This document shows positions 1-64,000 of a DNA stretch of 64,000 bases, one piece after another (positions within the stretch are counted from its first letter, which is position 1; each line of letters begins with the position of its first letter). Location of the stretch: assembly GCA_025201845.1 (NCBI GenBank), contig MU603959.1:66972-130971 (forward strand), in the 5' to 3' direction. The notes under the pieces are model-generated. The model was given only the letters and a program-made list of their open reading frames with translations. It was not told where the DNA came from and did no database searches. The position numbers and the translations under genes are program-made. The DNA comes from Martensiomyces pterosporus (lineage: Eukaryota; Kickxellomycota; Kickxellomycetes; Kickxellales; Kickxellaceae).

Positions 1-1155
1 TACCATGAGGAAGACGAAGAAGCAGAGGAGAGTGCTGCTGCTGCAAATTCCGCTCCAGCGTGGATGCAGAATGCCAGGAGCAGGTCTGCGGGTAGCTCAA
101 TCAAGCCGGGACGGGTTGTGCGGTTGCAGCTGGATAGTATCGGCAGTTTGCACTACACATCTGCGGGGTCGCTGCTGAATATCGAGGACTCGAACTCGCC
201 GGTCCTGGTCGTCAGCTTCCAACCCGACCAGCGCCTTGACGGCACCGCTGCCAGCAATGCAGCTAGCAGCAGCAGCGAGCGGCTGCCGAGCATCTCTGAT
301 TTTAATCGGCTGGACATGAATGCACCTTCTCAGCGCACACAGTGGTATGCACTCGAGGTCATTGACGAGGATGCCAGCGACGAGGAGACAAGCGATGGAG
401 AAGAGGATGGGGCGGCTAGTGACGGCGAATTGAGCGACGCCCATAGCGCCACCACCTCCAGCGTCTCGTCTACTGCTTCAAAGAAGCAGCCCTCAAACCG
501 TGAATACCAAAATGCCGATGAACATGACAGCCAGCAATCCGCAGATGAAGACGAAGATGAGGATGAAGATGAAGACGAATCCCTGGCCCGCTCTCTTGGC
601 ATTTCGTGCGCCATTGGCGAGAAAAGTGCCTCCAAGGAACAGACACCACCGCGGCGTGCCAGTGCACTGCAAGCGGACAGCACCCAGCGCAGTGATGTTG
701 ATGTGCTGTCATCAGCTGAGTATTTCCAGCCCATTGAGTTCCTAGCTAACGAGTGGAACTTGTGCACGCTGAGTCTTTTGGAGTACATGGTCAGGCTGGC
801 TGCCCTGGAGACGTGCGAGCAGCTGTCGCATCTTGAGGTGCCCGATGAGAAGCTGCGCCTGTATTTGCTGGATGCACCAGCAGCACCAGCAGCCACAGAC
901 CATTTCCCTGGCGCACAGTCGCTGAGGTCAACGCCCTACCGGCCAGCGGTTGCTTTTGGCGGCGGCATGGACGACGCGATGACGACGCCCAGCAGATATG
1001 CGCTGAGGTCGCCGCTCCAGCAGTACTCTGCAGCCTCAAGGCGCTCGGCCTCAGCCTCGGCCCTGGGAAGCCCCATCGCCCGGGCATCGCGCACCGGCGG
1101 CAACAGCTCGTCGGCGGTGTTTGAAACGCCTCGCCGAACACACAGCAAGGGATGA
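1..1155 (+). CDS. Acidic protein, 3' part; possible Yrb30-type Ran-binding protein
   Basis: The reading frame is open from the first base of the window, so the gene starts upstream and only about 384 C-terminal residues are present; the first ATG at 64 is not a credible start. The visible part has a small beta-rich stretch (KPGRVVRLQLDSIGSLHY), two strongly acidic patches (an Asp/Glu run near 540-585), then a conserved-looking helix block around 720-870 containing EWNLCTLSLLEYMVRLAALE and HLEVPDEKLRLYLLD. The tail is Ser/Ala/Arg-rich with possible SP/TP sites. The helix block reminds me of the C-terminus of fungal RanGTP-binding proteins of the Yrb30 type, but that is recall without an alignment. 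Those proteins act in nuclear transport. Otherwise it should be treated as an acidic protein of unknown function. Confidence 0.4.
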   Translation, partial: YHEEDEEAEESAAAANSAPAWMQNARSRSAGSSIKPGRVVRLQLDSIGSLHYTSAGSLLNIEDSNSPVLVVSFQPDQRLDGTAASNAASSSSERLPSISDFNRLDMNAPSQRTQWYALEVIDEDASDEETSDGEEDGAASDGELSDAHSATTSSVSSTASKKQPSNREYQNADEHDSQQSADEDEDEDEDEDESLARSLGISCAIGEKSASKEQTPPRRASALQADSTQRSDVDVLSSAEYFQPIEFLANEWNLCTLSLLEYMVRLAALETCEQLSHLEVPDEKLRLYLLDAPAAPAATDHFPGAQSLRSTPYRPAVAFGGGMDDAMTTPSRYALRSPLQQYSAASRRSASASALGSPIARASRTGGNSSSAVFETPRRTHSKG

Positions 1156-1552
1156 AGAAGGCGGGCTGGTGGATGCGTGATTGCTCCTGCAATTCGTGCA
1201 TGTGTCTGGCGACGATCCCTAAACCAGGCTCGCAAGGATGTAATCTATTTTTGCATCGCTCTTGCTGGCAGCCGGCGCGGCCTTGATTTCTACGCTCAGG
1301 CATGCAGCAGTGGAGATGCTGGCTGCTTGTTATTGTTAGTGCCATTGTTATGCCGCTTTGGCTGCCTGGGCGGGCAGCGGCGCCCTGTTGTCTATTCATC
1401 CATTCGTTCTCTCCACATTTCTCCCCTTTTTGGCGTCCTTACATCACCCACCCCTTCATTTTGTCATTATTTATTCGGAGCAGTCTCCACAACTATAATT
1501 TTTTTTCTGCCACCCGCTGCCACACCCCACGCCCAGCACATCCAAAAGAAAC
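1156..1552. promoter_or_regulatory. Intergenic region, promoter and leader of the downstream gene
   Basis: No gene is seen here. From about 1390 to 1545 the plus strand is pyrimidine-rich (repeated CTCC, TTTTTT and CCACCC runs) and ends in GAAACATG, the pattern seen before other plus-strand starts in this window. It probably holds the terminator of the upstream gene and the promoter and leader of the gene at 1553. Confidence 0.5.
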
Positions 1553-3436
1553 ATGTCCTTTTCAGATACACAGCACATGGCGATGCCCATGCCTGAGCCC
1601 GCGTCGGCTGGCCTGCAAGAGAACTACCCGCGGCGGTCGGTTCTCATCATGCCCGAGGGAGGCCAGGGCACGCCAGAGAGCAGCGCGATGCAGGCACGTC
1701 TCTTCAGGCACACGTCCATGCTCAGGGACAGGGACCTGTCGTTCAACGTGGTCAAGGACAGCGTGGCGAACGTGTCCGTGCCCGTGCCCGACGTCGTTGT
1801 GGAGAACTGCGCGCCGGTGTTTGAGGTCGGGTACTGGATGAACTTTGGCAATTTCACCTCGGTGCGCCAGCAGCACGAGCTGTACAAGGACCACGTGCGG
1901 ACGCTGAGCGTGTGGAACCTGCCTGTGGAGTCGCCGTATGGCGCGGACATCTCCGCGTGCCTGAACCTGGGCTGGCCCAACGTCACGCATGTCTCGCTGG
2001 AGTACAGCACCTGGGAGCCAGAGCCCAACAGACACAGCATTGCATGGCACAAGATTCTGTGCGAGTCGGATGCCTTCCCGTCCCTGGTCGACTACCGCGT
2101 CTGGCAGATGCTGCCCGCCCGGCTGGAGGTGTTTTCGATCCACAAGCTCAAGACCATCCAGGAGCGCAACCAGGCAACCGACATCATCGCCCAGGTGCCG
2201 GAGCTGCTCTCGCCCACGCCGGCTGTGCAGCAGTTCTACGAGCACCGCTGCAGGTACCTGGAGCACGTGGTCATGTCCATGGACTCGATGAACAAGGCGG
2301 AGACGTACACAAAGTACAAGTACCTGACGCTGGCGCTGGCCACGCCTGTGCTTGCGCCCCGCACGCTGACGATTGTCAACTGCAGGCTGAAGCACATCCG
2401 CGCGATTCTCAACTGCATCGACCGCAACGCCCTCGGCCTGCCCACCGCGCAGCTCCAGTACCAGCCCGGCGTCATGGAGCTCGGCAAGGGCCTGCAGCAC
2501 CTGCACCTCAAGATGGCCAGTCTGTACGACGAGCTCACTGGGCTGCCCATCTCCGCCGCGCGCTTCCCCGACCTCACCAGCCTCATCATCGAGCACTCGC
2601 CTGCGCTGGACAACTCGCTGCCCGACGGCGAGAAGTTTGGCCAGCTGTGGGACGCCAGATGGGTGGCGATGAAGCGGCTGCAGCTGCCGTTCTTCAGCGA
2701 CAGCCACGCTGCCCTCCTGCTCAAGTTCATGCCGAACCTCGAGATCCTGGCCATCCTCCCCACGCCCGGGTTCGAGGCTGGCGACGAGTACCCCGACATG
2801 CTCAGCGCGTCGACCATCGTCAGGCTTGCCACGCAGCTGCAGAGCCTGCGCCACTTCGAGGTCCGCTCGATGCTCAGAATCAAGGGCAAGAAGCCCTTCA
2901 ACCTGGCCGACCAGATCTCGCTCGCGCTCAAGAAGCCCCCGCTCGCCCAGCGGCCCGAGCTCAAGCTGTTTGCCGTCCCGTGCATCCACATGGACTTTGT
3001 CTCGGTCCTCAAGCTCCTGGTCTATCTGCCCGGCATCGAGCAGCTGGAGTTCCAGCTGGCCGACCAGTTCGCGCTGCCCCCAAACACCGCCGGCGCCAAG
3101 AGCCCGCAGCCCACAGCCAGACCCGCCAACCTCCCGATTGACACCGGCCGCTTCAACCCGAGCATTGCCCACAACCTCGAGGGCGCTGGGTGGGAGGAGG
3201 AGAAGAAGCGGTTTGCCGAGCACTTTGCTGCCAAGCCGCACCCGCTGCAGTCCATCATCATCACCGGATACCACCCTGACCTGCACTCGGCCTCGGTCAC
3301 CGAGTTCCTTGGCCTGTTCCCCGACCTGGAGGCGCTCGCGTTCCGCTCAATCAGCCGCGAGGACCACGACAACATCGACCAGCTCGCCGGCGTCCTCACT
3401 GCGCTGAACCCCGAGCTCGACGTCGCCATCATCTAG
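1553..3436 (+). CDS. Leucine-rich protein of unknown function (F-box/LRR-like without an evident F-box)
   Basis: An intron-free 627-residue protein. The start ATG has a good context (GAAACATGTC) right after a pyrimidine-rich leader. I do not recognise it as a named gene. From about residue 95 to the end it alternates short beta-like and helical leucine-rich segments: VRTLSVWNLPV, LTIVNCRLKHIRAIL, LQHLHLKMASLYDEL, FPDLTSLIIEHSPAL, LEILAILPTP, LRHFEVRSML, LEALAFRSI. This is the irregular periodicity of degenerate LRR proteins that often occur as F-box family members in fungi. No F-box helix bundle is visible at the N-terminus, so a role in a ubiquitin ligase is only a possibility. Codon use is markedly C/G-ending, more than in its neighbours, which may point to good expression. 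It converges on MRC1, with a 169-base gap. Confidence 0.8.
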   Translation: MSFSDTQHMAMPMPEPASAGLQENYPRRSVLIMPEGGQGTPESSAMQARLFRHTSMLRDRDLSFNVVKDSVANVSVPVPDVVVENCAPVFEVGYWMNFGNFTSVRQQHELYKDHVRTLSVWNLPVESPYGADISACLNLGWPNVTHVSLEYSTWEPEPNRHSIAWHKILCESDAFPSLVDYRVWQMLPARLEVFSIHKLKTIQERNQATDIIAQVPELLSPTPAVQQFYEHRCRYLEHVVMSMDSMNKAETYTKYKYLTLALATPVLAPRTLTIVNCRLKHIRAILNCIDRNALGLPTAQLQYQPGVMELGKGLQHLHLKMASLYDELTGLPISAARFPDLTSLIIEHSPALDNSLPDGEKFGQLWDARWVAMKRLQLPFFSDSHAALLLKFMPNLEILAILPTPGFEAGDEYPDMLSASTIVRLATQLQSLRHFEVRSMLRIKGKKPFNLADQISLALKKPPLAQRPELKLFAVPCIHMDFVSVLKLLVYLPGIEQLEFQLADQFALPPNTAGAKSPQPTARPANLPIDTGRFNPSIAHNLEGAGWEEEKKRFAEHFAAKPHPLQSIIITGYHPDLHSASVTEFLGLFPDLEALAFRSISREDHDNIDQLAGVLTALNPELDVAII

Positions 3437-3605
3437 CCGCTGCCACCGCCCCCAGCGACTACCCGCTGCCTGTCTGCCTGCAATCCGCTACATGTGCCTG
3501 GCCACCCTGTTCCATCTCTTTTCTTGTCTTTTGCTTTTTGTTCCTTTTCTACATCCAATATTAATGTCTTCTTGGTGCTGAAAACAAACGCACTGCCACT
3601 TGAGC

Positions 3606-6600
3606 CTACTTCTTTGAGATGTTGGATCGCTTGGTGCCGGCAGCGGGGAACAGAGATGACCCTGGCCTCTTTGCCAGCGACGCTGTATGGCGCGGCGCCA
3701 ACGGCGGCAGGCTCCTGCCTGTATTGGCGGCGCTCGACGCAGCGCCATTGGCGAGCAGAGTCTTGCGTCTGACGATGAGCTTCTCAACCGACATGGACGA
3801 GAACAGATCCGCCTCCGCGCCGTCGTCCTGGGATGAGAAGGGTGCTCCTGCGCCTGGCTGCGCGCTATTTGCGCGGCTAACAAGCCGGCTGGTGCCTGCA
3901 CTGACATAATTGCCGCCGCCGGCCTGATCGTCGCTGTCCATATCTTCGACATCGCTCTCGACACGCCGTCTGGGCCGCGCCAGCTGCTGCTGAACGGCGG
4001 CTGTAATGCCGCTGTCGTCAATCTCCTCCTCAAGCTCATACACGTCCTCGCCAGGAAACAGCTCGTCTGCATCGCTGTCAGCCAGATTGCTGCCCGCCGA
4101 CCCATTGCTGGCCGTGTTTGGCGGCCGCATCAAGGCTGCTTGCGCGAATGCGGCTGTTTTGGGGTTCTTTGCGATCTCGGCCAAGTTTGTGTCGTGGATC
4201 TCCCTCGCAAGCAGCTTGCGCCGCTGTCTCAGCCGCTCCTCCATCCTCTCGGCCCTCGACTGCCTGTCGTTGAAGTCCTCCGCGTCGTCCAGTGAGAAGC
4301 CGTCCTTGCCCCTGCTGACGCGGTTGAGCAGGCTGCCCGTGGTGATGTCCTTGAAGAGATTTTGGATGTCCTTCTCGTCCTTGTCAAAGTCCTGCTGCCG
4401 GTGCAGGTCGCGGATCGCCTCGTCGCCCTCCTCGTCGTCGACGACGTCGTTGCTGATCATCGGGTCAGCCAGCAGGGCTGCCTCCTCCTCGTCAGAGTCC
4501 ATGTCCAGATCATCGTCCTCGTCGTCATCTGACGCATGCGCTGCCTTGGGCTTGAGGTTGTCGCTGCCCCAGTTGAACTTGCGGTGCTTGACCGCATTGG
4601 CATCCATGTCAGAGTCAGAGCTCTCGCCTTCTTCGGCCTCGGCGTCAACGAATTCGGATCGCTTCAGACGAGTCTTTGCCTTGGGCTTCTGGATGGCAGG
4701 TTGCTGCTCGCCGCGCCTTACTAGTCGACCGGGCCTGCGTGGTTGCTGGACCACGCCTTCACTCGTGGGCATTTGCTGGGCATAGCCATCCTCCTCGTTG
4801 GACTCGGCTCCCTCAAATTGCTGCCGCTGCTGGCTCAGCGCTGCAGCCACAGCGCCGTCGCCGCCACCAGATTCCCGCTGGCTGTCGGGCTCTAGCGCAT
4901 GTCTGACCATAGAGGGCAAAGCAGATGCCTCGGAGCCGTCCTCAGCAGTCGCCATAGTAGGCATAGTCGCTTGGGTGAGCTGCGTAGGCTGTGTCTCTTG
5001 TCCCTCAGGTCCCGTGCCAAGAGCCAGTGGGTCCTGAGACGGGTCAAACACGAGCGATCTCTGGCTTAGCATGAACGAGTCAATTGCCGCAGTGCTGGGC
5101 TGTTGCGACGCATCCGCGGGTGTCAGCAATAGCGAGTCCTGCGTTCCACCCTGCTCGCCAGTCGGGGAGAACAAATACGAGAGGTCCTGGGACGCAGGTA
5201 TTGGGTTCTCGCACTGGTCTGATGCGCCAGCGGCCGAAGGCGGCTTGGTTTTCTCGGGGGAGCTGGCGTAGTTTTGTGTCTGCTTGGATACCCGCTTGGC
5301 AATTGGCATCTTGAACTTGCTCATAAAGCTCGCAATTTTCTCCGTGGTGGCCTGGGCTGACTGTGAATCGCCCGTGCCGCTTTTGCTCTGGGCGCTGGAT
5401 TTGCGGTCGGCTCCGCCATCTTCGTCCTCGTCCTCGTCTTCGTCATCAGATATGACAGCCGTTCGGCGGCTGCTGTGGTGCCTAGGGCCAAGCTCGCCGG
5501 CATGGCCGGAGTCAGATCCAGCCATGCTCTCGTCCTCACTGGCGCCCGCGCTCTCATCTCCGCCGTCCTCACTATCCTCGGCGTCCTCGCCTTCATCTAC
5601 GTCACCTTGAGATTCAACTCCTGGTTTTGCGTCGCTTCTCTCGCCCAATGGACCGCCTTTCCGCGCCTTTGACGACTCGTCGTTGTCTGCATCTGTGTGG
5701 TGGACCGCATATAGCAGTGCACTGTTTAGTTCCTTGAGCGCACGGGGCCCATCCGTTCTCTTCATTGTTGAGGTGTTTGCAAGTCGATCGATGGCGTGCA
5801 TGGGCTGAGATCCATAAACGAGAATCGCCTCTAGATTGCCCCTTCCCATTGCTGCCGGCTGCGATGGTTTACGCACCCTTGGCTGCGAAACAACGTCTGC
5901 AGCTGCTGCTGTTGCGGTGGGCTCGTTCTCATCGACAATTTCCACATCGTACTCGTCAGAATCCGACGCATAGTGGAAGATCTTTGGCTGTGCTACCGAC
6001 TGCCCCACTTGCTGCGTCAATGACTGCGTCGTTGACGCTCTTGTGGGCAGCGTGGAGTCGCTTGGCCGTTTGCGTGCATCGAATCGCTCAAAAAAGTCAG
6101 ACAGTGTCAGTCTGCGTGTGAAATCTGCTGGGTCAATAATGACGGCTGTTTCCCGAACAAGTCGCTCAGTCTCTTGCTGTATCTTCGCCATGGCTGCTTT
6201 TGACGCTGCCCGGGGTTTGCGGGGGGCCCTTTCGGATGCGCTATTCTTGGCTCTGGCCTTCTTTTTCGCACCAGTTGCAGCGTCGCTGTCCGTGCTATAT
6301 TCGTTGGAGCTGTCTGATTCATTCCGGTCAGCCTTTGCGATGGTCGCTTGTTTGGCCGGATTCTTCCTGAGGCGATTAACCACAGTTGATGGAGGCCTGT
6401 CTTTCCGCACAGGACCTGCACCTGCGTCTGTATCAGAGTCAGAGTCAGAGTCAGAGTCAGAATCTATGCGGAGGCTGGGCCTTACAGGGCGTTGGCTGTC
6501 TAATACTTCATCAGCGTCCGAGTCGCCTTCATCTAACTCCCTTGTTGTTGCAGCGTTCTTGCCTCGAGAGGCCACTAGCCGCAATAGGGCGCTTCTAGCC

Positions 6601-6995
6601 GACTCCTTACTCTGACCAAGGCCAGATGAACCTGGAGCTGTGGTCTGTTCATTCTCGTGGGCGGCAGCACTAGTCGGGAGCCCATTCGCGGCAATGCCAT
6701 CTTTTTCGTCATCGCTGCTGCTGCCATCGTCCTCATCGTCTGACTGGAGCAGCTGCGCCAAGGGATCAAACTTGCTCGCCTGCTTCGCCTGTGTGCCCTC
6801 CTTCTCGTTAGCCAAGGCGCTGCCAGCATCTATGCAGGCCACCTCAGCGGTATCGGCTTGCTCCAAGGCAGGCAAAAGCGTAGTTGAGGAGAGATTGAAG
6901 CCTGTTCCCAGCGCCGCTGCACCAGTCTCTGGCCCAGTGGTCTCGCCGGCGACGTCCATGGGCTGGGCTACACTTGCCGTCGCTTCGCTCGTCAT
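3606..6995 (-). CDS. MRC1: Mrc1/claspin-type replication checkpoint mediator
   Basis: The frame stays open further upstream, but the first ATG with a normal N-terminus (MTSEATASV) is at 6995, giving about 1129 residues. The diagnostic part is the Mrc1-like domain in the C-terminal third: FDKDEKDIQNLFKDITTGSL, then an acidic stretch, a helix RAERMEERLRQRRKLLAREI and IAKNPKTAAFAQAAL. This is the family signature of a phospho-regulated adaptor that travels with the replisome and passes Mec1/ATR signals to the effector kinase. Most of the protein is predicted disordered, acidic and Ser-rich, including an (SD)n run near 6430-6465. SQ and TQ sites lie in the middle (for example GTQDSLL, TQSLTQQ, KQTQNY), as expected of an ATR/Mec1 target. 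It diverges from the Zn2Cys6 gene across a 728-base promoter region. The domain call is firm; checkpoint function is by family. Confidence 0.85.
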   Translation of the reverse strand: MTSEATASVAQPMDVAGETTGPETGAAALGTGFNLSSTTLLPALEQADTAEVACIDAGSALANEKEGTQAKQASKFDPLAQLLQSDDEDDGSSSDDEKDGIAANGLPTSAAAHENEQTTAPGSSGLGQSKESARSALLRLVASRGKNAATTRELDEGDSDADEVLDSQRPVRPSLRIDSDSDSDSDSDTDAGAGPVRKDRPPSTVVNRLRKNPAKQATIAKADRNESDSSNEYSTDSDAATGAKKKARAKNSASERAPRKPRAASKAAMAKIQQETERLVRETAVIIDPADFTRRLTLSDFFERFDARKRPSDSTLPTRASTTQSLTQQVGQSVAQPKIFHYASDSDEYDVEIVDENEPTATAAAADVVSQPRVRKPSQPAAMGRGNLEAILVYGSQPMHAIDRLANTSTMKRTDGPRALKELNSALLYAVHHTDADNDESSKARKGGPLGERSDAKPGVESQGDVDEGEDAEDSEDGGDESAGASEDESMAGSDSGHAGELGPRHHSSRRTAVISDDEDEDEDEDGGADRKSSAQSKSGTGDSQSAQATTEKIASFMSKFKMPIAKRVSKQTQNYASSPEKTKPPSAAGASDQCENPIPASQDLSYLFSPTGEQGGTQDSLLLTPADASQQPSTAAIDSFMLSQRSLVFDPSQDPLALGTGPEGQETQPTQLTQATMPTMATAEDGSEASALPSMVRHALEPDSQRESGGGDGAVAAALSQQRQQFEGAESNEEDGYAQQMPTSEGVVQQPRRPGRLVRRGEQQPAIQKPKAKTRLKRSEFVDAEAEEGESSDSDMDANAVKHRKFNWGSDNLKPKAAHASDDDEDDDLDMDSDEEEAALLADPMISNDVVDDEEGDEAIRDLHRQQDFDKDEKDIQNLFKDITTGSLLNRVSRGKDGFSLDDAEDFNDRQSRAERMEERLRQRRKLLAREIHDTNLAEIAKNPKTAAFAQAALMRPPNTASNGSAGSNLADSDADELFPGEDVYELEEEIDDSGITAAVQQQLARPRRRVESDVEDMDSDDQAGGGNYVSAGTSRLVSRANSAQPGAGAPFSSQDDGAEADLFSSMSVEKLIVRRKTLLANGAASSAANTGRSLPPLAPRHTASLAKRPGSSLFPAAGTKRSNISKK

Positions 6996-7723
6996 TTGCG
7001 ACAACTGCAATGGTGGGTATAACAAGAACAAGATGTGAAGCTTTAGTCGCCTTCGCAAAGAAAGGAAGGGCGGCCAGCCACTGCTGCTCCGCGCAAGAAC
7101 GCCCAAAGCGAAATCGCGTCAACAAACCGCGCCCAGCCTCCTCCATCAAGCGCGTTTCTTTCGTGCACCAACCACCCGCGCCGCGCCATTGGCTGTACTG
7201 GCAGCAGCATCCCGTGACCAAGTGGCGACTCGCAAGCCGATCGAGTCGAGCCTCCAGCATCACATGCTGCAAGGCAGCCGGCCAATCGGCAGGGCTTGGC
7301 AGCCAACAGATAACACAACAGATAACGCCAGCGGCTGTATTACTTTCTATCCACCTTTGGAATGCCCCCAACGAGCAGACAGCACCCTTGCGCGCGGCCT
7401 TAAACTTCAAGCCTCAAATCCACATTGCTTCATACTCCTAGGTGGTAAGGGCAAAATGAAAATCCGCCTGTGTGCGCCCATCCGGTGCTGCTATTCTGCG
7501 CCCACCCTTTTTCCAGGCATTTCAATGACCTGACATAAGGAAGAAGACACCTTTCCTTCTGATTTTGCTTGCCCGCGCTCTTTATTTTTTTTTCACTACT
7601 CGCAATTTCGACGCTTATAATATCAATATTGCTTCTGGGTTTCCCACGCATATTCAGCTGATTTGTATTTGGCCGCAGGCACCTTTCTCTTTGCGAATTT
7701 GCTTTTCTTTTTTGCTTCGAAAC
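6996..7723. promoter_or_regulatory. Bidirectional promoter between MRC1 and the Zn2Cys6 factor
   Basis: No gene is seen in these 728 bases, which separate two divergent starts. The side near the Zn2Cys6 gene (7540-7720) is pyrimidine-rich on the plus strand and forms its leader; the frame is open through it but has no ATG before 7724. The MRC1 side holds the possible G1/S-type elements listed separately. Confidence 0.55.
7151..7165 (-). promoter_or_regulatory. Possible MCB/SCB-like G1/S elements upstream of MRC1
   Basis: Read on the MRC1 strand, the block contains CACGAAA (7159-7165, the yeast SCB core) followed at once by AAACGCG (7151-7157, close to the MCB core ACGCG). It lies about 160 bases upstream of the MRC1 ATG. 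In yeasts, genes for S-phase proteins are often driven through such sites by SBF/MBF. The match is short and may be chance. Confidence 0.3.
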
Positions 7724-10700
7724 ATGTCGCTGCCCGGTTTGCCCGCCACGAGCACCGCTGATTTGAAGCCAACACTGGCGACGCTTGCTGCGACGGCTGT
7801 CCAGGCCAACAAAAGGGACGGTGGCAGCGGCAGCAGCACAGGCACTCAGCCAGTCAGGGTAATGCTTTCTTGCGACAGCTGCCGGCGCAAGAAAATTCGG
7901 TGCAATGGCGGCAAGCCTGCCTGCGACAGTTGCATGAAAAACGGGGGGGACTGCCACTATTCGCCTGTGGGACCGCGAAAGAAGCCTCGAAAGACACCAA
8001 GCACCAATGCCAGCGCGACTTCACCAAGCGGCTCAAAGTTTCGGTCGAGCAGCGTTGCAGCTGACCAGGCCACACCAAGGCATAGGGCCAAGCGCCGTGC
8101 ATCCATGCAGGGCTCGGACGACAACGAGTCTGCGTCCAGCATGTATGGCCATGATGCCACGGCAGGGCTGGGAAGCGTTAGCCACATCATGCTGGAGCGG
8201 GTGAAGGAAGCCGACGTGCTGGAGCTTCCTCAAGCCGGGGTGGCGGGCGCTGGAGATGCTGGCCATGGGCAGCAGAACCAGCCGCCGGTCATGGAGATGC
8301 TCCGACTGCAGACTCAGATCTCGGGGCTGGTTGACCAGCTGCGCAACATCACTATCAGGGCCTCGGGGCTCACACCAGCCGGCACGCCGCTCATGTCGCC
8401 TGTTATCCTGTCTTCAGCCGAGCATCCACCCGAGTGCTCGAAGGGCAGCGCTGCACAGGGCGACACAGGCACGGTTGCTAGCTTCTCACAGAGCTTCCAT
8501 CAGCAGCATTCCCAGCAGGACGGCCGCGCCCAGGCCGGGTATTCTGCAAGCGGCGGCATCTCACGCGGTGGCCTGGCGTCGCTACAGCAAGGCGCTTCTT
8601 CTATGCCCACCGCTGCTATGAGCATGCTGTCGCCTTCTCCAACCATGGGCGACGCTGGTGCAGGCGACTGCAACCCAAGGTGCGACGACCTCCACATATC
8701 CAAGGCCGAGCACTCGCGCGGCATTAGCGTGTCGCGGGACCTCATCAACCACCTCATTTCCGTGTACTTCCAGTACTGCCATCCGTCGGAGACTGGAATG
8801 CACCCGATCGAGCTGTACAAGGACCGGCTACAGCGTGCCCAGGTGAGCGAGCCCTTCCTCCTCTCCGTCCTCGCCGTTGCCAGCCGGCTATCCGACGACC
8901 CGCGTGTGAAGCGGGAGCCTGCATATCTGGCCGGACACGACTTCTTCGAGCGGGTCACACGCGGCCTTATGATGGATGTCCTGGAGCGCGACTGCGTCGA
9001 AAACATGCTTACGCTGAATAACCTGGCTGTGTATGCTGTCGGCCTGCCTGTTGCGAACCGCGGATGGTACTTTTCGGGCCTCTCGATGCGAATGGCCACG
9101 CAGATGTCGCTGCAAAAAGTCGATGCCCCTGGCCGCATGCCCGGCGCATCGATGATGAGCGGGCCGGGCATTGAGTCTGCGAGGCGCGCGTTCTGGAACA
9201 CGCTGCTCCTAGAGGCCCTGGCGAGCTTTGCTAGCGGTGAGCCTCCACCGATCACTATCCAGGACATCCACGTCGCCGAGCCCTATGACGACCCGGACAT
9301 CCTGGAAGACGAGGATCCCAGCCGGGGCTCGCCAGACATCACGACTCACGACAGCCGAAGCAGCACTGCGTCACAGTCGGCTGCTGCCAGCGCCAACGAC
9401 CTTGGCGCGAGCGCTGGGATGAGAGGCAGCAGTAGCGGCGCTGGGGGCGCCGGCGGAGGCAAGAGCAGCCCACCCAATGTGTGCGCGTACATCTCGCAGC
9501 TTGCCATGCTTCTTATTCGCGTCGCCCGCCTTAACGGCAACCGCCACCCGGAGTCGGCCCAGTTCAGCCCCGAATATGCTGCATTGCACACGGAGATGGT
9601 GGCCTGGTATCACGGGCTGCCGGACAGCATGCAAATCAAGCCCACGGTAGCCAAAGACGAGATCCAGAGAGACCCGCAGCTCTTCGCAGCAAAGATGTTC
9701 ATCCACTGCCACTACCACGCGGCAATCATTGCTCTTCACCAGCCCCGAGTAGACCTTGTTCGTGTAGAGTCAGCAGGCGGGCTGAGTAGCTTCTCTAACC
9801 GCAGCGACGGTGTGGCTGGCAGCGAGGACCAAAGCCAAGGCATGGGCGGGCGGTACACTAACAGCAGCGGCATGCAGTGCAGCCATGGACCCACAGAGTC
9901 CGACCAGCAGTGGACGCACCTGGCGCAGCAGCAGTGCCTCACTGCAGCGTGCACCATGACCGAGCTCTTGACGCTGGCTCGCAACCTGGACGTCAGATAC
10001 CACATCGTGACGTTTGGATTCGCTGTATTTATGGCTGGCGTCGTGCATGTGGGCGCAGTTGCATGCACGCCCAAGGACTCGAATGAGCGCCAGTACAGCA
10101 TCAACTGCGTCAAGGAGCACGTCAAGTGCCTTGATCGGCTGGGCAAGTACTTTGCATTCCACTTTATAATGGCCAAGCACATCCGCGCTCAGCTGCAGAC
10201 GATAGAGGCGATGGAGCTAAGGCGCCAGAAGGAAGCTGTTGCTGCACTGGCCTCGGCCGCTGCCGCATCCTCTGCCTCCTCGAGCGCTGCCTTGAACCCG
10301 GGCGTGCTGGGCGTTGCCTCGAGGTCGCAGGCCGCGTCTGCAATGCCATTCGATTACTCTGCGGCGCTGCAGAACCCAGCACGGCTACAGAGCAGCAGCG
10401 GCATGCCGGCTGCGTTTCAGAGCATGGGCTTTGCTGGCATGGGTCTGGATATGCGCCTGCTGGGCGCCAACGGCGGCGGTATCATGGGTGCGCCCAGCGG
10501 CGCAGGTGCAGAGAGCCCATGGATGAACCATGCTGCTGCCTCGCCTGGTGTAAATGGGACTGCAATGGCCAGTGTTGCAACGCCAAACAGCAGCACCTCG
10601 ATGGACGTGTTCTTTGGGCTACTCAACTCACCGCAGCAGCAGTACTCACAGGCACCCGCACCCGCTATCTCAGCCGAGCCAACAACAAACTCCACACCGA

Positions 10701-11056
10701 ACCCCTCGTTTGGGCTGCAAGGTCTTTCGGGAATGGCCGGCCTTGGCACAGGGATTAGCTCCCTGCTGGAGCTGTTTTCGTCGAACAGCGATGGCATGGC
10801 TTCGCTGTACCCGGAAAATATTCTGAGCAGCAGCTCGCTGGCACCGCCCAAGAGCCCTGAGAGCGGCACGACGCTTCAGCACCGGCCAGAAAACCCGGTG
10901 GACAATGTGGGTATCCCGTCATCACAGCACCAGCAGCACCAGCAATCGCACCTTGGCTCGACGCTTGTTCAGGCAGATCCAGCGGCTCCGCTGCGCCTCA
11001 CATCGCCTGGCGGCTTCCAGCAGTTTGGATCGCTGCCGCCATACTCGCCCATGTGA
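7724..11056 (+). CDS. Zn2Cys6 binuclear-cluster transcription factor with fungal-specific middle homology region
   Basis: The start is placed at 7724 (AAACATGTC, MSLPGLP), the first ATG in an upstream-open frame; length is about 1110 residues. Near residues 50-79 there is a complete six-cysteine cluster with spacing C-x2-C-x6-C-x6-C-x2-C-x6-C (CDSCRRKKIRC, then ACDSCMKNGGDC), followed by a basic PRKKPRK linker. Residues about 345-600 match the fungal-specific transcription factor domain (DLINHLISVYFQYCHPSET, LLSVLAVASRLSDD, GWYFSGLSMRMATQMSL), with a Gly/Ser-rich insertion around 620-640. The long C-terminal tail is rich in Ala, Ser, Gly and Gln and could be the activation region. It should be a nuclear DNA-binding regulator; its target pathway cannot be read from the sequence. 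It converges on the LIM-RhoGAP gene. Confidence 0.9.
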   Translation: MSLPGLPATSTADLKPTLATLAATAVQANKRDGGSGSSTGTQPVRVMLSCDSCRRKKIRCNGGKPACDSCMKNGGDCHYSPVGPRKKPRKTPSTNASATSPSGSKFRSSSVAADQATPRHRAKRRASMQGSDDNESASSMYGHDATAGLGSVSHIMLERVKEADVLELPQAGVAGAGDAGHGQQNQPPVMEMLRLQTQISGLVDQLRNITIRASGLTPAGTPLMSPVILSSAEHPPECSKGSAAQGDTGTVASFSQSFHQQHSQQDGRAQAGYSASGGISRGGLASLQQGASSMPTAAMSMLSPSPTMGDAGAGDCNPRCDDLHISKAEHSRGISVSRDLINHLISVYFQYCHPSETGMHPIELYKDRLQRAQVSEPFLLSVLAVASRLSDDPRVKREPAYLAGHDFFERVTRGLMMDVLERDCVENMLTLNNLAVYAVGLPVANRGWYFSGLSMRMATQMSLQKVDAPGRMPGASMMSGPGIESARRAFWNTLLLEALASFASGEPPPITIQDIHVAEPYDDPDILEDEDPSRGSPDITTHDSRSSTASQSAAASANDLGASAGMRGSSSGAGGAGGGKSSPPNVCAYISQLAMLLIRVARLNGNRHPESAQFSPEYAALHTEMVAWYHGLPDSMQIKPTVAKDEIQRDPQLFAAKMFIHCHYHAAIIALHQPRVDLVRVESAGGLSSFSNRSDGVAGSEDQSQGMGGRYTNSSGMQCSHGPTESDQQWTHLAQQQCLTAACTMTELLTLARNLDVRYHIVTFGFAVFMAGVVHVGAVACTPKDSNERQYSINCVKEHVKCLDRLGKYFAFHFIMAKHIRAQLQTIEAMELRRQKEAVAALASAAAASSASSSAALNPGVLGVASRSQAASAMPFDYSAALQNPARLQSSSGMPAAFQSMGFAGMGLDMRLLGANGGGIMGAPSGAGAESPWMNHAAASPGVNGTAMASVATPNSSTSMDVFFGLLNSPQQQYSQAPAPAISAEPTTNSTPNPSFGLQGLSGMAGLGTGISSLLELFSSNSDGMASLYPENILSSSSLAPPKSPESGTTLQHRPENPVDNVGIPSSQHQQHQQSHLGSTLVQADPAAPLRLTSPGGFQQFGSLPPYSPM

Positions 11057-11331
11057 GCGTAGTGGCTGTTTCTACATTTTGCCTATATGATACAAGCAGT
11101 GTTACATAACAATACATCCCGCCACACATATCGACGCATGGGTGCAGCATGCTCGCTGAGTGGCAAACTGGCGGCAGCGGCTAGCTGGCTGCAACTACCG
11201 GGGACTATTCGTCTCCACGCCATTTAGCTTCTTTTTGCCGCAAAAAGGACAGTAGAGAAGGATGCAGAGAGAGGTGCTATATTAATATGGAAAAACAACG
11301 CAAACAAGGCATAAATGGTAGAAGAAAGGGG

Positions 11332-14300
11332 TTAGTCGACGTGTTCCCTTGGCAGGTCAAAGCTAGCCTTTTGGCGGCCAAGGTTGGGTGGTCTCGCCAA
11401 GTGCTGGTGCTGCTCCTCGGTGTCCTGTGTCCTTGGCGGACCCGCAGTCATTGGCGCGTGCTGGTTCAAGTATCCTCTGGGCGACGGCATGCTGTGTGAC
11501 AGCGAGGTGTTCTCCAAAGCGCTGGCCAGGTTGCCCATAGCGTCGATGCCACTCAGAGCGCCGATGGCAACCGCGTTGTCGTTTTCAGCAGACGAGTTCG
11601 GCTGGACGGGCGAGCTGGACGACGACATCGGATGCTGCTGTTGGTGGGCGTAGGTCGGGGACGCCTCATCACTCGACGACGACCTAGGGTTCCTGCTGCC
11701 AGCGCTGTTGCCGTAGGTCGCGTAGTGGCTGTCGCCCCAGATCTCCTCGACATACTGGATCAGGAACTTCACCGTCTGGTTAATGCCCGACATGTTGGCC
11801 ATTTCCTCCAGGACATTGCTCTTGGGCATGCGCAGGATGTTGGGCGCAAACACAACGGACAGGTTATTCGTAGTCATCTTGTTTTCCGCTTGGTTGTCCG
11901 CGATGCTCTTCAGGTGCGCCATAAGGAACTTGAGCGTCTCGCTATGCGCGCGGGGCATCGAGTCGCTGATTGTCCTGTACACCTTGATGCGCTCGTCCAC
12001 AGAGGCAATGTTGGATGCCTGCACCCAAAGATGGTACGTCTCCAGCGTGAGCAGCGGGTTCGGCAAGTCGCGGAAATACTGCTTCAGAACACTCGTTACG
12101 CTCGTCACATCCGTGTCAGGGGTGGCGATAGGCGCATCGAAGAACTTGTTGTTTGTTGATGCCGCCAGCTGCGAGATATGGATCTGGATCATCCGGATAT
12201 CCGTTGATGACCCGGACTTGCGGTACACGCCCTCAAGCGTCAGGCCCTCCGCCTCGATAAACTGGATGCCCGCACGGACGATCCAAGGCACGTCTTGGCC
12301 CTCCAGCTGGGCCTGCTCAACCAGACCACGGCCAAACATCTTGTTGGGCTGGAACGGCACATTGGGGTCGTAGATGGGGTCGTTGTTCGCCCGAGACGCG
12401 TTGGAGTGGTGGTGGCTGCTGCTGTTGTTATTGGCATTGTTGTGACGGGCACCGCGCGCGCCGGTGTCATACCCTGCGCAGCTAACCGACACATCAGGCG
12501 CGCACCTCTGGTGGCACACAAACCCACAGCTGTGGCAGCGGACAACAGACCCCGTGAACTTTCTCAGGCGCTCCATGCAATGGTCGCACTTGCCTGGACG
12601 GAACGTGCTGGTCAAGTGGAAGCTATGGCCCTGAGGCGCCGACTCCTCGTTGCTGCTCTTGCCCGCAACAGCAGCATTCCCATTAGCTCCCGGACCAGAA
12701 GCACCACTGGCTGCCAGCGTCGTTCCCGACGCCAACGACTCGCTATCCTTGCCAGCGGCTGTCTGAATATGGTCGACGGAGTCGCCATTGTGAGTAGCCG
12801 ATCCTCCGTGGTGGTGGCCTCCATTCGCACGGTTGCCGCCAAACGGCCAAATAAAGCGTTTCGTCGCCTTCTGTGGCACTGTAGTAATAATAGCGTCCTC
12901 AGCATCCGAGCCCGAGTCATTATGATCCAACACTGCACCAGTCTGTTGTTGTTGTTGTTGCTGTTGTTGTTGTTGCTGTTGCTGCTTAGCCTGCTTCTGT
13001 CGACGAATGCTCAGCGACCTCCCAACCTGTGCAGCCGTAGAGCCGCCATCCTTCTGCTTACCGGTAGCACGCGCTGAGCTTTTGTTCGAGGTAGTCGGCC
13101 TAGGATCCTTCTCGACAGGCGGCTGCACGCTGTTTCCGCCACGCTGGTTGGCTGCCGTGTGCTTCGCATTGGGCTCGGCTGCAACAGCAGACTCGTCCAC
13201 GTAGCCATAGTAGTTGCGCAAGATAGTCTCATACTCTACTCGCTTGGCGCGCTCCTGCAGCAACGCCTGTCTGGTCTCCAGCAGCTGGTTGACCACGGTC
13301 GTGTAGAGGTCGCGCAGCCTCTGGTTTCCAGCCTCGATTCGGCAGAGCTGGCCATAGTTGACAAGCAGCTCCTCCTTGAGCTGCTCAACGGTTGCCGTGT
13401 TAAGCCATTCCTTGCCCTCGAGCTCATACTTGCGCTGGTCATTCGCCTCATCCTTCGCAGAGCCGCCTCCAGCGCCATGGCTATTGCTGCTGGCGCTGGG
13501 AATTACATCTGTAGGACTACTATCCTGCGAGCGCAACCCAGGTGGAACCATACTCCCAATAGCAGATGAACTGCTAGTTGCGCGCACGCGCTGGGACTTG
13601 CTGTACGCGTCATTCGCCCTGGCACCAGACAACGTGGGTGTGTCCTGTCCATTTTGCTCATGGCCTCTTGCTGCAGCTGCATCTGTGAGGGATGGCAGAA
13701 TGCTCTCGCCGTGCTTCTTCCTAAGCGAGTTTCGGGTCGAAAGTCTGATAAAGTTGTTTTCCAGTGCGCCAATGTCCTCGGTCCATGTGAGCCCAGCCTC
13801 AAGGCTAGCGTCCAGCTGCGGGTATGTCTGGATGGGAGAGGGCAGCTCCGTCATGATTATGCTCTGCTGCACAGGTGGCTCGTTCACCGCTATTGGCGAT
13901 GTCGGTGCACTAGCAGCACCCGCAGCGGGTGCGGTGCTGAACTGCGCTGGCACAATGCTGGGCGACGCGGCAAACGGGCTGCCCTGGGTCTCCTGCCACC
14001 CTGGCGCCGGCGCATCCTTGTGAGCACTCAACGGCTGCTGTTCTACAGCCGGCAGGTCCTTCGGAGTGGGTGGCGGGCGCTTGCGCGACCTGGAATCATA
14101 CGGGTTGTACGGGCCATCCTCCAGTGCCGCCGAGTGCGGCTGCGACCCCGCCAGCGGCCCAACATCCACAACCGAGGGCGTTGCTGGACTGCCCACACCA
14201 GCGCCCGCGACAGGCGATGCCAGTGCCTCTCCGCCTCTGACATTCAACGGACTAAGCGCCGGCACATCCCTCAAGCCTGCGTCAGAGCCTGTGTCGACAG

Positions 14301-14887
14301 GAAGCGAGGGCAGGGCCTTTTCCTCCAGGACCTGGTGCTCTCGCCTCCGCTTAGCGGCCTTCTTCCTTTCTCTTCTTTCCGCATAGCAGTTGACGCAATA
14401 AATAATGCCCTGGCTCGTCTTTGCAAACGACTTGCCCTGGATCCTCTGCTTACAGCTGGTGCACCTGAAGCACTCTGAATGGTACGTTCCCTCGACGGTC
14501 ACTATGGCCTCGTCAAATATTGGCTTCTTACACAGGCTGCAGCAATATGAGCACTCGGGGCAAATGGGCTTTCCGTCCGCAAGAAACAGCAGGTTCGAGT
14601 CAAACTCGATAACCTTGCCGCACGTGGTGCATTGGAAGCTACAGCAGGAGTCACGCAGAAAGACTGCAGTTGTTAGCCTCCAGACCCGGATTCCTGCTTC
14701 ATTCACAAAGTCTGGCTGAAGTGCCTCTTTTTTTTCCTTACCAGTCAATGTGCCATACGCCGTCGGCAAACTGAATGGCACTCCCGCCGTCAATCGGCCT
14801 ATTGCAGCCCCAGCACTTTGGCGGCGCACTGAACAGCCCTGGGTCATCGGCCTCTGTCTGCCCTGGATTCACCGCCTCTCCGGACAT
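11332..14887 (-). CDS. LIM-LIM-C1-RhoGAP Rho GTPase-activating protein (2 exons)
   Basis: Two exons: 14887-14742 (ATG, MSGEAVNPG) and 14638-11332, giving 1150 residues. The join makes LIM1 complete: Cys25-x2-Cys28-x17-His46-x2-Cys49 from exon 1, then Cys52-x2-Cys55 from exon 2. LIM2 follows to about residue 135 (CSLCKKPIF, YHSECFRCTSC, IYCVNC). A polyglutamine run lies near 12940-12985. The C1-type zinc domain is at about 720-770 (HSFHLTSTFRPGKCDHC, VCHQRCAPDVSVSC). The RhoGAP domain is at about 815-1016, with the arginine finger in GVYRKSG and the conserved NLSVVFAPNIL helix. This is the architecture of fungal Rga proteins, which inactivate Cdc42/Rho-type GTPases at growth sites. The tail has SP-rich disorder. 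Which GTPase it acts on is not readable here. Confidence 0.9.
14639..14741 (-). other. Intron splitting LIM domain 1 of the RhoGAP gene
   Basis: A 103-base GT-AG intron. The donor reads TG|GTAAGG and the acceptor CTGTAG|CTTCC. The interrupted Cys codon (TG|C) is the fourth zinc ligand of LIM1, and splicing restores exact LIM spacing. Without it the open frame reads on into non-LIM sequence. Confidence 0.85.
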
Positions 14888-15862
14888 CGCCTGTATTCAG
14901 CTAATATGTGCTTGAACGCGCCAGAGGCCTGCTTGTTGTAAATATAATAGGCTGCGACGAAATATATATATGCGAGGCTGCGACGAAAAAGGTGTGTTTT
15001 ATTAGACTAGCAAGGAGCTGCGCTTGTTTCAGATTAGCGCTGGGTGCTGGGAAAGAGAAAGGGCGTTGGCGTATGCGAGAATGGAAAAGCGAGTAAACTG
15101 GCAAAGTCTGGGAAATGGGCGAGATGCGACAAACAGGGCGGTGGGAAAGAACAATAAATAGAAGCTGGAGTAAAATAACGGAAGAAAGAGACTTTCTTGG
15201 TGGCATGTCTGACTGGCGGGCGCTAGAAAAAAAAAAAACCGGACACGGGTGCCGAAACACCCACGCAGATGACACGGCAGCAGCACCATGCTTGCTTGGC
15301 AAATCACAATCCAGCACACCCGCCTTTCTTGGAACCAGCGGCGCTTCTGTTATTGCACTGGACTTGTGCTGGCAGCGATAGTTGTTTGTTGTTGTCACTT
15401 TGCGCATTACTAATGCTGCTCATATGGTGCTTGATTGCTTGGCTCGGCCTCCCCTCGTGCTGATGCTGGTGCTGCATGTGTGTATACTCGGTGCATAAGC
15501 GCAAGGTAGAAGATGGCAGGGATCTGCTCTGCCTCAGCAGCACCGACACTTCCCGCCGATGCAACCCGCACAGCATGCAGAACAGCGCTGCTCGCTGTTG
15601 TTTCATTCTGGCAGCACCACACAAAGGAAATGCGGAGTCACGCCTGCTTGAGCCTGTGCATGTCTGGACGAAAAATGGACGGAGATTTACGCCAGGCGCC
15701 ATCGGCTGAGAAAGCCAGGAAAAGAAAAGCAAGCTTGGTGCAAGCACACACACTCAGTGTCTGCTCCGGCACCTTTATTTAGAACCAGTGAGACCCACAC
15801 GCTAAAAATAAAATAAACAATCGCTGTAGACCGAGCAAGCAGCACCAGCAGCTGCAGCAGTG
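14888..15862. promoter_or_regulatory. Intergenic region: RhoGAP promoter and TCF25 3' flank
   Basis: No gene is seen in these 975 bases. On the minus strand an AT-rich tract (CATATATATATTTCG, around 14957-14973) sits about 75 bases upstream of the RhoGAP ATG and could be a TATA-like element. A long A-run is at 15227-15238. Open frames in both directions here are short and of biased composition. Confidence 0.5.
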
Positions 15863-18151
15863 CTAGTGTCGGCCAGGCCCATCCTCGCCCGGGTAATCCG
15901 GCTCGGACCCGTCTTCGTCGTCCCCAGCCTCCACATATTCCTCGTCATCTTCGCTGGTGCCAGGGTCCTCTTCTCCTCTCCTGGCACCGCCGAACCTGTG
16001 CCTGATCTGGTCGATCATGCGCTGGATAAACGCAACCCCCTCCTCGCCCATTCCTCCAACGTCAATCAGCTCGCCGTCCAGCTCAAACGCCCCAGGCATG
16101 CTCTCATGTGCGCGGCCCAACTGCCCAGAGCCCAAAAGTTCATCGTACACGTTGATGTCGCTTGCAGGCGGCAAAGGATCGAATGCAAAGCTCTCGGCGC
16201 TGCGAATCTCCTCCGGCAGGCCAGCCTTCAGCGCCTCCATATCAGCCACCAGCACATGCCTTGAGATATTCTCTGGAATGACATAGGTGCACAGCCTCTT
16301 CTTGTTCGCGTCCTTGCGTGCAATGTCCTCATCCGCACTGCCGCCTGCATTGTCTGCATCTGCCCTTGCAATGCGCTCTAGCGCCAGCAGCAGGCCCTCC
16401 TGTAGCCAGCGCAATGCCTCGGGTGTCCGATACAAGGGGTAGTTGCGCTCAACAAAGAGCTGCACAATCAGCTGCATGTGTGTCATGGCCGACTCATCTG
16501 GGATCTGCTCGTCCTGGAAGTACGGGTGGGTTAGAATGACAGGATCAATATCAATGTTGGCCTTGCTCCACAGAGGCGGCACAACAGTCGGGAACGTCAG
16601 AATAGCCCTCACAAGCAGCTCCAAGCTCCTGCTCTCCGCGCCTCTGCCCGCTGATTTGGAGCCCGCACTCGACTTGCTCCTCTCCAGCATAAACTCGGCC
16701 AGCGCACTGGAGTATGCCCAGTTTGGCAAATCCACCGACGACCACGCCCAGTCCCTTACAAACGCCCGCACATACTCGTACTGCTTGCACTTGAGCGCAT
16801 GGAAGTCCAGCGTGAGCAGGACGCCATATGGGTCGTGCTGCGGGTCCAGCGACAGCAGAACCTTGTTAAACTCAAACACCGTGCGCCAGCACCCTCTGCG
16901 CGCCATAAACTGCATGTGTCTGAACAGGGCCAAGAAGAACGACCTGGACTCGACTCTCCTAAAGTCCAGCCTAGCGATTCCATTAGTGGCGCTAAACTTG
17001 GTTGCAAATCCGCACTCAAATGCATACAGCGCGCGCTCAACCAGCTCTGCTGCCTCGCCAAAATCGCCGCTCGTCTGCTTAATTATTTCGCTCAGCTGCA
17101 AGAGAGCATCGACATGGTACGGGTGCTGGTACACCAAGGCCGCAATCGCATCCGGGTTGTGCGTCATGACGGATCCCAAGAACTCAAGCTGTATCGACTG
17201 GAACCTAGGCGAATGCGTGAGCGCAAACCACATGCCGCCCGTGCAATCCTCGTCCATGATCCTCCCAAGCTCCTCGTCCGCCTTTTCTCTCTCCAAGAGC
17301 TCCATCTCCACACCTGGCGACGCGCGCATGGGCGGCCACGAGAGCTTCGGGTGCGACAGCGTAAGCCGCTTGGGCAGTCGGCTCTGCGGCACCTTGCCCT
17401 TTGCGCTGTCCTTCAGGGCAAACGACCCAAAGATCCGCTTGATCTCAGCCTCAGAATCCAGGTGCTTGGCTTCAGCCATAAGCAGCGCCCTGCTCTTCTG
17501 CTGCTCCTTAGTAAGTACAAGGCCCAGCGCCTCACCGATAGCGCGTCCACGGCCAGCCTTCTTTGCATCCGACGCCGATGCGCCAGATTCCTGACCGATA
17601 TCCACTGCGGGCAGCTTGGTCTGAATCGCCGCCAACTGTGCCTCGAACTCCTCCATAGTCAGATCGGACACGTCCTTTTCAGCAGACGACGAGTCGTCTT
17701 TCTTGGCACGGCTCTTGCCCTTGCCCTTTCCTTTGCCCTTGCCCTTGCCCTTCTTCTTACCACCCGCCTGCTTGCTTGGCTGCTGTTTAGGCTTTGGCGA
17801 GGCTCTGTCCTCGACATCGCCCTCATCTGCCACCTCACTGCCCCTATCGCTCTCGCCGCCATCATCGCCACCACCCATCAACTACGTTGCAAAGTGGGCA
17901 TGTACCAGCTGCCACTGTCATTAGCAATAAGCGGCCACCCCCTTTATGTGCACTCAACCACTGCGACAGCATGTCTTGCTGCTTACCAGGTCAAACATGT
18001 TTGCAGGTCCACGCCCACTGCTCTCGTCGTCGTCAGAGCTCTCGGCGTTGTCATTGAGCTGGCTTGCCTGCTTCTCTATGCGTGCCGCAGTCTCAGCCAA
18101 GTCGTCGTACCCGCGCTCCTTCATCAGCTTCCTCACCGCCCGCGAAGACAT
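15863..18151 (-). CDS. TCF25: TCF25/Rqc1-family protein (2 exons)
   Basis: Two exons: 18151-17987 (55 residues, MSSRAVRKLMKERGYDDL to NMFDL) and 17881-15863 (stop TAG), giving 727 residues against about 680 in animals. The N-terminal MSSRA-x-RKL block followed by an acidic Ser-rich stretch and NMFDL is typical of the family. Exon 2 carries a Lys/Gly repeat (17710-17760) and then the helical core: LTHSPRFQSIQLEFLGSV, ALVYQHPYHVDALLQLSEI, the LDFRRVESRSFFLALFRHM block and DPYGVLLTLDFHALK. In yeast the homologue Rqc1 belongs to the ribosome quality control complex with Ltn1 and Rqc2, which ubiquitinates nascent chains on stalled 60S subunits; that role is by family. The C-terminus is acidic. Confidence 0.92.
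17882..17986 (-). other. Phase-0 intron of TCF25
   Basis: A 105-base intron, CTG|GTAAGC at the donor and ACGTAG|TTG at the acceptor. It joins the N-terminal signature exon to the main exon in frame. The main exon has no in-frame ATG before its second codon and is preceded by an in-frame stop that forms part of the acceptor, which supports splicing. Confidence 0.85.
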
Positions 18152-18352
18152 TTTTTACACCTTTTTTGCGACTTTCAGCAGCGCTCAGTGAGAGATAAAT
18201 TGGGGGAACGCGCTATTTGAAGTCCAAATTAAAATGAAGCAGGCAGGAAATAAAGAGAGGTTGGCAGGCAGGAGAGGCAATTAAAGAATGGCTCCAAAAA
18301 GCGTGGGGTACTGCGGTTAGGCGAACCGACCGAGAGCCAAATCACGAGCCAT

Positions 18353-18699
18353 ATGAGCCTGCGCAGGGTGAATGCAGGAATAGCCACTAGCCACATCATC
18401 GCCACCAGCGTTCTTGTGGTGCTGGAGTATGGCTGCAAATACTATCAGGATCGGTGCGAGAACCACAGTGCTCCCGCATGACAATGGCATGGCCAGCACT
18501 AGCAACCCGCCTAAACTCTCAGCGCTTCGCTCCCAGCCTTGGTCTCAGCATGCTGCCACTTAGGGCGACACACATCTTTCTGCTCGCGCTAGCCGCTGCC
18601 ACCTGCATGCTTGTACCTACTGCGTATTCAGGCGGCGACTACGCTAACGAGCCTGAACGTCATGCCAGGACTCGTTCTAGCCGCTCTACTCTTCAATAG
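18353..18699 (+). CDS. Possible small two-segment membrane protein (2 exons)
   Basis: A model from reading the 688-base gap between TCF25 and STE12. Exon 1 (18353-18453) encodes MSLRRVNAGIATSHIIATSV followed by LVVLEYGCKYYQDR. A GTGCGA donor and a CTCCCAG acceptor (intron 18454-18536, 83 bases, CTAAAC about 20 bases before the acceptor) join it in frame to exon 2 (18537-18699), which encodes LPLRATHIFLLALAAATC followed by MLVPTAYSGGDY and a basic tail. The product is about 87 residues with two hydrophobic segments. Unspliced, exon 1 alone gives 42 residues. I do not recognise a family. Two membrane-like segments on one strand in a promoter-sized gap favour a gene, but chance is possible. Confidence 0.32.
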
Positions 18700-18839
18700 G
18701 GAGTGTGTGGATTATGTAACTGGGGGAGGGTATAAAAGAAGAAATAAAGAGGTGAGGAAGAAAGGAGAACAGAGCATTAGAGATGTATAAAGGAGGCCGC
18801 AAAAAGAACCGAATGCGTGTGCAGTTTCTGAAAGACTAT

Positions 18840-21800
18840 TTATACCGGTGTAAGCTGCGATTTTGCAATAGTAGAACGGACAAACTTGCTGCTGTTGGCA
18901 GCAGACACAGAAGAAGTGCTGTTGTGTTCATCGCCCGAAACACTCATGGGCTGATGCTGTCCATGGCTGCTGCTGCTGCTGTTACCTCCCGTCATGTCGT
19001 CGTCGTCGTATTCTAAGTGACGCTTCAGAGACGCATGGCTGGGGTCGCGTCTACCAAACCCAGAGGCATCCATCTGAAAGGGAAACCCAACAGATGATAG
19101 CCCATTGCGCTGCTGCTGGTCGCTGGCTTCGGGCTGGCTGAATTGCTGCTGCTGCTGCTGCTGTTCTTGAGCAAGGAATGATGCCAGCCAGACAGTGTTG
19201 ATGTTCGACGTGGTGGTCTCTGTAGACAGCGTTCGAGGCAGTCCAGAGATGCCCGTAGCAGAGCCTGAGCTGTTTGGATCGATCAGAGATCCCATGGGTT
19301 GCAGGTCCATGTATCCTCCTCCGCCATTGCCACTGCCCAGACCACCGCTTAGTGCCGAGAACGCGTCCGAAGAGAACGGCGAGAACTGGCCGTCTCTCTT
19401 GCCATTGGGTGTTCCGCCGGTGTTGCGGAGTCTGTTTTGCTTTGTGAATTTGCGCAAGACAGACACCGTATTGGTCTCCATCAGCGGCGACTGCAGTGGC
19501 TGCTGGTACGGGCCATCGGGAAGCGCAATCCGCATCATACGGCTGCCTGACCTTGTAGGCGAAACCATTGGCATGGTGCCTGCAGACACCAATGCAGTAG
19601 CTGCAGCTGACGCTGATACAGCAGTGTCGCTGCCGACCGTGGCTCCATAGAGCACGCCGCTACTATCGCCATTTCCAGACACTGCAGCTGCTGCTGCTGT
19701 CTGCTGCCCGGATTGGAAGGACCCATCTCCAAGACTCTGCAAGAGGTCCCTCAGGTTTGCGTCGCTGGAACCAGGAGCCATTATCTGGCTGCTGCTGCTG
19801 ATGTCGCCAAGGTCGGTCTCTGTCTTTCCCAGAATCTGCATCAGCTGCTGCTGCTGACCCTGGCCCATCTCCATAATATTGCTGCTACGCCGGTTAGCCG
19901 TTTTGCGGTTAACATGAGTGCGGATGTGCTGATTGAGGTTATCCATGCGAGCAAACACCTTGCCGCAGTCAGCCGCAGGGCACTTGTAGGGCCGCTCGCC
20001 CGTGTGTGTGCGGAAGTGTCGTTTCAGATGCTCATGCCGCTTAAACTGCTTGTTGCACCCTGCAAACGTGCAAGAGTAGCGCCTGATCTCGCACTCGTTT
20101 TCATTGCGAGAGCCCCTACGGCCGCCCCCAGCCTTCAGGCGCGCCTGCTTGGGCTCTGAGCCCTTGCCATCCGCATTGGCTGGCGCGGCGGCCTCAGAGG
20201 TCATGTCGCCCGACGAGCCAATAGCGGCTGCAGCAGAATCAGCAGCCTGGCCACCAATCTGGGGCATGGCTGCTGACGACGACGAGGGTGAAGGCATGAA
20301 GGGGATTCCGGCCTGAGGCCCCGTGGCTCCGTTGTTTGCACCGTTCAGCTGCGCATTCGATCCGACTGTTCCGAAATCTATTTTGCCTTCTCCAAGCTGC
20401 AGCCCCATGTTTGCGCTGGAGCTGCTATTGGCAAACTTCGCTGCCATGGCGTTGACCGCAGCAGCAGCCACCTTGGGGTCAGTGGTGCTGGGGACACGGT
20501 TCAGTGCCGTGGGCGGGTCTCTGTGAGCGAGCCTGACCATGGTCTTGAGGTAGGGGTGGAAACGCGAGAAGCGAGTGGAGCGTGGCGTTGGCCCATTGCT
20601 TGGCTTTTGGCTCATCCACAGCTGCCTAACAAGGTCGATGGACCTGGGCTCGTCAGACGACGACGATGAAGCCTGCACAGCGCCGCTGTTCTGCTGGATG
20701 CTTACGCTGCCGCGTTCGTCTTGCGTCTCTGTGCTAGCGCCTATCATGTCAGCATCGGTATCCATGCGCTTACTATCGCTGGTGCTGGGCTGACCCATGA
20801 AATTGGCGCTGCCAAAGGGGCCAAAGCTGCCAATTTGGCTGGCACCCGCTGTGCTGCCTGCTGCAGACAAGCCAAAAGCAGGCATGAACGCGCTCATCGA
20901 CTGGTTGCCAAAGCTGCCTCCGGCGCTGTTGCTGTCATTGTTGTTGTTGTTGTCGTCGTTGTTGCTGTTGCTGTTGCCGTTGTTGTTGTTGCTCATAGAC
21001 GTGACGCTAGAGCCACTGATCGACGGTGGTTGTCCAGCTTGGACGCTGTTCGAGGCCAGAAACTCGCTAATCTCGTCTATGGACATTCCCGGATTAAAGC
21101 CCGATTGCTGTGGCCCAACTGCGCCTGATCCTATGCCGTCCTGCACGTCGCCCCCAAACATGCCATGCTGGCTGCCTATTTGGCCCACAGCACCAGCAGA
21201 GCCACCGAGCCTCAGCGAAAATGACTCTGGGGTGTTGTTGGGAGAGATGGGTTTGGAGTTCATCAGCGAAGCCACCGAGGGCGATGAAGTAATGGAGTCC
21301 ATCATAACCGACGACGGCGCTCTGTTGTTCCCGCTGCCACTATCCGTGCTGAGGCTCACATCCAGTCCACTCACGCTGGCATTTCTGCTGGGCGCGGCTA
21401 TGCCTGAGTCGACGCTCATTGCATGTGGCATCGAGACTGAGGTGGCAGCAGATGTCTGCTGCTCCCACATCATCAGGTGCTGCTGCTGCTGGGAGCCGCT
21501 TTGCTCTTGGGAGACGTCGAGTGCAAGCCTGCCCGTGCTATTGGCAGTTGGCATGCTCTCCTGAATCAGGCCATTGGCGCCAAGCAGCTGCTCCAGGATC
21601 TCGCTAAAGTCGCTGATATTGTCCTGCGTCAGTATGGCGTTCGTGGCAGTCAAAAGCTCCATCAATTCGGGGTCGTTCGTAGAGCTTTCCTTGGGCGAGT
21701 GGTAGGGCGTCGGGGTTGGCTGGTATTCCTCGTAGTTGGCCTTCAGCTCCGACGCCTGCTTGTGGAGCGCTGCAAAGTCAACCCCAGTCCAGCTGTCATT

Positions 21801-23090
21801 CACAGTTGACATTCCTGCAGGGATTCTCAGATCGGCGTGAGATGTGGATGATGCAACTGAGGCAGCCATGCTTTCAAAGCCAGCGTGATTGTTGCCGTTG
21901 CTACTGCTGCCATCATTACCGGTAGGCGAGGCGACTTTTCCAGAAATGTACTCGCTGAGGGACGGCTGTGTGGTGGTGCTGAAGAACCCATAGGGCGAGA
22001 TACCTGTGCCTCCGTTGGCATTATTAGCGCTGCCCTGGGCTGCAGCAGGGAGTACTTCAGATGCCGTAGCCGTAGCCGAGCCTCGGTGTGCGCCGTTCAT
22101 AGCAGAGACTGCCGATGGTGTTGACGCCGAGGCTGAAGCGTCGATGTGCTGGTTGGTAGCGAATGTCAGCATATCGGTAGAGTCGGTAAAGCCACTATTG
22201 CTGCCGGGGTAGGCAGAGTTGGCGCCAGAGTCGTTGCCGCCGCCATGGGAAGAAGCCATCGAGGCCAGCGATAGTGCTGATGACACCATGCCATTTTGGT
22301 CAAGGCCGCCAACATTGTTGCTGCTGCGAGTGCCACCCAGCTGCTCGCCGTGCTGCTGCTGCTGGCTTTGGCCAAAAGCAGCGTTCGGCAAAGCAGCTTG
22401 AGCAAACGCAGATGACACAGCGGGGATAGAGGACACTTGGACGTTTGACACACGCGAGCTCGAAGAAGCACCAGCAGCCGCCAGGCTGCCAACATTAGTG
22501 CGGGTGTGAGCAGCCAACGTGGGCGGCACAGAGAGCGGGAGCTCAACGCCACCGATAGTGACAAAGGATGTGGGATCAGCGCTCTTCTCGACCTTTGTAG
22601 TGGGCTCAATCCCCATGGCTTCGCGCTTGAGATCACGCTCCAGGGCGTCACGGAAGAGCATATCGTGAGGGACAGAGTCCCAGTAGAAGACCTTTTGTTT
22701 CTTTTGCGTCCTGACGCAGTGGTGCTTGTACAGGAGCTCCAGAAACTCGGACCGCGGGAGCTCCAGCCTCGCATCGACTCCGGGCTTCAAGCTGCGCAGG
22801 TCGCTGAACACGCCCTCCTCGAACTTCTTCATATTGACCACGGGTCGCATGATGTTCTGGAACCGATAGACCAGGGCGCGGATGATGTCTGTCGAGGTTA
22901 TGTGGAACCGCGAGTCCCAGCGGACGCACGACAGAGAGTCGCCGCTGGGGAAGCCAAAGCGTCTGATGGCGCCTTTATGGATGCCGTTTGCTATGTCGGG
23001 TTCGACCTCCTCCTCCTGTGCTGGGTCGTCGCCGAACAGCGAGGGCGCATTGGCTAGGAATTCGGCCAGGTTGAGAGTACACCGCTTCAT
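18840..23090 (-). CDS. STE12: Ste12-type homeodomain and C2H2 transcription factor
   Basis: A single exon of 1416 residues with ATG at 23090. The N-terminal STE domain (about 1-165) is nearly textbook: [71 protein letters not shown]. Two tandem C2H2 fingers lie near residues 1005-1065 ([21 protein letters not shown], linker HTGERPYKC, then [18 protein letters not shown]), as in Ste12-alpha/SteA proteins of filamentous fungi and unlike the finger-less yeast protein. The rest is Ser/Gly/Asn/Gln-rich, with an Asn/Asp run around 20935-21000 and polyglutamine tracts. In the family, Ste12 acts in the nucleus downstream of the Fus3/Kss1-type MAPK in mating, filamentation and invasive growth. The protein is about twice the usual length because of the low-complexity spacers. 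Confidence 0.95.
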
Positions 23091-26000
23091 AATTGCCCCT
23101 TCCCCTCAATGTAAGCTCTCTACAGCGACAAGGGAAGCAACAATGCACGGAAAGAGAAAGAGAAAGAAGCCATTCGGGTCAGTGCGTAGGCAGCTGGTGT
23201 GGGTGGCCGGCACTGAATGAAGGGAGGCACAACAGAGTGACTGTGAATCGTGTAGAACGCAAAGGCAGCTGCCACTTGGTTCGCCTCGGCAGGCGGGTGG
23301 GGCGCGCTTACCTTGTAATATCCAACTCAAAGGAGGAATAAATAGAAAAAGAAGAAACCCAGGTATAGCGAAGCTAAGCCCAGCCAAGCGAGAAGTGGGC
23401 GAGGGTGTGTGCTATACGCTGTTGCGCAATCCGAAACGAGCGAGTTGAGACCGCCGCCTGCGTATTCCCGACTGTAATAGTGCTGCTTGAGGCTAGTATA
23501 AGGCAAGTGTGACTAGAGAGAGAAAAGTGTTTAGTGTCTAAGCCGGCAAACAGCAACGGCAGATGCTTTGTAGATAGACCAGAGAAATAAATAGGTAGAA
23601 AATAAAATAAGGCGGGGAAAGCAGTGCCACAGGCAGAGCAGGAAGAGGTCGCAGCAAAGACACTTGAGCGAGAGCAAGAGTAAGGGTGCAAAACGTCTAA
23701 CCACCATCAGCTACCAGCGGCTACCAGCAGCGGCTACCGTACCAACTTGTGATAAGAGAGGGAATGGAGCAATGGCCGCTGTGCAAAAGAGGCGGAAGCT
23801 TCCAGGCAGCACGGAAGGGGAGGAAGCGCGGCGGCTGTTGGGTGCTGTCTGCTGCTGCCGGGAGGGCTGCATGGGCCTATTGGCCACTCACACAACTCTA
23901 AATCTCACGGGTGCTGGGGGTGGGTGGGCAGGCAAAGACGAGTGGCAGCAGCGCAAATGATAAATCACCATCTCTAAAGCCGCCTGCCTGCCTGCCTCAG
24001 CTTTGATGGCCGAGACAAAGCCAAGCCAAGGCGCAAGAACCTTCGATAGAGAGAAAATTAATGCAGTGGGCGCCAGCATCAGCTGCTGTGAGCCATGGCA
24101 GCTCAGCAAAGCTCCAAGCTCACGATCGAAATAGGCTTTCGTGTGTGCTGCACCACCAGCAGAGCCACCAGCAGAGCCACCAGCAGAGCCATCAGCAGCA
24201 CCAGTCGTGCACACACTGAATGCCACTGCCAAGAATCATCAACAAAGATGTGCACAATGTGTTGCGCAGCTGAGTGGCGTGCTAGCACACGTTTGGCAAG
24301 AGATGTGCGAGGGCAGTGGTCTCAAGGATCCAAGAAAGGCACGGCACAGGTAGGACCTTGCAAAAGCTGGGAACATGCCCCCATTTATACACATTTAGTG
24401 GGGAAAATTTTTCCAGCGAGCGCTGTCTGCCCGCGGATACGCCAGCGCCCCTATTGGAGCCTACGGCTCACGGGCCATTTTGCGCGTGCGACCTGCCTTT
24501 TCGCTCGCACCCTATCATGCTGCAAAGAGACGAGCAAGCGCAGGAACAGCAGGAGCCGAATAATAGCCAAGGCGCTGTAGGCGCGAGTGGGGGATGGGAG
24601 GGAGCAGTTTACTTTTCGTCGAAATGCATGGCTCGAAAGGGAAGACAATGGGCAGCGATGAGGCGCAGGGAGAAGTAGGAATGCGCGGAGGGGTCGGACT
24701 CGGCTGCGCTCCAAAGGGTCTGACCGCTGGAGGCAAAGGAAAAGGGGTATGGACGGGGGTGGCATACACGAGCAGCAAGGGGTAATTAGACAACAGGCAC
24801 CCAAGATGATGCTCTGCGTTGTAACTGCGCGTGAACGACGCCAAGGGGATTCTGTATCTGTGACGCAGCGCTTGCTGTGCAGCGTACCTCTTGTGCGAAA
24901 CAATGTGGCCGAGAGAGTATAGCCGCGACCTTCTGTCCGATGCAGCTGTGCGATTGGAGCGGCGCGGGTGATAATTGCCGGTCAGCTAGACGGGCAGCGT
25001 CTGTCAGCGAGTAGGCGGCGTTGCTAGAGGAGAGCGAGGATAGGAGGCAAGCGAGAGAAAGAAGGGTGCTCTGAGCAGGGATGGTGCGTGTCCCACGCAA
25101 GCCAGTGCTGGCAGGGACGGCCGGGATGCCTGGCTGGCTGGCTAGCATATGGCCAGGCAGGCGAGTTGAGGGCAAGTGCCGAAGGCCATCCACTGCCTGG
25201 ACAGACATGCTCAGCTGGCATATCCAACCACCCGCCGTTTGCGGATGTGCTGTGCTTGGCTTTGGCGATTGGCCAGGTGCAGCCAGAGCAGCTGCTGTCT
25301 TTGCACTTTGACCCTTGTCTGGATTCAGCAGCTGCTCGAACGAGGAATGGCCAGAGATGAGGGAGTCAGGAGGCGGCTGCAGGCGCCAGCCCGGATGAGC
25401 CGAGTGCGCTGCCCAGTCAAAATCGAGTCACATCTCCCCAACGCCCTTCCATCGCTGGTCCGAGCGACTCAACGCAAGAGAACGCTCACACCATTCTGGG
25501 CACCAACAGCACCATCTTTAGCAGCAGCTGCTGGTGCCTCGCCGCAAAGGCGACGTTGGGAGAAATCACACTGTTTGCAGGGATAGCAGCTGTGAAACCT
25601 CTGACAAGCTAACCACCTACCCCTTGAAACCAAGTTGTGAGAGGGATTGCCGCCACAGCACAGCGCTCGGAGGTTTTGTTTCCCTTTGCCCCCTGCTGCA
25701 ACCACGAGCCATTACGTAGCCTCGAAGCCTGCTGGGCAAAGCCGCGCTTTGCTATTGCTGGGCATCTTGGCGTCCTGCAGCCGCCCTGTTGCACCCGGCT
25801 TGTCCAGCTCCCACCTTGCTGCTTTTCACGCTGAGGCAGACATCTTCGGCACTCCTTTGCTGCAGCGATCGCTCTCAGTAGATGCAGAGTCAAGTGGACA
25901 CAGCTTGCTGCTCCTCCGCTGCTTGTGGACCATGACGACATGCTGTCACGCGGAACGCATCTCTTACGCAGCCATCGTTTGCACGCAACAGCTGTCAAGT

Positions 26001-26503
26001 TGCACAAAGGCAGTGCAGCGGCACACGTGTCCTTGGCGCAGCAGCCTCTAATTGAGGCGTCGTGGGCAGAAAGCATGCAAAGCCTGGTGCCAAGCATCAG
26101 AGAAAGCCAGCACAGCAGGCGCATTTCTGCCAGCTGAAGAGGGCATAGGGTAACCAGCCCCAGGAGCTAGCAGCGTGCATACCGTCCACCCAGTGCTATT
26201 TTGTTAGTTGCACGCAAGGGCTTGATGCGACCTATGATGCGGCCATCCCACTTAGCCTGGGCGCTGTGCTTGATCGCCGCATATCCATGTGCCCACCGCC
26301 CACAAGTCTATGCCACTACACCGCCGGCTCAAGTGCAAAATTCGCGCTTTTGCCGTTTGTGCGCGCGAAAGCCACAAAACACGCCTCTGCAACCCCTCTT
26401 TTTTGTTTATTCGCTCTCAGGTGTCGGCGGGATATTGGCAGAACAAGCTAACAAGCAGAGCCATCTGGCACGTTGAAGAAAGGGCAGCCGTCACAGCAAA
26501 GAA
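23091..26503. promoter_or_regulatory. 3.4-kb gene-free region upstream of STE12 and PIG-X
   Basis: I see no convincing gene. Open frames up to about 170 codons occur on both strands but have the composition of random GC-rich sequence (Cys, Arg, Ser, His-rich) and no recognisable domain. The STE12-proximal part is purine-rich on the plus strand (AGAGAAAGAGAAAG), the mirror image of a pyrimidine-rich leader on the STE12 strand, so a long 5' leader is likely. It is one of three unusually long gaps in the window, all beside regulator genes. Confidence 0.5.
24154..24198. repeat. 12-base tandem repeat
   Basis: About three and a half copies of CAGCAGAGCCAC, the last one diverged. The unit is a multiple of three, but no convincing coding frame surrounds it. 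It is probably a small minisatellite. Confidence 0.7.
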
Positions 26504-28276
26504 ATGGCCCGACTTCACGGCAAGTTCAGGACAACACCAGCAGCAGCAGCGGCTGCTATCCTTGCCATTGCCGCATGCCCATTCGGCGCCGCGCTGTCCC
26601 ACTCAAACATGCACCGGCCTCCGGGTAGCCGCATAGCACTTACTTCGCCGGTATTCGAAACCGAGGAGCACATCATCTTTGGTCCTCAAGCCACAGCCAA
26701 GCCAATTGGCAGCGGCGGCAAAAACGAAGAGCAAGGCTGGAGTGTCGGAGTAAGCGGCGGCGGTAGCTGGCATGTATGGAGCTACGAAACACTGTTCGAC
26801 CGCATTGACCTGCCGCTATGGCCCGAAGCCATGAAGGAGGCCAGGATCGTTCTAAGCACCGACATGTGTCGCCACGACTCAACCAGCCCATTGCCCGCTG
26901 CTCCATTCATGCCTGCACCGGGTCTCGAGTACTGTGGCATACATGTCTCCGCTACATCGAGGCCAGACGTGCCGGTAGCTCGTGCGCACCACGACATGCG
27001 GAGGTGGATGTCGTCGTTCATGGGCTGGTCCCCGCAAGGCAAGAAAGAGGAAACCGCATCAGGCGACGCCGGTGATTCCGACGGCAGTGCTTTGGGCCCC
27101 GAGTCATTCATCGACCTAGGACGCACCAGCATCTACTACTTCCACCCATTCGATGCGCGTGCTTTGAGCACCCACAGGGGCAGAGCTGGCAAGCTGGACC
27201 TGGTGCGTTTTGCTGTGGACCCAGGCCACCATCTACGCAGGCTGATTGATCCACACGTTAACCGCAATGGAGGTAGCTGGTTGGACCAGCGCCGTATTGA
27301 AGTCCGGCTGTCTAGGACTCCTCATGGGTTTGTCAAAATAAACGCACAGGTGCTTTCGGTCATTGCGCCTGCTGAAGACATCTCGGTCTTGCCTATGGAG
27401 AACGCAACATCGAGCATCTCTTGGGTCAGTGCTGCCAGTAGCAGCCGGTCGTTCACGCTGCGGAGAGGACAGGAGCGCCCTGATCTCATTGTTGTCCCCG
27501 ATGAATTCTACACTCAGCAGCAGAAATTCTTGGGCACGGAGGGCGATGTCACTGAGAAGACAAGGGACCTGGGCTCCTTCCACCCAAGCCTGGAAATCTC
27601 GGGCCAAGTCGAGCACCACAGTGCGCAAGGCCCTGGCAAGGCGCTTCTCCAAGCAAAGTGCCATCTGGACACCATCCAGGTACTGCCCAGTACATACTTC
27701 TTCGACCCCTACCAGATCCACGATGTGCGTGAACAGCTCGGTGGCCCATACGAGCACTACGGGCCGGTTGAGCTTGAGAAGCCAGCCGAGGCGATGCAGA
27801 ACTGGGGCAGCATTCTGCGTATCTCTGCACCCAGCGCCGGGCTTGGCCGCCAGGCATTTAACGCAACCATCCCCATCCACGCGCGCTACCGCCTGCCTCC
27901 AGTTCGTGAGCGGACTGTGGGGTACAATGGCGAGCCAACCGAGGATACGCATGTGGAGACCGTCCTGCTTCCTGCCATCTCTGCCATCGTGTGTCCAACC
28001 ACCTCCGCAGAGCCCTCATTTGCGCTCTTCTCTCCAGCCAGGGGAAGCGTGCTGGAGAAACTGGCTGTTCGACCGGCGCTGTTTGAGGAGCTCGGAGTCG
28101 CTCCGGTAGCGGCACTCAGAGCTGCCCCTGAGAGCGATATGCTGCTGCGGATGGCCGTGGGCAGTACGCAGAACCTCGCAGTGATCCAGTCGCTGACGCT
28201 TGTTGCGCTCTTCGCGGGAACAGTCTACATTTTCTTGGCTACCAAGCGCGCAACCAGCAACCCACCAAAGCGCTAG
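26504..28276 (+). CDS. PBN1: PIG-X/Pbn1-type subunit of GPI mannosyltransferase I
   Basis: A single-exon 590-residue protein. The N-terminus is a signal peptide (MARLHGKF, then an Ala-rich hydrophobic core to about residue 30). The large middle part should lie in the ER lumen. The family signature is in the C-terminal third: LPSTYFFDPYQIHDVREQ, then GPVELEKPAEAMQNWGSILR, and IPIHARYRLP. A single transmembrane segment near residues 560-580 (LTLVALFAGTVYIFLA) is followed by a short basic cytosolic tail (TKRATSNPPKR). In animals and yeast this protein partners and stabilises PIG-M/Gpi14, which adds the first mannose to the GPI precursor. It is longer than the usual 400-450 residues because of spacer sequence after residue 130. 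It converges on gene A. Confidence 0.82.
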   Translation: MARLHGKFRTTPAAAAAAILAIAACPFGAALSHSNMHRPPGSRIALTSPVFETEEHIIFGPQATAKPIGSGGKNEEQGWSVGVSGGGSWHVWSYETLFDRIDLPLWPEAMKEARIVLSTDMCRHDSTSPLPAAPFMPAPGLEYCGIHVSATSRPDVPVARAHHDMRRWMSSFMGWSPQGKKEETASGDAGDSDGSALGPESFIDLGRTSIYYFHPFDARALSTHRGRAGKLDLVRFAVDPGHHLRRLIDPHVNRNGGSWLDQRRIEVRLSRTPHGFVKINAQVLSVIAPAEDISVLPMENATSSISWVSAASSSRSFTLRRGQERPDLIVVPDEFYTQQQKFLGTEGDVTEKTRDLGSFHPSLEISGQVEHHSAQGPGKALLQAKCHLDTIQVLPSTYFFDPYQIHDVREQLGGPYEHYGPVELEKPAEAMQNWGSILRISAPSAGLGRQAFNATIPIHARYRLPPVRERTVGYNGEPTEDTHVETVLLPAISAIVCPTTSAEPSFALFSPARGSVLEKLAVRPALFEELGVAPVAALRAAPESDMLLRMAVGSTQNLAVIQSLTLVALFAGTVYIFLATKRATSNPPKR

Positions 28277-28646
28277 ATGAGTGCCATTTCTACTTCTACT
28301 TTGCAGAGCTAGTGCACACAACATAGAAAACCAGAACAGGACTGTGGGACTTGCAGATATGGCCGGCCAGAGTAGTGGCCAGGCAAACGAATGTAACTAG
28401 TATTTAAAAAAAAAAAAACGCTTGACTTTTAGCTGCTTCCAGAGAAGCGATGGAGCAAAAGAGAGGAGCAGGAAGGACAAAAGAGAAACGATGTGAAGGA
28501 ACCTTGACGAGAAGAGAAAAGCGGATTATTAACAAAGCAAGCCACGCTTGCGCAAAGCGTAACCTGCTGCATTATAATATAAAACGTGGACTTCACGAGC
28601 ACGCATCGAGTTGCTGAAACTGCGCGTCCTTGTTTTGTACATACTT
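28277..28646. other. Convergent 3' flanks of PIG-X and gene A
   Basis: A 370-base gap between two gene ends. It holds a 12-A run near 28407-28418 and AT-rich stretches suitable for polyadenylation on both strands. No gene is seen. Confidence 0.5.
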
Positions 28647-31600
28647 TTAGCGGTACTGGCGACTCTCGCCGCCTCTGGCACGCAACAGGTTCTCCGCGGC
28701 CGAGGCAGACAGGCATCCAATGTCGGTAGCAGCAACCAGCAGCGTATACCCCAGCTGGATCTTTGATCTAGCCATCGACCCCGAAGACGCGTAGATGCCG
28801 CGCGGAATATGCCTAGCCTCAGCCGTCTGCACGATGGAGTTCAGGGCCGACAAGAGCCTGGGATCAAAATGCTCCTCAGCCGGTTTAATGCCCATAGACG
28901 CCTGCAGGTCATACGGACCAACAAAGATCGCATCGATGCCGCCAACAGATAGGATTTCGGGCAGGTTGCTCACAGCCTCAGCGCTCTCGATCTGCGGAAT
29001 CACCATGACGTCGCGGTTGGCTCTCTCCGAGTACTCACTCATTGCGGCTGGCCCTCTGATGCCAAACGCCTGTGGGGCAAAGAAGGCGCCGTACGAGCGG
29101 CTGCCCTCCGGCGGGTACTTGCACAGCCTCTTGACGCGCTCCATCTCATTGCGCGTGTTGACCATGGGAACGATGATGCCATGGGCACCGGCATCCAGTG
29201 CCCACTTGAACCACTCGGGAGAGTGCGAGGGAACGCGGACGATTGGCGTGCATGTGCCGCTGCTGGCAACGGCGGAGACCATTTCGGCCATGACCGACGG
29301 ATTGGTCGGCGAGTGCTCCATGTCGATGCACGCCCAGTCAAACCCCTGGGTGGCCAGGACTCGCGCGGTTATCGGGCTCGGGATGGTCAGCCAGACGCCA
29401 AACACTGGAATGCCGTCGCGCAGCCTCGCTTTGAGCCGGTTGTGCGGCACAGGTGGCGAGAAGGTTCTAGGCGAGTGTACGTGGTGCGGGGGTGGCGGCA
29501 ACATGTGCTGCTGCTGCGCCTGCGAGGGGCCTGGAGGAGGGCCCTGGCCAGGTGGGTAGTAGTGGTAGGACACCGAAGACGACGAGGGATGGTGGTGCTG
29601 GGGCGGAGGTATTCCCTGCGGCGGCCTAGGCTGCTGCTGGTGTCCCGAATGCGGCGAAGCGAATCCCATTTGCTGAGGCGATTTCACGGATGGGTGCATG
29701 GAAGGCGGAGGTGGCTGTGGACCCTGCATTGATGAAGACTGGCGAGAGTGGTGCTGCATGTGGGGAGGCGGAGGATGGGGGTGGGGGCCTGGGGGCATCA
29801 CGGAAGAGTGCGAGTGGCCGGGCGGCGGTCCCTGTTGGGTGCTTAATGAGGATGGAGGGCGCTCAGGACCCAGAGCGCTTGACGGGCCAGCGCTAGGCGA
29901 GTTTACACCTGCGCTCATCGAGTAGGCGCTGCTACTGCCTCCGCCGCGTGCATCTTGCCTACAAAGCAGAAAAGGGCTTGCGAAGAATATGCAATAAATT
30001 TGGCGATATTTAGTTGCCACATGCTATTTTCCAAAAAAAAAACAAATAAACGGGCAAACAACAAGGCGCATTCGGGTATATTCCATCGCAATATATGGAT
30101 CATATGCCGCCATAATTAGGGTGCTCAGTAGCCTCTCAATAGCAAAACACACACATCATGATTGGGTACTTGCCTCGAGTATTTGGCGTATTTCGCTCTG
30201 TGCGCATCGCTGGGAGATTCGTATGGCGCCGTATGCGGCTGTGGAAAGCTGCTAATGCCCAGACCACTAGTGGACACCTGCAGCTTTGACGGACCGCTAT
30301 CGCCACCGCCATATCTATCACCGCTGCCAAACCCTGAACCACTCTCCTGGCGATTAGCGCTGGGCGTATGGCCGGACCGCTTGGCCCTCCTTTTTGGGTT
30401 CTCCAGCTCGCTCTTTACGATTTCCAAGATGGGCGCCAGTGGCGGCGGGATATTATCCCTCTGCGGGCAGCTATGCACCACATGCCTCTTCATGTCGGCC
30501 GATTTACCCAGCATCTTCTTTTCGCACAAGATGCACTGCGCGCGATCCGTGTTTCCTGACACGCGCGACTCAATAACCTTGAAGAACCGCCAGACCGCGC
30601 CACGTCCGGAATTATACGACGAGTGGTAGTACACCATCGAATTGGCAGACATGGTAACCGGCCCAACTTCGCCTACCGGTGTATCCGAAGCTGCAGGAGC
30701 CGTGGTAGAGCGCTCCTGAGGCTTCTGCCGCTGCTGCAGCTGGCCCGAGGACGCCCTCAGCTCTGAATCATCAGGGTACTCGCTGTAGATATGGCGATGC
30801 CTGTTTTCGCTGCGGCCAAACTGGCTGCCGTGTTCCATGTCATCATCCATATCGTGCGGCTGTGGGGTCTCTGACATGCGGATGTCCTCTTCTATTTGCT
30901 GGTTGATGCTGGGGCTCTGCTGGAACTCGTACTCCGGCTGTCCAAACCCGTGCTCATCGCGAGGGCTGAATGGCGGCTCCGGGTAGTGGTAACGAGAACC
31001 CGTAGAGTGGCGCTGACTTTGCTGCTGCTGCTGCTGCTGCTGCTGCTGTGGTGGCTGCTGCTGGGACATCGGTGGATGGTTTGCGCGGTTAGGGCTGGCG
31101 AAGGTAAACTGCGCCTGCTGGGTCAAGCTAGACGAGGAGTACGACCTGTGTCGCGATGCAGCTTGCGGCCGCAAAGACGAGGTCGTAGGGCGGCCACTGC
31201 TAGTTGCTGGCGAATCGTTCCTCGCACGGTGCCGGCCACTACTGCCGACGCTTGACGATATCTGGCTATCCGCGCTCTGCTCCCTAACGCTACTCGCATG
31301 CCCAGATGGCCTGTGATGGCGGACGGGCTGGTGCTGGTGGTGGCGCTGGCGAGACACTGAGCCACTATCCCTGTACGAATCGGGCGTGCTGGCACCACTC
31401 CGAGCACTCCCGTCGTACGGCTGATCAAATTCGGACTGATCATCGTCGTCTATTAGAGGCAGTGGAGGTGGTGGTGGCGGTGGCAGCAGCTGCTCTTCTT
31501 GCTGCACTTGCTCTGGCTCAAGCACAGGCGATGGCGACATGCTGGGAGACGACCATCGTTTAGGCGCATCGCTTTGCTGCTCGACTGACGAGGACACCTC

Positions 31601-31783
31601 CTTTAGTACTGTGCCTGGCGCTGCCGTTGGAGCGGGGGTGCCTTGGTTAGTAGGCGATACAGATGGTGGTTTGTCGCTCTCTGAGGAGGCTGCAGTTACC
31701 GCAGCGCCAGCAGCAGTGGTCGGTGTGGATTTGACAGAGGCGTTGCTAGTCGAAGGCAAGTGCTCTGACTGATCACCCGACAT
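28647..31783 (-). CDS. Gene A: BED-type zinc finger fused to HpcH/HpaI aldolase (2 exons)
   Basis: Exon 1, 31783-30174 (536 codons plus 2 bases); exon 2, 29958-28647; joined product 973 residues. Exon 1 is mostly disordered and Ser/Pro/Gln-rich (polyglutamine near 31020-31050) but has a BED-like finger at about residues 394-438: aromatic VWRFFKVIESR, then CILC and HVVHSC (C-x2-C, H-x4-C). Exon 2 starts with a Pro/His/Gln-rich linker and then a complete HpaI-type class II aldolase, about 710-965: GVWLTIPSPITARVLATQGF, FDWACIDMEHSP (catalytic His), VRVPSH (catalytic Arg), YPPEGSRSYGAFFA loop, PQIES and FVGPYDL (metal-binding Glu and Asp). The aldolase family cleaves 4-hydroxy-2-oxo acids to pyruvate and an aldehyde. 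The fusion suggests a nuclear protein that also binds a metabolite. The alternative is two genes: there is no ATG for an aldolase-only product before MSAGVNS near 29920. Confidence 0.72.
29959..30173 (-). other. GC-AG intron joining finger and aldolase exons of gene A
   Basis: A 215-base intron with donor CGAG|GCAAGT and acceptor CTTTGTAG|GCAAGAT, preceded by a pyrimidine tract. AG|GCAAGT is the strong consensus of GC-type donors. The nearby GT (CAA|GTACCC) would leave the aldolase out of frame with this acceptor; the GC donor keeps it in frame and rebuilds an Arg codon (AG|G). If the intron is retained, translation ends after 16 extra codons (stop near 30125). Confidence 0.65.
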
Positions 31784-34700
31784 TTACTACAACACATAGA
31801 AGGATGATGAATGGCAGTTGGTGGATTAGAACGCAGCGCAGGCTTCCTTGGAAATGTCGTTCAACAAGCGAGCGAGGGAAGAAAGACGGACAGCATGGAA
31901 TTGCTTGCAGCTGTACGACTGAAGGCCGTGTGCACCGAAGAGGCGGGAGTGAGCGACTACGATAGCGCAACAAAGAAATGAGAGCTGTGCGGCAGAATAC
32001 ATTTGGGCATGCCGCTCCACAGATGGAAGGAGCGGGACAAGCCAGGCTCGAAAAAAAGCAGCTGGATCTGCATCATCCGCCGCTGCTGCCCTGCTGGCCT
32101 CAACCCACGGATACCTTTAGTACAGGAGTGTGCAGGCAGTAGGCTGGAGGAGAACAATCGGGAAAGGAGCAACTTCATTTGAGCACACAAGATAGGGGGA
32201 GGGACGCAAGGAGCTGGTGGGGAGGGACCTAGGAGTAGCGAGCGCTGTTTATGTGCTGCATGCGAAGAAAGCAACAAGGCGAGAGGTAGCGTGTGACCCT
32301 CGGCCACAAGGCCCAACAAAGCCTTGTATATATGCTCAGTGACAGCCTGTGAGCCTTGCCAACTGTACAAGGGGGGAGGAGGGATGCACTAGGTTATCAC
32401 TCACAATCGCCCGCATTTGTGGTGGGTGTGTGTGTGGAGGGAATGAAGGAGAAGGAAGCTGGATGGGGCATAGTGGTTATTGTGTCTATGCATCATCTCG
32501 GCAAATGTTATTATTAATAATAATAGTAACAATCGTTGACACAATGAGGACAATAATCATAAGGCAGGTAAATCAAGCGCAATAGCCGCCATATGCGATG
32601 GACAGAGGCAAGAGTGGAGTCCGCAGCCAAGCCCCCTTGTGCCGTCTTGCATACAAGAGATGCACCAGCATTGCCACGGAGAGGAACAAGGAGGCGAGTT
32701 TGGCGTAACTCGCCCGGTGCATCATTCCAGCCAGCAAAACATACACACACGCCAGCTTGAGCTGGGCTATTCACAGAAGGAGAGCGACGGGAGGCACGGC
32801 TAGCTGCTTTGGTTTGGGGGAAGCGCATTCCGCAGCTTGAGACTGGGCTGAGCGCGTTAATATTGAAGCGAGCAGAGGCCCAATATCCGGTATCATCTCT
32901 TGTTTGTTGCTAGCAATGGGAGCAGCCGGATAAGGCTGTAGGGGGAAACGGGCATGTCGGAAACCACAGTATGAAATTGGATGTTGCGATAAATTACCTA
33001 TTACTTCTGTGGGGCGTATTGGTGTTCGTTCGGCCGAGTATGTTTGTGCGTGTGTGGTAGCGAAGCAGAAGCGCAAATAAACAATGCGGACAGAGAAATA
33101 TAAACAGGTTAATAAACAAAGGCCGGCTAATTGACGCGACTCATCGGTGGACGTAAAGATACGCGAGTGGTTAAGCTGCGATGCGGACGCAGAGCAAGCG
33201 ACGAAACGAGAAAAAGAAATATGCAATTTTCGTGGAACTGGAGTGTGCAAGTGCGCAGGAACACTGACAATGTGCGTGGCACTGCTCACGGTATATATGT
33301 ACAAGCAGGAGAATAGGAGCAGCGGCGGGATATCAAGATGTGGTAGCGAGCAAGGACAGGGATACCATGTAGAGAAAAGGAAGCGCATCAGCAGCAAATA
33401 GCAGTAGCAGAGAAGAAGAGGTGAGAGGCAAAGGGGAAGGGGGAAAGGCCGTTCCTGCTCAAGCCTGCTGCTGCGCGAACAAGGCTGCTTTGCTGGTGCC
33501 GGTGCCGGTGCTGGCGTGACGACTTTACGAGTGACTTTTTTTTTTGGAGAAGCAAGGCGTGCGGGCTGTGGCCAGGGAGTGCACGCTTTACGCAGCGCTG
33601 AGAACGAACAGGAAAAAATTTGTGGATGAGTGGAGCATAGCCGCTGATCGCTTCTATCTGCAATAACTGTATGGCTTTTGTTTTCCACTCCAACTCGTAC
33701 GCGCAGGCAAGAAACACCGAGCGAGCTGAAGTGGACGGGCTCCGGTTTGGGTGGGGCGGAGTGGGAGCAGAAGGGATCTGCGACCAGCAGCAGCCGCGCT
33801 TGCCGGCTTGGGGGTGCGCGCGCTTATCAGAGGGTTAAAAGTAATTGCAGAATAGCGCGGCATCGTGCCACAGAACGGAGCTGTGCGTTATGACGGCGAC
33901 TGCCGCTGCCGCTGCCGCTGATTCCAGGCAAGGAGATATGCATGCATACATGAATGGAGGTGTGCGCGGGACTGGTCACAGCTGCCATTGTTTTCCTTTC
34001 GCACGTCGACTTGCGGAGCAACATTGCAATTGGCCACACAGGCGACACGATAATCTCTTGGCCGAGGGGCCGAGCGGGCAGAGAGCCAAGGCAGAGGGGA
34101 AGAAGCAGTTATTATTGGCACAGGCGAAAATAGCCCACCAGCTTTTGAGGCGCAGACGGACCGCAGGCCGCGAGCATAACCCTGCTGCCCCCTTTTCCGC
34201 TCCCTCAGCGCCAGTTGGCGAAAAGCCGAGCTGACTAAGCCCGGCGGGCTGAGCCAGCAGCGCCTGAGCTCTGCACGCCGCTGATGTGCAAAAGGGGTGG
34301 AGCTGAAGGCAACGGGGGAAGGGGTCCGCTGTCCCAAGCCATTGTTGCGGCGCACATGCAAGGGGGCCTGCCGTGGCGCCGTGCTTACGCAAAGAGAAGG
34401 CGAATAAGCGGGACGCGTGGGCGAAGGCAACGTGCCAGCATGCCTTCTCCAGCTGCCACAGTGAATGGGAGAAAGGGCGCCGCCTTGTGAATCTGCCCTA
34501 TTTTTCTGGCAGATCGACGTGTGATCGATAGCATAACGAGAGCGGGGCATTTGAATGTCACCAAGCAGCACACGAAACAACCCACACTGCTACACCCAAC
34601 CAGAAGCTGCAAGCACAGGCACAAGCAACAGGGATATGCATGCAAGCGCTGTGAACTCCTGAGGTGGGTAGGCTGTGCAAGCGCGGAGCGTGCATTTGCA

Positions 34701-36889
34701 GCTCCGACACGCAGGCAAGGCAAGCGGGCAGGCGCCGCTGTTGTTGGGGCAGGAAGGGCGCCTGTGCTGTGGGCCGCCAGATTGCCGTAACAAGCATGCC
34801 AAGAAGGCAGGAAGGAGTGGAAGGACGCATTTGTGGAGAGGCAGACAAAGAGGGCGCATTGTGCGAGGGCCGGCATAGGGATGCAACAGAACAAGCGGGC
34901 AGGTGGCTGGCGGGGTCCCCTTCTTTCCAGGGGGTTCTGCTGCACTTTTCCATACAAGCTGGGCAGGGACAGCCCAAGCCGCATTCTCCTTGCTCCCCTT
35001 GCACCCCCTGCCCTTAGGAGCAAGCAGACCAGGCTGCTGTGCTGATTCTACACAATTACCAGTAACCCCTATGGCTGCCCTGGCGTCTGAGCGCCATTTA
35101 AAATGAATGCGCGCATGGAAAGGAGGCGCACTGCTGGCGCTGTGAAACCGCGCGCTTAGCAGGAATGTTTTTTTTTTTTTGTGCAGCGGGCGGAGTTTGA
35201 AACCCTTGGCCCTGCCCACAGCACCACAGTTGATTGACAGGCTGTGGGTGCTGGGCTGAGCTGGGCTGCCAGCTCCATGGCGAATGCGGCCCTTGGGAGC
35301 GAGAGTAGCGTGTGCATGCAACGGGCGGCTGCATGGCTCAGTGGCGGCTCTGTTGTCCATTTCCCGATAAAGGGGGGTCTGGAGGCGGATACAAGCAAGA
35401 GCGCGGATGAAAGGGAGCGGCAGGGAGTGGCTGCCACGTATCAGAACCAGCACCAACAACCTTGTTTCTTTCTCCTTTGGGCCACAGCAGAGGTGCTGGT
35501 TCTCTGAAAGGAAATCACAATAGGCATACGATGGCGAGATGGAGAAGGCGTCCAGGCAGAGCGAGCCCGGAGCTGGGAATAGAACAGTAGCAGCAATGGG
35601 ACAATAGAGCGGATTGTACAGAGAGCGATGCTTACCTTGCTATTATGATTTTAATATGCTTGTATATGGAAATGGAATCGCCGTCTGGGGGAGAGGTGTG
35701 CTCGTGTATGGAGCAAACAAAAGAGAGGTTGGTGTGTATAGGTGGAGGAAGCAGAATGGACGCACCCAAATTCTGAGGCAGGTAGCGAAGAAAAAGGAGG
35801 CTCCTGGGAGAGCTGCTCTGAACGTGTAAGACTAGGAGGCTGGGGGACCGTTTGCGTGTGTCCGGGTATCTGTGACTAGCCACGCCTTGAGTGAGATGGC
35901 AAAAGGGGAGTGGAGAACGGCTTGGCCTGCGCAAACACAAAAATGCGTGTGTGGCTGTGTAGAAAAGAACACGAGTATGGAGGAAGGAGAAGAGTATGGC
36001 GATGGGAGCAAGAAATATAGATGGGGTTATATAGATGTGTATGTATATAAATGTGTACGCGCAAGTGGTGCATCAAAGGGGGGACAAGTGAGGTTCCTTA
36101 TAAAACTTGGCAGCGTGTTGTCTGTGCATGCGCTGAATTACTGCCTCCAACGCCTGTGCCCTGGCCACATATGGATGTGCTTTGTAGTGTACTCTCTAGC
36201 ACCCCCTGTGGACAGGATGGAGTTCGGGTGGCAAATGGACCTTTGCCAATGGCCCCTGTAGCCTGGCTGCGCACGTTCAAGACTCTAGCAGGCAGCCCAC
36301 CCCACACAGCTGGGTGGTGCAGATGAAAGGTAGAGCGAAAGAAACCCAAGCGAATGGCTGGTCCCTGCAAACAGGATATAGAAAGCAGTACCGTATCGAG
36401 AGCTGTAAAGCAGCCTGTCACGTATGGCGCGTATCTCTGCGCAGGCGGGGCTGTTAGATTGGAGCGCACTAAATGCAAAGAAGAGGCAAAGGGAGAAATA
36501 GTCCTACGCGAAGCTGTTTTTTCGTGCAATGGAGATAAAAGGGAGAGCTTGGTGGACAGGACGCGTCCTGGGATGCGCAAAAGTGAGAAGGAATAAATAA
36601 AGGGACCATGGCAGCGAGGGTGCCTGCTGCCTTTTTGATTTCAAACCCCGCTCCCAAATGCCAACCCACACAACACCTCAGCCCTGCCAGAGTCACTCAG
36701 ACTACTAGCACAGCAAGCCAAAAAAATACATAAATAATCTTCTGAGGGTGGGGGTAGCCTGCCTCTCCTCGTCCCCACCCTTCCTGTGCTTTTCATACCC
36801 GGCTCTGCTTGCTGATGCAGGTTGGCCGTGGTGGCCGCTGCCGCCGTTGTTGTTTTTTCTTGCTTACTTGATTACCCATTCCACCCAGC

Positions 36890-37123
36890 ATGTATATTGT
36901 ATTTGTAATGCTCGTAGCCATATGCCTGTGCGCGTGTGCGTGTGCCCAAGCGAACCTGCCGCCCGGAGATGCGCGGCTTGCCCACCCTCGTTATCATCCA
37001 CTTCTGCCGTTATCCCCCCACCTGTCACAGGCAGACACGCCCGGCGCCAGCTGGTATTCCTACCATGACCACGCTGCTCCACTGCACTTGCCACTGAGTG
37101 TGCCCTGTGGTTCGTGCCCGTGA
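36890..37123 (+). CDS. Possible small secreted protein, 77 residues
   Basis: An ATG-started frame just after a pyrimidine-rich leader-like stretch. It begins with a signal-peptide-like segment (MYIVFVMLVAICLCACACAQ, possible cleavage after AQA), followed by a 56-residue Pro/His/Leu-rich stretch ending in PCGSCP. Part of the hydrophobic core (CACACA) is encoded by a GTGCGT simple repeat, so chance is a serious alternative. No family is recognised. Confidence 0.2.
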   Translation: MYIVFVMLVAICLCACACAQANLPPGDARLAHPRYHPLLPLSPHLSQADTPGASWYSYHDHAAPLHLPLSVPCGSCP

Positions 37124-38298
37124 GCACCATGCATCCTCCACTCCCCCTGCTGACTGCGTGGAAACACACAATACCCCAGCAGGTCCTGTAATGGTTAGAT
37201 GTGCTCAGCACTTTGCCATTGCCATCGGACACGTGAACTCGCTACATGGGAACGCTCGAGGTAGCGACAGTGGTCACTGCCTGACACGCGCAACCGCAGT
37301 CTACATCTAACCACCTGTCGGACACGCTGCTTCCTGGCGCTATTTTCCTGCTGGATCCGCCCCGCCTCCCACTTGGGCTTTGAGGTCGGCAAATTGGCGT
37401 GGTCCTGCTGGGCGGTCCTGGTGCCACGGAAACAGCCAGAGGAGGGTGGCCTCTGCTGCCACTCCATGCATCCGCCCTTCCGGAGAAGTGTCTGGAAAAG
37501 AAAGTACGCTGTGTGCTGCTTCTCCACACAATGCTTGTCTTGCCTCGCTCTCAAAGCAACGCGCATTCTTTCTCTGTAGGTAGATCTGAAAGCGGCGTCG
37601 CTCCGCATGCACGCTCAGACGCAGCACCCGCGGCAGCCCGCCATGCCCCTTGCTCGAAGCCCCCCTCACTATTACTGGTACCTTGCACGCCCATGCACAC
37701 AAGCATCCATTACGCCTCAGAGCGGGCGCTGCAGCGACAGCGCGTTCGCTCCGTGTTTATTTCTCACCCGGATCGCCCTGTTTCAGCAGCCCTCGATGCT
37801 GTTCCTCGCCAATGGGGGCCGAGGGATTGGCGTGCATCCCCTTTCCCTCCGCACTAACTGTAGAAACACATTACTCGTAGGAATCCGTATCAGCAAAAAA
37901 GGCATGCAAATGGGCGCCTGCAGTCCCTCCTTTGTAAGGAGTAGTAAGGCGGGGGATGTGTGGCTCCCAACCTGTCTGAGGTGTAATGAATGGGGGACGG
38001 TGTTTATATCCAGAAATGCACCAACCCGTGTGCACAAGAGCCATTGTGTTACTGTGCCGCTGTGAAAACCGTCTTGCTGCTGTCGCCGCATTCACACAAA
38101 GAACCGCTTGGCGCCAAGAGGAAAGCCTGGCCCTTAACGGCTTGCGCAGCGAGAGCAGTTGAACGGCTGACATGCAAAAGCGTATCCACCCCATGTCAGA
38201 ACGAGTAACCTGTGCCGCCTGCCCCCACCCTGACTTGCACGCAGTCTAATTACGCACAGCTAAATATTAAATCGAACATAAGCTCGGGCTTGATCCTT

Positions 38299-38322
38299 GA
38301 AGTGTGAACTCGTTCACACTTC
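38299..38322. promoter_or_regulatory. Perfect 10-base inverted repeat with CTCG spacer
   Basis: Arms GAAGTGTGAA and TTCACACTTC are exact reverse complements separated by CTCG. It lies in a locally AT-rich stretch of the large gap. It could be a dimeric operator or a short RNA hairpin. Confidence 0.6.
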
Positions 38323-38406
38323 CCAATTTGGAACTCACCAATCGCTATTACATCCCCACCCGCATTAAATACCTACATGCTCCAAAGCCAAAATCAGCCC
38401 CTACAC

Positions 38407-38442
38407 TATAAAACGGACACATGCATATAGTGATGCACTATA
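38407..38442 (+). promoter_or_regulatory. TATA-like element followed by a 7-base inverted repeat
   Basis: TATAAAA at 38407-38413 is followed at 38426-38442 by TATAGTG-ATG-CACTATA, a perfect 7-base inverted repeat. It could mark the start of an unannotated plus-strand transcript. No protein gene follows closely. Confidence 0.25.
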
Positions 38443-39973
38443 CGCTGGCAGCTATCCGCCAGCGCTTACATTATACTCTGTGTGCAGCGACACTTTGAAA
38501 GATGCATGTAAACAGCAATCATGCGATTCCCAGCAGCCGCTTCGAAAGAAAAAGGATGCTGCACCCTTTGGAGGTTTGTCCTTTCGGTGTGACATGCAAA
38601 ACAACAAATGCGGCACTCGCCGGCTGCCGGCCATCCTCCTTTTGGCTTTTTCATTTCATTTTGATATATATAGATCTACCAGCTCACCAACCTGTTCATG
38701 TATCTCTACGTAATTGGCCAGCCAAAAAAACATAACATCCACTAGTTAGCTTGTTCCGCCAGTGACACCCGCGGAACATATGCTCACATACCCCCCAACA
38801 TGTCAAGTTCACTCAACAGCAACAGACATATCCCACCTGGAATGCTCAAGCAAAGGCGGCGGCTGCTGCCATATACGCCTCTTATCTCGACAGCATCGAT
38901 ATGTGCCATAGATGGCGCATCACCGGGACAATACGTGTGGAAATAATTGAGCAGGCAGGAAAACAGCGCACATTGGCAGGCAGCGGCCCCTTTCTCGTGA
39001 GATGCAGACGCGTCTGCTGTGCTTGCGATGGAATTAGCTGGCCCTGCCACCCTCCCCATCCTCAGCACCCACATGGTTTAATTAATGTACGAGATACATG
39101 TATATCCTCCCAAAAGCAAGTGTAGCAGGAGAGAGAACGAGACGTTATCTGCGGATACACACACACATACACGCAGCATTCCCAGCACCACTAGAGCATT
39201 TACACGTATCCGTGTATGCAGCATGTATCATCAACTGTAATCACCTTCTTCATACACAATGCGCCTAGCACGTCTTCCACATATAGCGTGTCTGGTTCTT
39301 TCGTTTTGCACATACCTCGAATGCATATGCCAAGTATGACAGAGCGCACATGTATCCCGCCCACGCCATCTGTAGTTGTGTGCGCCCCCTTTTGCTCAGC
39401 ACAGGAGAAAGGTAATCAGGATGACCCCCGACATGTGATACTGGAGCGAATGCATTGCTCTGCTGCACATGCACGCTGCTCAAAACCTCCGCCAGCACAT
39501 CCCCGCTGTCTCGTTTAGGGTCTTAGCCTCAATTGTAACCCTCGCGGATCATGGGAGAGGAAGGACGTCCGATGGTGGGAAAACAAAGCAGGCAAAGTGA
39601 AAGGGCACGGAGGAGCGCACTCTGCCTGCTCCGTGTACGCGAGTGACTTTTGTCGAGTGCTTCTTCATGTACAGGACACTCCGGATTACAGAAACCTAGA
39701 CAGTCATAGAGTCAGCTGAAAAGGGAAGGATGGGGAGCGAGCAGCATGTGTCGGCCCCCACCAGCGCCATTGCATTGTCCGCCCTTTGCCGTGCATACCC
39801 GAACAGCATTCACCACCATCCGCCGTAGCTCACACACCTCGCCATTGTGAATGTAAATCAAATCAAATCGGTGGATTTGGAGGCGCAGTGCGATCCGCTG
39901 ATCAAGAAACCAATATTTAGCGTGTGCACTTTATTTGAAGGCACGCATCCATGAAGGATATTGCGCCGGAATA

Positions 39974-41316
39974 CTAGTGGCGTCGCTTGCGCCAGTCATT
40001 GCTGTCAGCGCCTTTGCCTCTGCTCTTGTCTCTGCTCTTGTCTCTGCTCTTGTCTCTGCTCTTGTCTCTGCTCTTGTCTCTGCTCTTGCGCTCGGTGCGC
40101 TGCGGCGGCGTTGGGCTTAAGAAAGCGACATGCCGCTCCTGCTCCAGTTGTGGCAGATTCTCGATGGCCACAGTGTCGCGGAATGCAAGCCATGGACTGC
40201 GCTCCATGTAATCGACCAAGCTCTTATACTCGCTCTTGCTACTCGCATAAGCCTCCAGGTACCTTGCGAGCTTGAGCAGCTCATAGTCATCCGTGGTCGA
40301 CTCATCAAAAGTACTGACCAGCAGGTGATTCCCCCGCTGTCTCGCAGCCTTTTCATGGGAGTCATCCACAAGCGCGATGTTCTCCAACGTCCACCGATTC
40401 GTCTCCAAATCGGGACAAACACCTCTGTATCCATCATACGTGCGGTAGATGTTCCTATAGGGGGACTCCTCTAAAGTAAACCCGTTGGAGATGCGCGTAA
40501 GGTCCTTGATTGTTTCCGCCTTCGTGTAGTATGCCGCGTCCAGTTCGCAGAACCTGCGATCCCACACGCGCACCAATTCACTGCCCATTCCGCCGAACAA
40601 TAGCTCGATCATGCTGAAGACATTGAGAGGTTGGGTGGAGCTCCACACCATGACGCCGAAATGGTTCAATATGGATCTCAGGAACTGATGCATGAAAGGC
40701 CGGGGGAATGCGTATCTGACGCCAGACGACGTCCTACCGGAGCGTCTAAGCAGGGTGCCATTCAGATCCAGGACAATCAGCTCCCTGTGCCTGCATTCTC
40801 GCTCGTTGCGCGTGAGGTCGTAAGGAATCCAGGAGTCCCTCCATGACGACGATGCCTTTGGTAGCATAACACCTCTATCTAGGGTGGTTCGGCCGACGAT
40901 GGCACTCTTGCGGTCACGGGATTGCATTGATTGGCTGGTGTGCTTCCTGCTCTCGTTCTTCTTCGCCTTCTTGCGCTCCTTCATCCGCTTGCGCTTCTCC
41001 TGCTGCCTCTTTTCCCTCATCTCGGCGTCAGTATGGCCCGAGGCGCTGCCAGCCCCTGGGTCTGTAGCAGCAGCTGGCGAGTTGGCCGCTGCATCATTCG
41101 GCAGCTGGCTCTCGACTGGAAGTTTTCTGTTTCTGAGCCGCGGATTCCTCGCATGGACTGTTCCTGAATCGACATCAAGCCGTGAGGTCGAACCTGCTTC
41201 CTTGGCGGCGCTCCGATTGCCAGCCACGTCGCAACCGCTACCGCTCGCTACACTGCCAGCAACAGGCCAATAGACAAACAAAGAGCAAGGTTATCACCAT
41301 CGCCAAACTGACCCAT
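39974..41316 (-). CDS. FCP1-homology (NIF-type) phosphatase-like protein with DLNGT motif
   Basis: The main exon encodes a basic N-terminal region (REKRQQEKRKRMKERKKAKK), then an FCP1/NIF HAD-type domain of about 220 residues: VLDLNGTLLRR, the RPFMHQFL and VMVWSSTQPLNVFSM blocks, VWDRRFC, KDLTRI and LVDDSHEKA. The HAD motif I is DxNGT instead of DxDGT, so the second Asp (general acid/base) is Asn; I recall such DLNGT proteins as a known fungal subgroup. The C-terminus is a tandem RDKS repeat. The main frame has no upstream ATG: either translation starts at 41020 (MREKRQ), or a 19-base first exon (41316-41298, MGQFGD) is joined by a 50-base GT-AG intron (41297-41248), which is in frame. It lies alone in the large gap. 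Substrate unknown. Confidence 0.72.
40018..40091 (-). repeat. 12-base tandem repeat encoding RDKS units
   Basis: About six copies of TCTGCTCTTGTC on the plus strand, encoding five RDKS units at the C-terminus of the FCP1-like protein. The copies are nearly identical, so length variation between strains is likely. RDKS/RS-type repeats are common in nuclear, RNA-associated proteins. Confidence 0.85.
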
Positions 41317-42378
41317 CTAGTAACGAGCAATATCAGCAATAGCAAGTACATGAAGGTGGCTGGGAAGAGTCTGAAGAAAAAAAAACAGCAAGGGTGCGTT
41401 TTCGAACCCTTGGTTTCATGCCGCTACTGCTTTTCCAAGAAAAACATTTGATCGCAGGGGGCAAGGGGGTGGTTCCAAAAAGGCAAGGAAACGGCGCAGC
41501 TGTGCAAGGAAAACACCCGAGCAGTAGACAGGGAGGGGAGAGAAGCAAGACGGCATGGCACAAAAAGAGAAAGGCATCTGATGGCGTAATAACTCTGGCC
41601 TGGGCAAACAATAAGAGAATATGCAGCTGATTCTTCAGGGTATCTTTTGTAGAAAAGCCATCCAAATTCATCCAGACACGCTGCTGCCCATCTCATTCGC
41701 TACCCTCTCCTAGTTGCTTACATCTCCTATGGGCATTCTGGCAGAACAACAATGGAAGCAGCGTGCTGTGCTGCTCCATTTGCACAGCAGGCGGACAGCG
41801 GTGTAGCAAGCAAGGCGAACGAGGCTTGGCTGCGGAGGAATACCTTCCAGAGCCTTTGCGACAGCAGCAAACAAGGAGCAATATGACGTGAATAGCGCCA
41901 CCAAAAACAAAAGCCATTGCAAAAGGAGTTCTCTCTTTCTCTTTTTTTGCCAAGACGGAATAGGGGGTATTGAGCACAAGCACGTGTGTTCCCGATCCAT
42001 TATGTTGCTCGGTACGTTATTCAGTGGCTCTAATCGATTGTTCAGCTCTGAAGACAGGTGCGATTGGGATATTTTAGGCCCGCAGCCCCTTTTGTAAAAA
42101 GGGGGAGGGCAAGGTTAGATGTAGTGGAAAACAACAAGGGGCGGCCGTGATCGAAGAGGGAACAACCGCAAGCCACTTTTTGCCCTCCTTCGAATTTATT
42201 CATCTGCCAGGCACCCGCTTGCCCAGCGATCGATTGTACTCCAGGGCACCCATTGGCAGAGATGGAACGTGAATACTACCACTGCGAGCCTGCTTGGATG
42301 CACTGCTGCCAACAAACAAGCAAACAAACGGTACAGAGGGACGGGGGAGGGGATAGGGCGGATGCACTAACAAGCAGC

Positions 42379-42398
42379 GCCGCACATATATGTGCGGC
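42379..42398. promoter_or_regulatory. Perfect 20-base palindrome followed by T7
   Basis: GCCGCACATATATGTGCGGC is self-complementary over its whole length and is followed at once by seven T residues. It contains CCG-N12-CGG, an everted half-site pair of the kind bound by Zn2Cys6 dimers, and could alternatively form a hairpin plus T-run in RNA. Confidence 0.6.
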
Positions 42399-45300
42399 TT
42401 TTTTTGTGTGTGAAAACAACTGTGCAGCTAACGAATAGCACACGCAATATCGTGCCCTATGGTGTATGTGTGTATACATGGGCAGATGCGTGTGCATGCG
42501 CATATATCTAGTTGGGGGCGAGATGGTTGCCCAACAAGGAAGCCGAAGATTCCGCCGCATTGACTGAAAAAGCGAATTCATTACAGGCATTTCATGAAGT
42601 GCAGAGTGACTTTCATGTGCCTTATGTTTATCATCAGCATAAAAGGGTGCTGTTTCTGGAGGGAGATAAGGAGTCGCCACTTGACGACAACAATACGTCG
42701 ACAAATTCTTTGCATTGGGGGAGATGTGCAGCGGCAGCTGAGAAACAAGCGCGAGTGCGCAGTTGGGGGATCTTCTCTTGCTGCAGGCAATCGAGGTGGT
42801 TGGTGGGGGAGAAGCAGATGCACTATGTGCATTGGTACGCTCTAAACGAGAAAAAGCAGCAATCTGCCTTGCTATTGTAGATTTGGGAGCGTACCTCTCG
42901 CTGCCGTTGCTGTTTCTGCTACTGCTTGCTTCTGTTGCGGGCTGCTTGAGGCCGGCCGATCGTTGTATGGCGAAAAGAGAAGATGCTGCGCGGAATTTGT
43001 CCGCTTCCACAGCCTGTCCATTCTATGGAGGCGCTGCGATCCTACTGCTGCGGCAGCTTTGGTTCTTGCACAGATGATAAACAACGTAAATAAAAACGAA
43101 GCAGTGCGAATGACCCGTCTATGTACTTGTTCGTGCCAAAAACGCGGCGGCAGAAAGCAGCAGCGTGTGAGAAACGGAGTGTGAGTAGGCACGAGGTATA
43201 CGGGGGGTGCAGCTGCTTCAGAAATGCGCTGTGCAACAAAAGCATGCCTGGCACGGGATGCGCGTATGGGTCCCTGCACTTGTTCACGGACCAGCTGCTG
43301 GCCATGACCAAAGGAGCCACCACAGCAGCACCAGCAAATCTACGCATCATGGGCGCCGCAGATTTAATCCTCATGCCGGCTGCTGAATGACGGCACGGAT
43401 GACAGGCTCCCTGCCAAGGGCTCTGCTGGCCGCAAAAGTGACTGAACGCGGGCTAAAAATACCTGGATACAAGCCATAGCCTCAGCCAGACAAGGTGGGG
43501 ACAATCGAGCGCAAGCGGCGCTGGGATTGGGGGAAACGGATTATGTAGGAAGGGTGGAGCTGTGAGGCTGGCCAATGGCAAAACAACCCCTCATCTGTTG
43601 CCTCGCCCAAACCAAGACGCCGCACGCACGCATGCATGGATCATCTGCGTAGGGACTGCGGCATATAGTGCCGGTGGTTTTTGAAATAGAAGCTCGCTAT
43701 AAGGGTGTGTGAGGCATGCCAATACATGTGATGGGGGCGTGGCGAGAGCAGCGGAAAAGTCGGGAGAGTGGTTATGCAGAGTATGTCTGGAGCACGCTCA
43801 GCATTGGCAAATGGAACAGCGGTATCCTGTGAGGGACAGCTGATTTCTGGTGCCTGGCGCTTCCGGTGCGCAGGGGAAACAGGCAGCTCTCCACATATGC
43901 AAGTGCGCACACAAACGTAAAATTGGAAAGCACCCAATGTCGCCGATGAATGGGCTTGTTTTTTTTTTTTGGAGTGCTCTTCGCTACAACTTGGTTCCGT
44001 TGCTGCGCACTGCTGGCGAGGATGCGTGCCGTTGTTGAATTGAATGCAGGCTGGTACAATTGCAGATGCGTTGTAGACGTGCGCTGACGAATACCGTTTG
44101 CAAGCGGCAACTGTGAACGGAAGGTGATTTGCAAATTAGAACGCAACAAAACGCCCAAGTGGGACTATAGCAAGAGCAGGGGGTGCTTGGGGCATGCAAA
44201 CGGGTGCGCTACGATATATTTATAAAATAAAGGTGTGTTCGCATCTGCGGCCGTTTGCTGGTGCATGACACGGACTCCAAAGACTGTTTATAAAAAGGAC
44301 AAGACAAGCACGGAAATTTGCAATTGGCTGTTGAATAAGTGGAGCGTCCATGTACACAAAAGAAATTAGGCGTATGGGCGCAACGCAAATGTGTCGCTGA
44401 TGCTGACCCGGAGGCATGACCTGGGAGCAGAAGCAATGACCCGGTTGGAACAAGCAGGCTCCTTGGGCGGATAGGAGAATCAGTGCATCTCGCCTGCAGC
44501 CAAGCTGTACGGGAGTGAGGACACGAGGCTTGTCTTGAGAGTCGGTACTCGCTATGAAATCCTGCACGCACGCACACAAAAGCCTTTGACTGCTGATTCC
44601 ACTGCCCGCATGCGTGGATCCTGTCGCTCCTGTGCTTCAGGTGACACACTGATGGTCCCCTCTGGCGGCGGTGCAGCATGCGTGTTGCTTCTTTGGCCTC
44701 ACATTGTCCTTCATCACGGCATGACCAACAATAACCCCATTCACGATACCAACACAAGCCCATCTCTATTTTTAAACGTCTATATTTTCGTTGCTGTTTT
44801 TGTTCTTCTCGGGCGCACCTGGGATGCGTGTGTGCGTCAGCAAGCCCTGGTGGGCGTGCATGATGTACTGTGAGTGCTTGCTGCCGCTGACATGAGAAAT
44901 AGAGTGTTAGGGTGTTGCTTGCATTGTGGGGGCGGGGAGGGAGAGCACCCGACTCGAGTGAACAGCGGATCGCCTGTGGGTCATTCGCCTTGACGGATGA
45001 GGACCATGTGCAGAGCACCTGGCTGCTATGCGAAGGAAATCAAGAGTGCACTGCCAATAGCAAGTCACATCCGGGAGCAAGCCTGTAAACGGCCCCAGGC
45101 AAATTAGAGTTTTCGTCCAAGTTAGCTAGAGACAACAAAAACACGCCGAGGGCAAGGAGGGCAGCTACTGGCAAGACTGCAGCCTGCGCAGCTAGTTAAT
45201 GCGCTTAGTATAATGTAAGAAACACAATCTGCAAAGATATACTCGGCAGCTAGAGCCAACGCTGAGAGCTAGCACAATGGAATGTATGCATACAAGGGGT

Positions 45301-45878
45301 GAGTTGGCTGGTTGGCTGGTGGCCGGCGGCGAGCTTGGTGGCTGCGTAGGGCGAAGAATAAGAGGGAAGGCAAAGAGCGAGACTTGGCCGGCGCGCCAAG
45401 CACGGATGGGCGGGAGGAAGGGGGCTGCGAATGCCTCTCCATTCATCCCCAAATAACGAGCGAGGCACACCAGGGAAATAAATCTAAGCCAGACGGCCAG
45501 GAGCAGGCATCCCTCCACTGCCATTCCAAGATCACGTACATAGTTGCGGCAGCCAGCTGGACAATCGAGGCTCAAAAAACGCTAGCTGCGTAGCTGTGCT
45601 TTATCTCGCGGCTCCTCGTAGAAAAAACGCACGCAGGCTTTTTTGGGGTCGAGGGCTGGCTGCAAGGAGGGGGGGTGACCAAAGAGGGGGGTGTATCATC
45701 AGGTCTTTACTGAAGGGAAAAGTAAACCCTTGTTTTTTTCGCGATCGCCGGCAAAAAAGGTCAACACTCGTTTTCTGCGCCCACCCGTTGCACCCACCCC
45801 CTCCTTCGCCGAGCTTCGCTCATCTGCCACATTCCACACATCCACTCGACGCTTCTCTGGCGGTTGAATACGCCTGGG

Positions 45879-45885
45879 TATAAAT
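45879..45885 (+). promoter_or_regulatory. TATA box of gene B
   Basis: TATAAAT in the context GGGTATAAATACAC, followed within 30-80 bases by a pyrimidine-rich tract (CTCTTCAGCTCCTCACTC) typical of fungal transcription starts. It is about 525 bases upstream of the gene B ATG, implying a leader of roughly 450 bases. Confidence 0.5.
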
Positions 45886-46408
45886 ACACAAGTTCAGGGT
45901 TCGTTGTTCACCCGCTGCCCTCTTCAGCTCCTCACTCTTCCCTCTTTTCGTTTCGTTTCTACGTGTGCACACTCACCAGGCGCTATTGCTTACCCCTTGC
46001 ACCTTCTATTGCTTACTCTGCCTGCATATCACACACACACTCCTCTGTTGCTGCTCACTATCACTACTATATTCCTTCTTAGCCTGCATACGCGCTACAC
46101 ACCAGACAGGCACACATATGCAAACTAGCTAGCCTTGGAATGGTATCGCCACCCATCGCAGCACGCACTCTCTAGCTCTCCTACACACATACAAATACGC
46201 GCCACATTTGCTTTGCCAATACTCCAGCACCTCCATACCGCTCTTATACAGTCTCCATTCGCATATATCCTATTCTTATATCTCTCCACAGCTGCCCATT
46301 GGCACTACAGCACCAGCTCTCTCTTCCTCCTCTGCACCACTCCTTTTTCTCAAAGGGTAGCCCAAAGTGGATATCACTGTGCTAGTCCAGCCAAAGTGCA
46401 TCCTAACC

Positions 46409-49109
46409 ATGCCGTCCCACAGCGATGACGACATGCTTGCCTCGCCCGAAAAGCCCATCAAAGTAGTGCTGGAGACTGACCCGCCCGCGCGCAAGCCCGG
46501 CCGCCCGCGCCTTGGCATCTCCTCGCACTTCCAGGACACTGGCGAGATGGCAAACCACAGCCATCGCTTTGTCTGGTGCATCGCATGCATCAAAAGCGGC
46601 CGGCCCATGTACAAGAAGGACCGCCTGCCTGCACGAGGCGACCTGATGCAGAGGCATTTGCTGTCGTGCAAATACGTCGAGGAAGACGTTAAGCAGCGCT
46701 TCTGCGTCTCCCCCAGATCCAGCTCGGCGTCTTCTGCGGGTGAGCTTCGACCCAAGAAGGCTCGAATTGCAAAGTAAGTGGCTACTCCCCGTTCTCGATT
46801 GCACAAGCCCTTGTACTGCATGTAACTCCCTGTGATGAGATTGGCGGATGCTGCGCCCTTCCTTCTTGCCATGTTTGCCAGTCCTACGGCCAAAACAGCC
46901 GCTTTTGTCGCTTTCATGTGCAGAGAGTTGCATATACCTGTGGCAGCTCCCACTCTCCTCGATCGATCTTTGCTGGAATGTTCCGCCCTCTGCTGCTCAC
47001 TGTGAGCCTTTTGTTCTTGAAACCAGAGGTCGGTGATGCTGGTTCCACAGCATCTTCCAATTGTTCCCACGCGTACAAATATGGAAGCTGTCATCTCACC
47101 ACCTGCAGCCCCATGGCTGTCAGCGAAGAATAACCTTTGTGCTAGCTTCTGCTGCGCGCATCTCCCCTGCTACATCGCCATGCCTTTACCAGCCCTCTCC
47201 CTGCCTTGTGCAACACCCCTACTGTTTCCACATCTTCCTCCTTGCCCCCAATCGACGCGCCCCATCCGCCCGCACATCCCCAGACTCACTCGCTTTGGGG
47301 GAGGGGTGCAATCGATAAAGCGCCAGTTCGCATAAACGGGCGGCTGTGGCGATGCATTTGGGAGTCCCTGGATAAATTTATCCCGAGAAATCTTCGGCAG
47401 CTGAATTGTTGGGCTCTCAGTCGAGCTCCAGGATGGAGACCGCCGCACCCGGGCTTCCTCGCAGCTCATACAGCTCTTTGTTTGGCCGCATTATTCACCG
47501 CTCCTCCTTGGGCCCCACACCCACACCCACACCCACACCCACACCGCTTCTCGCTCTTGCCAGCCTGCTCGGTCGTTCGCGATTGCTCGCATTCGTGATC
47601 CTTTAATTTTTCCGGCTAGCTGGCCAATTGACCCGTCATAGTAGCTGCATCTGCGCAACCAGGTTTTCGGCACCGCCCACGTTGCTAACCATCACCTTTC
47701 AGTCTGCTCATCCGGCTGATTTATTTACGCTGTGTAGTATCATCTCCGAGCCTCTCCCGATGAATATCTCGCCAGTACACACCAACGTGCATCACCACCC
47801 TATTCTGCCGCCAATCGCCTCGTCTATCAGCCAGGAACCTGCGCCCATGCTGATCTCCACCACTCGCAGCACGCGCCCTCCGCATTCGCACCCGGGCCAT
47901 CCCCCGTTCAATAGCCCCAGTGGCAGCAGCAGCGGAAACAGCCAGCTGCTGCGGTTCAACTCTCCGCCCCTGCGCTCTGCAGCTTCCCTTGACCTGCCGC
48001 CAATTTCGCATCGCTCACACCCCTACCACAGCGGCAGCCGTGGCTCGCACACGCCCACGTCGTCCATTCGGCCTCCACTGCCAATCCAGACCCAGGCACC
48101 ACAGCTGCCATCGCTCTCGCTTCAGCACAACACCCGCTCATCGCCCTCATCGGCCGGCAGCGGCATTACTGGCGGAATGGCCACATTCCGCATCTCGCGC
48201 AACTCTCCGCCCACACTCCAGACTAGCCAGTCATCGCCAGCCGCCAGTTTGTCGTCCACCAGCACGCTGCGTGGCAGGCTGCAGAGCGGAGCCAACGCCT
48301 ACGGCATTGTGCTCAGCGTCCCGAGCCCCGTTACAGCACGCATTGCCTCTACTCTAGGATTCGATTGGGCCTGCATCGACATGGAGCACTCGCCACAGTC
48401 GGCCAGTATCATGGCTGAGATGGTTGCTGCCATCACCAGCTCATCCAGCTCCTGCACTCCGCTGGTTCGTGTGCCGTCGCATTCTGAGGAGTGGATCAAG
48501 TGGGCGGTGGATGCTGGTGCACAGGGAATCGTCATCCCCGGTGTGCAGAACAAGGACCAGATGTGGCGCCTTGTGTCGCTGTGCAGGAGCGCAACGCAGA
48601 GCCTGTCAACGCCTTCCGCTGCTGTATCTACGTTTGGGCATGGCCAGCCCCGCCGCGTCCCCTCCTATCAGCACGCGCAGCCGCCGCTCTTTGGGCACGG
48701 CAGGCATAGGGATTCGCCCGACGCTGCCGCTGTGTCTTCGCCCTCCACTGCTGTGGTTAGCGACATTATGGTTATTCCCCAGATTGAGAGCACCGATGCA
48801 GTGGCCAACATTGACGACATACTGTCAGTTCACGGAGTTGATGCGGTGTTTGTGCGCCCGCAGAACCTGTCCAGCGGCCACTCGCCTATGCTGCCGGCCC
48901 AGATGACGGGCGGTGCGGTGTCTGGCTCATTGGGCCACGTCATCAGAGCTGCACGGCACTTTACGATCCCGCTGGGCATCGACTGTGCGGATGGAGATGC
49001 GGCTAGAATGAGAATACAGCAGGGGTTCCAGATGGTGGTCGTGGCCAACGACGTTGACATTCTTGCCTCGGCAGCCACGGATCAGCTAAACAGAGCGCGG
49101 TCGGCGTAA
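46409..49109 (+). CDS. Gene B: zinc finger plus HpcH/HpaI pseudo-aldolase (2 exons)
   Basis: Exon 1, 46409-46773; exon 2, 47738-49109; joined product 578 residues. Exon 1 has an AT-hook-like RKPGRPRL (about residues 28-35) and a finger of type C-x2-C, H-x4-C (HRFVWCIACIKSGRP, LPARGDLMQRHLLSC; about 50-90). Exon 2 begins with a Ser/Pro/His-rich linker, then an HpaI-type aldolase fold from about 300: SVPSPVTARIASTLGF, FDWACIDMEHSP, VRVPSH, DAGAQGIVIPG, IMVIPQIES. Compared with gene A, the YPPxGxRSYG loop is replaced by about 60 Ser/Pro/His-rich residues, and GPYDL reads RPQNL, so the metal-binding Asp is Asn. Catalytic activity is doubtful; ligand binding or dimerisation may remain. An aldolase-only product from ATG 47761 is the alternative. 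It is a paralogue of gene A on the opposite strand. Confidence 0.7.
46774..47737 (+). other. Long intron between finger and aldolase exons of gene B
   Basis: A 964-base intron, donor GCAAA|GTAAGT (strong), acceptor CTGTGTAG|T with a CTGAT branch-like motif about 20 bases before it. The phase (2 bases carried over) matches only this acceptor; the tempting TTTCAG at 47702 would break the frame. If not spliced, translation stops at the donor itself, giving a 122-residue finger-only protein. It is much longer than other introns here and could hold an internal promoter; an unseen middle exon cannot be excluded. Confidence 0.6.
47514..47545 (+). repeat. (CCCACA)5 simple repeat
   Basis: Five exact CCCACA units plus CC within the gene B intron. 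It is a hexanucleotide microsatellite. Confidence 0.9.
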
Positions 49110-50093
49110 AAAGCCAAGCCGCACTGACGTAATAGCGGCTCTCCGCTTACCCAGTGCTGCCCAATCAACGGCCTCTGTGGCTCGCTGTGTGAGCCGTGCA
49201 AACGCGCACACATGCAGCCCAGGAGCTATGTCATTCTCCCCACACGTTGTCATTGCCATCACTCATGATCACCGTCACCACCACCGCTGCTATTGCCATC
49301 GCTACACACCATATCCGCCATGCAGATTATGTTGCTTGCATTATCACAAGTCATCCACTCATTTCATTTCATTTCATTACATTTCGATTCGGTCATGTCG
49401 CTCATATAGATATTTTTTTTTGTATTTTATTCTTATATCCCAACCTGTTCTCTGTGTTAGCTCAGCATGCAAGCTATGTTTATGCGCTTGGTCTGCCAGC
49501 CACTCGTGCCAAACCTGTCTTGCTAATCCCTCCCAGGGCTTGGCAGACACAGATGCGTGGCATGTAGCTGGTGATGTGGTTTATGCGTGCTGTCCAGCCC
49601 ACGAGCACTTCTCGCATTTCATTGGACAGAGGCTCACTGCTCTCTGAAAAGGAAGGCTTGCCACCCTGTCCTTGCTCCCCTTCTCCCTCTACAAAGAGGG
49701 CTTTGCATGTAGCCCTTTTCGCTTCTGCTCTGCTGTGCGCTTTGTTTTCCATTCTGAATTCTCTTTACCTGACCCTCTCAGACAGAACCAGCTTATTTGC
49801 ACCTCTTTGCCTTTTGGAGGAGTCTTGGCTTGCTTTCTCTTTATCTCCACCTCTCTTTGCACTTAGCTAGCATACAAGCGGCCAGCGACAGCGCTCTCCT
49901 AATACCCCTACTACTCTTCTTGCTCGTCGTCTCTGCAAACAGCACGCACCTATAGCGGGCACAAAGGTTAAGGAGGAAGGAACAGCGGTATTCTCCTGGT
50001 TGTGGCCCAGCCCTCTCACAACATAATTGACCACAGGAAACACGCTGGAGGGCGGAGAGAACTGCGTGCGTGAGCGAGAAAAATACGGCAATT
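49110..50093. promoter_or_regulatory. Intergenic region: gene B 3' flank and phosphatase promoter
   Basis: No gene is seen in 984 bases. Pyrimidine-rich blocks on the plus strand (49670-49860) probably belong to the promoter of the phosphatase gene. T-rich sequence at 49410-49430 may serve 3' processing of gene B. The frame upstream of 50094 is open only back to a GTG. Confidence 0.5.
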
Positions 50094-53000
50094 ATGGATT
50101 CGCAAAGCCCATTCGCCCCACGGGCGAATGGCGGCAATGACAGCGAGGCAGTGCGGGAAGGAGAGCCGGCGACGGCAATGACCGATACTACTCATGGTGC
50201 ACCACTGAGCACTAGGCTGTCGCTTACGAGTAGTCGGAATACCAGCAGCAGGCTTAGTATAAACCCCAGGCCTCCAGCACTGAACCTCACCCCGCAGATT
50301 CCCGATGCTCAAGCCAAAGGTGCTGACCAGCCCACAGCGACTGATGACGGAGCTGGTGGCGGTGGGGATTTGGCGGGCCGGAGTTCGGCAGGGCAGTGGG
50401 GCCACCTGCAGCCCAAGCTCTCAGCATCATCCATGTCGCATTTCGGCCAGCGACTTCAGCAGCGGCGACCAAAGGGCCTGCAGCTCAACATCTCTGGCAG
50501 TGGCGGGCTGTCGCAAAAGGAAATGCCGCCGCCCACTGCTGCTGGAGCAAACTGGGACTCTTCACAGCTGGGGCAGAAGCCGCTGAATGCTCATCAGGGG
50601 TCGTCGACTTGGTCTGTGCCCCAGACCCCTATCACAGCCACTGCAGGTAGCTTTGGCCCTAATGGGCAGCAGGGGTACCACCGCAACCGGTTTATTGCCG
50701 TCATTGGCGCTAGTCGTGGCAATGGCAGCTTGGGGGACGGTGGTGTGACGCCGTCGGATCTGCCTGGGTCCTTAAACTTGTTCCGCAAGGATCTCACCTC
50801 TGCTGCCGTGCCCCTCTCCTCGCCACTATCTCTGACGAGCAATTCTGGTCCCGCGTCATCCCCATCCGCAACAGCTGCAGCAACCACAGCTACAGGGGTG
50901 CCGCCTGCATTGAGTGGGTTAGGGAGAATTGGTGCTGGATTCAGCGGTCGCGCATTCGCACAACGCGCTCAGCAGCAGCAGCAGCAGCAAGTGCAGGGAC
51001 TCAATTTTATCAGCTCCTGCGACTTGGCAGCCAAGCTGGCGGTCCCCGAACCCGGGCTGGTGATCGATATGCGCAAGACCACACAGTACACGACCTCACG
51101 CATCGCAACAGCTATAAGCATGTCCGCGCCCACCACTTTGGTGAAGCGGAGGACGTTTTCGGTCGAGCGGCTATTGGGGATGCTGCTGGTCTCGGACGAC
51201 CAGAAGCGGCAGATTGCTCATTGGAAAGACTGCCCCTGGGTGGTGTTGTATGGCGATGGCACGCTCGATGAGACCGCCTCAGAGGACACGCCACTGGTTA
51301 TGCTGACCAGGAAGTTCATGGCGGAGGCCCCAGAGAGCTGCCGTATCTACATACTACAAGGTAGGCACATGCGTGTTAATGACCCGGCAGGGGGAAGATG
51401 CCGGAGCATGGAAGGCGATGGAATGGAATGTGTAGCTGGCTGGCGAGATGCTTGCTGTCCAATGGATGGCAAGATCTGCCTTTCTTTTCGTCCTTTCATC
51501 CCCTGCTCATCTCTATGAATCCTCTCTGTGTCATCGATGCATCATGCAAGCGCAAATCATCTGCGCCCACATTATTCCACTTTCTGCCACATCCCTAAAC
51601 CTGATTCCCAACAGGTCTGCGTCCCAGCTAATACCAGTCCTTTTGCGTGGCTATATCATTGGTAGGCGGATTCAGCAACTTCACTCACACCCAAACGCCC
51701 TCCTGCGAGCTGGGCTACGAGGAGGACGCCGCCAAGCCCGGGCTCAACGCCAAGCCCGCAACCACCAGCGACCACCCGCTTTTGCGCACCATGCGGCAGA
51801 CCCCTGGCGGCGGGTTCAACCCAAGCGAGGTAGTGGCCATGCGCCTGCCCCCCGATTTTTCGTCCGAGCCCAAGCACACCAGCGGCTCTGCTCATCCGGG
51901 CCGGCTGTCTGGCCATGCGGCGCAGCTGGACCGGCTGCCCAATTACTTGCGGCGCACAGCCGACCCACAGAAGGGGCCGAAGCTGCTGTACCAGCTGTTC
52001 AAGTGCATCGATGCGTCGGAGACGAGGAGGATGTCGTCGATGATCTGCAATAATGGCATGGTTACCGACGACAACCAGTTCACCATCTCAGCCGGATTGG
52101 AGCTGGGATCCAAGAATCGGTACACAAATATATTCCCATTTGACAGCAATCGCGTCAGACTGAGGAGCACCCGCAAAACTCATAGCACCAGCGACAGTGC
52201 CGACAGTGCCGATCGAAGTGGCAGCTGTGCGAAACGAGCAGCTGCGAAGGCGAACAGCACCGTGCAAGAGGCGTTGATGAGCGACAACCTGGCACCGCAG
52301 ATAACAACCTACTCGGCCCCCAAGGGTGCCCAGCCATTGGTGGTGGCTACCGAAGCCACATCACAGGCAGCGCCGAGCGAGGAGCCAACTGGCGTCGGTG
52401 TCCAGAGCGCAGGCATGTCTGGTAATTATGCGAGGTTCAAGCACCTTGCCGAGCGGCCTCAGAGCCTAAGCGTCGCCAACAAACCCACACTTCTGGGTGA
52501 GGACGATCGGCGGGCGAACATCAAGCGGAGCAGCCAGCGTATCCTAAGCAAGAGCAAGGCCATGCTACCCAGCGTCGACGACGAAGACGAGCAGCCACTG
52601 GGCTCGCCGACGTCAGAAACCGATGGCGCGCACAGCGATTACGTCAACGCCAGCTACATTTCCTACTTCGACGGTCCACTCTACATTGCTACCCAGGGCC
52701 CTCTTCCGGATACTGTGTATGACTTTTGGAAGATGGTGTGGGAGCACCACTCCTTGGTCATTGTCATGCTGACGAAGGAGCACGAGAATGGTCGGTCCAA
52801 GTGCCACCACTACTGGCCCGACAGACTTGGCGAGTCGTCTAACTACGCCGACCTGGTTGTAAAATGGGAGGCAGAGGCTGAGCATCCGGACGACCCAAGC
52901 GTGGTTACTCGTAGATTCATGCTCTCACGTCCCTCTGTCACTGACGAAACCGTTCACATCACACACTTGCACTACATGGGCTGGTCTGACCACGGGGTCC

Positions 53001-54799
53001 CGGAAAACCCGCTGGGCGTGCTGCGGCTTCGACAGCTGGCACGCAGAGCACAGGCCGAGGGCGAGAGGGCTGGAAAATCAGCGCTGAAAATACCCATCGT
53101 CGTCCATTGCAGCGCTGGCTGTGGGCGGACGGGTGCATTCTGCGTCATCGACACCGTTCTCTCTTTGCAAGAGGGAGAGCACGCATCGGCTGGCACCGCT
53201 AAGCCCAGGGAGCTGGATGCGGATGGCGATGCAGTGATGAGCGACAAACCGGATATGCAGCTTCTACCAGGCGGTCGCTCGTACGATAAGCACGGAATGT
53301 TCACCAGCCTCGTGCCACAGGCGCTTCGGTCCAAGAGCTCGAATGGGTCGCTGGCCAGCCAAAATGAAAACGAGCTGGCACCCGAGCCTGCTAATAGGAA
53401 ATCGCTGAACGAGTGGACGGAGGTTCCACCACGCGAGTTCCATGACGACCTCGTGTTTATGGTCGTGTCCAGGTTCCGCGAGCTGCGAGTGACCATGGTG
53501 CAGACCACCAAGCAGTTTGTGTTCTGCCATGAAGCCCTTGCGTGGAGTGCACTGGGTGTCGGTCCACGGCCCGTGGAACGCATCATCGATCAAAGACTGG
53601 TCTCTGAGTGGAACCGCGCTAACTACCCGCTGCTGTCCGAGCCGGATTGTGCGGATCTCACGTATTTGCTGCGTGGGTGGCACGAAATGGTCCAGGCCAT
53701 GATGAATGCTGATCGGTCTAACAAAGGTGGCGACCATCGGTGTGCATCCGCAGGCACAGGCTCTGGGAGCACGGTCTTGTCGGGGGGTAGAGCGAGCATT
53801 GATGTGAGTGGCGCTGGTGGTCTGCTGTGCGGCAACCGGCTGTCAATTTCGCCGGATGCTGCGCTTAAGCGGTCGAATACGATTGGCGTGGCTAAACGCG
53901 GCTTCTTTGGATCTATATTCCGCTCGGGGGCGGCAGCAGACAGCGACGGTGCTGATAGTGCCGCCAAGAGCAGTGGCGACGCTGGCAGCAGCACTGATAG
54001 CCAGCAGCAGCAGACACCGGAGCACCCGTCGGTGGTGGCATCTGAGGTGCCACAGACGCCAGTATCCACTGTCTTCTTCCCAAACAAGCCGGCAGTGGCG
54101 GCTACTTCCTTGGAAGAGCCGCCAGCACTTGAGCTCAGCACCAAATCTCGGCAGCGGCGGCCACTGAATCTGACGCTGTCCATCACCAGCGACCGCAGGT
54201 ATCCCGACGCTTGGAGCAAGCCCCGAGTAAAGGGCGTTGAAACGCCAGGTCCAATGTCAGGAGCCGGCAGCAACCAGGGCAGCGACGGGGGAGGGTACTT
54301 TGGGTCGCCAGCAGCAGCTACGCCTCTACCCCCGCCGCTACGGACCAGCGTGATCAGCGAATCGCACCAAACCGCCAGCGACTACTTTGGAATCACCGAC
54401 GCGACTGCTGGCAAGAAATCGGGGTCGCCAGTAGCCAGCGAGGTGGTGATGGCACACCAGGACGGAGTCGGCTTGCTCGACCTGTTTGTCAGCCCGCCGT
54501 CGTCAACAGCAGCCGACTGGAGACGCAGTGTGCTTGGGCGGCTCGACATGGATAGCGACTTCGACCCCTCGTCGCCGCATCGCCAAAGCTACTCGCAGGA
54601 TCTTGGGTCTCCGTATCAGATGCACAGTAGGTATGATGGCGTCCACGCCGCTACCCCGCCGCCTGCCAGGTCGTCGCTGCCGGTCTCCGACAGGCAGCAG
54701 CAGCAAGGCAGTGGAGGCAGTGCCCCTGGATCTCCGCAGCCAGGGGGCTTTGCTGGCAGCCCGCAGCTGGCTGCACAGCTCTCGCCCAAGGTCAAGTGA
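50094..54799 (+). CDS. Rhodanese plus protein tyrosine phosphatase, Pyp/Ptp2-3 type (2 exons)
   Basis: Exon 1, 50094-51360 (ATG, MDSQSPF); exon 2, 51666-54799; product 1466 residues. A rhodanese/Cdc25-like domain covers about 300-430 (INFISSCDLAAKLAVPEP-like start, then GLVIDMRKTTQYTTSRIATA); its active-site loop reads LYGDGT with no Cys, so it is inactive, as in MAPK phosphatases where such a domain binds the kinase. The PTP domain begins near residue 570 (KNRYTNIFPFDSNRVRL), has a long insertion, then [44 protein letters not shown] (WPD loop as WSD, general-acid Asp kept), VVHCSAGCGRTGAF (Cys about 904) and QTTKQFVFCHEAL. The fungal homologues dephosphorylate Hog1/Sty1- and Fus3-type MAPKs. 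The C-terminal 400 residues are Ser/Gly/Pro-rich. Confidence 0.9.
51361..51665 (+). other. Intron of the rhodanese-PTP gene
   Basis: A 305-base intron, donor CAAG|GTAGGC and acceptor TTGGTAG|GCGGATTC. It interrupts the end of the rhodanese domain, and splicing restores YILQGGFSNF, the expected rhodanese C-terminal helix entry. Both flanking frames read into stops or odd sequence if it is not removed. Confidence 0.85.
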
Positions 54800-55153
54800 A
54801 ACTCAGCAACGTATCTTAAGCACAACCCCCTTTTCAGCCTTTCTGCAGACCAGTTTTGTATTTGTTGTCTCTGTCCAACTAGCCTTAGCACTACGCTGGA
54901 GGATAATCTTGCACTATGGAGAGCCAGGGGCAGACTACGACGCTGGGTTTTTTCTTTCAGTGACTCACACATTGATGCGGGCGCGCCTTGCTCAATCTAT
55001 GCTGCCTCGCCTGAAACAAGCCCCCGTTCGGATCCTTGCATTAGCTTTTCAAATAAAGCCTGCTCATCCTCTCCCGTCTCTCGCTCCTTATCGCCTTTCC
55101 CCGTTCCATTCCACTCTTTTTTTTTTCAACTCCCTAGTTCTACACCTCTAGCG
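54800..55153. promoter_or_regulatory. Intergenic region with the ARG7 leader
   Basis: No gene is seen in 354 bases. The last 80 bases before the ARG7 ATG are pyrimidine-rich (CCGTTCCATTCCACTC, then a run of T). No clear Gcn4/Cpc1 site (TGACTCA) stands out; TGACTCAC occurs at 54961-54968, about 190 bases upstream of the ATG, and would fit that consensus. Confidence 0.45.
54961..54967 (+). promoter_or_regulatory. TGACTCA, possible Gcn4/Cpc1 site upstream of ARG7
   Basis: An exact TGACTCA about 190 bases upstream of the arginine biosynthesis gene. In fungi, general amino acid control by Gcn4/Cpc1 acts through this sequence, and arginine genes are typical targets. It is a 7-base match, so context is the main support. 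Confidence 0.5.
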
Positions 55154-56530
55154 ATGCTTTCGTCACATGCCCGCACACTGCACCGTTTTGCTGGCCGGCA
55201 AGGGCTCCAGCGGCTGTTCAGCACGGATGCCAGCCAGTTCCCAGCCAACAAGCGGCGGTTCATCCCCAGTGCAGGCAAGTACCCACAGGGCTTCTACGCA
55301 GGCGGGTCGCACTGCGGCGTGAAGAAGAACGGTGCACCCGACCTAGCCGTTCTGCTCTCCGACCGCCCTACTACAGCATCGGCTGTATTCACAACCAACC
55401 AGTTCTGCGCCGCGCCCGTGCAGTTCGACAAAGCCGTGCTCAACCAGGCCAGGGAGCAGGGAGTCCAGGCAGTCAGGGCGGTGGTGACCAACTCTGGATG
55501 CGCCAACGCGGTCACCGGCAAACAAGGACTTGTAGACGCTCAGAGGATGGCCGACGCCGGGAATGCGCTTGTGGCCAGGGTTGATGGGGCAAGCAGCAGC
55601 AGCGCAAAGACCTTGGTCATGTCTACTGGCGTTATCGGGCAGACTCTGCCAATCGATAAGATCTGCCGGGGCGTCGATGCTATGGAGCTGAGCGAGTCGC
55701 ACACCTCGTGGATGAGGGCAGCCATTGCTCATATGACCACTGATACGTTCCCCAAGCTGCTTTCGCGCGAAGTATCAGGTGGCCCAGCGGGCACCTTCCG
55801 TCTGGCTGGAATCACCAAGGGCGCTGGAATGATCCACCCCAATATGGCCACCTTGCTGGGCACCATTTGCACCGACGCAGAGATATCCCAGAGCCTTCTG
55901 GATAAGGCCCTGGCGTATGCGGTGGCACGCTCGTTCAACGCCATTTCGATCGACGGCGACATGAGCACCAACGACACCATTGCCGTCATTGCCAACGGCA
56001 GCGCTGCTGCGTCTGGAGCGGCAAAGCCCATCACCGACGAGGCGTCGCCAGAGTACGCTTGCTTCCAGGACGAGCTCACGGCCTTCATGGCCGAGTTGGC
56101 CAGCCTTGTGGTGCGTGACGGCGAGGGTGCGACCAAGTTCATCACCATCGAAGTCGATGGCGCAAGGACATTTGCAGACGCCAAGCAGGTTGCTGCTACA
56201 ATCGCTACGTCGTCGCTGGTCAAGACCGCGTTCTACGGGCAGGACGCCAACTGGGGCCGCATCCTCTGTGCTGTTGGATACTCGGGCATCCCCATTGACA
56301 CTTCAAAGGTCAACCTGACGATCCACCCTGGCGATAGCTCGGCGCCCATGAGCCTGGTCAAGGGTGGCGAGCCCCAGCTGCCCGTGGACGAGGAGCGTGC
56401 GAGCGAGATCTTGAAGCTCGAGGATGTCCTCGTGCGCGTGGAGCTGGGCCTTGGTGCCGAGACTGCTAGGATGTATACCTGTGACCTGAGCCACGACTAC
56501 GTGTCCATCAACGCCGACTACCGCTCGTGA
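55154..56530 (+). CDS. ARG7: Mitochondrial ornithine acetyltransferase / glutamate N-acetyltransferase (ArgJ)
   Basis: A single exon of 458 residues. The N-terminus (MLSSHARTLHRFAGRQGLQR, then LFSTDASQF) is a good mitochondrial targeting sequence. The body is ArgJ throughout: KNGAPDLAVLLSD, TTASAVFTTNQFCAAPVQF, TNSGCANAVTGKQG, KTLVMSTGVIGQTLP, and the self-cleavage site KGAGMIHPNMATLLG with nucleophilic Thr233. Downstream blocks SFNAISIDGDMSTNDT, YGQDANWGRILCAVGYSG and the C-terminal CDLSHDYVSINADYRS are also conserved. The enzyme transfers the acetyl group from N-acetylornithine to glutamate, closing the acetylated cycle of arginine synthesis, and may also use acetyl-CoA. The precursor self-cleaves before Thr233 into two chains. 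Confidence 0.97.
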   Translation: MLSSHARTLHRFAGRQGLQRLFSTDASQFPANKRRFIPSAGKYPQGFYAGGSHCGVKKNGAPDLAVLLSDRPTTASAVFTTNQFCAAPVQFDKAVLNQAREQGVQAVRAVVTNSGCANAVTGKQGLVDAQRMADAGNALVARVDGASSSSAKTLVMSTGVIGQTLPIDKICRGVDAMELSESHTSWMRAAIAHMTTDTFPKLLSREVSGGPAGTFRLAGITKGAGMIHPNMATLLGTICTDAEISQSLLDKALAYAVARSFNAISIDGDMSTNDTIAVIANGSAAASGAAKPITDEASPEYACFQDELTAFMAELASLVVRDGEGATKFITIEVDGARTFADAKQVAATIATSSLVKTAFYGQDANWGRILCAVGYSGIPIDTSKVNLTIHPGDSSAPMSLVKGGEPQLPVDEERASEILKLEDVLVRVELGLGAETARMYTCDLSHDYVSINADYRS

Positions 56531-56716
56531 AGAGCAAGACACGTGTCTGTTTTTTTTTTCACTGGCGTTCTGCAGCAATATAGCCTAATAACTTTAATGG
56601 AAGCGTGTGGAGAAAGAAAGAAACAGAAAGAGAGAGGCAGGCGTGGTAAGTAGCAAGCCACATGCTTCATCTGCTGCTGTTTTTGCTGATGCTAGCTCAA
56701 AAAGGGCGGTGGATTC

Positions 56717-58705
56717 TCATAGTACAGGCAAGTCGGGGTTGTTGGGATCGAACCACCAGGTCTTCAAAGTCCAGTCGTCGCTAGCGCTACACAGGATGCC
56801 GCGCTTAGGGTTCCATTTGGCATCGTAGACGATCCCCTGGTGTCCGTCCAGCCTCTGCACGATTTTTGTCGACTCTCTGTCCCAGATGTATACCACGCCG
56901 TCCTCACTTCCACCCACCACCAGCGAGTCGCCAATAAAGTTGGACCGGATGAAGTTCTTGCTTGTGTTCTGGTGGCCCTTATACCGCCTCAATCGCTTGA
57001 GCGACCTTAAATCCCACAGGCGGTTCGAGTTATCCTTGGACGACGACAGCAGGAGCATTCCCGAGTCGCTGGTGGCCACCGAGGTCACCTCGCCCAAGTG
57101 GCTGCGAAGGCTCTTGACGCAAGTGCCCGACATTATATCCCAGAACTTGATAGTCTGGTCCTTGGATCCGGATATAATAAGATTTCCCAGCGGGTTTGTC
57201 ACGGCCTGGGCTACTGACAGCTCGTGGCCATGGAACGTCTGTACGATGCGCCCCGTCACTCGGTCGTACAGCCTGATGGTGCGGTCGTACCCGGCCATAA
57301 TGACGTGCGATTCGAGGGGGTTCAGGCTGACGCTGTATATGTCGCCGCCATTATCCGTAGGCACCGTGGCCACACACTGCGGCTTGTGAAGATCTCTGAT
57401 ATCCCACACCTTGACCGTGCAGTCGCCCGATGCGCTGACGAGCGTCGAGCCAGTGCGGTCGACGCAGATGTCCCAGATGCGCGACGTATGCCCACGCAGC
57501 GTAGCCATGCACTCCGCCGACTCTGTGTCCCAAATCCGGATGGTGTTGTCGCTGGACCCCGACGCGATGTACTTGCCGTAGGGCCCCACATAGGCCGTGC
57601 ACTTGACGTTCCCCAAATGCCCGACAAACGAGCGCTGCTCGGTGTTTGGCACCACCACAGGTGCGTAGTCGCTCAGCAGCGTGGGAACCGACGGTATGGC
57701 CTCTGAGTGATACTGACACGACTCGATCTGGTACGCGACCGATTGCCTCAGCATAGTGACCAGCCTATTCGGCTTCAGGTGCTGCTGTTCACTCTCCCTG
57801 CCGACAATCTCAAACTCGAGGATATTCTGCAGATACTCTGCCAGCTTCTCCCTGGACGACGCAATCCCATCCCAGTTCCGGAATGCCGGCGCATCCTGGA
57901 TCGACTTTGTAGTGAGCAGATAGCACAAGTCGCGGAACTCGCCCTGGAACGACTGCTGGGACTCTAGCGGCTTCAGGTTCTTGTTGAGCGTCATAAATGC
58001 CTTCTGTGCCTCGTTGTCGTCGATAAGCTCCAAGTACTGCTGCTTGTACACGTTATACAGAATGTGCTTCTTGTCCTTCAAGTACGACGACGAGCATATC
58101 CTGTCTACCTCGCCCCACTCGCCGTCGAGGATGGCCGCACGCAGCCGCACCACGTCGGAGATATAGTTGCTCTCCTGCTGCTGCTTGACGTTGGCCTCGT
58201 CATACAGCGTGACCTTGGTTGACGTATATCCCTGGCTATCCAGGTACTGGGCAATGATGCGGACGATGTCGCGGCGGATCCGGGGACTGTTCTCGTCAAA
58301 TAGTTCGGCGCTGGCCTCGGTGCACAGCCGAGATCGCTCGGTCTGGTGGTAGTGGAACTTTTTCCGCTGGCTACCAAGTCCGTTGGCCGCCAATCCCTCA
58401 GCAGGCTTGCTTCCAACTGCTGCCGATGTGCCTCTGTCATGTGCTGCATCCTTCGTAGCTGCGGCTGTGTGTACCTTAGCCGAGTTTGTGCTGGCTGTCC
58501 TCATGGTCTCATCTCGTACTGCTGGGTCGTTGGCGCAAGTGGCACCACCAGCAGGTGCTGCAGGCACGCCGTTGGCTGGCAGAGTGCCCGCGGTGTCTTT
58601 GGTTTCAGTTGTTTGCGGCTTTTGCGGGGCCAAATGGAGGACTTGGCCCGAATGCGCTGAATTTATGTCAGGGCCATTTTCTTCGTCCAGAGCGCTGTTG
58701 TTCAT
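56717..58705 (-). CDS. LisH-CTLH-WD40 repeat protein
   Basis: A single exon of 662 residues. After a 110-residue disordered start, a LisH motif (RRDIVRIIAQYLDSQGYTST) and CTLH region (VRLRAAILDGEWGEVDRICS) run to about residue 290. A linker (SYAIP-like IPSVPTLLSDYAPVVVPN) leads into about seven WD40 repeats: FVGHLGNVKCTAYVGPYG, GSSDNTIRIWDTESAECMAT, GHTSRIWDICVDRTGS, SASGDCTVKVWDIRD, AGYDRTIRLYDRVTGRIVQT, GSKDQTIKFWDIMSGTCV, SSSKDNSNRLWDL, and GSEDGVVYIWDRESTKIVQ. The order is that of WDR26/Gid7-type and related scaffold proteins, but the linker does not match Gid7 or Smu1 as I remember them, so no name is given. It should act as a multi-protein scaffold. It converges on ARG7. Confidence 0.85.
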   Translation of the reverse strand: MNNSALDEENGPDINSAHSGQVLHLAPQKPQTTETKDTAGTLPANGVPAAPAGGATCANDPAVRDETMRTASTNSAKVHTAAATKDAAHDRGTSAAVGSKPAEGLAANGLGSQRKKFHYHQTERSRLCTEASAELFDENSPRIRRDIVRIIAQYLDSQGYTSTKVTLYDEANVKQQQESNYISDVVRLRAAILDGEWGEVDRICSSSYLKDKKHILYNVYKQQYLELIDDNEAQKAFMTLNKNLKPLESQQSFQGEFRDLCYLLTTKSIQDAPAFRNWDGIASSREKLAEYLQNILEFEIVGRESEQQHLKPNRLVTMLRQSVAYQIESCQYHSEAIPSVPTLLSDYAPVVVPNTEQRSFVGHLGNVKCTAYVGPYGKYIASGSSDNTIRIWDTESAECMATLRGHTSRIWDICVDRTGSTLVSASGDCTVKVWDIRDLHKPQCVATVPTDNGGDIYSVSLNPLESHVIMAGYDRTIRLYDRVTGRIVQTFHGHELSVAQAVTNPLGNLIISGSKDQTIKFWDIMSGTCVKSLRSHLGEVTSVATSDSGMLLLSSSKDNSNRLWDLRSLKRLRRYKGHQNTSKNFIRSNFIGDSLVVGGSEDGVVYIWDRESTKIVQRLDGHQGIVYDAKWNPKRGILCSASDDWTLKTWWFDPNNPDLPVL

Positions 58706-59395
58706 TTGAGTACTAAATTAGAAGAGGCGGGCGAGGGTAGTTCTTTTTCAAGCAGAGGGGATAGTGTACAAGGAGGAAAATGAGTGCCAGCTGTGCTGAA
58801 ATGCAACAAGAGAGCAGGCCAAGCGGTGTGGGCGGCACAGCGAGAAAAAAATAGGGAGAAAGCAACTAACCATCTTACTAATTAGCTTTGCTTATTCGCC
58901 AGCCAATCATATGCTCGCAGATTGTGGCTCTCCTGACCACACAAGCCAAACCAAGTGGGGTGAGATAGCAACGAAAAAAAACGCTAGGTGCCGAAAGAGT
59001 AGTAATTCTGGAGCTATGAGGAAAAGGAGGACGCAGTCGATCGAGATAAGCTCTCCCTGCCGAGTATCCGGCCTCATGCACAGCACAAATTGGGTATCCT
59101 CGCTTTGTTTCGCCACATACCGCGCCTTGCTCTGCTTCTCAGTCCCACTATATTGGAGCCACTGCACTCCTCGCAACCATACAAACACGCACATGTGGGA
59201 CGAGCTTGGCCTGGGTTTGTGCTGAGCTGAAAAGGCGGAATGCAGCACCCACAACTCTGATTATGCTAACCCCCTGCATCAGCAAGGCAGGCCCAAATAT
59301 TATTTCAGCAGCCATGTCTCCATTGTTTCCCTTCTTCCTTCCCCACCTTGACAAAAACAAAAACATTAAGAGCCCCTGTGCCGCAATTGCCTGCC
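58706..59395. promoter_or_regulatory. Bidirectional promoter between the WD40 gene and PET117
   Basis: No gene is seen in 690 bases between two divergent starts. CT-rich and T-rich tracts precede PET117 (59320-59340). Small frames on both strands are without recognisable content. Confidence 0.5.
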
Positions 59396-59647
59396 ATGTC
59401 GAAGGCCGCAAAGCTGACGTTTCTGAGCTCCTGTGTGTTTGCCGTAGGCACGATCTGGTTTGTTCACAAGGCGCAGGAGTCGGAGCGCGAGTCCATGTAC
59501 CAGGGCGTGATCCGCGACCAGGAACGCAAGGCACAGCGCGAAAAGAACATCCGCGAGTTTGACGAGACCCGCGCACTGCACGCACAGCTTATCCAAGAGC
59601 AGCCAGATGTAGGAAGCGCAGCCGCGAAGGGCGGCCCTCAACAGTAG
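59396..59647 (+). CDS. PET117: Pet117-type cytochrome c oxidase assembly factor
   Basis: An 83-residue protein starting at 59396 (GCCATGTC); the upstream open frame has only a TTG. A membrane segment near the N-terminus (LTFLSSCVFAVGTIWFVH) is followed by the highly conserved ESMYQGVIRDQERKAQREKN helix. This is the family pattern (human 81, yeast 107 residues). Pet117 sits in the mitochondrial inner membrane on the matrix side and works with Cox15 in heme a synthesis for complex IV. It converges on TRM10 with an 82-base gap. Confidence 0.93.
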   Translation: MSKAAKLTFLSSCVFAVGTIWFVHKAQESERESMYQGVIRDQERKAQREKNIREFDETRALHAQLIQEQPDVGSAAAKGGPQQ

Positions 59648-59729
59648 CTGCACTGCGTATTGCTTTATTCTTTTACTTTTTGAAATAGAAAACCCCTCCT
59701 CCCGCCACCTGTTCAGCTGTGTGCAGCTC

Positions 59730-60659
59730 CTACCCCTCCTTGTCGCTCTCGTGGTCGCTGGTGGCAGCAGACCCCGCGTTGCTCTCGTCTTGGTGGAACT
59801 TGCGCTGCGGAATGACGTCTAAGAACGCAGTCTTCCAGTCGCCAAGCTCAATGAACTTCATCAGCATCTCAAAGATCTGGTTGACCGTCATTACCTTTCT
59901 AGACGACATCTGCACGTACTTCCCAATAGGCAGCTGGCCATGCGCGATCCCCTGCTCCTCGGCCTTATCAAGCGTCAGCCGAGGGTACCTGTTCTTGTCA
60001 ACGATGCCGCCAACAATGTACACCTTCTTGGGATCCAGCTTCTCAATGACGTTTGGTGAGTCTGCAGTCAGGTACACCAGCTCCTCCTTCGGGAACAAGT
60101 CCACGTACTCCTTATCGTGCATCTTGACAAACTCCTCAGACCACCCCTTATGCTGCTCAAGTGCAGTATCGAATCTCTCACGACACTTGCCATGGAGCTT
60201 TGTCACGTGCAGATCGACGTGTTTGGCAGCCTGTCTGTTGGCCGAGTAGCAGCGCATCACTTGCGAGCACATCGACTTGACCTCCCTTTCGGTCATCTTC
60301 TCGTCGAAATCCATGTCAATTGCAATGCGCACCCCGCTGTGCACCTGCTCCGAGGGTTTGCGCTTTGTTGGCGCAGCCTCGCCTAGTGCAATTCTTGTGC
60401 GCTTGCGTTTGCGACTTTCGCGGTTCCTCTGCCGCTGTTTCTCCTTGAACTCCTCAGATCGCAAGTCCCATTCCTCCTGGTGCATCAGCTTCTTCTTTTG
60501 GTTGCGCGACAGCTTGTTGTACTCCTCCAGACTGATGGTCCTGGGCGTGTAGGTGTCGACGCTTTGGCTGGTGGTGTGTCTTGGCGTGCTCGTGGCTTGC
60601 TGCTGCTGCTGCTCGCCGTCAGCAACCGGTGCTGCATCCTTTGCATCCTTCTGGTCCAT
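59730..60659 (-). CDS. TRM10: Trm10-family tRNA (guanine-N1)-methyltransferase
   Basis: The start is placed at ATG 60659 (MDQKDAKDAA); two codons earlier is a TTG. Length is 309 residues. A polyglutamine run and a Lys/Arg-rich helix (RQRNRESRKRKRTR) precede the SPOUT methyltransferase core: VRIAIDMDFDEKMTEREVKS, MCSQVMRCYSANRQA, LVYLTADSPNVIEKLDP, then YIVGGIVDKNRYP, which contains the catalytic-site Asp, and LPIGKYVQM, NQIFEMLMKF and WKTAFLDVIPQRK. Trm10 methylates G9 of cytosolic tRNAs with S-adenosylmethionine. All core motifs are present, so it should be active. Confidence 0.95.
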   Translation of the reverse strand: MDQKDAKDAAPVADGEQQQQQATSTPRHTTSQSVDTYTPRTISLEEYNKLSRNQKKKLMHQEEWDLRSEEFKEKQRQRNRESRKRKRTRIALGEAAPTKRKPSEQVHSGVRIAIDMDFDEKMTEREVKSMCSQVMRCYSANRQAAKHVDLHVTKLHGKCRERFDTALEQHKGWSEEFVKMHDKEYVDLFPKEELVYLTADSPNVIEKLDPKKVYIVGGIVDKNRYPRLTLDKAEEQGIAHGQLPIGKYVQMSSRKVMTVNQIFEMLMKFIELGDWKTAFLDVIPQRKFHQDESNAGSAATSDHESDKEG

Positions 60660-60846
60660 AGCCAAAAAACCGATAAAAAGCGCTGTTGTGAATGGGTGGT
60701 GCTAGTGAGGGCGAGGGGAGTCTCTATGTACATTGGTTGCTTGCTGGCAAAATCGGGGAAAGGGCGTCAGAAATAATCTCCAGCATCCTGATCACTGGCA
60801 ACACTAATCTATGGGGCAAAATCATCGTGCTCTATAATACACTGCC

Positions 60847-62805
60847 CTATTTGTGGCTCTCGGTGCTGGTGCTGGTGCTGGTGCTCCTGACAAGAGTTAG
60901 CGGCCTTGCTTTGAGTGCTGGCGTCTCTGGCACAAACACAGCCGACGGGGATTTCGCTGCAGGCAATCGGCGCTTAATCCGCGGCGATTCCGGCTGTACG
61001 CCTACTCTTTTACCCAACCCCCTATGCTTCTGCTGCTGCCGCCGTAGACCCGAGTAGCTCAGATTGGGGTGCTGCATCTTGGCAGGGCCACAGCGACGGG
61101 TGTTGGCAACGGGTGTTTCCGGCACAGAACTCCAAGCATCGCGGCTGGTGCTACTGCGCCAAGAGGGCGTGCTGAGCTGAGTGTGTTTTTGCGCACCGAG
61201 ATCCCGCAAGTGCGGTTGCGAGCGTAGACGCAATGGCGATTCAGCTACTGGGTGACGCTTGCGCTTATTGCTGCTTTTATCAGCAGGTGTTTCCTCGGCC
61301 AGAACCAGTGGTGCATCCAGCACGAGTTTGCGCTTTTCAGATGAGGGTGTTTCTGCGGCTAGTACTGATGGCCTTGGCGCCGCAGTCCCGCTTGGCATCG
61401 TCGGCGTCCTTAGCAACAGATCCCCAGCAACCGACTGTGGGGTAGACTCCAGTCTACGCAGTAGCGTGTCTGGCGGAGACTGGGCAGCTCGGCCGACTGG
61501 AGTTACATCAAACAGAATTGGCTGGTGGTGAGCATACACGCCATCAACTAATGGCATACTAGCGCTCTTGAGCGGAGTCGTTGCAAAATCGCTCATCTGT
61601 GAGTCCAGGTAGAGACATTCAAGGTACTCGTCCCGGAGACTCTCTTGAAAGAGGCTGAAGGATAGCGGATCCTCATTCGACGCTAGACCATAATCATCGC
61701 CGCCTATTCTGTCTCCAGAGCAGTATGTGGGCTGGAATAGCTGTGAGCTGTGTTCGAACAAGTTGTCGATTTCGCAGTCCGACAGATCCATAGACTCGGG
61801 TGCTTCAGCCACCCGTTCGCTCCTGCTGCTCCTGCTGCCAGTGCTAATGCGCAGCTGGGCCGTGGACCAGCTGCCTGTCTCAGCAGATTCCCAGGCATCC
61901 ATTAAAAGATCACAATCCATGGAGCCGTCGATTGGTACATCCTGCAGGTTCTCAACATCGCCGTCGAGCCAAGCGGTATCCGTGATTTCAATTGGGGATG
62001 GATGCCTCAGAGCGTCAGCAATGCTGAGCGATGTAAACTCCGTCTGCAGCGTTTCCACAAGTGCACTAACTTCTCCGCAGCCATCCTTTTCGCCCACAGC
62101 ATCGGTCGCCGCAGCCAGCGCCTCAAATGCCACACGCCGCCACAGCATAAGCACCGACAGAGTAGCCCCCGCACTCTGTGCTATGGAGTGGTCGTCCTTG
62201 TTAGAGTGTATACGCGAAATTGTGTACTGGGAGTTCGAGCTGCTGTTGCCACTTCGCATGTAAAAAGACGCCGACCGCTTCAGGTCAACCAGTATCCACT
62301 GCCCCAGTAAACCACCCATGCTGTCCATCAGAGCAGCGAGCTGGTCGGCCATTGCCTCAAGCAAAGACTCAGCACCGCCCTTCCGTCGATTGTCTAGGGC
62401 GCTTACAACACGATGAACTTCACCTGCCCACTGTGCGGCTGAGCACCCAAACCACGCATCGGCCACCGAGCCAAATGCTATGGCGCTGGTCTCCATTGAG
62501 TGATTTGTACCTGCCAGCGATAGTGAGAGCCTGTATGTCCAGTTGATGTCACTTTCGCTCAACAGAACATGGCAGTTCCGGCACGCCCATGGCTTGCTTT
62601 CCACAGAGCTGCTGCTGCTGCTGCCAACGTTGGCTGTTGCTGTTGCTTCTGCTGCTTGTTGGAGCACAGCCTTGCGTGTGCATGTTGGGCATGAGGGAAA
62701 TATTAGGCTGAGCCCTGGTGGCAGCAGCTGCTGGTTGTTAGCTATCCCGTGTTGCGTCGCTCGCGGTGAAGGCAGTCGAAGTACTTGAAGTAGCTGCGGT
62801 CGCAT
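60847..62805 (-). CDS. DDIAS-like protein with RPA-type C-terminal zinc-ribbon OB fold
   Basis: The frame is open further upstream but its first ATG is at 62805 (MRPQLLQVLRL), giving 652 residues; this N-terminus matches the layout of animal DDIAS, where a short start leads directly into the zinc ribbon. Ligands are Cys39-x2-Cys42 (FPSCPTC) and Cys74-x2-Cys77 (WACRNC), followed by NWTYRLSLSLAGTNHS, AIAFGSVADAWFGCSA, as in the replication factor A C-terminal domain. The rest is disordered. The C-terminal third repeats an ETP-plus-basic motif (AAETPSSEKRK, AEETPADKSSNKRKR, VPETPVANTRR, VPETPALKAR) and ends in (ST)n. A role in DNA replication or repair is inferred from the OB fold and from animal DDIAS. 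It lies on the same strand between Nudix and TRM10. Confidence 0.65.
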   Translation of the reverse strand: MRPQLLQVLRLPSPRATQHGIANNQQLLPPGLSLIFPSCPTCTRKAVLQQAAEATATANVGSSSSSSVESKPWACRNCHVLLSESDINWTYRLSLSLAGTNHSMETSAIAFGSVADAWFGCSAAQWAGEVHRVVSALDNRRKGGAESLLEAMADQLAALMDSMGGLLGQWILVDLKRSASFYMRSGNSSSNSQYTISRIHSNKDDHSIAQSAGATLSVLMLWRRVAFEALAAATDAVGEKDGCGEVSALVETLQTEFTSLSIADALRHPSPIEITDTAWLDGDVENLQDVPIDGSMDCDLLMDAWESAETGSWSTAQLRISTGSRSSRSERVAEAPESMDLSDCEIDNLFEHSSQLFQPTYCSGDRIGGDDYGLASNEDPLSFSLFQESLRDEYLECLYLDSQMSDFATTPLKSASMPLVDGVYAHHQPILFDVTPVGRAAQSPPDTLLRRLESTPQSVAGDLLLRTPTMPSGTAAPRPSVLAAETPSSEKRKLVLDAPLVLAEETPADKSSNKRKRHPVAESPLRLRSQPHLRDLGAQKHTQLSTPSWRSSTSRDAWSSVPETPVANTRRCGPAKMQHPNLSYSGLRRQQQKHRGLGKRVGVQPESPRIKRRLPAAKSPSAVFVPETPALKARPLTLVRSTSTSTSTESHK

Positions 62806-63206
62806 ATGAGTGAAGCGGCGTGCTGCGACTTGAAGCGGCAGTGCATTGAGCAAGGAACAGCGCGCTTGCAATTCCGCGAGGAAAAGAATAGGCAAATAAA
62901 GATGCAGAATGCGGAGCTGAAAGAGCAAGCACCTGGCAACAGAGTAGACCAAACGCTAAGCACCAAGCACAAATCGGCAATGACGCGCGTGATAGCCGAT
63001 TTATTGATTTCCTTTGAAACCAGCTCGGTGTGCAACACAGCTGTGGTATCGCAGCAATCGGCGATCTCGAGGCATTTGCGTTCGTTTCTCCCGCCACCAA
63101 ACCGTCAACAGCCATGCTGGAATGGCGTTTATTCATGTTCCTTGGTGTAGTATAACTGCTGATAATAGATATGCAAGCAAAAAAGTGTTGGCACGCATTT
63201 ATGTTG
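62806..63206. promoter_or_regulatory. Intergenic region: DDIAS-like promoter and Nudix 3' flank
   Basis: A 401-base gap on the minus strand. Open frames run through it on the gene strand but have no ATG or domain that fits. An upstream exon for the DDIAS-like gene was considered but no splice join is required, because the zinc ribbon is complete. Confidence 0.45.
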
Positions 63207-63956
63207 TTACAGACTTGGCGCCGAGACGGGCGCAGTGTCGTTGTTGGGGTCGGCAATGCGCCTCAGGAACTCGTGCAAGATAAATGCAGTCAGGCCCCAA
63301 ATCCTCAGTCCGGGCTTATCGCTTTTGTACGATGGGATCATAACCTTTGTGTTTCTGAACGGCACAGCCGACCTGTTTTTGGGATCAAGGAAGTGCTCCA
63401 GCGGGAGCGCAAACACCCTGTGCACCTCGGTCTTGTTCACATTCAGCGACTGGAGATCCAGCCTGCTGCTGCCAACAACTCCCACGATTGGGAACACGCG
63501 CATAGTAAAGTTGTAGTTTGGTATGGGCGGCAGCTTGCCAATAACCCGCACATCCTCGCTCGCAATGCCTATCTCCTCGTACGTCTCACGCAGCGCCGTG
63601 TGCTCCAGCGACGTGTCTGTCGGGTCAGCCTTTCCGCCTGCAAAACACACCTCGCCGCTGTGCGAGCTGAGCTTGTTGTTGCGCTCCTCAAACAGCACGC
63701 TGACTTTGCCATTGACAGTGCACAGGGCCACCAGCACCGCTGCTGTGCTTGTCTCCTGCTTGCGGTACTTGAACTTGAGGTACGTCGGCACGCTTTTCTT
63801 CTCCGCGTTGGCTAGTCGCCGGCGAACGAGTCCAATGCCTGATTCATCTAGCACACTAATCGGCGGTTGCTGTCCTAGGCCCTTCCAAAACCTGTCATCT
63901 GCCTCCTTGCTCAGCTCATCCGCACCACTGCTGCCCTCAATTTCCTGCTTCGACAT
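63207..63956 (-). CDS. Nudix hydrolase, CoA diphosphatase type (NUDT7/Pcd1-like)
   Basis: 249 residues from the ATG at 63956, but the frame remains open to the window edge (at least 14 more codons), so the true start may lie outside. The Nudix box ends in RETYEEIGI and starts GGKADPTD, with Asp in place of the first box Glu, as usual in CoA pyrophosphatases. Just before it is the subfamily signature LFEERNNKLSSHSGEVCFAGG. VLVALC and IPNYNFTMRVFPIVGV are conserved strands. The family hydrolyses CoA and acyl-CoA to phosphopantetheine and 3',5'-ADP, often in peroxisomes. The end (SAPSL) resembles a PTS1 tripeptide only weakly (PSL), so peroxisomal location is uncertain. Confidence 0.88.
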   Translation of the reverse strand: MSKQEIEGSSGADELSKEADDRFWKGLGQQPPISVLDESGIGLVRRRLANAEKKSVPTYLKFKYRKQETSTAAVLVALCTVNGKVSVLFEERNNKLSSHSGEVCFAGGKADPTDTSLEHTALRETYEEIGIASEDVRVIGKLPPIPNYNFTMRVFPIVGVVGSSRLDLQSLNVNKTEVHRVFALPLEHFLDPKNRSAVPFRNTKVMIPSYKSDKPGLRIWGLTAFILHEFLRRIADPNNDTAPVSAPSL

Positions 63957-64000
63957 AAGGTCATCGCGCCCTGCTGCTTCAGACGACGGCGCATGTGTGC

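Follow-up and report, generated by a model that had tools for sequence, protein, structure and literature searches.

The closest described precedents for the genes reported here are the fungal repressors QutR/qa-1S and GaaX, AROM-derived proteins whose activator counterparts are the Zn2Cys6 proteins QutA and GaaR. In the accessible parts of two reports, QutR and GaaX appear as enzyme-derived regulators that are probably inactive and are thought to bind inducer, which for GaaX is proposed to be 2-keto-3-deoxy-L-galactonate (PMC10512348, PMC6528562). We analyzed a 64,000-nucleotide window of Martensiomyces pterosporus, part of a 164,783-base contig in a 17.4-Mb genome, containing two genes, A and B, that invite comparison with these systems. 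The likeness would lie in fungal regulators built from enzyme domains and in module genes standing side by side. Whereas the enzyme-like part of QutR and GaaX is a separate repressor resembling the last three AROM domains, genes A and B each carry a zinc finger and an HpcH/HpaI barrel on one chain, and Pfam detected none of those three domains in the frames of either gene at E ≤ 1. By analogy, A and B may work like QutR and GaaX, yet they are not members of that group.

A second point of reference is the HpcH/HpaI class II pyruvate aldolases (HpaI, GarL, RhmA/YfaU, SwHKA). Genes A and B share their barrel fold, and gene A shares their active-site His, Arg, Glu, and Asp; both differ by an N-terminal finger and a low-complexity linker of more than 200 residues, and B additionally lacks the metal-binding Asp. 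AbHpaI handles KDGal, a compound of a kind akin to the GaaX inducer, and uses Glu151 and Asp177 with Glu46, His47, and Arg72 (PMC8560999), while in SwHKA the metal is held by Glu145 and Asp171 (PMC11194214). The initial annotation of the window regarded a finger joined to such an aldolase as an undescribed class, and among the papers listed by our search of the open-licence literature none, by title or abstract start, describes the combination. The step from enzyme to regulator is an already known idea; it is the domain combination on one chain that this search did not find in print.

Gene model and evidence for fusion

Gene A occupies positions 31783..28647 of the minus strand (Table 1). That its exons join in frame, as the initial annotation proposed, is borne out: the joined translation is 973 residues long with zero internal stops across a 215-bp intron. 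The splice is of the GC-AG type, which refines the earlier model, and falls in phase 2, after 1610 coding bases. The encoded protein consists of a low-complexity N-terminus, a BED-type finger, a basic cluster, a low-complexity linker, and an HpcH/HpaI barrel. A PIG-X/PBN1 gene, identified by Pfam at window positions 26477-28276 (+), converges on gene A.

Table 1. Positions of gene A and gene B features in the window.
Feature	Position	Strand	Detail
Gene A exon 1, low-complexity N-terminus and BED-type finger	30174..31783	-	536 codons + 2 nt; open frame 30125..31783
Gene A BED-type zinc finger, residues 397-440	30464..30595	-	C417-x2-C420-x13-H434-x4-C439; PF02892
Gene A basic cluster KRRAKR, downstream of finger, nuclear-localization-like	30377..30394	-	4/6 columns invariant in 13/13 aligned rows
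Gene A intron	29959..30173	-	215 bp, GC-AG, phase 2; donor GAG/GCAAGT, acceptor TTTGTAG/GC
Gene A exon 2, P/Q/H/S-rich linker, aldolase, and stop	28647..29958	-	frame 28647..30023; coding score best of three frames from acceptor onward
Gene A HpcH/HpaI aldolase core (PF03328)	28806..29402	-	131-133 bits
Gene A His752	29313..29315	-	aligned with SwHKA active-site His
Gene A Arg778	29235..29237	-	aligned with SwHKA active site
Gene A Glu861, metal ligand position	28986..28988	-	aligned with SwHKA Glu145
Gene A Asp887, metal ligand position	28908..28910	-	aligned with SwHKA Asp171
Gene B exon 1, AT-hook-like motif and C-C-H-C finger	46409..46773	+	tblastn of P0014, P0016, P0017; donor AA/GTAAGT
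Gene B AT-hook-like RKPGRPR	46490..46510	+	sequence; invariant in 7/7 aligned rows
Gene B finger C57-x2-C60-x22-H83-x3-C87	46577..46669	+	four ligands invariant in 7/7 aligned rows
Gene B intron, phase 2	46774..47737	+	GTAAGT ... GTGTAG; 365 coding bases before (from coordinates)
Gene B exon 2, linker, diverged aldolase, and stop	47738..49109	+	open frame 47607..49109
Gene B HpcH/HpaI domain (PF03328)	48324..49067	+	88-91 bits
Gene B Asn498 at metal-binding Asp position	48864..48866	+	Asp absent in 9/9 B rows

We consider gene A very probably to be one fused gene. A protein search restricted to lengths of 0.55-1.75 times 973 residues, which excluded short ordinary aldolases and drew on the 7995 candidates sharing most words, gave 26 matches. 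The combination of finger and aldolase that the initial annotation had suggested looking for in fungal proteomes was present, with the gene A architecture, in 13 of them (P0001-P0013; 12 from Coemansia and one from Mycoemilia). A chance join or an assembly artefact was rejected on the grounds that these 13 proteins of other species share the domain order.

The frame favored by the coding signal shifts across the proposed intron. A codon score, for which nine long frames in the window served as training set, was highest in frame 1 over almost the whole of exon 1 and in frame 2 downstream of the acceptor; all three frames were negative in scoring segments wholly inside the intron. Several segments in the linker were weak, two of them slightly below zero, and the segment straddling the acceptor (30040..29920) scored 0.12 in frame 1. 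Exon 2 opens at the acceptor with 12 residues that precede its first Met, and these match the residues following a KYSR/RHSR motif in the fused relatives. This comparison covered 11 of the 13 fused proteins, P0003 and P0013 being without the motif; in four of the 11, the junction score is unequaled elsewhere in the linker, and in the other seven 1.3-7.3% of positions reach it.

The competing account, which we find quite improbable, is that of two separate, adjacent genes, one for a BED-finger protein whose end lies close to the donor and one for an aldolase with its start within exon 2, the fusions being gene-finder errors repeated across Coemansia. Some public models fit it: P0027 (LPJ63_000384) ends at KYSR and P0032 (LPJ63_000383) is the neighboring aldolase, forming a split pair; a Met lies three residues past the motif in 11/11 Coemansia rows compared, and P0030 and P0034 start there; and P0028, a public model on the window's own contig, starts at MLPPPPHHV. 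Among the fused models, the partial P0003 is in another frame just upstream of the junction, which also suits separate genes; P0001 starts within the finger. However, that Met is missing in the window, where the residues from the acceptor to the first Met still match the relatives. The stop after KYSR in P0027 is probably attributable to a GTAAGT donor. P0033, P0066 (identical to part of gene B), and P0112 start inside a domain without a Met, which suggests models limited to the homologous part. In addition, the 541-residue Mycoemilia model is fused as well, and gene B shares the architecture with a conserved junction of its own.

Fifteen aldolase-only rows (P0028-P0042) were assigned to the A type by identity to the window, in a search whose length limits excluded fusions; the counts of fused and unfused gene A proteins come from searches with different length limits and are not comparable. 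Eight of the 15 lie on contigs below 5 kb and may be cut, and the other seven (P0028, P0029, P0031-P0035) are on long contigs. The fusion proposed by the initial annotation is supported by same-architecture relatives, junction residues, and coding signal, against several public gene A models that are unfused.

The zinc finger of gene A

Zinc fingers of the zf-BED type follow the pattern C-x2-C-xn-H-x3-5-[HC] with an aromatic start. The finger of gene A fits this pattern, with C417, C420, H434, and C439 as ligands and an aromatic VWRFF start, in agreement with the C-x2-C/H-x4-C finger first read from the sequence. The match to PF02892 hovers around the cut-off of 20.6 bits: 17.1 bits for the whole exon-1 frame, 20.5 in the genome search (21.3 with neighbors), and 21.1 for the finger region alone. 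Scanned as isolated finger regions, all 13 family fingers of the gene A type match zf-BED at E ≤ 1, and among three full-length relatives scanned by Pfam the domain is listed only in P0013, at 15 bits. As judged from sequence, the BED match of gene A is weak. Its aromatic start, C-x2-C ... H-x4-C arrangement, and Pfam match resemble BED-type proteins, from which it differs by the weakness of that match, the C-terminal aldolase, and the absence of a transposase part by Pfam. A transposase-derived origin of the gene was rejected on the last point. Downstream of the finger, the KRRAKR cluster is a candidate nuclear localization signal.

Neither the gene A nor the gene B finger has a match among solved structures when its profile is compared by sequence, at E ≤ 5. 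In the AlphaFold 2 (AF2) model of P0013, the finger forms a helix, a short hairpin, and a helix, with pLDDT block means of 45-60 for the first helix and 80-87 for residues 141-180; it has no fold match among the best 50 of 1748 matches. A protein search for the gene A finger apart from the aldolase gave two matches from 17 candidates (P0013 and P0027) and missed seven known fused relatives within its length range (P0001, P0003-P0006, P0009, and P0010), which makes that search uninformative on rarity. In the genome itself, each of the two fingers is matched in full at a single place, inside the window, and weakly and in part at one other. A short frame, L014 (G000:C17:694-789, +), contains C-x2-C, H, and C together with the string AVHSCPARH and shares 41% identity with the gene A finger across 32 residues (E 0.005); it may be a relic or a chance match.

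A second zinc-finger-aldolase gene

The window holds another gene of this kind, gene B (46409-49109, +), missed by the initial annotation. Its joined frame encodes 578 residues without a stop. The junction codon AA/T gives ARIANIISEP, and ARIANIISE across the junction is identical in four of seven relatives and carries a few changes in the other three. The B-type combination of finger and aldolase accounts for 7 of the 26 protein-search matches. The AT-hook-like RKPGRPR has no Pfam AT-hook match, and the gene B finger matches zf-BED in none of seven members and no Pfam family.

Genes A and B are divergent and 14.6 kb apart, and one of six frames scanned between them has a Pfam match, an NIF-type phosphatase. 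Relatives in Coemansia carry both genes under nearby locus tags: GGF46_003551 (A) and GGF46_003549 (B) in RSA 552, and LPJ63_000383/384 (A) and LPJ63_000386 (B) in RSA 2711. Upstream of the two genes, the long stretches 31784-39973 and 41291-46408 gave no Pfam family in five scanned frames and are possibly large control regions. ArgJ is the sole small-molecule enzyme among 19 neighboring frames scanned, and the neighborhood thus gives no hint of a ligand through a shared pathway. Reading through the gene B donor (46774) meets an immediate stop (AAG TAA), and reading through the GC-type donor of gene A (30173) adds 15 residues; intron retention in either gene would, by sequence, yield finger-only proteins.

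Active sites, fold, and phylogeny

Both barrels score well above the PF03328 cut-off of 25 bits (gene A, 131 bits; gene B, 88.5 bits). The His, Arg, Glu, and Asp that the initial annotation assigned to the gene A active site correspond to His752, Arg778, Glu861, and Asp887, which align with the active site of SwHKA (PDB 6r62, whose chain numbering is the printed numbering plus one). All four residues are kept in 18 of 23 A rows, the window included, and in 9/9 comparator rows. Calling the aldolase intact thus holds for the window and most A rows, and does not extend to the five that lost a metal ligand: Asp in P0010, P0011, P0012, and P0038, and Glu in P0037. Because P0011, P0012, and P0038 form one clade in the tree, these losses amount to about three events.

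Gene B presents a different picture. The metal Asp is absent in 9/9 B rows and Glu is replaced by Asp in three (P0015, its near-copy P0016, and P0112), while the pocket His is kept in eight (lost in P0022) and the Arg in all nine. By fold gene B belongs to the family; by its residues it is not an active aldolase. The active-site counts leave aside the partial or short P0033 and P0039-P0042. P0020, P0021, and P0023-P0026 have other architectures and entered none of our counts; P0021 fits a loose finger pattern with a different finger. Precomputed Pfam assignments place HpcH_HpaI beside WD40-type domains in P0020 (Arthromyces matolae), PF00501 in P0023, and PF03446/PF14833 in P0024.

The (beta/alpha)8 HpaI-type barrel fold is supported by AF2 models of the relatives P0013 and P0014 rather than of the window proteins. 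The barrel of P0013 is confidently modeled, and its fold search returned HpaI-type aldolases first, with target-TM values of 0.80-0.91 for the best 33 of 1748 matches. The B-type P0014 also retrieved HpaI-type aldolases, at target-TM 0.69-0.74 and rmsd 5-9 Å for the first 35 matches listed.

Pairwise identity was compared with P0001, P0003, and P0112 set aside. Twelve A rows gave 66 pairs, 56 of them with higher identity in the finger than in the barrel; eight B rows gave 28 pairs, and the finger was ahead in all 28. The finger is the best-conserved part of gene B. In the remaining 10 A pairs the finger is no more alike than the barrel, and between the window and Mycoemilia identity is 0.47 for the finger and 0.55 for the barrel. 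In a tree with 12 relatives from outside the Kickxellales, including P0044 (Ktedonobacteraceae), a branch at 100/100 sets A and B together apart from the rest, and B forms one clade, also at 100/100. Adding two ascomycete rows and others lowers the A + B split to 96/76, with long branches meeting there; descent of the barrel from bacteria is only a lead. An AU test did not discriminate between placements of Mycoemilia with respect to the A and B types (p = 0.188). Profile comparison did not show common descent of the A and B fingers (probability 0.3%), so one fused gene may have duplicated or the aldolase may have met two fingers.

Proposed function

The reading we lean toward, with modest confidence, is that A and B are nuclear zinc-finger regulators in which the aldolase barrel serves as a ligand-responsive oligomerization module. 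The finger, the conserved basic cluster, and the low-complexity linkers together look like a transcription regulator, and a domain that persists while losing its metal site resembles a sensor or oligomerization unit. In such a protein, the finger, aided in B by the AT-hook-like motif, would bind DNA, the basic cluster would take the protein to the nucleus, and the linker would recruit partners. The barrel would assemble like HpaI enzymes and bind a 2-oxo acid or 2-keto-3-deoxy sugar acid, and ligand on the barrel would alter how the protein contacts DNA or recruits partners. The A protein may still convert its ligand; B would at most bind it. Against this reading, 18 of the 23 A rows keep a full active site that an idle sensor would not need, the gene A finger is a weak BED match absent from the best 50 fold matches, and the gene B finger is without a Pfam family. 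The unfused gene A models, the lack of a pathway clue among the scanned neighbors, and the 10 A pairs whose finger is no more alike than the barrel also count against it.

The initial annotation had left two options, a metabolite-sensing regulator and a chromatin-tethered enzyme. We prefer the former because B lost the metal Asp in every row and has the finger as its best-conserved part. A tethered aldolase that makes or removes pyruvate or another keto acid locally at chromatin or in the nucleus, with B as a decaying copy, is unlikely in our estimate, even with the four catalytic residues kept in most A rows, the window among them. The metal-ligand losses among A rows speak against it, as does the finger kept in all three loss rows with a finger in the record (P0010-P0012); B itself does not look like a copy in decay, since Coemansia, Dipsacomyces, and the window all keep it and its finger is very conserved.

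We hold it improbable that the barrel is purely an oligomerization scaffold for the fingers, with no ligand. HpaI enzymes are hexamers (PMC8560999), and the A-conserved stretch YPPxGxRSxG, a loop, is low-complexity sequence in B, both of which would suit a scaffold; the pocket His and Arg kept in nearly all B rows go beyond what a bare scaffold needs. A more elaborate scheme has A and B forming a mixed enzyme/pseudoenzyme hexamer. Aldolase active sites can sit at subunit interfaces, as in SwHKA (PMC11194214), and B could for that reason complement or cap A; two kinds of finger would then bind two DNA elements, the inducer would be both sensed and cleared in a self-resetting metabolite switch, and retention of the phase-2 intron could make a finger-only competitor. 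We regard this scheme as quite improbable.

Conclusions

Because relatives share both genes and B lost its catalytic metal site, the sensor-type regulator reading suggests that a metabolic enzyme was recycled into a gene-control sensor. If true, metabolite sensing and a DNA-binding module have been united in a single polypeptide in an early-diverging fungal order. The enzyme-like and pseudoenzyme copies near each other, with active sites that range from intact to lost, would provide a natural series on which to test the conversion of an enzyme into a gene regulator, and would offer a handle on metabolite-controlled transcription in Kickxellales.
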